Shown: positions 1-64,000 of the stretch, one piece after another | Position numbering within the stretch: position 1 is the first letter of the stretch | How the letters are laid out: every line of letters begins with the position of its first letter | NCBI GenBank assembly: GCA_023653785.1 | Contig: JAMKCH010010266.1 | Coordinates: forward strand, 62,001 to 126,000 | Length of the DNA: 64,000 bases | Reading direction: 5' to 3' | From: Ophioderma brevispina | Taxonomy: Eukaryota > Echinodermata > Ophiuroidea > Amphilepidida > Ophiodermatidae | Notes under the pieces: model-generated | Told to the model about the DNA's origin: nothing | Database searches by the model: none | Seen by the model: the letters and a program-made list of their open reading frames with translations, nothing else | Position numbers and translations under genes: made by a program

Positions 1-94
1 AATTAAGCATTTTAGGTAACTATCTTTAGTTCTAGATGACTATTTTCAATTACTACACAACAAAATTATATTTCGAAAATCTCTGAATCAGCCT
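1..94 (-). mobile_element. TTAA MITE family C, right-cut fragment at window edge
   Basis: This is the terminal part of a non-autonomous DNA transposon. Its outer end reads as the reverse complement of AGGCTGATTCAGAGATTT, with TTAA directly outside at 95-98. The interior (bases 1-60) matches, in reverse, the 5' part of the complete copy at 56,470-56,830, including the stretch ending in TGCTTAATT. The other end lies outside the window. It encodes no protein. The superfamily is not settled: TTAA target sites are used by piggyBac and some Sola elements. Confidence 0.7.
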
Positions 95-98
95 TTAA

Positions 99-957
99 TT
101 TGAAAATAAATGACTGATTGTGACTGTAACTGCAAAATCTACTCTTAAAAGACAGAGTTCTTATTTATTATCTTATTTTTATGTTATTTTTACTCATATT
201 TCAATTTCATTAAAGCAGAAATTGGTCTATGTAGATCAAATGGGGTCGCATAATAACTGATAATTCTTGAAACATTTGTATAAAAATTAGATGCTGTCGA
301 ATATTTTTCTCTTTCAAATTCTTTCAACAACCATCAAAATATGTGGAAATAATGAATTATTTTAACAACAATATTTACCCGGGTACGAGCTGACTGCCCT
401 ATCTTTCCCATGTATGCTTTGTACAGTATTATTGATTATCCAATTTTACCAATATCAAAAGCCATACGCTAGCCAAACGACAAAACCGCTATCATTGATC
501 GTCTCAAACTGCGGAAGTCTTTTCGCACATTTTGACAGAATGGCGTTGCATTCAAATAAACATGTAAAAACAGGTCAATCAAAACACATTTCATAGCAAT
601 ACATCTTTACAACTCTCAACCGCCTCGAATACAGCGATTTGAAGAACCGCAATATTGACTCGTAAATTCCTTTATGAAAGCATGACACAAAATCACCAAA
701 TCTCTTCTAAACATCTTAACCCCCATTCACAAATCTTACACCGAACCAGTACCAAAACTCCACAAGCACGGATTTAAAACGCCTCTTGTTCTTTATAGCT
801 TTTATATGATGCTTTTAAGCCCTCGACGTTTTGAAATCAGAACTGAAATGTATTGGAAGGGACGGTGAATTAGTCTGTTTCAAGACTATCTTGATATGGC
901 CCACTGAAAATCGCTGCTGCCTTTGACTGTGCTCACGCGAGTTTTGAACTCCGTAAA
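99..957. other. Unassigned AT-rich stretch
   Basis: I see no gene, RNA or repeat that I can support here. Bases 414-596 hold a 60-codon open frame of ordinary composition, consistent with chance. Confidence 0.5.
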
Positions 958-968
958 TTGAAATATTT

Positions 969-1082
969 CTTATTTTCCCTTTAAAATATAAAGCATAAAT
1001 AATTTATGCTAATTAGTGTAATTACAACCAACTTCACCTACCCAAACACATACATATAATAGGATACATCTACGTGTATATT
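969..1082 (+). repeat. Foldback-element arm, copy 1
   Basis: The stretch containing ACCAACTTCACCTACCCAAA and the following ATAGGATACATC is repeated at 63,416-63,523 and again, inverted, at 63,693-63,800. Downstream, 1,150-1,200 resembles the centre of the second copy (a CTGCCAGA / TTTCCGT core). The right arm expected after 1,200 is not recognisable, so this copy appears truncated or diverged. Confidence 0.6.
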
Positions 1083-1746
1083 CTTATATATTCTTATATA
1101 TCAATATAAAACTCAAGTTGAAGTTATGTTTATTTTACGCAACGAAAACAAAAAAGTGTCTCGAAATTTTTCTGCCAGACGCTTTCCGTATTCAAAAGAA
1201 TAAGGAACAAAAATAAAGTGTATACTTTGCTATTACATGTTTAACCACCTCTGTGAGATGTTGTAATAGACATTTGAAATATTAACATTATTATTCCAAT
1301 TACATTATTGTAACCAAGCTTTTGTTCCTGAATACCTTTTCACCGATACCGAATTGCTTTTCACATTTACATTTCAAAACTCCTTCTTTGTATATAGTGA
1401 GCAGAATTTTAAGCACTTATTGGCGGCCATCTTGGACGTGTCCAGGAAGTGTTAAAGCGTACTGTTACATAAAGACAAAGTACAATACGTCGTTGGGCTA
1501 CAATCTTTATTTCCCCCTATCTCCCTGAGGAATGTTCGCAACAATGCAGTACCCATGCATCACTGAATATAGGGTATATGCCTTTTGCGTCAAAATTAAT
1601 TTACAGCAGTTTGATATTCTTCAACAGCAGTCTTCTCTTCAGACACTAGAGAGATATGGTTGTTAAGTACAAAGCTGTACTTGTGCAACAATGCACTCTA
1701 AAAACAGTGTTTAGAAAGTGAAGGCAAGGTGGTGTTAGGTGTTTAA
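1083..1746. other. No supported gene; partial repeat core
   Basis: Apart from the foldback core near 1,150-1,200, this is AT-rich sequence with one 68-codon open frame (1,322-1,528) of no recognisable content. Confidence 0.45.
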
Positions 1747-1870
1747 TATTTAGCAATTAAACACTTTGTATTTAGAAATTAAACACATGGTGTTTAGAAA
1801 TTAAACACTTGGTGTTTAGAAATTACACAGTTGGTGTTTAGATATTTGACATGTTTAGAGATTAAACGCT
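1747..1870. repeat. 22-bp minisatellite
   Basis: About five imperfect head-to-tail copies of a unit close to TTTAGAAATTAAACACTTGG, differing by single bases and short indels. The unit holds the near-complementary motifs GTGTTTA and TAAACAC, so each copy can form a small hairpin. Confidence 0.75.
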
Positions 1871-1899
1871 TCTAAACGTTTTAAAATACATGTATTTGG

Positions 1900-1975
1900 G
1901 AGCACGTGTGGCGCAAGTATAAAGCGCAGGACTCATGATCATAAAACCATTGTACATCGTAAGTTCGGGAGGGAA
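1900..1975 (+). mobile_element. tRNA-derived SINE head, fragment
   Basis: The segment starting GAGCACGTGTGGCGCAAGTA matches the first ~70 bases of the fuller SINE at 44,921. It keeps an A-box-like block and a degraded B-box region (GTAAGTTCGGGAGG). Similarity to the other copy is lost after about 1,975, so only the RNA polymerase III promoter head is recognised. Confidence 0.6.
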
Positions 1976-2114
1976 GGGGTCCAAAATAAGCCATTAGATA
2001 TTAAGAATTTTCTCACTGGTTTGGTTTTCTACTCTTGTCAATTGGTCAAACGAGACTCGCCAGTGAGTAAGTCTTGACAAAGAAGAATCTTTGTTGCGCC
2101 GACGTGGACTTTAA

Positions 2115-2310
2115 CTTTTGCAGAAATTGTGATCTGCTTCGGGACGTTTAAATGTCATCCAAACCGGTCTTGGATTAAGTCTAAATGTAGATACAAGATT
2201 AACCTCACAAATGCAGCTGCATACTTTTTGAAGTTCATGATACATGCTAGAGAGAAAAGCTTTTTTAAAAACAAAGTTTTAGTTAAACAACGCATAGTAG
2301 CTGCGACGTG
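2115..2310 (+). CDS. Candidate exon, unknown protein (weak)
   Basis: An open frame follows a good acceptor (a pyrimidine-rich run ending TTTTGCAG near 2,123) and runs to TGA at about 2,311. The translation is basic and contains FGTFKCHPNRSW and NLTNAAAYF. No family is recognised. Length alone is not significant at this base composition; only the acceptor and the composition of the first half favour it. It could equally be chance. Confidence 0.15.
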
Positions 2311-2852
2311 AAAAGAAATAAATGATTATTGATTTTCAATATTAATTTTCAAATGCAAGCAAGGAGAAAAAGTAAAATATTAAATTTAGGTCCATAATAA
2401 TAATAAAGTACTGCAGAACTACACCCGATGTCTGTAGCGTTATATCATACCGGACCAGTCATCGACAAGGTGAAGGTTGTTTCAATATTGTATCGAAATT
2501 GAAAGCTATAAATATTCCTGTAATAAAATGTTATGCTATTTTGAAGGCCATTCATCGTACATGCAAAGACATAAGAAAATCCTTATACCAAACATTCATA
2601 CAATTTAGTTTCATGGTATCTATTGGATATAAATTATAGGAAGTCCCTAAGGTACCGTCATAGTTCCTAACGCTGCGGTATTCGAAGTCAAAACTTGCCC
2701 AATCGGCATTAAGCCATGACATCATTGAGTTGCTACGGCCACAGCACAATATGTATTGGGTATTTTTATGTACCTGCAGTACCGTTGATGTGCCTGCGTA
2801 ACTGGGTCCAATAAGATCCAGAACTTAAGATTCAGATCACTGTGAAACTTAC

Positions 2853-2897
2853 CTGCAATTCCATATCGACTAGAGCCTGACTGTTTATTGGTTGTGT
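2853..2897 (-). CDS. Candidate 45-nt internal exon
   Basis: On the minus strand a 45-nt block is bounded by a strong acceptor (CTTTTACAG) and a near-consensus donor (GCAG followed by GTAAGTTTC). It is open in phase 0 and reads TQPINSQALVDMELQ. A second GCAG/GTACAT pair lies about 85 bases downstream on the same strand. Splice-site quality is the only support; no family is identifiable from 15 residues. Confidence 0.25.
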
Positions 2898-3806
2898 CTG
2901 TAAAAGATTCGCTTTATGGTCATTGACATAGATTTATTGATGCATGAGATGAGATCATAATACAAGGACTAAACAAGCTTCCAACGTCGGGGCTGTGACA
3001 ACTTTCCTAATGAGCATTGGCGATTTTAGAGTCAGCAGTGTCAGCATCTGCTGACAGGCCCCCTAAAATATTTGCTCTCAGGGCCCCCTCGACCCATCTT
3101 AGTCACACTAGAGTGCGATATTGTGTTGCCTTCTTGGCGCTACAGGGGGCCCCATCTTAAGCTGCTGACTAGGGGGCCCTTTTCCTTAAAGGAGGTTGTT
3201 TTGCTCCATCAGCAGCGCTTGGTTTTGGAAAGTATGTTTTGGTGGGTGTCGGTCTTATTGATTTATATGCGGGTGTTTGTTCTATTTCCACCGACACTTA
3301 GTATATCCTTTTGGTTGATCCGCAGCCTTCCTATTCTAAATCTTGTACTGGTTTACTAATCTACCTTTTTGTTTTGTTAAACAAATTGCTATTTGCCCTC
3401 TGGTAATCTGCTAATATGGTTATCCTACAGTGAAGTAAAGTTATGATGTAGCCTCGATACGGCTTCCTTTAAACTTGGTACAGGATTAGATAGCAGAATA
3501 TGATAGGATGGAGGCATATCTTTCATTGTAAAACACGACGCATGTCCATTCCTAATACGGTAGAAATCCATTTTCTACTGGTCTTGGCATCTTTGGTAGT
3601 TAAGTTAAATGAGGTGCTGTTTTTTTGTTTACCCCTGCATAACATAGAAACATTTGCAAATAAACCCGTTTTGAAGCTTAGTACAAAAAAGAGCTTTATC
3701 GTTTTAATATTTGCATTGTTAGATCTAGGGTCAATTTCCCACCAAGGTCCGGGAATTTTTTTTCAAAAGTGCAATTAAATGCAGTTAAGCGCGTTAGGGA
3801 TATTCA
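2898..3806. other. No supported gene; GGGCCCC-rich patch
   Basis: Bases 3,040-3,185 contain repeated GGCCCCCT/AGGGGGCC blocks that can pair with each other, surrounding a CAGCATCTGCTG palindrome. The rest is unremarkable AT-rich DNA with chance-length open frames (3,072-3,359 and 3,500-3,778). Confidence 0.4.
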
Positions 3807-4740
3807 GATAGTGGTCCTCAACTCTTCACTGGGTATACGCGATAATCTTCTTTAGAGATGCGTAGTCACCTTATACATGAAAATAGTGGTCCTAACACTC
3901 TCACCTGGGGTATACCGGAGATAATCTCTTTAGAGATGTAATTCATTTCTAAATTGGACAATAGTCGGTCCTAACACTCGCACCTGGGTTTTATACCAGA
4001 GCTAATCTTCTTTAGAGAGGCGTATTCACCTTTACCAATTTGAAAAAATAGTGATCCTAACCCTCTCACCTGGGATCGGAGATGGGGTAACCGGAGATAA
4101 TTCTTTTCTTTAGGATGCATATTCACCTTTATTAAATTAAATTAGTGGTCCTTAACACTTCACCTGGGTTATACCAGAGATTAATCTTATTTAGAGAGCT
4201 ATTCATCTTTACAATTGAATATCGTGGTTTTAACACTTCAACCTGGGATATACGGAGATTCCTCTTTAGAGGATGCGTATCACCTTTACAAATTGAACAA
4301 TAGTGGTCCCCTATCTCTCACCGGGGGTATACCGGAGATATCTTCTTTAGGAGGATGCGTATTCACCTTTACAATTTGAAAATAGTGATCCTAACATCTC
4401 CACCTGGGGTTGTTTATACCGGAGATAATCTTTTTAGAGAGATGCGTATTCACCTTTACAAATTGAAAATAGTGGTTTTAACACTTCACCTGGGTGATAA
4501 AGGAGATAATTCTTTTAGAGATGAGTATCACTTTACAAATGAAAAATAAATAGTGGTTTTTTTTTTAACACTCTCACCTGGGGTTATTTATTCTACCGGA
4601 GATAATTTTCTGTAGAGAGGCGTTATTCCACCTTTACATAAATTGAAACTAGTGGTTTTTTGTTAATGACTCTCCACCGGGGGGTATACCTGAGATAATC
4701 TTCTTAACAGATGAGTGGTTGCACCTTTACAAATTGAAAT
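3807..4740. repeat. ~80-bp tandem array, about 12 copies
   Basis: The unit contains TAGTGGTCCTAACACTCTCA, then CACCTGGGGTATACCGGAGA, then AATCTTCTTTAGAGATGCGT, then ATTCACCTTTACAAATTGAA. Copies differ mainly by one- and two-base indels in homopolymers (for example a long T run near 4,557). That pattern may be genuine decay or residual long-read error. The array carries no usable reading frame; the open frame at 4,355-4,549 is a reading of the repeat. Confidence 0.9.
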
Positions 4741-5650
4741 GTTACGAACATGATGTAAACTGGTCGATTGCATTGTTTACTACAACATGAACTGCATTAG
4801 TTTAAATGGTCCAGCTTCCTAATTTATCCTGCTTAATATATTCTTTTACAATTACCTATCTTTTATCATACTGTCTCCCCCACTTTTTCTTTTCTTTTTC
4901 AATTTTCCTTTTGCTTTAAATAAATGAATAAGCATGTGTGTATGTCTTTTATCATGTTTGTATGATCCATAAATCGCATTGCATTGAGGTAGTTATCTCA
5001 CGGGAAAGTTAATGAGCATTGACTCAAAGCACAATTCGCTGACATTAATAAGAAGAATTGAGACAACTTTGTAAGTTGAGTAATACGATCATACATTAAC
5101 ATTTACTTAAAGTTTATATATATTGTTTCATCATGTGCTATATTTCTTTCAAAGCGGCCATAAGAAGGGGTTTCGCCTTTGAAACCACTTTTTAAATTCT
5201 TTCTGTAGGTCTTTGTATTCATTTATTCGTATTTATTTAACCCGCGAAACCATTCAGTGTTAAATATGGTTCTCCTTCGGTGCCGCGGGTGATGAATACG
5301 TCCTGGAATCTAACAGCACGAAGCTTATAATAAGAAGAAAAAATATAAGGGCAAGAAAAAAGTCTGCCACACAAACTCGCGCCAATGGCGCACTACTACC
5401 ATTAAACATTTTGTTATCAGTTCAAACAAAATATAATTTTGAGGAATAATGAGAAATAGATAAATATTTTTGAAGAAAGTTTCAAATTTCGACAACCACA
5501 TTTGACGAAAGGTTAGGTAATTAATGTATAATTACAATGACATCAAAACTTACTAGCAAGTAGTAGTCTGTCGCCCACCGCATGGAACCAAAATGTTTAA
5601 AGAATCTAATAACATGCGAGCGCTAGATTTTCCACCAAACGTTTTACACT
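4741..5650. other. Unassigned AT-rich stretch
   Basis: No gene or RNA can be supported. A short imperfect inverted repeat around 5,165-5,200 (GGGTTTCGCCTTTGAAACC) is the only local structure seen. Confidence 0.4.
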
Positions 5651-5655
5651 GTTAA

Positions 5656-5997
5656 AAATTTCCGTAAATAAGAAAACATATTTTCCGTAAATTTACTGAA
5701 ATCTGTTTGAGAAAACAATAACAATACAAAAAAAACATAACAAACATAAATGTTTAATTTACTGAAATATTTAAAAATTTCTGGCAGCAAATATTTTCCC
5801 GGACTTTTTTTTTTTTTGGTTCCGTAATTTAAATTACTGAAAATTCTGTTAAATCACTTTTTTTCGCGTAATATGAGACAAATTTCTGTAAAATTACTGT
5901 CAAGTTCCTTTAATTGACAGAAATTTCTGTAATTTACCCTAAAAATGTCTGGACATATGCTGCCAGAATTTCCTCCGTCAATTTACGGAAATTTTTT
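5656..5997. mobile_element. TTAA-flanked MITE, AAATTTCCGTAAAT type
   Basis: Inverted termini (AAATTTCCGTAAAT on the left; its complement followed by a T run on the right) enclose about 340 bp and are flanked by TTAA at 5,652-5,655 and 5,998-6,001. The interior repeats the terminal motif several times (CCGTAATTTAAATTACTG, TTTCTGTAATTTAC), giving strong self-complementarity. Fragments of the same core occur near 1,150 and 63,605. It is similar in size to the other TTAA MITEs but has different termini. Confidence 0.6.
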
Positions 5998-6001
5998 TTA
6001 A

Positions 6002-8163
6002 CATGCCTCGCTAATGTAAAGAGTGAAAGAGTAAAGGATCTTTCTGGGTGATCCATTCTAATTTAGATTGAAAAATTCACTTCGATTAAATGATTTTCGA
6101 GTTCATATTTCACTCTAAATTATTGATGGGTCATTCAGACACTCTTTGAGAGCGACTTTCACTCTTGAAATACAGTGATTTTCGTCCTTCTATCTAGCGA
6201 AAATGCTATTAGTTTTACACCCGTAAAATAGGGGAATTAAAGTGGATGAACTGGGATCTAAAATAAAACACAGCTTTAAAGTTTTTCAGAATCTATTACA
6301 CAAGGTAACGTTTAAGTTTTCGTTCTTTTGGAGTGATCGAAAAAAAAATATCTTAAGTGATTAAAATGTCACTCTTTCCAAGAACGAAAATTGAATAACT
6401 TTGGTTTAATTTAACTCTTTTTCGAGTGGATTTCATTCTTTTTTCAGACTTAAGTTAACTCCATTTTAACTCTGTTAAAAGATGAAATGTCAATCTACCT
6501 GGAGTGATCATTGTAGACAATCCAATAAAGTGAAAAATCAGCCTTCTCCAACTATAGAGTGGATATTACATAATTCAAATCTCTAAATCTCTAATATAGG
6601 ACCTAAATGGCAAATCAGTCATTTTTGATTTGAAACATAGAGTGGCTTCGCCATAGTAATTTCTGAACATTGTACTCACTAATACTGTACAGACCACAGC
6701 TCCTTATCCCAGACAATTACTAAACGGACGAAGATAATTTTAAATAAAACTAAATACACAATGAACGATAAATTAATCGAAACACGGTTTTTGTTCCGAT
6801 TTGGGGTTGAATCCCACACCAAACAATTGACGTCAACGGATTATCCCGTGGGAGGTTTTCCGCTCGCTATTTCATGACGTGGTTTGCGTTGTAAACCTGC
6901 CATTTATTGAAATGGCATTAACTAAATGCCAATTAGTTTCATAAATGTAGATAAAGATAATGGTAGCAGGTAGCAAGCGTTATTTGCACTATACAGCTAG
7001 ACCAATTTAGTTTTTTTGCCATTTGAAAGGATATAAATGCATATAAATAGTGGTCAGTGCGTAACCAATTAAATGAGGATGATTTCGTCCTTGCAGGACT
7101 CAATTGGTGTCCGTAATATTCTTACACTCGTATCACGCTTATTTGTGATAGAACCGCAGTTTTTTTAATCAGTTACGAAATTAACACTTGTACAAGCTGA
7201 AAACCAATTGTCTCAATCTACCTCATTTTTTGCTCCAAACGCCTTTGAATTGTCAAGTCACCATTACTTATTCGGAATTAGCATCAAACGAATCGAAATA
7301 AACAAATATACCATTATTGAACAATATTGTTCTGGTTAATCAGTGACCCGGGAACAGGGAACTATTATATAGCATATTCTGGCATCATTTGATTTGCTGT
7401 GGTCTTGCCTGGGAGAATAAAGCGCTCATCAAAACGTTAAGGGAAGGTACTCGTCCAACGTGACCACTAGTGCCCTTTTCCGCTGCTTTTCTCGCAACTG
7501 CAAGATCAACGGAGTGCAACTATATTACGAACCTAGAGCTGTCGAGTCTTATTTGCGAATGATACATGCGCATTTGGTAGAAGAGGCGGGGATTGTGCCT
7601 ATTTTCTTTCTGAATGCTCCAAGAGATAGTGTTAGTGTGTTAAAGACACAGTCGATGAGTTGGTTTTTGCTATGTTATACCTCTTAAGAAGATAAACATC
7701 TTGAAGGAACAGATTAAGTTAGAGCGAAAACCTTCTATCGCACTATGCAAATCTGTTTTAATGCCGATTCATTTTGTTAACACTTACATGACCTGCACCT
7801 CGTTCTATGGCGTTCTTCTTCAGTACCACATTGGATAAATTATTGAAAAGCGATTTAGTTACATAAATCGTCAAAAGAAAGCTTTCATTTTAAAGTTTTA
7901 AAACCGAAATCGATCGATTATTTGCGAAAACATTCTTTATAAAATCAAATAGTTAACCGCGTGAGTTATGAAAGTTATTGGTTGTTTGAAATTAAATTAT
8001 CTATTTTACATATCAGATATAACCTTTTAAATAGGGATAGGTTTTATTTTGAATAAAATATTCTACCTTTTGTGACAAATAACGAAAATCAAATTGCTGA
8101 ATATTTAAAACAAGAGAAGAGCAAATTAACATTTTGGAGTTAGTGTTGGGTATTCAATGACGG
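6002..8163. other. Mostly unassigned; weak coding candidate at 7.42-7.69 kb
   Basis: Bases 6,025-6,540 hold many copies of GAGTGAAA and its complement TTTCACTC, suggesting decayed repeat DNA. A 90-codon open frame (7,421-7,687, plus) includes NGVQLYYEPRAVESYLRMIH and sits in locally higher GC, but has no start, splice or family support. On the minus strand a frame ending in GCAGGTCAT followed by GTAAGTG (7,785-7,900) is another weak exon candidate. Confidence 0.3.
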
Positions 8164-8356
8164 AAGACTGTTTTAGTTAACTTAAAAACACATAGTTGGT
8201 CAGTAAAAGGCTTATTATAACATATTGTTACCAGTTCTATAACAACACTAAACGAAATGAGCTTAAGACTGTTTTAGTTAACTTAAAAACATAGTTGGTC
8301 AGTAAAAGGCTTATTATAACATTGTTACCCGTTCAATAACAACACTAAACGAAATG
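8164..8356. repeat. Two-copy tandem duplication, ~100 bp
   Basis: The block beginning AAGACTGTTTTAGTTAACTT and ending CAACACTAAACGAAATG occurs twice head to tail (8,164-8,259 and 8,263-8,356). The copies differ by a few small indels, including loss of AC in the AAACACATAG run, so the duplication looks recent. Confidence 0.85.
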
Positions 8357-9189
8357 TGCAATTTTGACTACTCTCTATATATAATATGATTCACCAAATA
8401 AAACTGTACTTGAAAAATTGCCTCGACGGAGTTTATCGACCTACACACTCTGGACGATTACAAAACGTTGCCAGCACTTTAAAAACTTTTGATTTTTTAG
8501 TTGTCAGTCTCAACTTACTGTTTAAGAAGATTTCACTTACGCGAATTAGTGCGCGCAGTTTATGAACCTTTTTAAATCACGTAACACCGAGTATATTCTC
8601 AAATGTTCTGCCATTTAAAGTTCACATTGACAGTTACATTCGCAACCTAAATGAACCCGAACGCATTTTCTCCAAACGTCGTATACATGGTAGACGCAAA
8701 GTCAAAATGGAATTCCATTTTCGCGTGCGTGAAGTTATTTCAGGAATGTTGCACGCTTTATAGGTTCAGAGTTAGAAGCACTTAAATGGTAGTTGAAAAA
8801 AGGATAAAATTCAGCTAAATTGATGGAGAGCGTCGAGGAATACTCTAGACCGTAGCCTATTATTGCAGACCAGCCTCGCGAACCGACAATAATTCCACTT
8901 CCAAAATCATTTCCTCTTGGAGCGTTGTACACAAATTTGAACAGAGCAGAGTCGGGCTGCTTCTATATGTGTATTACGGAGTTACCACTAACTGATTGTA
9001 TGATGTAGAGGAATTGTACTCGTATACATTAAAATTGCCACCAATCACGAGTGAAGCGGTTTTATTTTAAATAGGTAGATTTTGACTTCGGGGAAGTAGG
9101 GCACTTTATAAAAAATATTACCGGACGCCCCTAATTAGTTATATTACAAAGTTCTAGAATAGAGAGTGCTCGTTTTGGATTAGAAGATA
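8357..9189. other. No supported gene
   Basis: A 65-codon minus-strand frame (8,735-8,932) reads in a protein-like way (RGNDFGSGIIVGSRGW) but has no splice or start support. Nothing else is supported. Confidence 0.35.
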
Positions 9190-9965
9190 TCTTTGAGGTG
9201 GAAGTGATCTATGAACTATGCCTTCACCTGCTTTGCACCTGGACCACATTCTATATGTTCAGGTGAGTGTATTGTTTGATCCACCATCTTTAAAGTGGAA
9301 GTGATCTATGAACTATGCCTTCACCTGCTTTGCACCTGGACCACATTCTATATGTTCAGGTGAGTGTATTGTTTGATCCACCATTTTTAAAGTGGAAGTG
9401 ATCTATGAACTATGCCTTCACCTGCTTTGCACCTGGACCACATTCTATATGTTCAGGTGAGTGTATTGTTTGATCCACCATCTTTGAGGTGGAAGTGATC
9501 TATGAACTATGCCTTCACCTGCTTTGCACCTGGACCACATTCTATATGTTCAGGTGAGTGTATTGTTTGATCCACCATCCTTGAGGTGAAATGATCTATG
9601 AACTATGCCTTCACCTGCTTTGCACCTGGACCACATTCTATATGTTCAGGTGAGTGTATTGTTTGATCCACCATCCTTGAGGTGAAATGATCTATGAACT
9701 ATGCCTTCACCTGCTTTGCACCTGGACCACATTCCATAGGTTTTGGTGATTGTATTGTTTGATCCACCATCCTTGAGGTGAAATGATCTATGAACTATGC
9801 CTTCACCTGCTTTGCACCTGGACCACATTCTATATGTTCAGGTGAGTGTATTGTTTGATCCACCATCTTTAAAGTGGAAGTGATCTATGAACTATGCCTT
9901 CACCTGCTTTGCACCTGGACCACATTCCATAGGTTTTGGTGATTGTATTGTTTGACCCTCAAAGA
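9190..9965. repeat. 97-bp tandem array, 8 copies (array 1)
   Basis: Eight copies of a 95-97-bp unit with few differences. Each has CACCTG and its complement CAGGTG about 38 bases apart, plus a small hairpin CCACCATCTTTGAGGTGG, so two nested fold-back structures recur per period. Two units carry ATTCCATAGGTTTTGGTGAT in place of ATTCTATATGTTCAGGTGAG, a shared variant showing exchange within the array. The array ends in TTTGACCCTCAAAGATAGCT, nearly the same boundary as array 2 at 34.9 kb. The open frame on the minus strand (9,646-9,828) is repeat-derived. Confidence 0.95.
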
Positions 9966-10340
9966 TAGCTGCTAATCCGGAACATGGATACGCTTTATTC
10001 TTGAAAATCAACATGAGCATGAGCGAAAACATGAGCAAATACAAGATCTAAGAGTGTATATTGTTTGATTTAACTTTGATAAAGATTGGAAAAGGGGAGA
10101 GAGAAGTTCTTTATCAAAATTGGTTGGTATAATAAATTTGTTAGTGTAACAATGCAGCCATGCCGTAGGCAAGAGACTCCGATTATGCGACGACTACAAT
10201 ACATCCACCTGTTATTGAATTCCGAAATGCTCAAAGCGCACAGGTGGCCTATTGTTATACTCTTGATATTTCTACCGTGACGTCGTATTGCAAAGGAATT
10301 ATGTTATAATGAGACTCTGATTGGTCAGCATGAAGGCAAA
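9966..10340. other. Array 1 flank; weak exon candidate
   Basis: The first ~35 bases are shared with the flank of array 2. An open frame at 10,086-10,280 includes CRRQETPIMRRLQYIHLLLN and a CACAG followed by GTGGCC that could be a donor, but nothing else supports a gene. Confidence 0.3.
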
Positions 10341-10403
10341 GACGAAATCAACGCCTTGAAATCATTTCAAGGCGTTGATTTCGACAATGGCATTGTCAAC
10401 GTT
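10341..10403. repeat. Cluster of perfect palindromes
   Basis: Bases 10,343-10,362 (CGAAATCAACGCCTTGAAAT) are followed, after a single C, by their exact complement at 10,364-10,383. Overlapping the end is GACAATG-G-CATTGTC (10,383-10,397), then AACGTT (10,398-10,403). The 20-bp perfect stem with a one-base centre would form a very stable hairpin or cruciform. CTGATTGGTCAG just upstream (10,317) also occurs at 11,793 in another inverted-repeat setting, so this may be the core of a small foldback transposon. Confidence 0.9.
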
Positions 10404-10463
10404 GCGATCAGGAGAGCAGGGCAGATTTTTTTCACAGGTGTAGCTTGTGTCTCGGCACTACAG

Positions 10464-10635
10464 TTTTAAGTGGGTGCGGGGTTGTGCAAGTTGTGACGAA
10501 AATGAATGTCAGGAATCGTTTGTCACGGCTAAATTGGACATTCCGGAGAACTCTCTGTGTGTCTGCAAAGGAATGTTTTATTTCGTGGTTAGACTATGCA
10601 GACAATGCCTCAGTTTATTGTCTTATTTTTCTTGA
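10464..10635 (+). CDS. Candidate cysteine-rich exon
   Basis: Following CGGCACTACAG, one frame stays open to TGA at 10,633-10,635. Its first part is Cys- and acid-rich: KWVRGCASCDENECQESF, then ENSLCVCKG, after which it becomes hydrophobic. The cysteine spacing looks like an extracellular or metal-binding segment, but I assign no family. A pyrimidine-rich acceptor (TTTTTTTCACAG, ending near 10,438) lies upstream, but the frame has a TAG just after it. A second, longer frame (10,445-10,768) overlaps and cannot be excluded. Confidence 0.25.
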
Positions 10636-11148
10636 CAAATTTAAATATGGACATAGCCACAATCAGAGACGTTTCAGTCGGCGTAAACCGTATCTTCTTC
10701 CCACGGTAAAACGAGCGATGAGCACTGCTTTGTTACAAGGCGATTTTGCTTCAAACAAGTTCAAATAAGGATATCTATGCACCCCGCTCTTTGTCAAGAC
10801 GCGTGATTTGACGTGTTTTTTGCTTGCTATTGTTTATAGCAGTGGCAAATTTTAATGAATCTGGATTGGAAAAATGGAAAATTAACAAGAATTTAGGTTA
10901 TGCTTGCACAATGTTAAGTACAGCTCTTAGAAGCATAGTGAAGGTACTCCATCAATCACCCAACACTCTTATAAGTAGCTGTAATTTACAGACTCCTGTC
11001 ATGTCTGTAATTTAAATTTAGTAGAAAAATTGTGAAGAGTTTTTAGATTTTGGCTAATTTGGGCTATAACTTAAAAATTACGAATATGTTGGACTCTTTG
11101 ATAAATATCTGACGATAAACGTAGTAATTTGACTTCTTAAAACAATTT
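10636..11148. other. Unassigned
   Basis: No gene or repeat recognised. Open frames here are of chance length. Confidence 0.4.
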
Positions 11149-11181
11149 AAGAAATGTTGCTGACATCAGTAACATTTCTCC
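11149..11181. repeat. Near-perfect short hairpin
   Basis: AGAAATGTT and AACATTTCT pair around CTGA/TCAG with a two-base centre, giving a 13-bp stem with one mismatch. It is possibly part of a decayed inverted-repeat element; no further boundary is seen. Confidence 0.6.
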
Positions 11182-11325
11182 TCTATATGGAACCCTCGAG
11201 AATAGAACCCTCAAAAATGGTTTGAAATATTTGAGAACCCAAATATTTCCTAACCGAACAGTAAAGGTGCTATACAACAGTTGAAAAACTATTTTGGTTC
11301 ATTGAATAACCTTAAGGGTTCTATA

Positions 11326-11494
11326 TCCCTTAAATCCCATTTTTGCAACTTTTCAAAAATCACGGAGCGGACCCCTGCATTGTGTTTAGCGGGAAATTGC
11401 CTCCTAGATCTCAACACAACAATAACGCTACCACCCTCCTTTTTTTGCAGTGATGGTCAGGTTGGTAGTCATTTTCCTCTAGGGATATAAGGGA
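11326..11494. mobile_element. TA-flanked MITE, copy 1
   Basis: Termini TCCCTTAAATCCC (left) and the complement of TCCCTTATATCCCT (right) are flanked by TA on both sides (11,324-11,325 and 11,495-11,496). The interior, with ATCACGGAGCGGACCCCTGC and TCCTAGATCT, recurs at 62,796-62,996. TA target duplication is typical of Tc1/mariner-type MITEs, which is the likely affiliation. The open frame 11,281-11,490 is a reading of this element. Confidence 0.75.
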
Positions 11495-11496
11495 TA

Positions 11497-11881
11497 CAGA
11501 AACCGGTGTGAAAGTAATCATAGTCCGGCAGATTATCATAGTCCGGGCTCCATAGACGATAACGGTATAAGCTTGAAACTGATGTTGCGTGAAGAGTCAA
11601 CTGAATGGATTGCCCTATTGTCTGATTGTTCACCATTGTTCCCCAACTGTGAGCCCGGAGGACTATATCTCCTGCCACACCGGTTTAAAACCTCTTTGGC
11701 GTCTCTTTTTCTCGGAGTATGCCTTCTAATGTCTATATTTTAAAAGATCGACAATTCTATTACCTCTGCTGCCATTATTGAAATACAGCATTCTGATTGG
11801 TCAGTTTACTGCCCATTATTCTGCAATAATGGGTCGCCAATGCATTTTCTTATTAAATGAAGCTGTTTTGGGTATAGAATA
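11497..11881. other. No supported gene
   Basis: CTGATTGGTCAG at 11,793 sits beside CCCATTATTCTGCAATAATGGG (11,811-11,832), a small near-palindrome, again suggesting transposon debris. Nothing else is supported. Confidence 0.4.
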
Positions 11882-12043
11882 GAAATAAAGGGTTTGCAGT
11901 GTCATGTATGGGCTCATAATGTATCCCCTCGGCCAGAAAAAATTTCATTGGTATTGGGGCTCGGCTGCGCCTCGCCCATTATTTAGTTTTTCTGACCTCG
12001 GACACATTATTCGCCATAAATGACACTGGAAACCCTTTATTTC
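11882..12043. mobile_element. Foldback element, ~60-bp arms
   Basis: GAAATAAAGGGTTTGCAGTG and the following TCAT pair with ATGACACTGGAAACCCTTTA then TTTC at the other end. Pairing continues inward through CCTCGG/CCAGAAAAA against TTTTTCTGACCTCGG, leaving a short central loop. No transposase is present. It is a compact hairpin-type MITE. Confidence 0.8.
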
Positions 12044-13579
12044 TTAATTATAATGTAAGTGCAGAAAAAAGTTAATAGATTTTGAAAGATCTAAATCTTT
12101 ATCATTAAAAGGTAGAAATGGAAAATCGAAATATGAATAGATTGGGAATTTTTACAATAAAATTCTGTAACATGTATTTTCTTACATCTGAGATGACCCA
12201 AGCTTAGTCGGTGTTTTGTTTTAGATGTATTTCATTTGAGCAATTACTTAATCATGTTAATAGAAAATGCTTAAAAAGATAGCCTTTTATAGCTGATTTT
12301 CGCAATAAATGAATCATTCTAGAATAACATTCTTCTCTTGTAAAAGTCACGTTTATACCTGTTTACTTCTGTCAATATACATTTTACATCTTTCTTGTAT
12401 ATAGTTGTGCGTTATATTATTTCAAAACCAACATTATACATCCAGTATGATAATTAATTTCCACTTATGGCCCAAGGGTTGCAATTTATCGCGGGAATAT
12501 GTTTATCCTTTTAGTAAAAAAGCAAACTTGAAGCGAAGCTGGTAGGAATGAAAAATAATGAAACATTTTCTAGTTGCGACCCATTGACGAAGTGGAGCAA
12601 AAATGCGTCTGGCGGCGAGAGAGTTGCAATCATTAGAAAGTAGGTTTGACGCGACACAATCACATCCCAAAATGATCTGACAATTTGATAGTCTCACGTT
12701 ACATTTATAAAGGTTTGACAGGAATTGTACCGTAGTATAAAAGGTTTTTCTACTTTTTATATTTGTATTTAAAAACGTAAAAAAAGGCATTTTACCACCT
12801 TTCTACCAGTTTCTGCTATAACATTTACAATTAACCACCAATTTATACCTCTTTACAATGGTACTTTCGCATCTAGTATAAGTCCAACAATGTTAGATAG
12901 CTTTTGGTTATATATTTGAAGGTAGGACACCGAATCTTAAATCATGTTAAAAATACATATCAAACGCGATTGTATACAGTATCTGGATTGAAATGTTGTT
13001 GGTATAACTGATCAATCTTGGCCGTGGAAATACAAATTTTTTTCTATGTTCATATTGATTGTTGATTGTTATTACCTGAGACAAAATATTAGAAAGGGTT
13101 TCATCATTATTGACATTTTTAACAGTACTTAATCAGCACAAGAAAAATACGTAAATATTATTTGTAATACCTTGAACCATTTAGTTAGTACTTCCAAATT
13201 CTTTCTGTAAATCAAGATTCCAATCCGATCAACAATTTCAAAGAAACTGTCTCTGGATAATAGTCACAGAATGATAAACTCAATTACATTTAATTTTTGT
13301 CTTAAACAAATTTGATATCGAAATCTGGCAGGTTGTGGGTTTCTGGATGGTTATCTTCAAAAAATTAGAAATTTATCAAAATGTTGCGATTTGATGGGTT
13401 GATTGAATCATTTTCCGTTCTAAAATGTTAATTTTTTAGTCCAAGACCAATTATTAAACATTTTAACTAGGGAATATACAAACACCCACTTAAAGACGTT
13501 AAAACGTCAACAAAAATCAATGTCAGCAAGCTTTGCGTCTTTAAAAATTGATGTTGGGCTCTTTAAATTCTGTAACACA
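12044..13579. other. Unassigned AT-rich stretch
   Basis: Only chance-length frames occur, the longest on the minus strand at 12,503-12,790. No splice, RNA or repeat signal that I can defend. Confidence 0.4.
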
Positions 13580-13906
13580 CTAAATGCTGGAAGGTTTGTT
13601 ACTCATTTTCGAGGTCCAAACCAAGAGGCAAGTATATGTGTTTCCCACCCAATGCATTTCTTCCATACAATTTTTGCACGGGTGTGATGTAAATGATGTA
13701 TAATGACAAGATTGGAATGAGTTCTGTTCATTTAGCATGAGGTACTTTTTGTCACTTAAATTCACGTGGCAACCAATGCAAAAAATTGATTGGAGAATTG
13801 CATTTGGAAGAACACTAATACTATCTTGGTCAATCTTAGCAACCGACATCGATTTGCACAATTTCGATACGCACTGATCAGATATAACCCCCGCAACGTT
13901 GTTTAA
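13580..13906 (-). CDS. Candidate Cys-pair ORF, unknown protein
   Basis: A minus-strand frame is open for about 110 codons to TAG at 13,580. It contains two C-x2-C pairs (FCIGCHVN and HPCKNCMEEMHW), a CH in between (FQSCHYTSF) and a later C, a spacing that could chelate zinc. One or two frames this long are expected by chance in a window of this size and base composition, so the cysteine pattern is the main argument. No start context or splice sites are decisive, and no family is recognised. Confidence 0.25.
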   Translation of the reverse strand, partial: LNNVAGVISDQCVSKLCKSMSVAKIDQDSISVLPNAILQSIFCIGCHVNLSDKKYLMLNEQNSFQSCHYTSFTSHPCKNCMEEMHWVGNTYTCLLVWTSKMSNKPSSI

Positions 13907-13949
13907 GATAGAGTACTAGTAAATCAATCTCCAGACTGTAAACATAGAC

Positions 13950-14220
13950 TAGGTAGCTATATACATTTGGAATTCACCCTACGAAGATCCATTTAAGTCT
14001 TCCACGGGCTGAATGTAGATAGATTCCAAATGGGAAAATGCAATAGCTTGTAGGTAACTTTATTGTGAATACATTATAAAATATTTTACTCACATGACTA
14101 TAGGTCGATATATACATGGAATCACCCCTGGAGACTCCATTTTAAGTCTCCTAGGCTGAGTAGAAATCAAATGGAAAATAGCATAGCTGTAGGTAATCTA
14201 CTTTTTGGAATACAGTCTAA
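13950..14220. repeat. Diverged tandem duplication, ~150-bp period
   Basis: Two related blocks share TATATACAT, GGAATCACCC (or GGAATTCACCC), CCATTTTAAGTCT, GGCTGA, CAAATGG and ATAGC-TGTAGGTAA in the same order (13,950-14,075 and 14,100-14,220). Many substitutions separate them, so the duplication is older than the one at 8.2 kb. Confidence 0.75.
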
Positions 14221-14281
14221 ATATATGCTTATCAATGTTGAGTAAAAAGGGAATAACCCCTATGTTGAGAAAAAGCTCGAA

Positions 14282-14699
14282 ATGTTGAGAAAGACGTACG
14301 CAATGCATTGTCGAGTAAATTTACTCCGCTTGTGTAATGTGTACTCAACTTTTATTCTGATTTTACGCAACAGAAATGGTCTTTATTGCATTTTTAATCA
14401 AATATTTAGACTGTTCACACCCTCCTTATGGCAAGATTTAGGTAAGTCTGCCACATGTGTATTTTCAAAACGCCAGTGACACGACTTTTGCAAGTAATTA
14501 TTGTTGGTTCAATCAGCGCTTGTTTACCTATAATTTTTTGGCAGGGAAGCTGAATGGGAAGGACAGCCATCAACATTTTTCACATGCTGGCTTCTGCGTT
14601 CCTTTGCCAATACTATGCCTCTATGCAATTCTCCATTATAAAATTATGCTGTCTGGGGCCACCTCTGTATACGAAAATAGAGAAAATGGCAATTTGTAA
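14282..14699 (+). CDS. Candidate two-exon gene, small membrane protein
   Basis: Exon 1 (14,282-14,441) starts at ATG, stays open for 53 codons plus one base and ends in TTTAG followed by GTAAGTC, close to the ideal donor. After a 103-bp intron, a pyrimidine-rich acceptor (CTATAATTTTTTGGCAG) opens exon 2 (14,545-14,699) in the matching phase, ending at TAA. The spliced product is 104 residues: a hydrophobic N-terminal half (YSTFILIL, YCIFNQIFRLF), then a polar GKLNGKDSHQHFSHAG, a probable membrane segment (FCVPLPILCLYAILHY) and a polar tail. Exon 1 might instead begin after the acceptor CGCAACAG (14,372). AATAAA-type signals lie downstream near 14,970. No family is recognised. Confidence 0.35.
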
Positions 14700-16238
14700 T
14701 AGGACAACTTTCAATATTATTACTGTAAGGGTAGTTGAACACTCTATTATTTTACTACCAGTAACACTTGGTTTCACGAACATCTAGGTTTGTTCTCAAC
14801 GGTCTATTATTTTATTCAATAATTGATTTGATATTTCAGTAATTCAATAACGTCGATAATCATCCGATCTTTTAAATCAATAAGCAGGCACCCAGGTATA
14901 GGTCTTGGACAACTAGGACAAAGTGTTTCCGTGCAAAAACACATAACCGTAATATGAGGTGATAGGTAAATAAAATATTGCAATTAACATTGCCCCTTTT
15001 AAAAAAAAAAACAAATTCATTTTTATCAATTTGCTTTCAAGCGGTGATTCTAGACATCCGTTTGAATACTGATATACTGTTTGGGGTGGTTTTATTTAAA
15101 ATTTAGAAATCTCTGTGTCCAAATGTCTTGTGTGAAAAGGGATTTCAGGAAATAACGTATTAATACGTACATATTTCTTATAAACCTTCACGTACTTTCA
15201 TGTGAATGGAAAGTGATTAATAGTTGGCCGACCAAGGTTTCAGTGAAAAAAATTCTCCAAAACTAAACTACGCTTTAGAGCTTCTGTGATAGTTTGCCAG
15301 AGGATATACATAAAAAAAAAGAAAACGATCTTTTTTTAAATGAAATCGTGCGGAAGTGGGCTGTTTACGGACCAGAGATTAAAGACAATGGCCATTTGAG
15401 CAATAAAAACACCCCTGGATGACATGTATTATATCCGATTATAACATTATTTATCTATCATGGTTGATTATAAGCCGAATTTTATAAAGGCAAACTGTTG
15501 CCCAAAGAGCATTTGATAGGTATAAGAAAATGTATTGCACGTTACCGGGTTTTACAGCCTTTGCTTACTGCGTTTGTTAAACGTCGGTCATTTGAGGTAT
15601 TTAGTTTGATAGTAGTTTAATGTGCACTTGGGGGTTTAGGAGGCTCATCTTTTCCAAAACTTATTAAAAACTTATTAAAATAAAATTGAACCCGTTTCTT
15701 GAGTCATGTTGAGTCATTAAATTAGTGGTTGAACTCGGTTTTATTTATGAAAAACAAATTGTATGAATGGTAAACGTGAAGTCCCTGTGGCAATTGTGAC
15801 TACAACACGCATATACTAGATAAATACATACGTATATACAAAACCACACAAAAACAAATTTTTTAGGTTTTTTCTTTTTTTAAATTACTGGTTTTTTTAT
15901 AGATTTTCAAAGAAATCCCCTTTTTAGTTACTTTATAGTAATGAATTTAGTTACATATGTAACTAAGAATTTTTACTACAACGACGCTCTTAAGACCACA
16001 GTTAAAATAAATTCTTCATTTGTTACTTAAAGTAACCTGTAGTAAAAACTACTCATTTTCTTAGCCACAGGCCTCTAAAGTACTCACCCGAAATATCATA
16101 TATTGTACTCTTGTACGCCGTAAAGGCGCAATACTATGTGCCTTATTCCGTCATATGACAAGCAAGTTTGTGAGAAAAGTCCCCCATGTTCCTTTAACCT
16201 GCCCCCTCACCGCACCTCCCCCACCTGTATGTATGATG
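14700..16238. other. Mostly unassigned; short inverted repeats
   Basis: TTTTTACTACA (near 15,972) and TGTAGTAAAAA (near 16,036) form an inverted pair, with GTTACATATGTAAC just upstream, probably a small decayed MITE. An A11 run lies near 15,000. No gene is supported. Confidence 0.4.
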
Positions 16239-16365
16239 TCGTCTGTCGTCTGTCTGTGTGTGTGTGTGTATGTCGTAGTGCTGTCGGTCTGTATGTATGT
16301 TGTGTGTCGGTCTGTAGGTATGTCGTGTGTCTGTCTGTCTGTAGTATGTATGTATGTTATGTGAC
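16239..16365. repeat. GT/CTGT microsatellite
   Basis: Compound TGTC/TG/TATG simple repeat. The overlapping open frames on both strands, rich in Cys/Val or Thr/His, are artefacts of it. Confidence 0.95.
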
Positions 16366-16379
16366 CGATTACACGCCTC

Positions 16380-16640
16380 CAGTGTGGGCGTATTGTTAAG
16401 TATAACGCGGGCCCCTTGTGGGAGAGTCTTCTTCATTGTGGGAGTACTTTTCTTACCTGTGGAGGGTTTTTTCTAGAGTTCCTCCGTTTCCGCATTGTCT
16501 AGCCGCATCCACTGTAATCTAGTCTGAGGGTTTCTCCCGTGTTACACCGCGTAGAAAAGCGGAGTTTTCTCGTTTCGTCACCTTTACGGCCTGCGGCGCA
16601 ATCCGTATTGGCTCCGAACGTGCGCAACCCTCTCCCCAAA
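16380..16640. repeat. GC-rich dispersed repeat, related to 58.5 kb
   Basis: CATTGTGGGAGTACTTTTCT (16,434) recurs, inverted, in the array at 58,625-58,745, and GGCCTGCGGCGCAATCC (16,588) recurs inverted at 58,522. Both loci are also flanked by AC/GT microsatellites, so they are copies of one dispersed element in opposite orientation. Confidence 0.65.
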
Positions 16641-16904
16641 CTCGCACCAAAACCTGCAAAATGTCAATAAAAATTGTCTAAAAAACAGTGTATGGTAGAC
16701 ATTCTACTAGTATCTCTTATGCAAAATAAGCAAATTCAGAATTTAGTACACAAATTTGAAAAAAGTGTATTTTTATGAAAAAAGGGTCTAAAAAAGGACT
16801 TGTTTACGAGAGTTTTAGGAATACTTCCCACAAGTAGCTCTTGTCAGAGGTGCTGTCGGGAGGTAGGGAGCCGACATACAGCGTCCACAGACAGCCCTAC
16901 AGAG

Positions 16905-17095
16905 ATACAGAGACACACCCCCCCACCCCCCCACCCACACCACATACACACAAGGTGCGACATATCAGCAGGAATCCTAAGATTAGCCCGACAGACATGC
17001 CCGACATAGAGGTGTCCTACATAAAGCCCGACAGACATCCTACTAGATACACACACATAATAAACACATACACGCATACACACCTACACACATCA
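16905..17095. repeat. AC-rich microsatellite region
   Basis: Runs of C/A with CACACAC, CCCACC and ACACAT motifs interrupted by unique DNA that includes repeated CCCGACAGACAT. Frames over it are low-complexity artefacts. Confidence 0.9.
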
Positions 17096-17099
17096 TACA

Positions 17100-18371
17100 T
17101 TACAACAAAAAAGTACATATTATTTATAGGTACTTTTTTAATTTCCATAAATTCGTCATCGAGAAATCACAAAACAATAGATTCGAATTAGTGAAATGAA
17201 CTGGTCATTATTTATGTCCCACACGCGAATCAATGAAATTCAAAGGAAAAGAAGAAAGATCATTCTTTAAATGCAAAACTGTGTTATAGGTGCCATTAGG
17301 TATTTTAGCCGCAAATTTTAAATTTCCAAGACCAGATGAAATCGATCTCATTTGTTTCAAAGTGTACGTACTTTTAATTTCACTCCACCTCACGCTTAGT
17401 CACTTAATATTTGACATAAAATTGCGAAAAAAAGAACGACCTTCAAATGATTGCACTTGCTAAAATCTTTCTATCAAAGCTAAACAATCTTACCGTAGGA
17501 CTTCAGGTAATTCGTCATGCGGCATATGCAAAGAAGGTGATGCACAATTTTAAAAGTCCGTAACACAAAATTCTCCGCCACAACTTTCTTCCAATAAGAT
17601 GTGAGACCTGATATCGCCTTACAAAAACCATAGAAAAACAATTCATCAAATTACATTTCTATTCTCTGATTGAACTCATAGCTAAAACGGTTTTAACTGC
17701 TATAAGCTGTCACACCTGAGTTCATGAAAAGTGTACCAAAATAGCGTGGGTAGACGAAACAGGCTGGAATTGTGAATTTGAATAGCACATACGCATCTAC
17801 TTATATAATATACTATTTAGCTATACGGCGGTTGGCAAAGGTGAAGAATTTTAATGTTTGCAAGTTAGCGTAACAAAGGTTTCTTCGCCTGGGTTCTTAT
17901 AGGTATTGTATTAAGTAAAACGCAATGCATTACGGTAGAATCGATCTTTCAATGCAGAAATCAAGTAATCAATGGATATTTCATTGCTTTTCGTAATGAA
18001 GTACTTTAAATTGTTCTGCGGCTTGCCAAGTTGATATAGTGATAAATGAGTTGGACAATAGCGAGCAATTTTCAAGCTGAATACAAAAATATTTTTTGGA
18101 AAAATTATGAATGTTTATAAATAGAAGACGAGAGAAATGAACATGAACTTACTGTGTCATACGAAAGGTAAGGAAAGGAAGGAGTCCCCTCTTTACTTTT
18201 ATGGTGTGGTTGATTTGTAAAAAACAAATTGAATAGATTCATTGAAGAAGAAAACAAGGGGAAATCCCCATCACGATGAAAAAAGCTTATTGTCCCATAT
18301 GCAATTTTTATGTTATCAAACTCATTTTTTTTATATAATTCCGCTTTTTAATTAGATTTTTTCTTCACAAG
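17100..18371. other. Unassigned
   Basis: No gene, RNA or repeat boundary supported. Frames are short and of background composition. Confidence 0.4.
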
Positions 18372-18520
18372 GACGTTGGATGTAACAGCTCACACCGTTC
18401 AACAAATGATGAACTACAGTTTGTATTGTAGTAACAATTCTTGTTATTTAAGATGTTCGTATGACAAATGCAGATTGGGAAAAATGATACTTGATTACTA
18501 CCACCATTTTGCAATTCTAG
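18372..18520 (+). CDS. Candidate internal exon, Cys-rich
   Basis: A strong acceptor (pyrimidine run ending TTTTTTCTTCACAAG) opens a frame that stays open 48 codons to TTCTAG followed by GTAGCA, a moderate donor. The translation includes YCSNNSCYLRCSYDKCRLG, with cysteines spaced x4, x3, x4, as in a small disulfide or metal-binding motif. No family is assigned. Exon phases are 2 (in) and 1 (out). No partner exon has been identified. Confidence 0.25.
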
Positions 18521-18705
18521 GTAGCACACGTATCTCGGTATTGTGGTATCAAAGGAAAAGCCTATTGTCTAGTTTTTAATTCATGAGATAATTCAACTCC
18601 TCCTACTGCGGTTGATAATAATAGAAATGTAGTGATAGTACTAGTAGTATAGTAATTTTAATAACAATTTCATTTTAATTATCATCAATTAAGCTTTGAC
18701 TTGTA

Positions 18706-18935
18706 TTGCCTAATTGCCGCCGCCGCCAACTCTGCCACCACCGCCACTACCACCACCACCGCCGTCGCTGCAGCCGTCATAACTCATATCATATCATAAT
18801 CCTCATCATCATCATCATAACATCATCATCTCATCATCATCCTCATCATCATCGTCATCATTCATCATCATCTTCATGGCATCGTCATCGTCATCGTTCA
18901 GTCGTGTCGTCATCATCAGTCAGTAGATCAAAGCT
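18706..18935. repeat. Compound CCG/CCA and ATC trinucleotide repeat
   Basis: GCCGCC/CCACCA tracts (18,717-18,775) grade into ATC repeats (18,785-18,900). The 107-codon frame over it is a simple-sequence reading rich in His and Ser. Confidence 0.95.
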
Positions 18936-19261
18936 CATTTATTATCATCATCTCGGTCTTAAGATATTTTTCTCTATGCAAAAACTCTTTTCTCTATGTT
19001 CTAATTTCTCCTTTTTAGAAACAAAATAATTATCACACCGCATTACTAATACAAGTGACTAGTCATATGCCTCTCAGGTTTTAAAGCTTGTTTGAACGAC
19101 ATATATTTTACTTATTTCTCCGTGAAAAATGAACTCATGCCCAACGTATGGTCTATCGCAGCAGTTTAGTCTACGTAATAGATTGATGTACGCTGAGGCA
19201 ACTAATGACCCAAAACATGTATGACGACACATCAGAGTAATTAAAATATTTAAAAAAAGCG

Positions 19262-19412
19262 GGAAGACTTCCATATGTACCCCCCTCATAATTGACAGGT
19301 AACAAAAAGTTATTATTTTAGCTGTTTATCCATTTTTAATGACACAAGGCCAAAATTAAAATAAATTTTGTATCATGTAATTTACGAGGGGGGTACATAT
19401 GGAAGTCTTTCC
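19262..19412. mobile_element. Foldback element, ~35-bp arms
   Basis: GGAAGACTTCCATATGTACC, CCCCTCATAATTGACA is matched by the complementary block TGTAATTTACGAGGGGGGTA, CATATGGAAGTCTTTCC. AAGCG/CGCTT outside extends the pairing. About 80 bp of loop, including AAAATTAAAATAAATTTT, lie between. No coding content. Confidence 0.8.
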
Positions 19413-20290
19413 AAAAAAGCGATACACCAGTTCGCACACACGTAAAAGAGCCTCAATGTTAAATCAATTCTTATTCACGCACACAATATATTTATCGAAA
19501 ATATATTCTGTGAAAATGCATGTAGTGAAATTATTAACTGTTATAGCAAAAGCCAGTGCGCCTAATAATTTTTTGCGACAAAAATGATACTCTTGGGGAC
19601 CACTGCCTTTCTCACAGTATCTCGGATAAGCTCATTACATGATATAACATGAATACGTCTTGAGTAAGTATGTAAAATAGACTTCTATATTGTATGTACC
19701 TTGAAGCTTTTTACATATATAGGGATTGGACTAATAAACATTATTCGAGGGTTGACAAACAGAAGAGACGTAACTCAAACTGAAAAGAAATGTTAAAGAA
19801 TGTCTTCATTCTGTGTTCATAATTAAAAATTGTTCTTGTTTTATAATGTTTGCTACAGTACCACATATGAGGCTTTATGAGATGTTTACATTTGAGTAAT
19901 GAAGAGATTTGTTAATAGAAAATATTAAAAATCGCATTTCTCAAAAGCAGTTATTACAGCAGAATTAAAGAAATTCTTAATATCTTTTCAGGTTGAGGTT
20001 AAGCCTTGTTGTCAACCCTCGATTATTATACCCTATGAATTAACCGATTAATATCGGCTGATAGTGCACAATGCAGGAGCCCTAAAACAGTGTCGCTAAT
20101 GGTTATTCCAGAAATATCCGCTCCCAAGATGAAAGTGGGAATTTACACACCCTTATTCTTAGAATCCCCATCTAGAAATCTAAATGGCAGGGAATGGAAG
20201 CTCTATAATTCAGTGAAGTAGATTGAAGATGGGTTGGGTTACAATGTCGATACAAGGATTTTCAATATAATAGCAGAGATTATACTATCG
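19413..20290. other. Unassigned
   Basis: No gene recognised. The last few hundred bases may be 3' body of the minus-strand SINE that follows, but its end is not clear. Confidence 0.35.
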
Positions 20291-20621
20291 CCTTATGCTA
20301 CTGGCCTATAAGCGCTTTCACCAAATGGGCCGCTGATCACTGTGGCCAAACATACCATAAACCATTTAGCATCAGTTCAAGGGGATGCAGCAGATCGGGA
20401 TCAGCGCTGTCCCTTATCAGCAAACATACATCGAGATAAATATCGCGGCCGGGACCAGCTCCCCAAATATCGCATGGGTAAATAGGGACAACCAAGCGGT
20501 TATTTCTTGTACAGGGAAAATACAAGATAGCTGAATCTCAAAGGCTCGAACGCACGCCTATACGCATGGATGACCATACACTATGAGTCGACGCTTTAAC
20601 CGATTGAGCTATCTTGTCCGC
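20290..20621 (-). mobile_element. tRNA-derived SINE, minus strand
   Basis: On the minus strand the head reads GCGGACAAGATAGCTCAATC then GGTTAAAGCG, an almost canonical A box (TAGCTCAATCGG, 20,600-20,611). A B box follows (GCGTTCGAGCC, about 20,543-20,553). The 45-base spacing suggests descent from a tRNA with a long variable arm. The acceptor stem is not restored at the other end, so this is a SINE head and not a functional tRNA. The body runs to lower coordinates with an unclear 3' end. The 62-codon frame inside is incidental. Confidence 0.7.
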
Positions 20622-20815
20622 TTATATACCCGATTGATAGACCTTGTCAGTGTACATGTAGGGCGCCTATCAGCACTGACATTGTAATATTCCCCATAAC
20701 AGTCCTTAGGAAATTTCGCCTTGGGTCAACATAGGTCGCGTAATTTCAATGCTTTCATATCTTGTTATTTAATAAGAGGATATGATACTATTGAACCTAT
20801 AGATGAGATGATAAT

Positions 20816-20846
20816 ATGTGACGTCATCGCCTAGATGACGTCACAT
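20816..20846. promoter_or_regulatory. Palindrome holding two CRE octamers
   Basis: ATGTGACGTCATC and its exact complement flank a five-base centre (GCCTA). Each arm contains TGACGTCA, the full CREB/ATF site, itself palindromic. It may be a regulatory module or simply the core of an inverted-repeat transposon. The next 80 bases are unusually GC-rich (GGTATGCGCGCGCATCATAT). Confidence 0.6.
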
Positions 20847-21424
20847 TGTCAGCAGCGGCTATTGTCTTTGCCCGGCGGTATGCGCGCGCATCATATCTCG
20901 TGCAAGGGGCGTCGTTTTTGTTGAGCAAACACAACTGGAAGATTATTTTTTTTTACACCAAGCCTATCCCGAACTAATAATATTCCTGCCGTGCGATTTA
21001 TTTGCTATTACCGCTTTGATCATGTAATATCTTTCCTCGTCGATATACACATCCAAAAATGGTTCTATTAATCAACAAATGCTGAATTTACTTCGATAAG
21101 GAAGCCAGTAATTATTATTGAAAGCGGTAAGTGATATAGTAATTCACCGGCTCTAAAAATAAAGTGCCATTCAATCGTTTCGTAAGTCAAAAAATTGAAA
21201 CGATACAGAGTGCTGAGGTTGTTAGATAAGTGTGTAGGTACAGATTACTATTAGCTCATACCAGGAGTTCTTTCAATCTTGTTTTTCATTCTAATATTCC
21301 CAAAATAGTCTTGATCACGCCTTATAGAGTCATTTTGGTGTTATTTTTCATAAATGGGAGAAGTCATTTTTACCAGCTCGTAATAGATTTTCTTAGTAGT
21401 AAATATAGATAGTAATGAGATCAT
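20847..21424. other. Unassigned, GC-rich at its start
   Basis: After a GC-rich first 80 bases the stretch is AT-rich with only a chance-length frame (21,230-21,412). Confidence 0.35.
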
Positions 21425-21725
21425 TGTGGGGCACAAGTGGTCTAGTGGATTGAGTGCCCGACCCACTCGCCAAAGGTTGTGAGTTCGATGTCTCTGTGGC
21501 CAATGTGTCGCATCCTTGAATAAGGCGCTTTACCTCAATTACTGCACTCCCTACAAGGTGTATAAATGGTAACCAACATATTCAAGCTGAGGAAGGAACA
21601 CGACTCGCTGTAGACGAGGTGTAGCGATCCCCCATACAGCAACATTAAATGGTGAAGTCTGACCCAATCGCTTCGAAGAGAGATGGGCACTCTTTTCCTG
21701 TGTACACATCAGGTCCGTCCCCTTT
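21425..21725 (+). mobile_element. tRNA-derived SINE, plus strand
   Basis: GGGGCACAAGTGGTCTAGTG begins a tRNA-like head with an excellent A box (TGGTCTAGTGG) and a B box at GAGTTCGATGTC about 45 bases on. The body includes CTTGAATAAGGCGCTTTACC and CCCATACAGCAACATTAAAT. The 3' end is not sharp (between about 21,680 and 21,725). The head differs from those at 1,900/44,921 and 20,621, so it is a separate family. Confidence 0.75.
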
Positions 21726-21929
21726 ACCTTTCTTTTAAGTCTGACTCCGGATTTGAAATAGATTTTTTGGGTAGTAATTAAATAGTCATCTAGAACTAAT
21801 AGTGGAGGGGCCTATGTAAAATTTGGTTAAAGTTCAGTTAATGTTGGCAACCAGCCTATAAAACGTATACTATTGCGGTCGGACTATTGAGAAAATCGAT
21901 GTGCCATTTTTTCTGTTGACCCTTGTGAC

Positions 21930-21965
21930 CGTAACACAAGGTCAAAGGTCAAAGGTCATACATCG
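21930..21965. repeat. Tandem AGGTCA half-sites
   Basis: AAGGTCAAAGGTCAAAGGTC carries three AGGTCA-type half-sites spaced by one base, the DR1 arrangement bound by HNF4/RXR-type nuclear receptors. The motif also occurs in the repeat at 37.2-37.6 kb, so a repeat origin is more likely than a conserved enhancer. Confidence 0.5.
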
Positions 21966-23151
21966 TCCAAAGATATAGAACTTGGTACCAACGTGTGGCA
22001 AATTTCACAAGGAATACTCTATGTGATATTTATTTTGTTATGGGCCTTTCGTTTTTCTTGTAATATGCAAATAACCTAATTAGAGATCATAATATGCATA
22101 CATTGCATTTATGCAGGCCCAGTCCTGTCCAAAGCAAGGGCCTCAAGTGCTCGCACAATGTAGTCATTGTAAAACACTCTCCTCTGCTTAAATGGAGATG
22201 AACCCTACGTTCATTTATTTCGCGCTATAGCCTCGAACCCATGGGTAAGTAAAGTAAAGCAAGTTTTTTGTAAAAAAATGTTATTACTGTGAAATAACAC
22301 CACGTTCGCACTTCAAAGACAAAAGTATGTATACTATATAGTATCTTAGTCTCAGCCACATGTATGATGTTGTCATTATTCGATCCCATCAAGAGACCCT
22401 GGATCGTCTCGTCTAAAGCAAGATCAAGTTAGTCACCCTATACCGGGGGGGGAGGTGGGGGGGGGTCTCAGGTTGGTTTGGGTAGGGACGTGCCCCGACC
22501 GTAGTACCCATTAGCTACACCTTTTTTGCAAAAAAGGGACCAATAGCTTTACCATGATGGCAATGTTGGGCCAAATTGAATGCAAAATTTTATTTGCCTT
22601 TTTCCTTAAATTGTGGACAATTTTTACTTCAGATTGAGGAAATGGACTATTTCCCAACAATTTTTAGAAAAATTGGGTTCCGATGAGAAAAATTAAAACG
22701 ACCCATTGTCTATACCAAAAATGGCATGAAAAAAGGGGTCATTTATATACCAGAAGGCTAAAATGAGAACTGATGTCTGTGGCAAGTCCTGTATGGTCAT
22801 TGTGTTGAGATTCCCCCCTGCATATACCCAAAAACCCATGCATCACAGCTGCCATTAATGACCATTCGTTGGTAAACCAAATTGTGTTACAAGTTGTAAA
22901 AAGTGCAAGACAAAATTGTGATTCTCTTCATTTGTATGATGCTGTATCCGTCAGCAACCATTGACCCTGAATAGGTCTATAGGTTAAAGTCAAGATCAAG
23001 TTATAGATCATCCCCTCCATTTAATGTCATGTTTAAAAAAGAGAAACCCGTACAACGATAATATTAAACATATACACTATAAAATAATTATGGACCACAT
23101 ATGAGTGGTTCAATAAAAAACCAATGATATAACTCTAGAACAATGAATTAA
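21966..23151. other. Mostly unassigned; G-rich tract
   Basis: A purine-rich run of G tracts lies at 22,446-22,468, able to form a G-quadruplex on paper. A block ending CCATGG followed by GTAAGTAAAG (22,190-22,235) is a weak plus-strand exon candidate. Nothing else is supported. Confidence 0.35.
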
Positions 23152-23376
23152 ACCATCTAGTCTGACCAGTGCTATTTAAAAAATCGCGCTATTGTATAAC
23201 GTGTTTAATGCGATACGACCGGCACATTTGCGTCATACCTGCCATAGGAATACACATTATGAAGCATCAGCTTGAAGTGTATGACGCTACTAACTGGGCC
23301 GTCCATTTCGCATAACACAAATACATACCCATATACAGAGCGCGAATTTCAAATAGCGCTGGTCAGACAAAATGCT
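23152..23376. mobile_element. TTAA-flanked MITE, family E (225 bp)
   Basis: The right end, read inward, is AGCATTTTGTCTGACCAGCG then CTATTT. The left end is ACCATCTAGTCTGACCAGTG then CTATTT. TTAA lies immediately outside both (23,148-23,151 and 23,377-23,380). The interior is non-coding. It is shorter than the other TTAA MITEs and lacks the GATTT block in its termini, so I treat it as a separate family. Confidence 0.75.
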
Positions 23377-23380
23377 TTAA

Positions 23381-24298
23381 TCTTTTATGGTTAGGTGGGT
23401 GTGTGGGGGTTGCCGTTGTTTCCCATGTAACCACTCCATATGTGTTCAATAATTTTTGTATATAGCGTAGATTGTGTAAGTTTATTATTGATAAAGGTTC
23501 TCCCTTTAAGGTACTGAATTGTGTTACATACTAGTACAAAAAAAAAAAAAAAAAATGGTTCCACGAAATTGCGATTTTTGCCATAAAAAATGTGCCAGAC
23601 ATGGAACTTGTTACTGCTGTCCCCAGGGCTGCTGTAACTTAGTCCATAGATTGATAGATTTTATATATTGCTTGTTCAACTTATACGTTCACAAATCTTA
23701 AGTGTTTTCTAAACAACACTGTTATCTCAATTAGCTTCTTTCTTTGATGAACATCTTTTCATTGAACTTGATCATTATTTTCCCTGGTCTTAGTGTATAG
23801 ATTGGTGCATTAATCAGGGCCAAGGCCCCTAGTAATGATCTAATGTTACAGAACCTTATTTCAAAATCACTACCCTAAGGCTTATTAGTTTTTTGTTTCA
23901 TTGAACGTGGGCACTGGCAGTATGGAGATTGAGAATATCCTGAGATCAACGGCAGGTCACCGTCGCACCGCCCCCCCCCCCGCACACACACATCCCACAA
24001 AGGGGCAAAAGGTCTACCTATTTGTTGATTTTTGTCTATAAAATGGTCAAAGTGTAGAGAAGTTTGACAAGTAAGTCCACTTTAATGATGAGAATGTTAA
24101 AAAAGGGCCATATTTAGGGGGGGGGGTGAGTCCGCTTTTACCAAAAAGTCCACATTTTCAAAGTCCCGCACGCCTAAAAGGAGTTTAAAAAAGTATCCGT
24201 AAACAAGTAATGTGATTGGTCTAAAAGGACTTACCAACAAGTATGTAAGTGTAGTATATCCTACCCTAATTAATAAGTATTGGCAAATAGTTGACCCT
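23381..24298. other. Unassigned; homopolymer runs
   Basis: Contains an A-rich tract near 23,537-23,553, a C-run near 23,970-23,981 and a G-run near 24,117-24,126. A short Cys-rich frame at 23,519-23,701 (NCDFCHKKCARHGTCYCC) is notable for C/H spacing but is too short to call. Confidence 0.35.
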
Positions 24299-24763
24299 AG
24301 TGGGATAGCGTGCGCTAGCGTTATGTGCTTGCCGGGGCGCAAGTACATCACAATTCGGGATCGAATCCCGGTGGGGTCGTGGCACTTGGTGGGATTTTTC
24401 GGATACGATCAATTCTGGATTTGATCTGATACCAACTATTGATTAAATACAGAAAACCACTCTCCTTCATGGTTAACTTGGAATTAGGCAATGGATCGTG
24501 AAAGTGCATACCCCTTCCTTCGATGGGGACGTTAAGCCGTCGGTCCCGTGTACAGAGATCACAACTTGTCATGTACATCGCAGTCAGGGCCGAATAAGAG
24601 TAGGGTGAAACCCCCTGACTGTTTCCCAATCCTCCCGCCTCAAAAGCGAGTCATGAGCATGGATAAACATGCGGCCCAGTTCAGCACCTCAGTTTTGAAT
24701 AAATCCTGACACACACCACAGCCATTGCCAATGACTTTTGGATACACTAAGAAGAAGAAGAAG
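24299..24763 (+). mobile_element. SINE with LINE-like (AAG)n tail
   Basis: The 5' part has a B-box-like GGGATCGAATCCCGG (24,357-24,371) downstream of a degenerate A-box region. The body includes GGGGACGTTAAGCCGTCGGT, a block I associate with tRNA-SINEs of marine invertebrates. It ends ACTTTTGGATACACTAAGAA followed by repeated GAA, as expected of a SINE borrowing the 3' tail of an L2/CR1-type LINE. Open frames on both strands over it are incidental. Confidence 0.7.
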
Positions 24764-25799
24764 ACCCCAAGCAATAAAATTTTGTGTCTTGGAGGCTAAT
24801 ACGACGGTAAAATAGCTCTTACACAAAATGATCCGAATACGATACAAACCGAATTTCCAATCGTACTCACAATGTAGTTCAATTCCGTCCCGGTTCAAAT
24901 GTAAAAGAGGGACAAAACACCCTTTTTTTCAAGATTTCAGTGGTTTTGCTACCCTTTGTACGTATGTATCGTGCACAATCTTGAAAACCCCCTTTTTTTT
25001 ACGGCGTTTCTCGTGTCCTCACATTATTCCCCTTACAAAACTAGTCATTTGCCATCATTTAAGATGTAAAAACCGCATGAAAATCCGATATTCCGACGAT
25101 TTTTAGCGCAAATGATTTCGCCTGTTTTCTATGGAAATGCCAATTTCTCGGCACACTGACTTTATGACGTCATTGTGGAGCGCCATACTAGGTGTTGGTA
25201 CTATTTTGGTATCATGAAAGAGGAGACTATAACTATCCACTGGTATCAAAACCGTAAGCATCGGGTGCTTTATACACGCATTCTCGAGGGGGAGGTAACC
25301 ACCCCCCTGGTAAGCCATTACAAAAAGGCTTGGTAAGACGAGGGTATAGACTACATACATCAACCTTTTCTCTTGTACAATTTTCATGAACAACTTGGTT
25401 CCTTAGCCATGGGAATTAATAGCAAGGTATAATGTGGGCTGTGTAGGGTTCCTAACATTGTGCAAAAACATGAGGCCTCTAACTCCGTGCTTTGGCATGA
25501 ATCACAATCACCGACTGGAATCTGAATAAGGCAAATTCATGCATATTATTGTTCTCTCATTAGCTTTTTGCAATAACAAGAAAACAAAGCTCAAGTAACA
25601 AAATAAATATCATATACAATATTCCTTGTGAACTTTGCCACATTTGGATACCAAGGTCGATATACTTTAGACGATGTACTGACCATTTTGACCTTGTGAA
25701 TAGCAGACCAGTAGAATAACATTTAGAATGGTTCCAAATTAACATGAACTTCATAAAATCACTCTCTGAGAACATAGGCCCCTCCACTATAAAGATGTC
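24764..25799. other. No supported gene
   Basis: Two minus-strand frames (25,103-25,393 and 25,560-25,787) are within chance length. CCTTTTTTTC and CCCTTTTTTTTAC tracts are present. No element boundary seen. Confidence 0.35.
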
Positions 25800-26056
25800 A
25801 CCTAAAATCTAAATTAATTTCCACATTTAAGATGAATCGGATTTTTTCAGCATAAAAAATTTATCACAGTATATACAGTGGCCAGAGATATCCGTGTATA
25901 ACTAAAGTTCCGGATCCAGAATTTTATAACAAATTGTGATTATCTATATGAAGGACTTTTCGAGTTTGAGCCTTAGTTTGTTTCACACCATGATTAGCCT
26001 ATTGACAAGCTATGTATAATTGGATGCGCCCTCTCGTGAATCTCTGAGTCAGCCTC
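25800..26056 (+). mobile_element. TTAA MITE family C, decayed copy
   Basis: GATGAATCGGATTTTTTCAG, TTCCGGATCCAGAATTTTATAA, then TATATGAAGGACTT and AATCTCTGAGTCAGCCT follow the same order as the copy at 56,470. The left terminus is missing and the base outside the right terminus is no longer TTAA. This copy is therefore 5'-truncated and older. Confidence 0.75.
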
Positions 26057-26261
26057 GATGACTTTTATATTAGACGCGACTTTTACATACATCTAGCTTA
26101 CTTCATCTGGTGGAGGAGGTCAAGAACAGTGCAAATTCATAAGTAATGTTAAATTATTAATAACCCCCTCCATAGAACTTTCTAGAAAATGATACAATTT
26201 CACCTCATTTCTTCCCTAAAGATCACAGTGACCACATAGACTCCATCAAACCATGGAGGCT

Positions 26262-26880
26262 AATATATCAAATATTCGCCCGGGTATGCGGAGGAGAAAA
26301 CACTTCAGATTCCTTTCAATCTTGGAGTGCAGGGCCATTGTTATATGGTCTAGCAGGTTGAAAAGTATTTAGGGGTATTGTCATCTCCCTGATCAGGATG
26401 GAGTTTTTGTTATGACATAACACAAAATCCTATCCTCGTTCACGAAATAAACATGAGCTTCCATAGTTTGTGTTCAATTACTATGGTCATATTTTTCAAT
26501 CATTTTTCGAATGAGAAAGACGAACAAATATCATGGAGGAAAAGTTGCTGGGCAAGCTTCGACCTAACAACTTTATGTGCAGAACTCAATTAAATCCGTA
26601 ACTCTTACTTAACGCCATTCTATTCAGTTAACCGCGCGTTTTCGAATAAAACTAAAGTCCCGACCTTATTATATGTAAAACTGGTATTTATTTGTGAAAG
26701 AGGGACAGGTATTTTGGTGTTCCTGAAAAAAATTATACTCACATGAATCGTGGGCTAACAACACCTGGATCATGCAACTGCTTGGTAATTTTACAATGGC
26801 CCTGCACTCAAGTACCAGAGAAAGAATCTCTAAGTGTTTTCTCCCTCTCCCCCGCATACCGGGCCGATTGTTGAATACTT
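26262..26880. repeat. Inverted repeat, ~100-bp arms
   Basis: The arm at 26,262-26,360 (GGTATGCGGAGGAGAAAACA, then GAGTGCAGGGCCATTG) recurs as its complement at 26,777-26,880 with a GAGG insertion and several substitutions. About 415 bp lie between. It could be a foldback transposon or two opposed copies of a short repeat. Confidence 0.7.
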
Positions 26881-28211
26881 ATCTCTCCAATTGTTTGCTG
26901 AAATGTATGGTCATCTCCTTTGATGGACTATAAACCGATTTACAGCTTGGTTATTGTTCTATGCCCCCACCTGACATACTGTCACATATACCATTTACTG
27001 TGAGAACATCATACCATCTACTACCAGTCAATCTGAAAGTCAAAAAACCACTTTCTTAATATTCACTAGTGATTTTTCAGATCTTTTAAAGCATTTTTTT
27101 TTCAGATGCCATGCAAGAGTGTTGTTTTATTTAAAAAGATGTTTTGGTCCATTACGGCCAGCCAGGTTCGTGAGTAAAACTTTGAAACACTTAAGTTACC
27201 TGGGGGCCTTTACGCATGGGAAATTTTTCGTCGTTTTTTTGGTAATTGTCTTACTTTTAAATGCGCTTCTTTTCATAAAAAAATTAAAAATAAAATCGTC
27301 CAAGTCTTAATGAGTTAATCGTATGGTACCCTGGAACCCCCCCCCCCTTGGGCATTCACGGAAGTTCGTCTGAGAATATGGTTTAAAAATCACAGAACCC
27401 ACAGCCCAATTGTTTTTGTTGATATATGGTTTCACACATACTGATAAGGTAAACTGAATTACTACTGACAGTAAAAGTAATTAACTCTTTATGGTGCTAA
27501 AACAACAATTCAATTCATCGTGGACTTTTTGCTTAAAAAAAACCGTTACTGAGGCAAACTCTATGGGAAAATGCTTGTTTTTGCAACATCCTAAAACATT
27601 ACAAGATGCCTAAACAAAAGTTTTGTGTCAAATATTGTACTTAAGTCTTATCCAGTAATTCACATGAATAATTTTTTCGAGATGTTCTATGCATATGAAT
27701 TACCTATTCCCAGAGTCTATGGGATTCACAGATTTGGTATCAGTGGGTTGTTTGGGGGGTCAAAATGCCCCAGCAAATTTGCAAAGCACTCCTGATTGAA
27801 TCGCCGCTTATCCCCATCTGTCGTTCTGCTAGCTAGCAGACGACAGATGTTGCATTTTTCATCAATGCACTAAAGGCCACCTTATATATTCCATGTTATT
27901 TGGTTTAATTTCATGTTTTTCTTATTTTTTTAAAATCCCAGAATTACTTAATTTTGTAGGATTCGTTTAATATCCATAACCTTCTATTCTGTGTATTTTT
28001 TTCTTCAAAAGCTACCAGTGCCAACCTTGGGGCCGATTTCACATACACTCGAATCAGAACCACTGACCAAGGCTAATGTGGTGTACAAAAAATTTCGGTG
28101 AAAGTGCGCATATAGGGTTTCATTTTAACCAAGTATTTATTAAAAAACTTAAAACAACGTAACTACTGTTTTGAAAGAGGTTTTCATCATTTTGAAATGT
28201 TAAAAAAAAAT
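26881..28211. other. Unassigned; weak terminal-exon candidate at 27.1 kb
   Basis: A good acceptor (GCATTTTTTTTTCAG, ending about 27,104) opens a frame to TAA at 27,310 with a hydrophobic segment (FFVVFLVIVLLLNALLF) and a Lys-rich tail. T-rich DNA yields such segments by chance, so I do not call a gene. A C-run lies near 27,339-27,348. Confidence 0.3.
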
Positions 28212-28461
28212 TCAAACCTTTTCCTGCGACCCGACAATTACGTCATAACATTTCAAAACCTTATGGCAAAAAGGTTTTTTAAAACGTGTTGTTTGCTGGG
28301 GGTTATTTTGTTTCAACATATCTTCTGCACTAATTCCTCCATCATTACATGAAGCAGGGTAACTTCTTACCTGGTGAAATAGAATCCGCGTTGTAATCGG
28401 TTGATCATCTCTTAAAAAAATACCATTTCTAAATTGCGACAATGCGAAATATTGTTGATTC
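28212..28461 (-). CDS. Candidate terminal exon or ORF, unknown protein
   Basis: A minus-strand frame is open for about 83 codons to TGA. Its composition is balanced and protein-like: QFRNGIFLRDDQPITTRILF, then SCNDGGISAEDMLKQNNPQQ. CACCAG followed by GTAAGAAG inside it could be a donor, but reading straight through is also possible. About 33 bases upstream lies the candidate ATG exon at 28,494-28,571; a 33-nt intron would be too short for animals, so the link is unproven. Confidence 0.3.
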
Positions 28462-28493
28462 TATATCATTGTCAAGCCAATTATTTATCTTAC

Positions 28494-28571
28494 GTCAATC
28501 GATGCCGACTTTGTTCCTAGAGCATGTCCAATATTATATCGTTTGTGTATGATAAATTGTGTAATGTTCAT
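28494..28571 (-). CDS. Candidate first coding exon (26 codons)
   Basis: The frame starts at an ATG in favourable context (GCAAATGA) just after an in-frame stop. It runs 26 codons and ends exactly in phase 0 at TTGAC followed by GTAAGATAA. It begins MNITQFIIHKRYNIGH. A plus-strand ATG with its own donor (MTKDQTE, 28,595-28,615, then GTAAGTG) lies 23 bases away, facing outward. No TATA or CpG island is evident. Confidence 0.2.
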
Positions 28572-28615
28572 TTGCTAAAGACTCTCTTTTACCTATGACT
28601 AAGGATCAAACTGAG

Positions 28616-29345
28616 GTAAGTGTAAATAAATAAAGTAATACAAATCAATAATTAAAAAACAAACAAGAAACGGTTAAGCTTTGAAACACTTTTAAAAGAT
28701 AGGATGTCCAGTATCAATCTCATTCACATTAGTAAGTAATAGTACAATTACTTTTAAATGAAGAAAGAGGAAGGCAAGGTTCAAAAGTAAAAAAAAATCA
28801 TTCTAGTGGTGCCAATCCGTGAAGGTGCTCCGTTTGTAATTAGTAAATGCAAGCCCGTTGAGGTTTATACTTACAGACATAACGATGTTATCTCTCTCAT
28901 ACACCTATTTGTACGACATGAAAAAAAAAAACGATCTTCCATCTTTACGAAAAGTAAATACTGGACTAGACATTTTCCACACTTCTTACATGACTTTGAT
29001 CTATTGTCTGCTGTATCTCCCAGTCGAGAGATCAGAGACAATTACGACAGAACACTCTTCGAATCTCTTGGATCATATCACTGATTGGTATGTTTAAAAT
29101 TGAATGGAGCAGTTTAAAACTTTAGCATCTGTGTGACCACCCAGCTGACCATTACTGACCACTAGCGAGACAAACCTGTGTATCTTAATCTGGTATGCTT
29201 TTGGACATATGCCCATAGCTTGCATACACGCTGGTAACAAAATTATTTGTCTTCTTCGTAAGCAGTGGAAACCCTTGTGGCCAAGGACCATTACTTGATT
29301 AGATATCATTATGTTAAATTAAGTTGTGTTTAGAATATTAACTAA
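28616..29345. other. No supported gene
   Basis: Two overlapping frames at 28,806-29,097 read plausibly but lack start or splice support. Confidence 0.35.
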
Positions 29346-29349
29346 TTAA

Positions 29350-30066
29350 CCCTAAAAGAGCCGGGCTTTTTGGACCAATCTCACCGATTCCGCCCCCCAG
29401 TATCTCGGAAACGGATTGATGAACTATCATATGTGTGGTACCAATCGATAGCTATGAACCCAAGTCCATGTATATCAAAAAAAAAGTAAACATGCCGGAT
29501 GACGTCAAGTTAAAGTCAAACATGACGTCATGCAAAATGCGAAAAATCTAAAAAAATCGCAAAAAATCTCATGGGTTTTCGCCATTTTTTCAAGCAAAAG
29601 TTGGATTTTTTGGACTATGATGGTGTCAAACGATATGGCAGCCATGCTCCTTACTTACCAAATAAATCAAATAAATAAGATAAAACATCAGCCGTAAACG
29701 TTCCTAGCACAAAAAACTGGATTTCCTGCTGTTCCATGTAATTTCAATGGGAAATAGCTTTTCTTCGCACGCAGTGCTCGATTACGTAACGCCGCGTCAT
29801 AACCGTAGGTCCGATTTTGTTCAAAATGGTCTTAAATCGAGCGCAATTGCTTCAAAAAAAATAGTCATGTAGTTTCGGCGCGATTACGTAACCCGTGCAA
29901 ACCGTAGGTCCGATTTTGTTCAAAATGGTCTTAAATCGAGCGCCAAGGCTTCAAAGAAAAAGTCATGCCTATTTCGGCGCTGAAAAAATAACAAATAGGT
30001 GAGATACGTCAAAACAAAATGTCGGGGGGGGGGGGAGGTTGCGGATTCCGCCCCGGCCTTTTAGGG
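29350..30066. mobile_element. piggyBac-like non-autonomous element, 717 bp
   Basis: TTAA target duplications (29,346-29,349 and 30,067-30,070) flank inverted termini CCCTAAAAGAGCCGGGC and, from the right, CCCTAAAAGGCCGGGGC. A TTAA site followed by CCC is the hallmark of piggyBac elements. There is no transposase frame, so it would depend on a partner. Just inside each end is CGATTCCGCC or GGATTCCGCC. A ~100-bp direct repeat (29,777-29,877 and 29,878-29,972) contains CCGTAGGTCCGATTTTGTTC. A 13-base G run sits at about 30,024. Confidence 0.85.
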
Positions 30067-30070
30067 TTAA

Positions 30071-30548
30071 GGCTTAATGTTCACAGATAACAATAGGCTT
30101 TTGTGTAACCAAACAATTACAAAGAATCTAGTTAGTCAATTTATCGGCCCTAGCCCCCTTCCCTCACTATTTTACAACAACCTCCCTCCTCACATCTTAG
30201 AAATTTAAAAATAAAAACATCGTAAAATGTATCTGTAATAGTAATTTGAAAAAGAATTATTTCAATCATGAATTCTAAACAAAAAGGACAGCAAAAAAAT
30301 CTCATAATCGCACCTAAAATCCTAACTTTAGCCGCTGTTTGAGGATTTGATTTTTAAAGCCATGTCATGATATTTGAATTGTAAGTCGAAATGTTTGAAA
30401 GAGGAAATAAAAAAAGTTATAATTACGCTATAAATATTGTGGGTGTTTGTATTATTAACATAGACAACCAAATAAACCGACCAAACCAAAATAGTCTGGT
30501 TATGCGATAATGTAATTCGTGTGCGAAAAAAAAATACTTTACAAAAAA
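30071..30548. other. Unassigned AT-rich stretch
   Basis: No gene or repeat supported. Confidence 0.4.
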
Positions 30549-30793
30549 TCATATCACACTGTGAGTCGTAACGATTACAGGGATGTTCACAAAATCTTGA
30601 TTACTGCTAGAAGAATAGTCATTTGGCCTTTGCAGAACGAGTGGATTTTTCTGACGCCCCATATATTGTTTTAAACTTGGAACATAAATTCGCCATATGT
30701 CAATAATTTCAAACTCATTCATATTTCGAGAGCCGACTTCAACTGTAGCTTTGGTATTATCAAACACATAGATTACCCCACTCCTATGGCAAT
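30549..30793 (-). CDS. Candidate terminal exon, unknown protein
   Basis: From the possible acceptor GCCATAG a minus-strand frame runs about 77 codons to TGA at 30,549. It reads SGVIYVFDNTKATVEVGSR, then FEIIDIWRIYVPSLKQYMG and a Ser/Asn stretch. The upstream polypyrimidine tract is poor. Length is within chance expectation; balanced composition is the only further support. Confidence 0.22.
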
Positions 30794-31487
30794 TATTGAT
30801 TGAATATTTAAATCACAGCCCAATCTAATCATTTTATCTTTGCTAACGTATTTACTGTTTTAAGTTAAAATATACACAATAAACTATACATTGGTCCTTT
30901 AACAAACAAACACTAAAATAATCAATGAGTCAATAAGGTTGTTCAATTGTTAAATGAATACAACTGTAGCATAAAATAATGCACAATTAAAACAAAATAA
31001 CGCAGAATATGAACTGCAAGGGGGGATTGGAGTTGTATAACATAATATTTAAAAATCTGTATTAGGACTTAGTTAAACTATGGTTCTAGAAAAAACATTT
31101 ATCTTTAGATTTATTCATGGCAATACTTCACAGTAGCCAGAGAGTTTGTGACATATGTGGGGCAAGGGCATTGACAATAAAATCTATGAAATTCGGCACA
31201 GAGTTATGGCACGTGAAAATAAAAATTTTGGTATGGAGACATTGCAGAGTTCTCACGTTTCATGGTTGGGGGAAGTGGAAGTTAACATACAGGGAAAGCT
31301 AAAATTTGCTCCGAATTTTCTTTAAAAAGTATATCTATTTGTTTGTCTGCAGTGGTTATAAGGATTCAAAATACGTATTGTTTGTTCATGTACGACGTTT
31401 TGGCTGTTTTCAGCATTATCACCACATACATGTAACGTTATCCAAAATCATTTCCTACATAAATGCGTATTTAGAATCCTCACGAAC
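30794..31487. other. No supported gene
   Basis: A 61-codon frame at 31,117-31,302 begins with a CDICG motif but is otherwise unsupported. Confidence 0.35.
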
Positions 31488-32685
31488 AATACATACATAC
31501 ATACAACTAGCATTTATGACGCGCCGTTCCCCAAAGGCTCAAGGCGCTTACAATAAAGAAAGTGAGAAAATGAGCAATAAATATAATCATAATGAAAAAC
31601 AAATCATTAGGAAACAAGTTGTGTCTTAAGTGCCTTTTTAAAGGCTGTTTACAGATACTGACTGCCTTAATTAGAAAGAAGGTTTGTTCCATAACTTTGA
31701 AACACCAACAGTAAACAACTTTATCACCAGCTTTTACTCGAGTCCTTGGATAATCCAACCGTAGGCAATCTTTTGATGACCTAAGGTTTCTTTTGGACAT
31801 GTAACTTGGGAAACATTTGAAGATATACAGGAGCCATGCCATTAAGAGATTAAAAACATATAAGCAATTTAAAAGAAATTCTCTGTTTCACAGGAAGCCC
31901 AATGAAGAGATTTTAAGCAGTGGTTTTTGAGTCCCTGCGTCTAGTTACAGTAAACAAGTCCTCGCGCCAATTTTGTAGGCGGCTGAAGACGAAGAGTATA
32001 CGACTTTGGTAGCGAAGAAGTAACGCATGCATAGTCGATGCGAGAAAGTATAAGCGAGCGTACAGCATGATGGCAAGTGGCTTTATCAATGTATCTGCGA
32101 ATGCGCGAGATGTTCCGTAGGTGGTAGATGAATGTACGACTAACATTAGTGATGTGTGATTCCATGGTCATGTTTGAATCACGTTGGCACCAAGATTTCG
32201 TATCGTTTGAGATGGTTTAATGTGAGAGTTTCCTATAGACATGTTATATCAGGAAGGAGCTTTTTGTAGTATGGATAGCGCCAAACAAAGAACCTCAGTT
32301 TTAAATCAATTGAGTTTTTATATGTGACATTCATCCATATTTTGATGTCCTTTATGCAGTTTTGAAGAACAGTCAGTGCATTTTCCAATTCATGAGGATC
32401 TGTTGGGTCAAAAGGAACATAAAGTTGAGTATCATCTGCGTACACATGATAGCTGACACCATGATGACGGGCAATATCTCCAACTGGTAATGTGTAAATA
32501 CTGTAGCCTATAGGACCGACTACAGAGCCCTGTGTGCAAACCAAAATGGGCAGTGATTGGTTCAGAAAGATAGCCTGCTATGTCCACGCGGCTAGTCCAG
32601 CCTTGAAGATAAGACTGGAACCAGTCCAAAGCTGTTCCTGACACACCAATGCGCTTTGATAGGCGGGATATACGATATAATTTTA
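31488..32685 (-). mobile_element. CR1/L2-type LINE relic, RT C-terminal half
   Basis: This is the decayed 3' half of a non-LTR retrotransposon read on the minus strand. In order: GVSGTALDWFQSYLQG and a following VDI-GY-SEP block (32,690-32,530). Next, after a frameshift, come a GSVVGPIGYSIYTLP block and the reverse transcriptase catalytic motif YHVYADDTQLYV (about 32,440). Later blocks are NCIKDIKIWM, YHLRNISRIRRYI with LILSRIDYACV (near 32,060), LQNW, and a C-terminal RNLRSSKDCLRLDYPRTRVK block (near 31,770). At least three frameshifts break it. The 3' end has a GCGCGTCATAAATG-like tail followed by repeated TGTA (31,488-31,505), typical of L2/CR1 tails. It is 5'-truncated and non-functional. 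Confidence 0.92.
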
Positions 32686-33536
32686 GACAAGATTGAAGTA
32701 AATTTTAGCTTTGCTCCCTTATGTGACCATTCATTTTCCCTTCAACGAGAAACGCGAGAAATCCACACTGCCCTACAGCCAAAATCTTTCTTTGGACGTG
32801 CCCTAACTCTGCGCCAAATTTAAGAGATTTATGTGTATAAGTATGTGTGTAGAAAAAAGGTAGACAATTAACGGCATCGTCATATTTCGTTGTCTTTCGT
32901 ATGAATTGCGTTACGGGTTAGAATTTTCAACAACGATTCTGATAAATGAACATTTCTACATGCACAATCGCTTGGTTTTAAGCGGGTCAATACTGACGGA
33001 AAATCGGTTCGTTTTAATTTGCCGCAAATTTCCACCTATGACATTGACCTATTTAGAGTGCGTTAATGGAATTATGGAAATGTGAAATGTCCTATTGAAG
33101 TGTTTCATACCACTGCTCTTAAATTAGGTCTTTTCATGTGCATGACATACTGTGACTCCTACCGGCAGTATGGCTGACTTTAGTGTGTGGTTCCTGTGGC
33201 TCTGATAGATGCATCACGCTGCCAAATAACCCTTTTTTATAATACGACGATTTTAATTTTGGGGCTATAGAAAAAGGGACAGTCTGTATTGGAAATATAT
33301 ACAATTATGTGTCACATGAAAAAGCTCCCTTTTGTAAATGTACTCCGGGGTATCTCGGTTTTTTCTTGTATTACCGAAAACAGAGTTTTGAATTATAAAT
33401 CATTTGTGACTGATTTATAAAATGTTTTTTTTTGAATGATCCGGAATTGCTTTTCAGACGTTTGGAATAAATGGGCCCTGAACAGACAATCGGGGCATAT
33501 GCATCAATGTGGCAGGAAGGGCAGAGTGCCCCTCGG
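32686..33536 (+). repeat. Large dispersed repeat, copy 1 (inverted partner at 38.8 kb)
   Basis: From GACAAGATTGAAGTAAATTT to GGCAGAGTGCCCCTCGG, this block is matched in reverse orientation by 38,821-39,650 with many substitutions and small indels. Shared landmarks include TAGCTTTGCTCCC, CGATTCTGATAAATGAACAT, CCTATTTAGAGTGCGTTAATGG, GGTTCCTGTGGCT and GGGGTATCTCGGTTTTTTC. It abuts the truncated 5' end of the LINE. No coding frame is conserved between the copies. Confidence 0.85.
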
Positions 33537-34180
33537 AGGGGTAGAAGATGTTTTCACCCTAAATCTGTAATTTTTCACCGGAAATTTCTGGGGCACTAAC
33601 CGGGAACTGGCCCCTCGGAAAAACAATCTGACTGCAAACCCCTGCTGGATTAAAAACCACTTTTCAGGCCGAATTGGTTTTTTTTTACCTATATCAGTTA
33701 AGCGTGTTATTTTGATTTTGTCCTGGCGCCGCCCCTGGGAGGAAGAGACAAGGTAGTTTCAACATTTTGTCAATAATAGGAAGTTTTGAGCAAAAAGCAC
33801 GATGTATCACATTTGTCCAATCAGATAATGACGCAAATAACTAGCCAATTATCAAAAAGAAAAACAAAAGGAAGATATTAACAATCCTGGCATTAATTTC
33901 AAGAGTTGAGCTTGGAATATCGAAAGAATGGTATTCAAACTTTCAAGTCGCAATGATGCACAACAGATGCTGGGCTTATTACAATTTGTTTGAAAATGGC
34001 GTATATCGTTTTTGTAAGCGATACATCACACAATAGCTTGAGTTCCGGTTGTGTGTACATGCTATCATAGTGTTCACATTAAAAATAAATGGATATTCTT
34101 GTGCTCTAGGCCATGTAACATGGTCTGTACATTTGTCGAGCTCTTTCATTGTTTATGACACATTGGGATTGTTTCTCTTC
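33537..34180. other. No supported gene
   Basis: The first ~180 bases are GC-richer (GGGGCACTAACCGGGAACTG) and probably repeat-derived. The rest is unassigned. Confidence 0.35.
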
Positions 34181-34926
34181 TGCATAGAGTCCAAAGTTGC
34201 ATCGTGGAATGAAAGTATGAACTATGAATTCCACCTGCTTTACACATGTACCACATCATTCTATATTTAGGTGAGTGTATTGTTTGAATGACTCGCATTC
34301 CACCTGTTGTTCAATTGGACCACAGTCATATGTTCAGGTGGGTGTATTGTTTGATCCACCATCCTTGAGGTGAAATGATCTATGAACTATCCATCCACCT
34401 GCTTTGCACGGCTTTGCACCTGGACCACATTCTAATATGTTCAGGTGAGTGTATTGTTTGAATTGACTCCGCATCCACCTGTTGTTGCACTTGGACCACA
34501 TTCTATGTGTTCAGGTGGGGTATTGGTTGCATCCACCATTCTGGAGGTGGAACTGGATCATGAACTATGCATCACCTGCTTTGCACCTGACCCACATTCT
34601 ATATGTCAGGTGAGGTGTATTGTTTGAATCCGCCATCTTTGGGGTGGAATGTTATCTGCATGAACAATGCATTCACCTGCTTGGACATGGGACATCATAT
34701 TCTCTATGTTCCAGTGAGTGTATTGTTTATCCCGCCATCTTTTAAGGTTGAAGTGATCTATAAACTCTGCACACCCTGCCTTTGCACCTGAACACTTCTA
34801 TATGTGCAGGTGAAGTGTATTGTTTGATTCAACCATCTTTGAGTGGAGGATTCCATGCAATATGCACCAACCTGTTTGTGCACCTTGATCACATTCTATA
34901 TTTTCAGGTGATGTATTGTTTGACTC
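34181..34926. repeat. 97-bp-type tandem array 2, irregular
   Basis: About eight diverged copies of the 9.2-kb unit, recognisable by CACCTGCTTTGCACCTGGAC, ACATTCTATATGTTCAGGTG and GTATTGTTTGA. Indels are far more numerous than in array 1. The array ends GTATTGTTTGACTCTCAAAG then ATGCTAAGCTGCT-CCGGAA, the same boundary as array 1, so both arrays sit in the same parent element. Frames over it (34,445-35,057) are repeat-derived. Confidence 0.9.
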
Positions 34927-35305
34927 TCAAAGATGCTAAGCTGCTCTACCGGAAACACGTGGCACTCTCTGGTTGTAGCAGACGATTCCGGAACATTACC
35001 ATAACCACTCTGGCAAACAAATGTTCTAGGGGATATTCGTCCATACCTGATTCGTGAATGGCATTTTTGTATGGAATGGAAGTCCTGGAATTCACGTACA
35101 ATCAGGCACGACACCGGTGGGGAAGTGTCCCATCAGTTGTCATCATTTTCTTTGCATAAACCACTCTGGGTGCGTGATCTTGTTGATGGACCGTACTGGT
35201 GCCCACGGGCTCTGTCCGCTAAGGTTTTGCCATGGCCTTTCATAAGAAGAGCACGTTGATAACTGGTCGAGAAGAAAAGACGGCTCGATTTGCATGTAAC
35301 TTCGG
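34927..35305. other. GC-richer flank, possible transposon remnant
   Basis: This stretch has several overlapping short frames on both strands (for example VRDLVDGPYWCPRALS on plus). No family is recognisable and it may be the continuation of the element carrying array 2. Confidence 0.3.
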
Positions 35306-35309
35306 TTAA

Positions 35310-35660
35310 AGACATCTATCATTGAATTTTGGGAAAAATATTTGAAATTTGCAGGAATATGCTTCAAAGTGAAGGATAAGGTCTGTGGAATCTCATACTT
35401 CCCTTTTCCAGCTGTAGAATTGACCGACAAGAAGAAAACGGCAGTGTTCCAAGATCCGATTCTCCATTCAATTGCCGTGTTGTGTAAGTGGGCCGTTCGG
35501 ACAGGAATGACTAAAATCTCTGATTGTGTCCGTATTACGTTGCTTCTGGTCTTATCCTTTGCAGGGTATGTTAGGATCCTGTACTATCGTCATACATGCA
35601 AAAATCTGATTTTTGATGATTTTTTTCGATTTGCCGATTTACAAATCACGGATAGTGTCT
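35310..35660 (-). mobile_element. TTAA MITE family A, full-length (351 bp)
   Basis: Flanked by TTAA at 35,306-35,309 and 35,661-35,664. Reading inward, the right terminus is AGACACTATCCGTGATTTG and the left is AGACATCTATCATTGAATTT, both diverged versions of the family A terminus. The interior matches the nested copy at 47,017 in reverse (AGCATATTCCTGCAAATTTC-like block, TCCAAGATCCGATTCTCCAT, GGGTATGTTAGGATCCTGTA). The 123-codon frame 35,342-35,713 spans it and is a by-product. Confidence 0.9.
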
Positions 35661-35822
35661 TTAAGTATTCAAACTCTGTGCCCTTTCCACTGATATGTTA
35701 TTACTTATTTTAACGCTCAGCTCATGCTATATCACCTAACAGTAGTACTCTCTTTGCAAGATTATTTTTTGACAAAATTATTCATTGCCTCAAAAGCACT
35801 AATTTTCAAATGCAAAATTAGA

Positions 35823-35828
<6 letters not shown>

Positions 35829-35859
<31 letters not shown>
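35829..35859. repeat. Poly(A) tract, 31 bases
   Basis: An uninterrupted A run continues as CAAAAAATTAAATAAAT. It could be the tail of a plus-strand retroposed sequence ending here, but no target duplication or source transcript is recognisable upstream. Confidence 0.6.
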
Positions 35860-35860
<1 letters not shown>

Positions 35861-36560
35861 AAAAAATTAAATAAATTGGGATTAAAAGTTACCATATCTC
35901 TATGCATAAATTATATCAGTTGCAAGCTGCCGAAAATGGGGACAATTTATAAGGGACAATTAGTAAGGGTATGGATGTTTTGATAGAAAAAGTGTCCAAG
36001 GGAAGAAATTATTGAAAATTTTTCACAATTGGATGGCATTGAATAAACATAGTAGTCGTTCAAAATGTTCTCAAAAGGTGACGTGAGCGTAAGGTTATAA
36101 GGCTTAAAATTCTGAAGGACAACAGAAGATTAAACAAAGATTAAAATCTGGGGTCCCTTAAATGTTCTCGTAAAAAACATCGAGGGACCATACAGTGCTT
36201 CATTTTAATGAAACCACTATAATCAGAGCCAGTTAAATTACATCTTCTCCTACAAACAGAAGTATAAAGAGTACAACAAACTTGAATCTATATTGAACAG
36301 GCAGTTAAAAACCTCAATTCATTCAGCGTGAATTTGTCAAATCGTCTGAATCATTGAAATGGTTTGCACACATGCCATGCACTCGTGGCCAAACTGTGCG
36401 CATAAAGACCATCCGACCTACAAATTATTACGTTATATAACACAGATGAATAAATAAATATTGCTATCTAACGAAGATACCGACCTCTAATTATTACATG
36501 ACCTAGATTAGGGTAAGTGGCATAGTTCACAGGTGAACGTACGCATCTTAGAATGTGGGT
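35860..36560. other. Unassigned
   Basis: No gene or repeat boundary supported. Confidence 0.4.
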
Positions 36561-36770
36561 CGATTGTCTGAAAAATGGGAACAAAAAATTAAAACGATCG
36601 CTTCCATGTCCTATATGATTTTGTCAATCAGCATGGCGCGCGCTTTGATTGTCCTGAGCGGAGGTTTGGGCGGGGTCCTTTCGCTGACAAATCAAATCAA
36701 CACATTACAATTACAATTACAAGCTTTACATTATACGCGCGCCTTTTCTGATTGGCAGATTACAAAGGAC
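36561..36770. mobile_element. Inverted-repeat element with CAATCAG/GCGCGC arms
   Basis: TTTTGTCAATCAGCATGGCG (36,619) pairs with the complement of GCGCGCCTTTTCTGATTGGC (36,738). Between them lie a GC-rich block and an ATTACA triplet repeat. TCTGATTGGCAG is the third occurrence of a CTGATTGG(T/C)CAG-type motif in an inverted-repeat setting (see 10,317 and 11,793). The 73-codon frame here is incidental. Confidence 0.55.
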
Positions 36771-37239
36771 TCCTAAATGATTGTCGAATTTGGTCTGCGA
36801 TTAAAGTGTATGGTTTTCACATCGCTGTGATTAAATCAAGAAAAAGAACTTTGTCTCGGCTTCTTTGGCTAAAAAGCCTTGTGCCATCCTTTTTTTACAA
36901 AACAAGCTATGACCTACGCGATATATTTTTTTTTACAATTTGGCAGCTGTAGGTTATATAAATATAATATGTGCCACTCCAATGCACCAATGCCACCTCT
37001 TCTGTTTTTAAAGGCAGAAACAAACTTCACACAATGAAAAAACGCTATAGAGTCCATATAGTTTCGCCGTTTTTTTTATTTGTCCCAACTTTTGAGACAC
37101 AATTCGTGTCAAGAAAAGTACTGAGTATCGCCTAATTAAAAAAAAATTAAAAAATGTAAAAAAGGTGTAAAAATACAATCGGTCCTCGGACTGCTTGTGT
37201 TGCCTGCCGTCGCGGTTTGTGAATGATAGGCCTAACATA

Positions 37240-37600
37240 CCTTTGCCTTGATATGTGACCTTTGACCTCGTAAACAAATGAGGGTTTGCATGTCAAGTCC
37301 TAAAAACCAAGTTTGGTTCCAATTGAACTTTTCAAATGAGGTCAATTTTACATTTTCGACCTATTTTACAGCTTGACCTCACATGACCTTTTGACCTTGG
37401 ATGGAGACCTTTGACCTCATTAACAAAAGAGGGATCCAATGTTGCAACTATGACTCAGTTTGGTTCCAATTGAACATCAACTTTTCACATAGGCAATTTT
37501 TACATTTTCGCCTATTTTACACTTGGTACCTACACATGACCTTTGACCTCGGTATGTGACCTTTTGACCTCCATCCAACAAATGGGGGATGCCATGTTGC
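37240..37600. repeat. DR1-rich tandem repeat (GACCTTTGACCT)
   Basis: Two to three diverged ~160-bp units share TGTGACCTTTGACCTC, AACAAATGAGGG-type, TTTGGTTCCAATTGAACTTTT and ACATTTTCGACCTATTTTAC blocks. Each carries one or two AGGTCAAAGGTCA-like DR1 sites (near 37,257, 37,409, 37,540 and 37,556). Confidence 0.7.
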
Positions 37601-37675
37601 ACCTGTGCCCAAGTGTTGTTTTAAATCCATTGAAGTCATGCGGATATTACAAGCAAATGTAACCCTTTTTCACAA

Positions 37676-37718
37676 CAACAGACATCAACAACAGACATCA
37701 ACAACAGACATCAACAAC
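37676..37718. repeat. 13-bp minisatellite, three copies
   Basis: GACATCAACAACA occurs three times head to tail, next to the left terminus of the following element. Confidence 0.85.
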
Positions 37719-37733
37719 TACAGTGGACAAAGT

Positions 37734-38534
37734 GATCCTATGGCACGCTCCACGTATCAAATCATGGCGCGTTTCATTCGCGTATATCGATTTGACACCC
37801 CCGCTATATGTCGAGTTTCCGCGCTGCCTATCCAGTTTGAACTCTATGTGCCGAGTTTCATAAATCATGTCCAGAATAAATCATGTCCAGAATAAATCAT
37901 GCCGAGTTTTAAAAAACTGGACATGATTTTTTTCTCAACATGAGCAAACTCGACATGATTTTCTTCTCAACATGAGCAAACTCGACATTATTTTTTTTAA
38001 CACATCCACCAAAAAATCATGTCGAGTTTTCCTCAGTTGATAAAAATCATGTCGAGATTTTGAAACTGGACAATATTTATGTCAACTCACCATATAGAAG
38101 AGCAAAACTCGATGTACAGGCAAACTGGACATATAAGCTCTGTAAACTCGACATTTAAAACAAAAAAAACAAACAAACCAACAAAAAAAAAAACTCTGGC
38201 CACACGCGCCTAAATGTGTCGAGGTACGCGATACCCAGCGCGTGAAACTCGACCAGCGCGGGAAAACTCGCCACTAGTGATTTGATACGTGGAGCGTAAA
38301 ACTGAAAATGATGGGTATGTCAAACTCAACTCACCAAATAAAGGGTACTGCACAAACTCGATGCTCTAGAGGGCAAATCTGACATAAACATCGCTAGTAA
38401 ACCACTCGTACATTAAGCCTCTGCAACACAGACATTCGCCATATGGCGAGGAAAACTCGATACACAGAGCGTGAAACTCGACATGCGGGGAAAACTCGCC
38501 ATGATTTTGAATACGTGGATCGTGCCATATGATC
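37734..38534. mobile_element. 801-bp element with ~40-bp terminal inverted repeats
   Basis: The left end reads GATCCTATGGCACGCTCCAC then GTATCAAATCATGGCG. The right end, complemented, reads GATCATATGGCACGATCCAC then GTATTCAAAATCATGGCG. Internally CTCGACAT or its complement ATGTCGAG recurs many times in both orientations, often joined to ATTTTTT, so the whole element is strongly self-complementary. A third copy of the terminal motif (GTGATTTGATACGTGGAGCG) lies inside at about 38,276. No coding frame. No superfamily assigned. Confidence 0.75.
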
Positions 38535-38820
38535 CCTATGTGTCTTCTGCCTTAGGGCAGGCGACACCAAAATCACCCCCGCGCCCCCGCATAGAGCTAT
38601 GAGCTAAATCAATCCCCATTTTAAAGCGCCGCGCGGAAGCTGAGAACAACTTTTTTGGGCCTAAAACAAAACACAATACTTTTCTTTTAAAACACAACTT
38701 AAAGCTGAACCTACAACTCTAGAAGTAATAAGCTTTCTGTTTATGATCAAGGGCAAAGGGTGAAAATGACCGATTTAGCATGAATAACCGTCTTCCTTCC
38801 CATTTTCCTAAATGAAAATT

Positions 38821-39650
38821 CCGATGGGCACTCTGCCCTCCCCGGACCCTAGCTGGATTGCCCCTATTGTCTTTTATGGCCCCGGAATTCCAAACTCCGA
38901 AAAGCAATCCACGAGCTCTTCGATCATCATTTTATAATCAGTCCCATGATTTCTAATTTCACCAAAACGCCTTTTTCTTTTAATATACATAGAAAAAACC
39001 GAGATACCCCTTTTCATTAGAAACGGAATGCTTTTTAATGTGAGCACCTAATGTATTTCAATACAGACTGGCCCTTTTTCTATAGCAAAATTAAAACTCC
39101 GTGCTTTTTATGAAAAATAGGTTATATTGTCGCGTGATGCTATCTACCACAGCCACAGGAACCACACACAAAAGTCAGCCACTCTGCCGATTGGAGAAAA
39201 GACGTGAAAAGACCTAATTTAAGGTCATTTGTAATTAACACCTTTAATTAGGCATTTTACATTTTCCATTTCCATAATTCCCATTAACTGCACTCTTAAA
39301 TAGGTCAATGGGGTATTCATAATTTAGGAAAATGTGCGGCAAATAAACGAACCGATTGTTCCGTCCCAGTATTTACCCGCTTAAAAACCGAGTCGATTGT
39401 GCATGTTAGATGTTCATTTATCAGAATCGTTGTTGAAAATTCTAACCCGTAAAACGCAATTCATACAAAATCAACGATTGATGAATAGCCGTTAATTGCG
39501 TCCTACCTTTTTCTACAGACTTGCATACTTAGACACAACATAATTCTCTGAAATTTGGCTAATAGGGGAAGCGTAGATTTCTTATGTTCTCGTTGATGTC
39601 AAATGAGAGGTCATATACGGGAGCAAAGCTGACATTTGCTCCATCTTGTC
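38821..39650 (-). repeat. Large dispersed repeat, copy 2 (inverted)
   Basis: The reverse-orientation partner of 32,686-33,536. It runs from GGGCACTCTGCCC to GAGCAAAGCTGACATTTGCT then CCATCTTGTC. The copies are clearly diverged, so this is not a recent inversion product. The 5.3-kb spacing between arms means the intervening DNA (array 2, the family A MITE and two inverted-repeat elements) lies in a potential large stem-loop. Confidence 0.85.
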
Positions 39651-39865
39651 GAAAAGGTTAATATCCAAGTTGTGCGTGATGACTCTAAATACTTAATTAT
39701 GTAGAAATATGGTTTTGGAATTATGTGGTGATAATGCTGAAAAATGATTATTCCAATCAACATCTTTAAGTATAATGTAAGATTTGTAATAAAAACGCAC
39801 TCCGGAGTGGTTTTAATTCAGAAAACACAGGTTCACATTGTTAAACTACAAGAAAATTACATTAG

Positions 39866-39914
39866 AGATTAAGTTATTCCTTTGCCGTTGTTTGGCCATC
39901 CATCCTCTTTGTGG
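39866..39914 (+). CDS. Candidate upstream exon of the 40.5-kb terminal exon
   Basis: A 49-nt block ends GTGG followed by GTAAGATC, a strong donor. In phase with the terminal exon it reads YSFAVVWPSILFVG, and joined across a ~590-bp intron it would form the start of a membrane segment continuing into GIFVTPGFLG. The acceptor (TTACATTAG) has a poor pyrimidine tract and an in-frame TAG sits right at it, so this exon is less secure than the next one. Confidence 0.25.
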
Positions 39915-40505
39915 GTAAGATCATGAATATGAGTCCATGATTTTCATGTATAATGCATTTTAAGAAAAAAACCAATTTTGTTGGAAAAATACAATGTTGT
40001 TATAAAAGGGCCGAAATCGTGGAAGTCTTTGGCATCATATTGTGACTCTGTGTACTATGATACCGCTTTTGTATGTAAAATTGTGATTTTTTTGTTCTTG
40101 AGGAATTATATTTTTTTGAATGACCCTGTGTCTCTTTAAGCAGAGTAGACGTTTCGCAAAGATTGAATCATCTAGATATCGATAGCTTGGCATCATTTTT
40201 TACAAAGCGGTTTATAATATAGTAAACGCTACACAAATTACCTCAATCCTTTTAATGTTATGTAAATAAAGTGAGTAATTTGATTTGAAACAGAAAAGAA
40301 GCCACTTAAGTTTACTACTTTAATCATTTCAATAACTCATTTACAGCGGTGAAAACCCTCGAATGGAATATGATTTACAACCATATAAACAAACTACTGG
40401 GTATGATTCAACATCATTATATATGACAATCAAGTTGTTGTTGGTAATCAAGGCTTGATCTTAACCGATATTTGGAGAGTAGATAAATCTGCGTATGGCC
40501 TACAG

Positions 40506-40639
40506 GCATCTTTGTAACGCCCGGCTTCCTCGGTAGCAATCGGAACGTCAAACCGGAAAATCGAGGAGACGACTGGGACAATTACATGCTCTGCCGACCA
40601 ACGCCGGCAATAAAGCAAAGACCGTCAGAGGAGCTGTGA
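40506..40639 (+). CDS. Candidate terminal coding exon, unknown protein
   Basis: After GGCCTACAG a frame of 43 codons runs to TGA at 40,637-40,639. About 63% of its third positions are G or C (my count: 27 of 43), against roughly 35% GC in surrounding DNA, the clearest coding-type bias in the window. It reads IFVTPGFLGSNRNVKPENRG, then a DDWDNYMLCRPTP block and a Pro/Glu-rich end. The intron phase is 1. A canonical AATAAA follows at 40,757-40,762, fitting a short 3' UTR. I do not recognise the family; a cytoplasmic tail after a membrane helix is an inference. Confidence 0.42.
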
Positions 40640-40756
40640 CGTGATTCCATATATACCGAGCATAGAGTCATATCATGGTGATATTACTTCAATTTTATAC
40701 CTATATTTTTTATGACTTGCTATTAAATGTCTATTCTTGTATGGCAATTATGGTAA

Positions 40757-40762
40757 AATAAA
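40757..40762 (+). terminator. Polyadenylation signal AATAAA
   Basis: A canonical hexamer lies 118 bases downstream of the candidate stop codon. AATAAA is common by chance in AT-rich DNA, so its value depends on the exon call. Confidence 0.35.
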
Positions 40763-40789
40763 CGGATGCCACAATATTAAAAAAATAAC

Positions 40790-43700
40790 ACTATGGTCTT
40801 ATTGTTGAAGACAGTGGTTATATTACCTTATTAAAGGGTGGAAATTTTCAACAATAAAAATAATCAACTTGGTGTATTTTTTTTCTTTGTTGCAAACAGC
40901 GTATATTTACTCACATTAATAAAAAGGTAAACATCTAAACAACCCTTTAACACTAGACTTTTGAAACATAGGAACGTCTTTCCAGTCAATATTCGTTTAA
41001 CCATGGTAGATTATGTAACATATAGGTCAGATGGTTTTTGTGATGGCTTCCCAAATGTCCACTGGTCGTTTAAGAAGCCATCTTAAAAACCAATGACATA
41101 AGACTAGGCTTGTTTGGACTCATTTGAATGTATTGGTAGCGCTGATTCCTAATATTGTCATTTAAATGCATAATTTAAAAACAAATATGAAAAAAAAATG
41201 TTTAAACAATTGATTTCTGAGAGATCAGATATTATATTCGCTTTCAGAACGCGAAGCGTAAAAATCTAAATAATAACAGAGGACGTGCTTATGAACTTTG
41301 AGTCTTCAGAACACATCGCATGATTTAGCTATTAAAACCTTGGTTTGAACTCCATTTAAAATTTTAACAACTCCGAAACTAGTTATTAAAGTAATATCAC
41401 GCACTACAAAAATTCATGAAATTATTGGGGTGTTCAAATTAAACCATTATGGTAATGGGTTTTTAGAGTAGAGGAGGCTTATCAAAGGCAAGTACCTCTA
41501 AAGAATTAACACATTTTGTCTTTTATTTCTAGATTTTCTATGAAGCTCACACGCAATCCTATTTTACGTTAGGATGAAGAGATATACATTACTCCGATAT
41601 CACACTACACGTTGTGTTTCACGCCGCATTAGGCTAACAACGAGAATTACATTCACGAGGCAAGCCCTTGGTCGAGTATTAACACTTCACACACGCTATA
41701 GCAAATTGAGTCATCAAAGACCATTTTTTCTGCAGTATGGAATATTTCCATTTAAACAGTACCTTGTTGTTCTTCATTTTGAAACTCGCCTGCCGATAAT
41801 GCCGTTGAATATAGGCACGTTTGGTAAGGAGAGATGGATAATGGACGGAAGCGTTTCTCATTACACCTTGGTTACTATTGGTCTTGAACATATAAAACAC
41901 ACATTTAAGAAAGGAAATAATGGAAGGAATACGAAAACAATGACAAAATTTGAATAAATTTCGCAGCGTTACAGAAATAAAAAAAATACAGACAATTTAA
42001 ATTTGGCGATTTTAATAATCCTAAGACAAATATTTAGAAGAACTATTTTGATTCCTTATTTTCTTTTTGGAAATCTGAAAGTTCTCGTTGCTCAAGATAC
42101 TCGAGGTACCAATTCTTACTTAATTCATTTGTAACTAAAATTTCAGATGAAAAAGGCAAAATTATAGAAGCGTTTACAGATATTTTCCCCGATCAACCAA
42201 TTAAAATTGTCCGTGTTAAACATGCAAAGTTATAAGTGATACAATTGGTTTCTTGTGGGAGGTATGTCATGGTTGTTGATGATTTGATAAACTCTGAAAT
42301 GTATCACATCTTTGCTATTGTTTGCGCCTTTGCGGATGCCGTGCAGCATTTCCTTTCAGAAAATGTGTACTTTTATGGGCCCAAAACCAGTCTGGCACAG
42401 TTAGGACGAGAAACATTTCAGCCAAATGCAACATACAGCTCACTTTATAGCCATGAGGTTGGTTTTGAGTCACTTAAACGCCCTGTTGTTTTATAGAGAA
42501 CTATTTGCACGCAAGAATTTCCTTAAAATGAGAAAACCAAACATTGTCAAATTTTGAAAACGTTTTAAGAACGTAATATTCCATTGTTAAAATTCGACAT
42601 AAGCAAGAAAAATACTTCCAAACAAGTGTTTTTCTTTTAAGATGGTTCAGATGCAATCAGCGACTTAAGCGTGTGGCATTCTGTTGAGATACCAAATCGT
42701 CGAGAAGAGCGTTAAAACCTACAGGGATACGCTACCGCGTGCTAAGTATTAAGGTCACTACGTATATAAAGCATGGCCTTCACGGTTTATTGACAATGAG
42801 TGTGAAAAGGGAATCCCGAAAGGAAGAACGGTGGAAGATAGGCGTTGTTGATAAACGACGTTGCGGCTTACTGTTGCTCTATCATAAAATAATCCTTATA
42901 AACATGGGAATATTGCGTCTAAGCTCTGCGTCACCGTATCTTTGCCTAAGAGGTTAAAGTCATGTACTACATTGTACGCTACATAATATAGAAAGGTTAA
43001 ACGGGTTTATTAATAGATTAAAACACCGATTAATTCTACAATAACAGTGGTGATTCGATTGATAAGAATATCCCAAATTAAGCGATCCGATTAGTGCCAA
43101 TTTTCCCTGGTGAAAAACGATTACCAAAGAATTACAAGACCAAAGACAAATACACACGCAGAAGTTATCTTATTCAATTGCAGTCACGCAATGGACAGAT
43201 AAGACGAAAATATTCTCAATGTCTTTGCATGAGACATCGTGATATTCAATTTACTTAAGATTCTTAGATGATTTTACCAAACACTGTAACTATGTAATGG
43301 AATTTTAATGCAAAATGTGCAATAACTGCAAAGCCATATTCACACTTAACGGGGCTCATATATGCATACTCACAGTTAAACACACATATATCGAGGGGTG
43401 CACACAACCCTCAGTAACGTCAACGTGGCATTTTGTTTTCGAAACCTGGTGGTTGTTTGATCATATACTTGTTGTTGTAAGAAACTTCATCGAGCCAATA
43501 TATTAATGTATTCTATTGAGATTAAGAATGTCATTGCGGGTTACTGCATATTTATTGATCTTCCTGTAGTTTTGCTTGACTTGTATTTCTTTCAAACTTA
43601 AGTGCATTTCTATCTAAAAATGACTGAATTAATTCTGGGAGGAAGTCAAAATCTTACAATATTTGCTTTTTATACCACATTTAAACATTGACAACGTTGA

Positions 43701-43952
43701 CCAACCTTGCTATAATTGGGCATGATAAAATGATATTAAACGCCGATACATAGCTATAATTATATTGCAGGAGTCCTTGGTGATAGGATTACCTAGGACA
43801 ATACAGTGCCTATAACTATACTAAAATATACCCATATATCATATTTCACATGTGTATTTAGATATGTGACTCGCCACATCAAAAGGCGACGTGCTGCACC
43901 TTAACACCCACTGTTGTTAGAGCTAACTAAAATATCTTAATTTCATCATATA
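40790..43952. other. Largely unassigned, one hairpin
   Basis: GGTTTTTGTGATGGCTTC and GAAGCCATCTTAAAAACC (41,034-41,094) form a small inverted repeat. The longest frame of the window (127 codons, 41,574-41,957) lies here but is within chance expectation and unrecognisable. A frame at 42,236-42,496 has protein-like composition but no splice support. Confidence 0.35.
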
Positions 43953-44756
43953 CAAGCTGATTAAAAAAGAAGTTTACTCATATTTGTCGAGGTGTAGTGA
44001 AAAATATAAAAGTACGTCCCTGTGAAGTAATATATCATTGCAAAGAACAATTTATGATGGTCTGAATTAAAAAAAGAATAATTTACACATGACAAGCCTG
44101 TTTTCCAGACTGTACACATCTGGGTAACTTGCATCAGTTTCTATTCACGTCAAATCAATAAAGCGTGAACAGACAGATCCACTGGTTTGCAATTTTTTTG
44201 GTCAAATATACTCATACTCGAGAACCATAAATCAAAAGATAATTAAGTTCATCTTTCTATTCATCAAGCAGTGTAATATAACTATTTTCATCGTAAAATA
44301 TTTCTGCAATTATATTTATTCAAGAACTGCAAAAAATGCAATGAAGTGTTTCTTTCAAGAGAAGTCTACAAAGAGAAAACAATGAGAGACTCAAAATTCG
44401 ATATCATTTAAAGTTGTCAGCATTAGAAATGTTGCTCTTGATTGATGTATAACTTTCATTTTGACAGTGAAAGTTGCAAACCAATGGGGCTTTCTTGTTC
44501 ACGCATTATTGATTTGGTGTAAATAGAAACTGATACCAGTTACCCAGATGTGTACAGTAAGGTACAGTAAGTTGTTTTTATTCAAATTAGTAAAACTCGG
44601 GTTTGGCACGAGCAGATTTAAAATTTCTTTTTTTTTTAAATTTAGACATTCAAATACTACTCTTTCGACTTACATATTAGTTTACAAGGATTTCCTTAAA
44701 GATTTTGTTACTAAAACTACAATTAAAATGCTTAAACTTCTTTTTGAATCAGCCTG
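43953..44756. mobile_element. 804-bp element with two-tier inverted repeats
   Basis: The outer termini are CAAGCTGATTAAAAAAGAAG then TTTA (left) and, complemented, CAGGCTGATTCAAAAAGAAG then TTTA (right). An inner inverted pair of about 62 bp (44,109-44,170 and 44,497-44,558) contains ACTGTACACATCTGGGTAAC and TCAGTTTCTATT. TATA on the left and TATC on the right may be a 4-bp target duplication. Between outer and inner arms the sides are not complementary, so the inner pair may be a second element or a conserved subterminal block. The 73-codon frame at 44,548 is incidental. Confidence 0.75.
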
Positions 44757-44920
44757 TATCCTTCAATAGAGGGGTTACTATCCTACTGCTCATAATTCAA
44801 TAGAGATGTCAGCAGTCCAAGATCTATGTATGCTTTGCCAGAACTGTTGCGTTATCGATACTGATGAATGCAAGTGGGTTGGCAATTTGAAGAGTGCGGC
44901 ATTCCGTCTCAGTATGTATG
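44757..44920. other. Unassigned spacer
   Basis: Spacer between the 804-bp element and the SINE; nothing recognised. Confidence 0.4.
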
Positions 44921-45211
44921 GAGAGCACGTGTGGTCCAGTGGAAAAGTGTAGGACTCGTGATCATTAGAGCGTTCAATCGTGAGTTCGTGTCCCGCCGTC
45001 GCCAATAATCTCAATTGCTTCGTCGACCCAAGCGAAATCTGGGGAGCTGTTAGGGTGAATATTACAAGTTCTGATAGGGTTGTGCGCTTGGCCGGCTAAA
45101 ACCTAGATGAAGCGAAATGATTGCAACGATTTCCTGACGGCAGCGTAATAATCACAGGCAACAGCGCTTTAATGCTGCTTATGCGCTATATAAAAACTGA
45201 TTATTATTATA
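44921..45211 (+). mobile_element. tRNA-derived SINE with (ATT)n tail, nearly full-length
   Basis: GAGCACGTGTGGTCCAGTGG gives a clear A box (TGGTCCAGTGG), with a B box at GTGAGTTCGTGTCCC about 40 bases on. The body includes CGACCCAAGCGAAATCTGGG. The 3' end GCTGCTTATGCGCTATATAA then AAACTGATTATTATTAT is an L2-like tail, implying mobilisation by a LINE of that kind. The same head occurs as a fragment at 1,900. Confidence 0.85.
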
Positions 45212-46419
45212 TAACATTATTAAGATGCTACGCATTGTAATAACGATTACTACAACATAAAAATAACCTTTTTTGTACTGACAACACCTCTTCCTACCTC
45301 ACTTTAGGTGTGTGTGTGGGGGCTACAGCGAAAGATGCCAATGTCGCATTTGACAACTGCCTTTCTTTCATGCAACGAGTCACAATTTACCGATTTGCAA
45401 ATTACCCAGAATGCAATGTGAGCAAATGACGTCACTCTAACGTAGGTACGCATGCGTATCGCAGGTTTGACAACGTCCGAGATTCCCGAGCGTTTCTCTC
45501 TCACACATTACACTTCATTTTGGGTAATGTGAAATTGTTTTTAATTCAGCATCAAATTTGTCCAGGGGATCTTCAAGCTTTTATTTCTAAGTCAACATGC
45601 GACTCAATAGAAAGTTCCCATAGTTTAAAAGGAAATCGGGTAATACCAACCCGAGGATACAATGCACGCAATTTGCCTGCGCATCTACAAATCCAGATTT
45701 CGAACTTTCTAATTCTAAACGTATCTCTAGAATGATTTTCTTTTTTACAAATCGCTGATCTTTTTATCTGAACTAATGCTAAAACCCGTAAACTAGGTAC
45801 TAACATCGCCAAGGGCTTCCAATTCCTGTTCCCTCCTTCACTTCTCCATCTCTTTCTCGCGCCCCCTCTTTATCTCTGTCTCTATCACTCCCGTCCTCAC
45901 TTCGTCTCTTTCCAGTGTGCAAACGGTAAGGATGATATGAAGCATAAAGCAAATCATCCTAGACATTCCATCGCTGTCGCTATCGTATTCTCCTTCAATA
46001 TCTCTATCTGACAAACGTATTCGGAACCAACCCATTAAACATTTATTAAGGATCGTAATTAATCTAACAAGAATTTACAGAAATGGCTGAACACGCGCAC
46101 AATGTTGCAAACATGATACTTGCATGTCACGTATGTCACATGAAGTATTCAATCAGTTGATGAATTTATCCAGTTATCGAGGCTAGTAACAGACCAATTA
46201 TAATGCCACAAGAGAAAATTCATTGTCGTCACGGAAAGCTATCAAAGCAATCAGTAACCAGAATCCAGCCAGGTGCATTTGTTGCCATATTTGGAACAAT
46301 CTTCAAGCAACCCTGAGAAAAACCATTATTTGCATTTGATGTTATAATAAAGACTTAGATTGTTTTCTTCTAGTTTTGAGTGTTTTACTTAGATTCAAAT
46401 TCCGTTTAATGGCGTTGCT
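45212..46419. other. No supported gene
   Basis: Bases 45,830-45,900 are a CT-rich tract (CTCCATCTCTTTCTCGCGCC). Open frames at 45,304-46,035 are of chance length and follow its low complexity. Confidence 0.4.
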
Positions 46420-46772
46420 TGATTAAAGGTACATTAAAGGAGTTTCGAAAGATCGTAATTGTTGATAGTTTTTAAATGCATGACTGAAGCTGCATACCAA
46501 GTATCATCTAATATCTTTATCTTAACTTCCAACCTGCCTTTCACCTCAATATGAATTATGGTGTGAGTCTGCGTATGTTCATTTGGTTATTGGAGAATTG
46601 TAATATTCGTGGTATGTTATCCGACTCAGGTTGTTATATTTCTTGAATTGAAGCGACAAAATATCGTTCCCATACGTCCTACTCTGTAGATTGTTTAGGA
46701 CAGGAAGATGTAGTTATGAACTCTTGAAAATATATCCATGTAATTTTAAAAGACTTACACACCTTAATTTAA

Positions 46773-47475
46773 AGGTGCAACGAGAGATTCTGAGGCACCC
46801 AGATATTGTGTCATAACACTAGTGATTTCATAAAGATTAGACACGCAATAGATCTCTTACCTTGTATTTGGTTACAGAAATGTCTTAAAAGAGAAAAAAA
46901 AGTGATTTTGACTTGCTTTTATTTCAATATAAAACATAAGCTGAATTTTGTATTTTCTCCTATACGAAATTAGAAATTTTACAATTTTTGTACCAAAGAA
47001 ACATTTCTCAGCTTAAAGACACTATCAGTGATTTGCTAAATCAGCAAATCGAAAAAATCATCAAAAATCAGATTTTTGCATGTACGTAACAAGTACAGTT
47101 ATCCTAACATACCCTGCATATGATAAGACCAGAAGCAACCTAATAAGGACAGAATCAGAGATTTTAGTCATTACTGTCCGAACGGACACTTACTACAACA
47201 CGTAATTGAATGGAGAATCGTATCTTGGAACACTGCCGTTTTCTTCCTTTTCTGTTAATTCTACAGCTGTAAAAGGTAACTTATGAGAATTCTACAGACT
47301 TATCCTTCACTTTGAAGCTATTCCTGCAAATTTCAAATATTTTTCAAATCACTGATAGTGTCTTTAATCTTTTCAGATGGGGATATTTTTGATGGAAAGC
47401 TTACATCAGGGCAAAAATCAGAATTTTCAATTTTTTTCTATGGATACCTGTTATTTGAAATCTCTCGTTGCACCT
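46773..47475 (+). mobile_element. TTAA MITE family B, interrupted copy
   Basis: Flanked by TTAA at 46,769-46,772 and 47,476-47,479. Both termini, read inward, are AGGTGCAACGAGAGATT or AGGTGCAACGAGAGATTT. Without the nested insertion it is 352 bp, matching the 351-bp copy in unit 2. No coding content. Confidence 0.95.
47017..47363 (+). mobile_element. TTAA MITE family A, nested insertion (347 bp)
   Basis: Perfect 19-bp terminal inverted repeats AGACACTATCAGTGATTTG, flanked by TTAA on both sides (47,013-47,016 and 47,364-47,367). The insertion point corresponds exactly to the single TTAA at 48,108-48,111 in the uninterrupted duplicate, where the sequence reads TCTCAGCTTAATCTTTTCAG. Two downstream family B copies (55.3 and 55.8 kb) also have an uninterrupted GCTTAATC at this point. 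Confidence 0.97.
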
Positions 47476-47498
47476 TTAAGATGAAAACGAAAATAGAA

Positions 47499-47519
47499 TT
47501 TTTTTTTTTTTTTTTTTTT
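47499..47519. repeat. T tract, 21 bases
   Basis: Homopolymer at the junction between the two duplicated units. Confidence 0.9.
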
Positions 47520-47867
47520 GATTAAAGGTACATTAAAGGAGTTTCGAAAGATCGTAATTGTTGATAGTTTTATGCATGAATGAGCTGCATACCAAGTATC
47601 ATCTAATATCTTTATCTTAACTCCAAACCATGCCTTTCACCTCAATATGAATATGGTGTGAGTACTGCGTATGTTCATTTGGTTATTGGAGAATTGTAAT
47701 ATTCGTGGTATGTTATCGACTCGGGTTGTTATATTTCTTGGAATTGAACGACAAAATATCGTTCCCATACGTCCTACTCTGTAGATTGTTTAGGACAGGA
47801 AGATGTAGTTATGAACTCTTGAAAATATATCCATGTAATTTTAAAAGACTTACACACCTTAATTTAA

Positions 47868-48218
47868 AGGTGCAACGAGAGATTCTGAGGCACCCAGATA
47901 TTGTGTCATAACACTAGTGATTTCATAAAGATTAGACACGCAATAGATCTCTTACCTTGTATTTGGTTACAGAAATGTCTTAAAAGAGAAAAAAAAGTGA
48001 TTTTGACTTGCTTTTATTTCAATATAAAACATAAGCTGAATTTTGTATTTTCTCCTATACGAAATTAGAAATTTTACAATTTTTGTACCAAAGAAACATT
48101 TCTCAGCTTAATCTTTTCAGATGGGGATATTTTTGATGGAAAGCTTACATCAGGGCAAAAATCAGAATTTTCAATTTTTTTTATGGATACCGGTTATTTG
48201 AAATCTCTCGTTGCACCT
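47868..48218 (+). mobile_element. TTAA MITE family B, uninterrupted copy (351 bp)
   Basis: TTAA at 47,864-47,867 and 48,219-48,222; termini AGGTGCAACGAGAGATT and its complement. It provides the empty site for the nested family A insertion. The 68-codon frame at 47,705-47,911 ends inside it and is not a gene. Confidence 0.95.
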
Positions 48219-48242
48219 TTAAGATGAAAACGAAAATAGAAT

Positions 48243-48510
48243 ATTAGTGCTAGTTCCAGCTACATTAACGGACAACCAACAGGAAACAGACAGACAGACA
48301 GACAGACAGATAGACAGACAGACAGACAGACAACGGGTATACCTGTGTGACTTTTCTTTGTTCAAATTAGATGACTGCAAGTAGCAAAAAGAAACACAAG
48401 TCATGACGGAATAAAGCAATGCATACGAAATGGAGTCGCACAAGTATACCTCAGTTAGCACAGATAAATAGATAGCTACATAGCCAGAGAACTAGATAGA
48501 TAGATAGTTT
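48243..48510. repeat. GACA/GATA microsatellite element, copy 1
   Basis: AGTGCTAGTTCCAGCTACAT then ACAGACAG repeats (48,285-48,332), unique DNA, and GATAGCTACATAGCCAGAGA with GATA repeats to about 48,510. The start and end motifs recur at 58,888-59,035, so this is a dispersed repeat with internal microsatellites. Confidence 0.75.
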
Positions 48511-49832
48511 GCTTGATTTAGTTTAAAAATTAATCACTTGTCTGCTACGATGGAATAACGCAAAGCTGAGTCTTTTCAGGCAAGAAGTGGGAAAGCATAT
48601 CATTTTTCTGAAAGATTAAGTGGTATTATCAGTAGCAAAATATCGATTTTCAAGCTATTTACAGTATCATAAAGCAATGACCTGTTTTTCCATCATCAAA
48701 TTATTTTGTTCAACCACAGGCACCGTAATATAAAATAAAGCTTGGTAATAATATGTGCTCAACCGCCGTCAGACTGTTGATCCTTCAAAGGAGAGAGTGA
48801 ATGATACATCCATCATCCATATTGTATAAGCTACAAAGCATGAATGAATATTCCCTCATTATTAACCCCAGGCAAAAGCCTCGATCATAAGCACACAGCA
48901 ACAAACCCCTTCACTGTGTTCATAATTCAGCTAGACCACCAAAATCAACTACCAAACTGATAAACTCCTTGTAAAAACCCTTGTTGGTCCTGGAAGGTGA
49001 GCTCTAGGGCATTTCCGTGGGTACCCAACTCCCGAGTAATTGGACAGAATAAGGGCATCGGTCATGATGTCAGAGTAAATTTGGTCGATATGTAAGGGCA
49101 GAGATTGCTTTCTAAGCTGTATCCGTGAAGACAAGTCTACCTTTATTAGATATTGCCTGGTGTGCGAAATTTAACTTGACTCGAAAACATCAAGAGTTTT
49201 ACCAAAACAAATAAATTAAAACCACTTGAAAGAGATTGGAAAATATTGATATCAATATTGTTTTCACAATAAACTCAACAAGTGAACCAAAATGAGGCCA
49301 AATATTTTGAAGTATTTAAATAAGGTGCACATGAAATGTACTTAAAAGATCTACTGGTTTGGGGCTCAAATACTTCAGACATTTAGCTGCGGGCAATAGG
49401 TTAACTTTGAAGCTCATGGTTGTATCAATTGGAACGTGTGGTTCGGTTCCCCCGATGTAACTTGGCGAAAGAGGCTATGAATAAATAATGATTTAGTGGA
49501 ATGATAGATAACAATCGCTTACAGAGCCGCAATATTGTTTACGTCACTCATGTAAGCGGTAAGCATTCAGTTCGATGATGATTGTTTGAATGCTTATTTA
49601 ATGGATCAATTAACGGAATGTCATGTTACTTCTGGGTTCGATTTTCTCATTACTGGATCACATGTCAAATCGGTGTCAACAACAGCCTTAGTCGTGCATA
49701 TTTAAGATGATCAATCGATGATCAAAATTAAAATTATTAAATTAAAATTCAGATTTAAAATAGACAAATTTAGAACTAAAGCAGGTGTTAATTATTAATT
49801 AATAATATTATTATTAATTAATAATATTTCAG
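48511..49832. other. Unassigned AT-rich stretch
   Basis: No gene supported. An AATTATTAATTAATAATATT-type palindromic tract at 49,786-49,829 leads into the candidate exon below. Confidence 0.35.
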
Positions 49833-49916
49833 TTTATTTATTACGTCTGAGCGAACATGTGGGAACGAAGATGGTGACCCGTGCAAGTTCACACCAGGGA
49901 ATAAACCATGCGAGAC
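49833..49916 (+). CDS. Candidate internal exon, secreted-type Cys pattern
   Basis: ATATTTCAG opens an 84-nt frame that ends CGAGAC followed by GTAAATAAG (phase 2 in, 2 out). The translation LFITSERTCGNEDGDPCKFT then PGNKPCE has cysteines spaced x7 and x8 and strongly polar residues, as in extracellular disulfide-rich domains. Local GC rises to about half. The acceptor lacks a long pyrimidine tract. A TCG-x-DG motif recalls laminin N-terminal or netrin-type segments, but that is too little for a family call. Confidence 0.33.
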
Positions 49917-52564
49917 GTAAATAAGACGATTGGAAAAATACTGGGAAAAATAAACAAATGCCTACAGATACCGATTTCCTTTATGCCTATTACAGAGATG
50001 AGCAAATTTTACACAAATTTACATCTTGAAGGCATTTTGGTGAACTATTTGTTTGGTAAATGTAACTAGCGATAAAAAATCACCGACTCGATTCACTTGG
50101 CACAGTTCAGTAGCTTTCATTCACCAATGTATTTAGAAAATACACCCCTGTTTTTTTTTGGTATGGTATATGATACCCAGATCACACAAAGTCAGTTCAT
50201 GTCAATGTATGTACAAGTACAACCCACTGAACTGTGTCCTTGGTAGATGAGCTTATTATAACTCATAGTGCCTATAGTTCTGGGTGTGTCGACTGGAAAT
50301 TGGTAAATATCTGGTTCTATCCATTGTTAATCTTTCCTATTATCATGATTGTATGCATGCAATATTATGATGCTATTGATACAGACCAATCGTAATTCTT
50401 GTTATTTTTTATGTAATATACATAGTAATAAGTAACTTCTTCGTGACTTCTAGATAATAAAATGCTCGTTCCCGTAGTTATGGTCATCCAAATCAATTCA
50501 ATGGTTGACCTTGAATGTAATCATCTCAATTTTAAGTCCCCTCTGTTCAGTCTGTTGATAGAGAATTCTAAGAACAGGAAAGCAATTTAAATGCACCCAC
50601 GATAAACAGTTGGTGGTTTTTTTGGTGTTGATTTGGGTATTTTTTTCAAGTGCAATGTTTTCTAAAAGTGGGGTCTCTCAAAAATGATATTGAGCCAATA
50701 TGTAAACATATGCTTTATGCAATCATATCTATATCCCTTAAAAGATATTCTCTCATTGTATAGGGCATTTAAAAACGAGATGGATTTTCCAATTTAAGAC
50801 AATTTCAGTTTAAATTGTTAAAATCTGATGAGAATGGTAACTAAAGTAAGTAAAACCTTTTTACTTTGTTCTTATTAACAAACCTACATAGTCTTGATTC
50901 GGTAAACATAGCTTATTTTAAACATAGCTATGTTTTATCGGCATATAGTGGTATACTTACAGATGACAGTTTAGGTCTCGTACCTATTAAGTAAAGTTAG
51001 TCATACTGAAAACTATCGGGGGACGCACATAGCATGGAAATAGATTTATACCGTAGATATACAAGTTTCAAGCAAGACAACGCACAGGCATTATTGTGAA
51101 AACATTATACAGAGAGTAAACTCTTAAAATCTTTCTCAAAAGCGCATCAGTTGCAAAATGATTTAAAATAGTGAGGCCATCATACGGCGATAGCAATGCA
51201 CAAGATTTTTACCAGTTTTAATTGCTTGGAAATTGTATAAAACCCAAACTACGAATTATTGAATGATATGTGTATGTATATATTTTAATCCCATTAACAA
51301 GTACAAACTCTTTTATTATATTTAACATAGCAACCAAAACAAGTTGACCAAATCAGAAGCAAAACAGATATATATGTTTGTTATAAACCGATATATAAGT
51401 TTGATGTGAATTATGTTTATAGGCTGCCCAAACTACTCTATTAAAGTAGGTTATTGAAAAAAGGTGATCTGCTGCGTTGCGTCATTTGAATATACAGTAT
51501 GTAAATATATTCCGTCACAAATTCAATTATTACTCTTTAACAAAATGCTTCTTAATAAGGCATTGCAATGAAAACGCACGCAACCAAATTGGCGCGAAAA
51601 CCACCATCGGTCGTTATTAACCAAATAATGGCGGTTAAATTGTACTATGTTGTCATTTGTTACAGTCGTTATGTCAACATAACTCGGGGTGAAATAACAG
51701 TTAATGTTTCTATTAAACACCTGTGTCGGTAAATGCAAATGCTATGTGGCGCTTCGTGGTAAAATATCTTCATGCATCATCAGATATCTATTGAAATGTA
51801 TTATTGGAATTTTTGGTAGAATTAAGTTCAGTATTTATACTTATAATGATCTGTTTAAACATAAGTTTAAATAAATTTTACTTGTATCTAAATCTGACTG
51901 GGTTTAGAAGTAAAAAAAGTTTTTACTCTTCGCGATCAATGAGTTTATTTCCCCATAAACAAATTCAGCACCGGCAACCATTTTGTATGGCCACGTTGCG
52001 CAGAATGGAAAAGAAAACGGGTTGTGACGAACTAGGTTGTTACCTAATTCTTTTTTTGATTGAATAATTTAACCTGAAGCAGATAACCTGAAGGTTGGAT
52101 CATCGCCTACGGCGTCTAACCCAGATCTTGAAATTGTAGTGAAATGGTGGTATTGACGAACGAAACATTTTGTTTTTCTAAAAAGGCATTAAATGCGATT
52201 TTACATTCCCATAGACTTTGTACAGGGAAACAGGACAAAATGGGGGTAATGTTGTAAAAACTAAACATTTGGTTTTATATTTCTCAAGTAATTGATGAGT
52301 TGTGCGGTTTTTGTGGTTACAAAAATAAATAACATCCATGCAATTACTTTTTTCTGTGTATCATCAGAAACGAAGAACAAGTTGTCACAACAACATTAGC
52401 TCTTTTCTATTTTTGTTTAGTATTTTTAGAAGTACCCACTTTCCTTAATTTCCTGATAAATGATTTTAAATACCAGGTGTTTTTAATTTTCCCTGAATTT
52501 TCACCTTAAATCATTTTCATCACCCATGAAACACTCGATTTAAAAAGCCAAAGTGAGATTTTAA
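49917..52564. other. Largely unassigned
   Basis: A short inverted pair GGCACAGTTCAGTAG / CACTGAACTGTGTCC lies at 50,100 and 50,228. Frames at 51,523-51,738 (minus) and 51,804-52,067 (plus) are of chance length. No other element recognised. Confidence 0.35.
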
Positions 52565-52912
52565 AGGCTGACCCAGAGAATTCCCGAAGGCGCCCTCAAT
52601 TTAAAAAAAAATGGTTTGTTTTGCACATACATAATGCTTGTCCATATACTAATCACTGTGTGAAATAACTAAGCTCAAAACGAAGTCCTTCATATAGAAA
52701 ATTACAACTTTGGTTTTTTTCCTGATCCGGAATTTTTGTTATACACAGTATCCTATAGTATAATATACTGTTCATAAATGTTTACTGCATGAAAACGAAA
52801 AAAAAAATCTGTTTCATCTCTAACTTTTGAATTAAGCATTTGAGGTGACTATCCTTACTTCTAGTATACTTTTTTAATCACTAAACAAAAATATATATCT
52901 CTGAGTCAGCCT
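52565..52912 (-). mobile_element. TTAA MITE family C, full-length (348 bp)
   Basis: TTAA at 52,561-52,564 and 52,913-52,916. Termini are AGGCTGACCCAGAGAATT (left) and, complemented, AGGCTGACTCAGAGATAT (right). The interior matches 56,470-56,830 in reverse: CTGATCCGGAATTTTTGTTA, AACGAAGTCCTTCATATAGA, GAATTAAGCATTTGAGGTGA. Non-coding. Confidence 0.9.
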
Positions 52913-52916
52913 TTAA

Positions 52917-54486
52917 GTGTTTTATTTATAAATACCTCCCTGGAGTTTAAGGTTATAAGCACCTTCCATCTAGGTTTGGAAGTAAGATTTTTTTAAAATT
53001 AGGTAATTTAATTGAAACAATAAAAGAAATATCCTTCTTGAAATCCATAAATCGTAATGTGAGTGCATCAAAGTGACAACTGACATAAATAGGCCTAATT
53101 TGGTGTAGATAACAACTTTGTTGCGCTTAAAATTGAATATCTGTTTAGTGCATTAAAGTCATAACTGCAGATATGACTTTGTTGGACTCAAATGACGAAA
53201 TATGTGTCGAAAATTTCAATCTTTGCTATTTTTAGGTTTTAACTAAATTGATTTAGAGGATTTGATTTTGTAATATTTTTTTCTGTAAGATCATTTAATC
53301 AGATGTTTCTACCTTAAAGGCGCAAATTTAAAAGTTATGGAAAAAACATGAAATGTTTTGCAAGTCGAATCCAACACTGGCGAATACAAATTTCAAGTCT
53401 CTTCGAATCCAAAATAACTAGCTAATTCATTGTATACTAAAATGGCAGTAATTATACCACAAAAACCGATCGGAAAATCTACAACTCGGGTACGCCAATG
53501 AACAAGTATGAGGGCATTTTCACTATATAAACATTGAAATGTACCCAAATATGCCTGTAATATCTCAATGCCTTTGCTCAATGCCTAAACAAAAACGTAA
53601 TACATGTAGTTTGCTTAGAATAGAAGCTGCCATTACAATAAATTCTTCACACAATCCCCAAATTGCTTTGAATCATTCATGCATATTGAGTCGTAAGACA
53701 AAGCAGACGGCATTTAAAATTGTTCATATTTTACACTGTAATTCAATAACAAACCAAGAGAAATGCTGATTCATTTCTTCTGTTCATGATATTGTATTGT
53801 AAAACATTCTTTCCATTTGCTTAGTTATACTTGTCAAATAAGAAGGAATTTAAAATATATAACAAAGAACCCGTTATAGGTGGATCGTGTACATTCGCGT
53901 AGTTTACCTTATAAAATCTCTAGTCGAAACAAACAAAGGCATCATCAAATTTAGTCGTTCAAACAGTCGAGTGTTTTGTTATTTTATTGATTTGGTCGTA
54001 ACAGAAGCAACTCTCTCTTTCTTTCTCATTTGATTTCCCCAAATGATGGTAAAGATAGTAAAAATAAAAATACATAAATAAAAACTTACAAGCATCAAGG
54101 TGTTTTGTCACTTCTGTTGTTACTCTACGTGTCCATAATAAACTAGTTCTCAAACAAAACCAAAAACATTTCTGTAGAAAACGCCTTTTCGCTCAGCCCT
54201 TTTGCTGATTGTATTTCGGTCTTACCATGCTGACATCGTTATGAAGACTGACATGAAATTATAACTGTGACCGTAAAATTAATTTTGTGATTCCTTTTGT
54301 GAATATATTTATGACGACCTAGGAAGGTGGTTAGCGCCAAAGAAAAATAAATTTAATTACCAAGTGACATGTTCAATGGCGCGTATTGAGCATTTTAAAG
54401 CATACATACACTATTCATATAAATTTCAATAAATTACTCAGAAATGAAAATTTTGGGCTTGCCTTGATATTAATGGAATTTTCATA
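52917..54486. other. Unassigned
   Basis: No gene supported. Frames at 53,393-53,581, 53,539-53,769 and 53,959-54,153 are chance-length. Confidence 0.4.
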
Positions 54487-54580
54487 GTTTATAATAATTT
54501 ATCACTTGAAGCTTGGGGGATAATCTGTAATAAATAAAAACACAATTAACAAGTCATGAACTAACCCGAGCACCGTTTAA

Positions 54581-54908
54581 AGGTGCAACGAGAGAATTCA
54601 AGGATTCTGTATTTTCCTTCATATGTAGTGTTTTCATATATATTAGACACTCAATAGATATCTTAGCTTTTATTTGGCTACAGAAATGTCTTAAAAGTGA
54701 AATCAAAGGTGATTTTGGTTTTGATATAACACATAGGCTGAATTTTCTTATTTGCACCTATAGGAAATTAGGAATTTCCAAATTTTTGTACCAAAGAAAT
54801 GATTAATCCTTTCAGATGGGGATATTTTTTGATAGGAAGATTTACATCAGTGTAAAAATCAGATTTTCACATTTAAACACCTGTTATGTGAAATCTCTCG
54901 TTGCACCT
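54581..54908 (+). mobile_element. TTAA MITE family B, unit 1 (328 bp)
   Basis: TTAA at 54,577-54,580 and 54,909-54,912; termini AGGTGCAACGAGAGAATT and, from the right, AGGTGCAACGAGAGATTT. Shorter than the 351-bp copies through internal deletions, including the part around the AGCTTAATC site. Confidence 0.92.
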
Positions 54909-55052
54909 TTAACTACAAATTTTAAACAAACGTAGAAGATACGACTATTTTAAGTATTTCGATTTATAATAATTTATCACTTGAAGCATGGAGAAATAAT
55001 CTGTGATAAATAAAAACACAATTTACAAGTCGTGAACTAACCTGAGCACCCG

Positions 55053-55394
55053 AGGTGCAACGAGAGAATTCAAGGATATGTATTCTCGGTCATATGTAGT
55101 GGTTTCATATATATTTGACACTCAATAGATATCGTAGCTTTTATTTGGATACAGAAATGTCTTAAAAGTGAAAACAAAGGTAATTTCATTTGGTTAATAT
55201 GGTATAACACATACGCTGAATTTCTTATTTGCTCCTCTAGGAAATTACAAATTTCCAAATTTTTGAACCAAAGAAATAATTATCAGCTTAATCCTTTCAG
55301 ATGGGGGATATTTTTGATAGGAAGCTCTACATCAGTGCAAAAATCAGAATTTTCACATTTAAACACCTGTTATGTGAAATATCTCGTTGTACCT
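55053..55394 (+). mobile_element. TTAA MITE family B, unit 2
   Basis: The left TTAA has been lost in a small deletion (GAGCACC-CGAGGTGCAAC against GAGCACCGTTTAAAGGTGCAAC in the other units). The right end has TTAA at 55,395-55,398 and a terminus with two substitutions. Frames over it on either strand are artefacts. Confidence 0.9.
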
Positions 55395-55542
55395 TTAATT
55401 ACATATTTAAAACAAACGTAGAAGATACGACTATTTTAAGTATTTTGATTTATAATAATTTATCACTTGAAGCATGCAGGGATAATCTGTAGTAAATAAA
55501 AACACAATTAACAAGTCATGAACTAACCCGAGCACCGTTTAA

Positions 55543-55883
55543 AGGTGCAACGAGAGAATTCAAGGTTCTGTATTTTCTGTGATATGTAGTGGTTTCATAT
55601 ATATTAGACACTCAATAGATATATTAGCTTTTTTTGACTACAGAAATGTCTTAAAAGTGAAAACAAAGGTGATTTTATATGGTTATGATGTAACACATAG
55701 GCTGAATTTTCTATTTGCTCCTATGGGAAATTAGAAATTTCCAAATTGTTGTACCAAAGAAATAATTATCAGCTTAATCCTTTCAGATGGGGGTATTTAT
55801 GATAGGAAGCTTTACATCAGTGCAAAAATCAGAATTTTCACATATTTAGGAACACCTGTAATGTGAAATCTCTCGTTGCACCT
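55543..55883 (+). mobile_element. TTAA MITE family B, unit 3 (341 bp)
   Basis: TTAA at 55,539-55,542 and 55,884-55,887, with intact termini. It retains the uninterrupted ATCAGCTTAATCCTTTCAG site. Confidence 0.92.
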
Positions 55884-55938
55884 TTAACTACAAATTTCAA
55901 ACAAACGTAGAAGATACGACTATTTTAAGTATTATACG

Positions 55939-56469
55939 ATTTGCCTATACATCTTTATCATTTCTCTGGATTACTTTATTTTTTTCATTTCCAACGAAAT
56001 AACTCCATGGTTTAATGAAATTTAGGCAACAAAAAGTACAAGTAGTAAAATCACAAAACATTAAATTAAGAAACATACTCTGAGACACATATGGATGATT
56101 TTTTTCAAAAGAATATCCTCAGATGTCTGTTTTACCGCGAGCCAAAATAGTTGAGAACCCCTGCATTAAATGGTATCTCGACTTGAATGTAATCATCGAT
56201 AACACTGCTATTTTTAGCCAAGAGATTGGAAGATAGAAATTTGAATTGAAAGTGAAAGAATGTATAACCAAAGCTTTGGTGTAAAGTCGAACATCATCAT
56301 GAAATATCTGAAGGTGTAATAATCTTGGATCTCATGATATCTTAAAGTTGTACGTCCTTTAACAAGATAATATCTGGAATTATATGGAATCGTATTAGAA
56401 ATCACCAAAGATAAAATATTTACAGAGGATATTGGGTGAATCTATAACGATTTTCTGTGTAGATATTAA
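55939..56469. other. Unassigned; possible hAT-type MITE end
   Basis: GAGCCAAAATAGTTGAGAAC then CCCTG (56,140-56,164) reads, complemented, CAGGGGTTCTCAACTATTTT, a common hAT-type MITE terminus. The partner end is not visible. Confidence 0.35.
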
Positions 56470-56830
56470 AGGCTGACTCAGAGATTTTTGAAATATAATA
56501 TTTTGGTGTAGAAATTAAAAATAGACAACTAGAAATAAAGATAGTAACCTAAAATGCTTAATTCCAAAGTTAGAGATGAATCGGATGTTTCGTTTTCATG
56601 CAGTAAACATTATTATGCATAGTATAACAGTACCGTAGGATATCGTGTATAACAAAATTTCCGGATCCGGAATTTTATAACAAAGTTGTGATTTTCTATA
56701 TGAAGGACTTCGATTTGAGCTTAGTTATTTCACACAGTGATTATTATATGGACAAGCATTCTGTATATTCAAAAACACGATTTGTTTGAGAATTGAGTGC
56801 GCCCTCATCGGGAAATCTCTGAGTCAGCCT
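56470..56830 (+). mobile_element. TTAA MITE family C, full-length (361 bp)
   Basis: TTAA at 56,466-56,469 and 56,831-56,834. Both termini read inward as AGGCTGACTCAGAGATTT, an exact 18-bp match. The interior includes a TTTCCGGATCCGGAATTT palindrome. This is the best-preserved copy of the family. The frame starting at 56,786 begins inside it and is not a gene. Confidence 0.95.
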
Positions 56831-56834
56831 TTAA

Positions 56835-58195
56835 AACTCACTGTAAATCCTTCACACTTAAATAAGATTGTCTATTTTACCAGGAACCGTCTGTTATACT
56901 GCCCAGTATATCTCAGCCCCTTTACCTTGCAAAACCCCATTAAACGCGGTACAGTGTTTTCTATCACATTCTCAGCTATTATCCTAAATCAATTAGGACA
57001 GTTTTGTAGTTACAACAGAATCAGTAACATCAACAGGGCATAAAGTACCTAGCGCTCTGTGATAATTGTAATTAATAGTCTGTGTTGACTTTTACTAACT
57101 GCGGGTTATAATCATCAGCTAGTTGTAGAAAGCTTTCGTTAAGATCAGCAGTGCTACACAGTCATTATCAAAATGTAAATAATAGTACATAGTATTTGCA
57201 GGTTATTTCATGAAAAATATTGGGTTTATTCAAATGAGCAAATGGGGAAATTACACGTGTCCAAATCGGAAAAAATTACAGTGTGAAGATGATATTGAAT
57301 GTCAAACCTATAAAGAGGCAGAGGGGTGTATAATTATTCTCTCAATACAAGTCACCTCGCACCTTTAATATAATGACTTAAAATGATGCAGCGATGATGC
57401 TCATTGTATTTACATCACTAGATTGCCGCTTTTGCATTAAACGATCTGAAGCAATGGTGGTGTGTATTATCTATGTAAGTCGTTCACATATCCTTGGCCT
57501 TAAAAATTCATCCTGATATCGTTAGCGTTTCTCTTCCAATATGATATTGCATTACAACTTCAGATAAAATGGTGAATAGATTTGATGATGCAAAGATTTG
57601 GCGGGAAATCCTGTATCCATCAGACTACATTTTTCAAGAGTTTTTTTTTTTATTAAGACTTGACACTACGTTGTGAGCAAGGTAATGATTCATACTCGTA
57701 CATATTTACCTGGAGATAAATGACGTACATAGCGTTCACTGTTTAAAGATATATAGTTGTAATAAAATGCAATGGATGATCAGTAGCACGCCTCTTTGGC
57801 GAAATTGCTTTAAAACAATGCATAACTTAGTGACGTTGGTGTAATGGGAGTATGTACGCAGTCTTTCATATATGAAAGTCGCGGACAGTTTATTTACGAT
57901 TCATCATATCTAACGAGATGATAATTTCTTCTAATTAATTGATCCTTGAACTTCATGGTAGATGGAAACAAAGCAATCAATAAGCGATCGATCGATATTT
58001 GTTTGCTTTAAATAGTAAACCCATAGACGTCTTTGGTAACTGGATGCTAACATCATATAATTTAATTAACCAAAAACTTGTTGTGAATTGATTAAGTTAT
58101 TAGATGGTGTGTGTGTGATGTGATATCAAAGGTCTATCCAGATGTATGTAATTAAAAATTTAGGAGTATAATTAATAAACAAATACATATCGGAC
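56835..58195. other. Unassigned; solo MITE-like end
   Basis: CACCTCGCACCT followed by TTAA (57,352-57,367) looks like one end of another AGGTGC-type element whose partner is not found. Otherwise nothing is supported. Confidence 0.35.
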
Positions 58196-58270
58196 ACCCC
58201 CCCCCCCCAACACGGGCAATCACACACACCGGCACACCTCCCCAAACACACGCACACACACACACACACA

Positions 58271-58302
<32 letters not shown>

Positions 58303-58305
58303 TTA
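58196..58305. repeat. AC microsatellite with C run
   Basis: A C-run at about 58,197-58,208 precedes imperfect AC repeats to about 58,305. Confidence 0.95.
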
Positions 58306-58624
58306 CAAAGCTACAGTGAGTTTTAATTGAAAAACTCTTTAAAAAAGGGGACATTTTTTAGACATTTTTTCAGAAAAAATACACTTTTTCAAAACTATAT
58401 AAGGAAGAATTTCAAACCTATATAGTTTTGAGATTTTTCTCTTAAAAAGACACTTTTTTTAGACATTTGTTTAGATTTTTTTCAGTTTTTTCATTTTTTT
58501 CTAGTTTTCTCACTTTTCTTAGCCAAGAGGATTGCGCCGCAGGCCTATATAGTTACTAAACTAGAATAAACTCAAGAACTAGATTACAGTTTATTCCGTT
58601 ATAGGACAATTCGTAAATAGTAAC
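58306..58624 (-). repeat. Dispersed repeat related to 16.4-16.8 kb
   Basis: GGATTGCGCCGCAGGCC (58,519) is the complement of the 16.6-kb block. TTTTTAGACATTTTTT-type motifs recur in both. Inside, CAAAACTATATA and TATATAGTTTTG (58,389-58,431) form an inverted pair. Confidence 0.6.
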
Positions 58625-58745
58625 TCTAGTAAAAATACTCCCACAATGTAAGAAAAGTACTCCCACAATGTAAGAAAAGTACTCCCACAATGTAAAATAC
58701 TCCCACAATGTCTCTTTATAACTTAAAAAATACTCCCACAATGTA
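58625..58745. repeat. TACTCCCACAATGT short tandem array
   Basis: Five copies of TACTCCCACAATGT, three joined by AAGAAAAG, the last two more loosely spaced. The complement of the motif occurs once at 16,434, where the repeat is not amplified. Confidence 0.9.
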
Positions 58746-58749
58746 TCTC

Positions 58750-58830
58750 AGTAAGACCACACACACCACACACACACCACACACACACACACACAACACA
58801 CACCACACACACACACACACACACATGTTC
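58750..58830. repeat. AC microsatellite
   Basis: CACACA and ACACCACAC repeats, interrupted. Confidence 0.95.
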
Positions 58831-58887
58831 ATACACACATATAGCTAAAATATCTGTATAGGTTATTGGATTGCTAGTTATCTATAG

Positions 58888-59035
58888 TTAAGTGCTAGTT
58901 CTAGCTAGATTAACAGACAGACCTAAACAGACAGACAAACAGACAGACGGACAGATTGATAGCTACATAGCAAGAGACTAGATAAATAAATAAAGATAAA
59001 TAGACAGAACGACAGACAAATACATACATAGATAG
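58888..59035. repeat. GACA/GATA microsatellite element, copy 2
   Basis: AGTGCTAGTTCTAGCTAGAT, then GACAGACAG repeats, then GATAGCTACATAGCAAGAGA, matching the element at 48,243-48,510 but without its unique insert. Confidence 0.75.
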
Positions 59036-59869
59036 ATGCGTGCCTGACCATCAATATTTAATGTTTACTTTCAATAACTGTTAAATATCAAAGATTTGAT
59101 AGTGCATTTATGAAGCAATACATTATTATAAAACAAATGGAGAATTAAAAGTCTGTAAGATCTAAATTAAGCTCAGGAATGGTTGTTTAATCCTTTACCT
59201 TGCAAGAAAAGATTATCGTCATAAATATAAAATACTTTCTCCCCCTAACCAGTTATGTTGAGGCTGTATTCGTCTTACGTGAAATTCCTCTTATGTCAGC
59301 TTTTAATAACATTTTGGTCAGTGATATAATAGTACAGGGAGGAAGAAACTAACATACTCGCAGCGAAGGTTGTGACTTGGGTTCTTAGATTCTTATACTA
59401 TGATGGCTCAAAGAAATCCAAGTGTGGAAAATGTTCAAAGGCGCGGGAAAAAAATAAACTCACTCATAACTCAGGCTAAATGCACAACGGGGTTGAGTGA
59501 CTATAATAGGCGCCAAAAATAGACTAAATTTGCATATCATTTGCAATAACTCGAAGGGGAGGGCTCGATCCCCAAGAGTCACTCGTACTGGGGAAGACAA
59601 TAAATTTGGGGGTTATCGAGTAAAAAAAAGAAATTCTCTAAATCTACTGTAGCATTTATTCTGTTAGATTCTATAACTTTCATACAAAAGAAATATTTAT
59701 TTGTAAACTAAAATGTTAGCTTACCCGTTCTAATCTCGTATAAGTCCTTAACTACAGAATGGAGATTATATATTGAAGATCACATTAGCCCCAGGTATCT
59801 AAATTCGTGGATGACAACTCCTACACAACTGTATAAAACTCTATGAGTAAGTTGGCTTCCTCTCGGTAG
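59036..59869. other. Unassigned
   Basis: No gene or repeat boundary supported. Confidence 0.4.
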
Positions 59870-59975
59870 GACCAATATCACGATACCAGCTAAACACAAC
59901 GGCTACGACTCAGCTAATCTCCTCCCCACTTACGAACTGCTGCCCCTGCAACAGACGCATACAATCCCCTACTAA
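59870..59975 (+). CDS. Candidate terminal exon in a GC-rich island
   Basis: A pyrimidine-rich acceptor (GGCTTCCTCTCGGTAG) opens a 34-codon frame to TAA with about 62% G or C at third positions (my count: 21 of 34). It reads TNITIPAKHNGYDSANLLPT then YELLPLQQ. An overlapping frame (NCCPCNRRIQSPTNQPFNTV, open to TAA near 60,030) is also GC3-rich, so the true frame is uncertain. The island could instead be 5' regulatory DNA of a gene starting near 60.6 kb. Confidence 0.28.
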
Positions 59976-60189
59976 CCAACCATTCAACACCGTCTGTGTC
60001 TACAGTAAGACGGATGTAGTGTTGTATGAGATGGATATGTAAAAAAGTCGTGGCTAGGTAGCTACCTTCGCTTTCCAAATGTTACAGGCATGACTTGACA
60101 GCGTCAGCCGGAAGCAGCAACGTGGAGGAATTGCTCATTCTCAGCCCTAGACTTAAGTTGTGGGCTTATGAGCCAATTGAGATGAAAAC

Positions 60190-60480
60190 TGCGCGCCGTA
60201 TGAGTAACTGGCCAGCAATAAAGTACATGAACATGCCCTCTTATTGAAAAATGCTTGGCATCACAACTGTTGCTCGCGGTTAACTCTTCGATTCCTTGGC
60301 TACATCGGTTCCGATGTGTGAGCGGCTGATGTGATTAAAAGCCTAACGTGTTGTTCTGTTCTGCGCTGCGCTGAGCATACACATAGAAAGTCACCGCCCA
60401 TCAATTGATGATTGCCGCAGCGTCGCGCTTGCTTTTTGTGTTGGAAAGTTTGTGTGTTGGCCAGTTTATAGTATGCACGT
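60190..60480. other. CpG-richer island
   Basis: GC and CpG content rise here (CTGCGCGCCG, TTGCTCGCGG, CGCAGCGTCGCGCTTG) against an AT-rich background. No frame is convincing; the minus-strand frame 60,300-60,533 is of chance length. Confidence 0.35.
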
Positions 60481-60554
60481 TTGCACTTAATTTTTATGAT
60501 AAAATTGAAAATCACGTTAAACCTTACGCTCAACTTGTCTGATTAGAAGTTAAG

Positions 60555-60668
60555 GTGTTATATAATATTTGGCTTGCTATTGTAAGAGGACACTCAAGCA
60601 GTCAAAGGGCATTGAACCAGTCACAGAGAATCAATTTGAGAAGTTAGAAGCAGAAACGAAATTGAACA
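60555..60668 (+). promoter_or_regulatory. Possible TATA promoter and untranslated first exon
   Basis: TATATAATA (about 60,557) lies roughly 30 bases upstream of AGGACACTCAAGCAGTC. The stretch from there to GAACAG followed by GTAACA (60,668) has no ATG, as expected for a 5' untranslated exon ending at a donor. It directly follows the CpG-richer island. Each signal is weak alone. Confidence 0.22.
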
Positions 60669-61790
60669 GGTAACATTTTAATTTTTTAATTTTCCTAGTT
60701 GTTCCAAAACATGAACATTTCAACATGTGAATCAATAGCTTTATATAGCAAATCATAAGACCTGCAATGAAAAATGATGAAAGTGCTGAAATTCTAGACA
60801 TTTATTAAATGAAAATGGCTTTCGAAATCTAGAAGAATATAATAAATGCATTCTTTCTGTACATCAAAAACGAACGATTGGTAAATTTTGCCCAAACAAT
60901 GGAGATATCAAATGCGCATACTACTACACTTTTGCCTAAAGTAGTTCAATATAAATTGGTGCAAAAAAGAGACCCAAACTCCCAATTAACCAAAGTAAAT
61001 GTGTCAGTGTCGTTATAGTTATGTACTTCATCAGAATAATATAAATATCCGTTTAATTTGATCCGATGAGCCCGTATATATGGCTATTTTAACTCAATAG
61101 CTAGATTTGAGATACAGATTTGTGGCAACATTCTCGACCGGCCCTATCTGATTGTGTACGGCAATGGTATAGCACCACCTCCTGGTAAGATCCAGATCTT
61201 GACAGAGGAACGGGAACTGGCCGAAATTTGTAAATAAACAAAACTGTCCAGTCTCGAACGGGCTTAGTTTAATTCGAAAGTTTTACTTGCAATCTGCTTG
61301 TAGAATCGCGAGATAATAATGCTTGCAAGAGAATTCAAACTTCAGTTTGAGAACTAGATCGAGAACGGAGAGCTGTAATTTGAATTAATCATAACTCTGA
61401 ACTGGAATGAACAATGATGGGACGATGACATTTACTTATGGCGAAATTCATGCATTAAATCATGAAACAATAAGGACAACATAATATACTGTGTGTGAAT
61501 GAGTTTCTGCGTCTCCGATCTACTTTCTGGCAAGCAAATCACTATTTTGACCGCTCGGATTCACTTCTGTCCACGACAATGTTATTTTATTAATTATATT
61601 GATGAACAGCCTTTGTTCATACCAATATACAATAAAAATGATATTGCTGACATTCTTTTTATGTGTCATTATTTGTACAAAGTCATGATGAATAGTACCC
61701 AATAAATGACGTAGGATATTTAATGCATCCATAGTTATAATCTCTTTTCCTAATATAATACCTATAATGGCTCTCGGCATGGCCAACATC
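60669..61790. other. Unassigned
   Basis: No gene supported. Overlapping opposite-strand frames at 61,499-61,789 are of chance length. Confidence 0.4.
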
Positions 61791-61792
61791 GG

Positions 61793-62177
61793 GTACTATC
61801 AGTGGTTTGCTAAATCACAAAATTGAAAAAGTTAAAAAAAAATCAGATTTTTGCATGTCTGTAGTCTGTAACAAGTAAATGTATCCTAGCATACCCTACA
61901 AGACTAGTGATAAGTCCAAAAGCAACCTAATAAGGGGAACATCAGAATCGTTCATTACATGCCTGTCCGTACGGACACTTACTACAACACGTAATTGAAT
62001 GGAGCATCTTATCTTTGAACACTGCTGTTTTCTTACTTTTCTGTCATTTTTTCAGTTGGGTGAAATAACTTTTGGGAATTGTCCAGACTTATCATTTACC
62101 TTTAAGCTATTCCTGCAAATTTGAAATATTTTGACCCGTTCGTGTGGATCACTGTGTACTGTGTACTGAAGGTGTCT
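61793..62177 (+). mobile_element. TTAA MITE family A, older copy (~385 bp)
   Basis: Right terminus AGACACC-type with TTAA at 62,178-62,181. The left end is degraded (GTACTATCAGTGGTTTGCTA) and has lost TTAA. The interior follows the nested 47-kb copy: ATCAGATTTTTGCATGT, AAAAGCAACCTAATAAGG, TACGGACACTTACTACAACA, CGTAATTGAATGGAGCAT. It contains a small duplication (CTGTGTACTGTGTACTG) near the right end. Confidence 0.85.
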
Positions 62178-62181
62178 TTAA

Positions 62182-62430
62182 TAAGTACAAGACCTAAAAG
62201 TAATTTTCATCTGTAAACAGATCACAATAAGAACTGCCCGTAAAAACATACCGAGGGTCTAAAATAAGACTATGTACAGTTTATTAAAGAAGGTTTAACT
62301 TGCTTTAATTACCACCATCATCAGCGGATTCTGATTTAATACTATCCTCGGCACGATTTCTGAGGATTGATTGATGTCGTTCTTTCTGTTCCTGTGTGTT
62401 CTGTCATACATTCCTTACCTCTTTTGGGCG
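62182..62430. other. Unassigned spacer
   Basis: Spacer between family A and family D elements; nothing recognised. Confidence 0.4.
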
Positions 62431-62434
62431 TTAA

Positions 62435-62774
62435 AGGTGCGTGTTCCGATCGTTTTGGGAACCCCCTGATTTAAAACCGAAGTAGTATCGATTTCGATAT
62501 CAGATGAAATGCCGTATTTTTCTCATTGTCGTCATGAAATTTGAGACCACATATCTATTAATCCCCAAGCTATAAACAAAAAAACGGCCGTTTTAGTGGT
62601 GAACCATCAATATTAGCACAGTATGGAATGGGCTTTGCAATATGCATTCTTATTCTACCATTCAAAACCACAAGTTTGTTTCCCACAGGTACTTGATGGG
62701 GCTTTGCGCAAGTGCCAGGCTCGGCTCTCATATCAAGTAGAGAACACAATAGACATAAATCGGAACAAGCACCT
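62435..62774 (+). mobile_element. TTAA MITE family D (340 bp)
   Basis: TTAA at 62,431-62,434 and 62,775-62,778. The left terminus is AGGTGCGTGTTCCGATCG and the right, complemented, AGGTGCTTGTTCCGATTT. Interior non-coding, with AAACGGCCGTTT at its centre. It is the only copy in the window. Confidence 0.88.
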
Positions 62775-62795
62775 TTAAAAAGAACTCATCTTATA

Positions 62796-62996
62796 TCCCT
62801 TAAATCCCTAATCCCTAAATGCCATCTTTTGCCATTTTTGTGTAAAATCACGGAGCGGACCCCTGCCTTGTGTTTACAGGGAAAGTGCTCCTAGATCTAA
62901 CGAAAGTGCTCCTAGATCTAACCACACAAATACCGCTACCTCCCTTTTTGCGGTAATCGTCAGGTTGCTAGTCATTTTTTCTCTAGGGAGAAGGGA
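62796..62996. mobile_element. TA-flanked MITE, copy 2 (201 bp)
   Basis: TA on both sides, termini TCCCTTAAATCCCT and the complement of TCCCTTCTCCCT. The interior matches 11,326-11,494 but contains an extra internal tandem duplication of AAAGTGCTCCTAGATCTAAC. It sits 21 bases from the end of the family D element. Confidence 0.78.
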
Positions 62997-62998
62997 TA

Positions 62999-63415
62999 TG
63001 TAAAACATACATTAAAATATTGTTTACTTGAAAAATTTGACAAGACTTATTTTTACGAAACAAGTATATACATAAACATGCCATAAACTATTTCAGGCCT
63101 CCTCAGGACAGTTGTGGAAAAATGAATATCCTCTTATATGGTTTAACGCGTTCAACCAAAGCAATGTACATCGATAAAAAGTACGAGTGCACATATCAAG
63201 AAAATAGATCATAAAGAAATGTAAAGATAACTCATAATAAATAAATGATATGTCTGTCGTTTAATTAAGTTACTTAATAGAAATAATTGATGGGCCAGAG
63301 TGCGACTCTTTTTCAGCAGTACGTGTTCAATGTTAGCATTGGAATATCTGCATTGTCCTAGACACAGTTATCCTAACACACTGTGTAAAAGTACCTAAAT
63401 TGAAATATTTTTGTA
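62999..63415. other. Unassigned
   Basis: No gene or repeat supported. Confidence 0.4.
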
Positions 63416-63800
63416 TTTTTCCCTTAACAATACGAGATTTTCCCGTAAAGCACAAATAGCTTATGCTAACCAACTTCATCCACCCAAACTTAACACATCA
63501 TAGGACCACATCACGTGTATATACCTTATTGCATAACTGTACAACTAACCAAACCCACTTTCAGCAGTTATTCTGTTCTGAATATGGACGAAAATAAAGC
63601 CTCTGGCAGCAAAATTTCCAGACACTTTTTTTTCCTTCCGTAAATAAACAGAACTTTAACGTGAGTTTGGATAGATTGTACACGGTTGTGGATGATACAC
63701 GGAGATGTGTCCTATTATTTGTATGTGTTTGGGTGGGTGAAGTTGGTTGTAATCACCTAATTATCAATACCTATGCTTTACGGGAAAAATCCAGATTTTT
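63416..63800. mobile_element. Foldback element, two ~108-bp arms (copy 2)
   Basis: The left arm (63,416-63,523) with TTTTCCCGTAAAGCA, AACCAACTTCATCCACCCAA and ACCACATCACGTGTAT is complementary to the right arm (63,693-63,800). The ~170-bp centre holds CTCTGGCAGCAAAATTTCCA and CTTCCGTAAATAAACAGA, related to the MITE core at 5.8 kb. One arm of a second copy is at 969-1,082. Confidence 0.8.
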
Positions 63801-64000
63801 AAGGTAACTATGAATTTTTAATTTACGAGTGCAATTTTTTAGAGATTTTTAAACAATGTAGACAATTTATTAAACATCAAACAGAAAGAAAATATGAAAT
63901 CAGACAATGCAGTCATTCTACTGCTTATAAGGGATCTCTTGTCATTACGACCCTGCCACTGTCTTCTAATTAACTGATTTAATTTAGTATTTTTATATTT
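63801..64000. other. Unassigned AT-rich end of window
   Basis: Nothing recognised. Confidence 0.4.

Follow-up and report, generated by a model that had tools for sequence, protein, structure and literature searches.

Several TTAA-flanked MITE families in a brittle star share a split end motif and are probably Kolobok-type elements

Kolobok transposons are set apart from piggyBac by a TTAA target duplication combined with 5'-RR and YY-3' termini (PMC9587614), and piggyBac ends start with CC[C/T]T (PMC2872659). In Xenopus, 10 of 10 full-length Kolobok elements begin with AG, and TTAA is present at all but one of their ends (PMC6004289). KolobokP elements have been tabulated for sea stars, urchins and sea cucumbers, and brittle stars do not appear in the tabulation consulted (PMC9587614). 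A search of titles and abstract openings in the open-licence literature gave no report of Kolobok-type MITEs in brittle stars. As a rule, the recognition of many unlike MITE families by one transposase is deduced from the outermost few bases of the elements. The P element has a transposase with a THAP domain, whose 10-bp binding site is internal to the terminal repeat and is spaced differently at the two ends (PMC7776569).

We re-scanned a 64-kb stretch of DNA from Ophioderma brevispina, hereafter the window, in which an original prediction had placed four TTAA-flanked MITE families, A to D. All four were found where they had been described, as copies that measure 336-369 bp, carry inverted ends of 18 bp and have TTAA at both sides, B1 and B4 being the exceptions; the coordinates of A-D copies include the flanking TTAA, which was confirmed on both sides of A1, B2, B3, B5, C1, C2 and D1. 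Copy B1 (46769..47479, + strand) has TTAA on both sides and the ends AGGTGCAACGAGAGATTC and ...GATTT, and it extends over 711 bp because an A element, A1 (47013..47367, +), with perfect 18-bp inverted ends, is nested inside it at a TTAA. B1 and its empty-site counterpart B2 (47864..48222, +) are located within a stretch that is repeated at about 1095 bp. Three further B copies, namely B3 (54577..54912, +), B4 (55049..55398, +; left TTAA lost) and B5 (55539..55887, +), form a tandem array of three units, each consisting of a MITE and a flank, at a spacing of 476-490 bp. The spacer sequence of this array extends beyond the outer copies, and it therefore represents duplicated flank rather than an internal region of a larger element. 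Since both B1/B2 and B3-B5 were duplicated together with their flanks, there are fewer insertions than copies in the window. Family C is represented by C1 (52561..52916, +), which is 81% identical to C2 in reverse orientation, by C2 itself (56466..56834, +), which has perfect 18-bp inverted ends, by a copy that is cut at the window edge (1..98, -) and by a worn copy (25789..26055, +). The D copy, D1 (62431..62778, +), has GATTT on its right end only. Family A has one further copy (35306..35664, -) that is 88% identical to A1, and a worn copy at 61787..62183 (+; limits approximate, set by eye) that is 80% identical to A1 over 61795-62132. Rfam gave no match.

Over 723 aligned bases, the B1 unit, with A1 removed, and the B2 unit show 6 substitutions (0.83%), in addition to 11 gap positions. 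The site of A1 in B1 is a TTAA, and the counterpart in B2 is a single TTAA with the join unchanged, i.e., an exact empty site, from which it follows that A1 was either inserted after the duplication or excised cleanly from B2. Should the two units be haplotypes that the assembler placed next to each other, A1 is polymorphic. On every reading of the two units, the move was TTAA-specific and recent relative to their divergence.

All of the families A to F (E1, E2 and F are introduced below) start with AG and thus have 5'-RR and YY-3' termini. The absence of the piggyBac-like CCC start, which had been pointed out before, was borne out: the ends of A-D begin with AG and not with CC[C/T]T, as given for piggyBac in the account consulted (PMC2872659). 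The notion that these are piggyBac-type MITEs, which the TTAA duplication by itself would allow, is next to negligible on this comparison; a TTAA pair that does have CCCT ends, at 29346-30070, is clearly different from A-D.

A further part of the original prediction was that AGR at the tip and GATTT at positions 14-18 occur in all four families. The shared register stood up: AG at positions 1-2 and GATTT at 14-18 in a single register across A-D was reached in 0 of 20,000 shuffles, in a test on families that had been chosen because the motif had been seen in them. Positions 3-13 gave 21 of 66 matches, which is little above the shuffles, 1,410 of the 20,000 reaching that number, and this weak agreement fits a split motif. 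The universality of the block did not hold, as GATTT with a start at positions 11-16 was found in only 31 of the 52 A-D ends examined, a set that includes duplicated loci and hence ends that are not all independent. By family, such a block was present in 6/8 left and 4/8 right ends of A, in 3/7 left and 8/9 right ends of B, in 4/6 left and 2/5 right ends of C, and in 0/5 left and 4/4 right ends of D. In place of GATTT, the left ends of B in the window have GATTC or GAATT, and those of D have GATCG, GATTG or AATCG, one of them shifted. Copies with GATTT on both ends exist for A, B and C.

A scan for inverted ends yielded additional TTAA-AG families, E1 (AGAGACACTGGCACATTT), E2 (AGCAATAATGGCACATTT) and F (AGGAGAACCCGTACTAAG). 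CATTT was found in 4 of 6 E1 ends and in 3 of 3 physical E2 ends, and the ends of F have AG and neither GATTT nor CATTT, so that [G/C]ATTT is characteristic of a group of families and not of all TTAA-AG elements at hand. Of the 16 end positions after the AG, 12 are the same in E1 and E2, and 10 are the same in A and C and likewise in B and C. When TTAA-flanked inverted ends were taken by pairing alone in the window and a further 201 kb, 20 of 25 rows started with AG, compared to 0 of 26 rows for three control words; the 20 rows correspond to about 14 distinct elements, since some of them pair the ends of two adjacent copies and others come from the half of one locus (L014) that is duplicated.

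We also recorded the position of the block after TTAAAG in a same-genome sample without the window (L001-L022, except for L007, which is mitochondrial, and for the second half of L014). In this sample, [G/C]ATTT was found at position 14 in 16 of 248 sites and at position 13 in 10, with 0-3 sites at each of the other offsets from 3 to 39 except for 5 sites at offset 39. Ends of A-E account for 15 of the 16 sites at position 14; the 10 sites at position 13 comprise 3 one-base-shortened B or C ends and 7 that do not belong to named families. At position 14 after five control heads, the counts were 3/508, 0/232, 0/154, 2/96 and 1/126, in a set that still included L007 and did not include L022. L007 comes from the mitochondrial contig C3, the COX1 of which reads cleanly in the echinoderm code (code 9); among 120 listed matches to it (of 7,999), those that are named and exceed 80% identity are from brittle stars, led by Amphiura sp. 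at 90%, and a mollusc as host was rejected on these grounds.

The genome scan that had been proposed for TTAA-AGR-N10-GATTT was carried out for single ends on the assembly (2,514,598,782 bases, 65,844 contigs) and showed the motif to be very common, with 113,483 occurrences of TTAAAGR-N10-GATTT, as compared to 2,883 for the reversed pattern. The CATTT version occurs 22,650 times, in part within local tandem repeats, against 3,331 for its reversed pattern. Among 100 GATTT matches listed, all on the first contigs, 75 could be assigned to A-D and 17 to three further end types, while 8 fitted none (end positions 2-13, at most 3 mismatches).

Beyond the terminal motif, reading the ends of several families brought out a GC-rich box near positions 27-34 and a TTTTTGC word near position 57. 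In the same data in which the two had been noticed, GYGYCC at positions 19-48 was counted in 8 of 40 block-bearing ends and in 3 of 309 other TTAAAG sites, and TTTTTGC at 52-68 after TTAAAG in 16 of 346 sites, with 1.64 expected; 15 of these 16 are ends of A-C or E. For five control heads, the TTTTTGC counts of 5, 8, 1, 1 and 1 were near background (3.46, 8.46, 0.98, 0.63 and 0.85 expected). Pairwise scores between end regions were weak, the best between-family z being 4.8, for A left against B right (141 pairs, 60 shuffles each), and a profile test was therefore chosen. The arm profile covers about 95 bp of one end and was trained without the family under test. It recovered 3 of 3 copies of E1 (E 4.3e-9, 9.1e-9 and 7e-4), 4 of 6 of B (best 0.0019, the other three 8-10), 3 of 3 of A (0.015, 0.18 and 2.1, over about positions 42-72 only), 2 of 3 of E2 (0.051 and 0.32), 1 of 3 of C (0.15) and 0 of 3 of D. 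On the opposite ends, for which the left-out test covered A-D, the recovery was 0/3, 0/5, 0/3 and 0/3. In the window, the arm matches the A1 left end (47017..47104, +) at a left-out E of 0.015, over model positions 46-72 only, and at 2.4e-8 with the full profile; the B2 right end (48124..48218, -) at a full-profile E of 1.9e-16, B2 being in the training set; and the C2 right end (56738..56830, -) at a full-profile E of 3e-12, also as a member of the training set and with no recovery when C was left out. Family C carries the same GCGCCCTC box as the arm, and in one copy (L019) the TTTTTGC word as well. In a BLAST comparison, an additional B copy aligned with positions 60-116 of E1 (8e-4). By these profile comparisons, the arm is demonstrated in E1, supported in B and A, and marginal in E2 and C; it was not recovered in D, which is grouped with the others by the terminal motif alone.

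As the boxes and the first tests came from the same data, 50 kb of unused DNA was taken as a hold-out. By BLAST, this DNA contains three copies with an arm end, one each of B, C and E2, together with a 26-bp match to a B end (L023). The arm profile found the B, C and E2 copies at 9e-8 or better, the next match being at 0.64, and missed the 26-bp match in L023. Members of B, C and E2 are in the training set, and the result thus concerns recovery and not new homology. In the same 50 kb, AG was the start of 4 of 6 TTAA rows and of 0 of 5 control rows; the [G/C]ATTT slot was occupied at 2 of 57 sites, with 1.19 expected, and the GC box and TTTTTGC each at 0 of 56 sites, so that none of the three stood out.

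The arm bears on the view that the families carry unrelated interiors as unrelated cargo. Most of each interior is indeed unrelated, but the end region of about 95 bp is common to several families; it suggests that at least some of these share an ancestor, so that the cargo is not fully unrelated. Shared descent could then be taken as the entire explanation, the families being old relatives of one MITE lineage in which the common end bases are those that have not yet decayed and have no role in binding. The arm common to several families is in line with this, as is the similarity of E1 to E2, and of C to A and B, at the end positions after AG. We nevertheless consider it unlikely, because positions 14-18 are identical among A-D while positions 3-13 are near the level of shuffles, unlike the outcome of neutral decay, and because the block is present in D although no arm was detected there.

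No transposase domain was detected in the 40 open frames, in which Pfam matches were confined to two reverse transcriptases and one enzyme domain below threshold. The Mutator-like domain PF20700 is presumably linked to Kolobok. A B-type pair on another contig (C30:67529-69135), considered as a longer element, turned out to consist of two B copies, of which one is nearly full and the other partial, and a lone D end (L002) had no partner within about 18 kb downstream. It could be argued that several different transposases with a preference for similar AT-rich ends have led to convergence among the families: no transposase is known here, and F and the D left end deviate from the block. The single register across families whose ends are otherwise unlike, together with the shared arm, makes this rather improbable. 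The lack of a transposase match would also be compatible with the suggestion that the elements form an undescribed or Sola-like group. That suggestion gave way before the comparison with Kolobok ends, the only ends against which it was set: TTAA with AG ends is the Kolobok signature in the published descriptions consulted (PMC9587614, PMC6004289), the RR..YY termini fit as well (PMC9587614), and a Sola-like or undescribed superfamily is accordingly very improbable.

Taken together, A-D are probably non-autonomous Kolobok-type MITEs that were moved in trans by one transposase lineage. That a single transposase reads a split motif had been part of the original prediction; a single lineage is supported by the presence of the motif genome-wide, by its fixed position in the sample and by the longer common arm, and the autonomous element that had been asked for was not found. 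Going by the Kolobok family, a transposase encoded elsewhere would bind the ends in trans, pair both of them, cut at the AG tip and insert the element at TTAA. The fixed AG tip and the block at 14-18 may serve as terminal contact points, and the one-sided arm, with its GC-rich box near 27-34 and its TTTTTGC box near 57, as a second binding site; by analogy to the P element, one may guess that the TTTTTGC box is a recognition site for a THAP domain. The arm-sharing families probably arose from a common element, of which the inner part and the second end were replaced or diverged.

We tentatively propose, with somewhat less than even confidence, that one Kolobok transposase lineage has moved at least seven MITE families, with in the order of 100,000 recognisable ends, by a modular and asymmetric end code. 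As part of the same tentative proposal, this code would have three parts: the AG tip, the [G/C]ATTT block at 14-18, and an arm, present at one end only, that contains the GC and TTTTTGC boxes. If the code is real, sequence by itself would suffice to predict the elements that one transposase can mobilise. The same two blocks are kept in several families at very high copy number, and the bases that are likely to be contacted could therefore be read by comparison.

We compared the families to the systems described above and to the solo long terminal repeats (LTDRs) of KolobokP. The LTDRs resemble the elements studied here in having short inverted ends, RR..YY termini and tandem copies (PMC9587614). 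A reading of the families as such repeats draws on the LTDRs' own inverted ends of 11-18 bp and on their tandem multimers, B being tandem here (PMC9587614). It is extremely unlikely, as the LTDRs are about 450 or 660 bp long, with duplications of 3-5 bp and no strong target preference, TTAA included, in the account consulted (PMC9587614), compared to 336-369 bp at TTAA here, and as the B-array spacer is flank and not an internal region.

The P element provides a functional comparison only: the arm box could be a similar internal site, but the P element has an 8-bp target duplication, 31-bp repeats and a binding site on both ends (PMC7776569). The T2-MITEs of Xenopus likewise fall into several subfamilies that are flanked by TTAA and end in AG, and they have been ascribed to Kolobok transposases (PMC6004289). 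Their terminal AGGRR is fitted here only by F (AGGAG), while the ends read AGACA in A, AGGTG in B, AGGCT in C and AGGTG in D, and A-D are therefore not T2-MITEs as these are defined in the source consulted (PMC6004289). The likeness to Kolobok itself is one of ends, no transposase domain having been detected in the 40 open frames. It consists of the TTAA target duplication, the 5'-RR and YY-3' termini and the AG in first position; the published description consulted (PMC9587614) mentions neither [G/C]ATTT at 14-18 nor an arm at one end. On these terminal features, membership of the families in Kolobok is probable. Rather than being a new type of element, they represent a large and instructive collection of new Kolobok-type MITE families, and in a brittle star they would amount to an additional large population of such MITEs.

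Loci that carry B elements, one of the TTAA-flanked Kolobok-type MITE families, were found in tandem duplication at two places in the window, with three units of 476-490 bp each at 54488-55933 and two units approximately 1095 bp apart at about 46419-48243. A stretch of approximately 5015 bp is likewise present twice in tandem within positions 1-10000 of L014, another sampled stretch of this genome, with copies of the D and E2 families inside, and this doubling could be an assembly effect.

TTAAAGGGYCATTCCTTCATTT-like matches in the genome-wide list for TTAAAGR-N10-CATTT were clustered on three contigs, C124 (6575-7020, where the spacing was often 27 bp), C105 (54756-55340) and C58 (65523-65598). 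These clusters represent a tandem repeat, not MITE ends, and inflate the CATTT count of 22,650. Short tandem copies of AAAATACTCCCACAATGT, adjoining CA-rich repeats, were observed at 58632-58748 in the window.

The sampled stretch L007 (contig C3) is mitochondrial. COX1 points one way in it and three other frames, one for cytochrome b and two for NADH dehydrogenase, point the other way, all gene names except COX1 being assigned by eye. A reverse transcriptase fragment was identified in the window at 32233-32577 (RVT_1, E = 6.4e-7).

Other TTAA-flanked inverted pairs were recovered from two further sampled stretches. The pair at 66-1517 in L024 (1452 bp) has a perfect 18-bp end, AGGGGCATTTCGTGATCC, a longest internal frame of 102 aa, and and overlaps a large inverted repeat at 99-2026. 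The pair at 932-9373 in L005 has 22-bp identical inverted ends, AAATTTGACCCCTGTACAAACT, with a spacing of 8442 bp. In the window, a TTAA-flanked pair of 725 bp at 29346-30070 has CCCTAAAAG ends, which resemble piggyBac-type ends.
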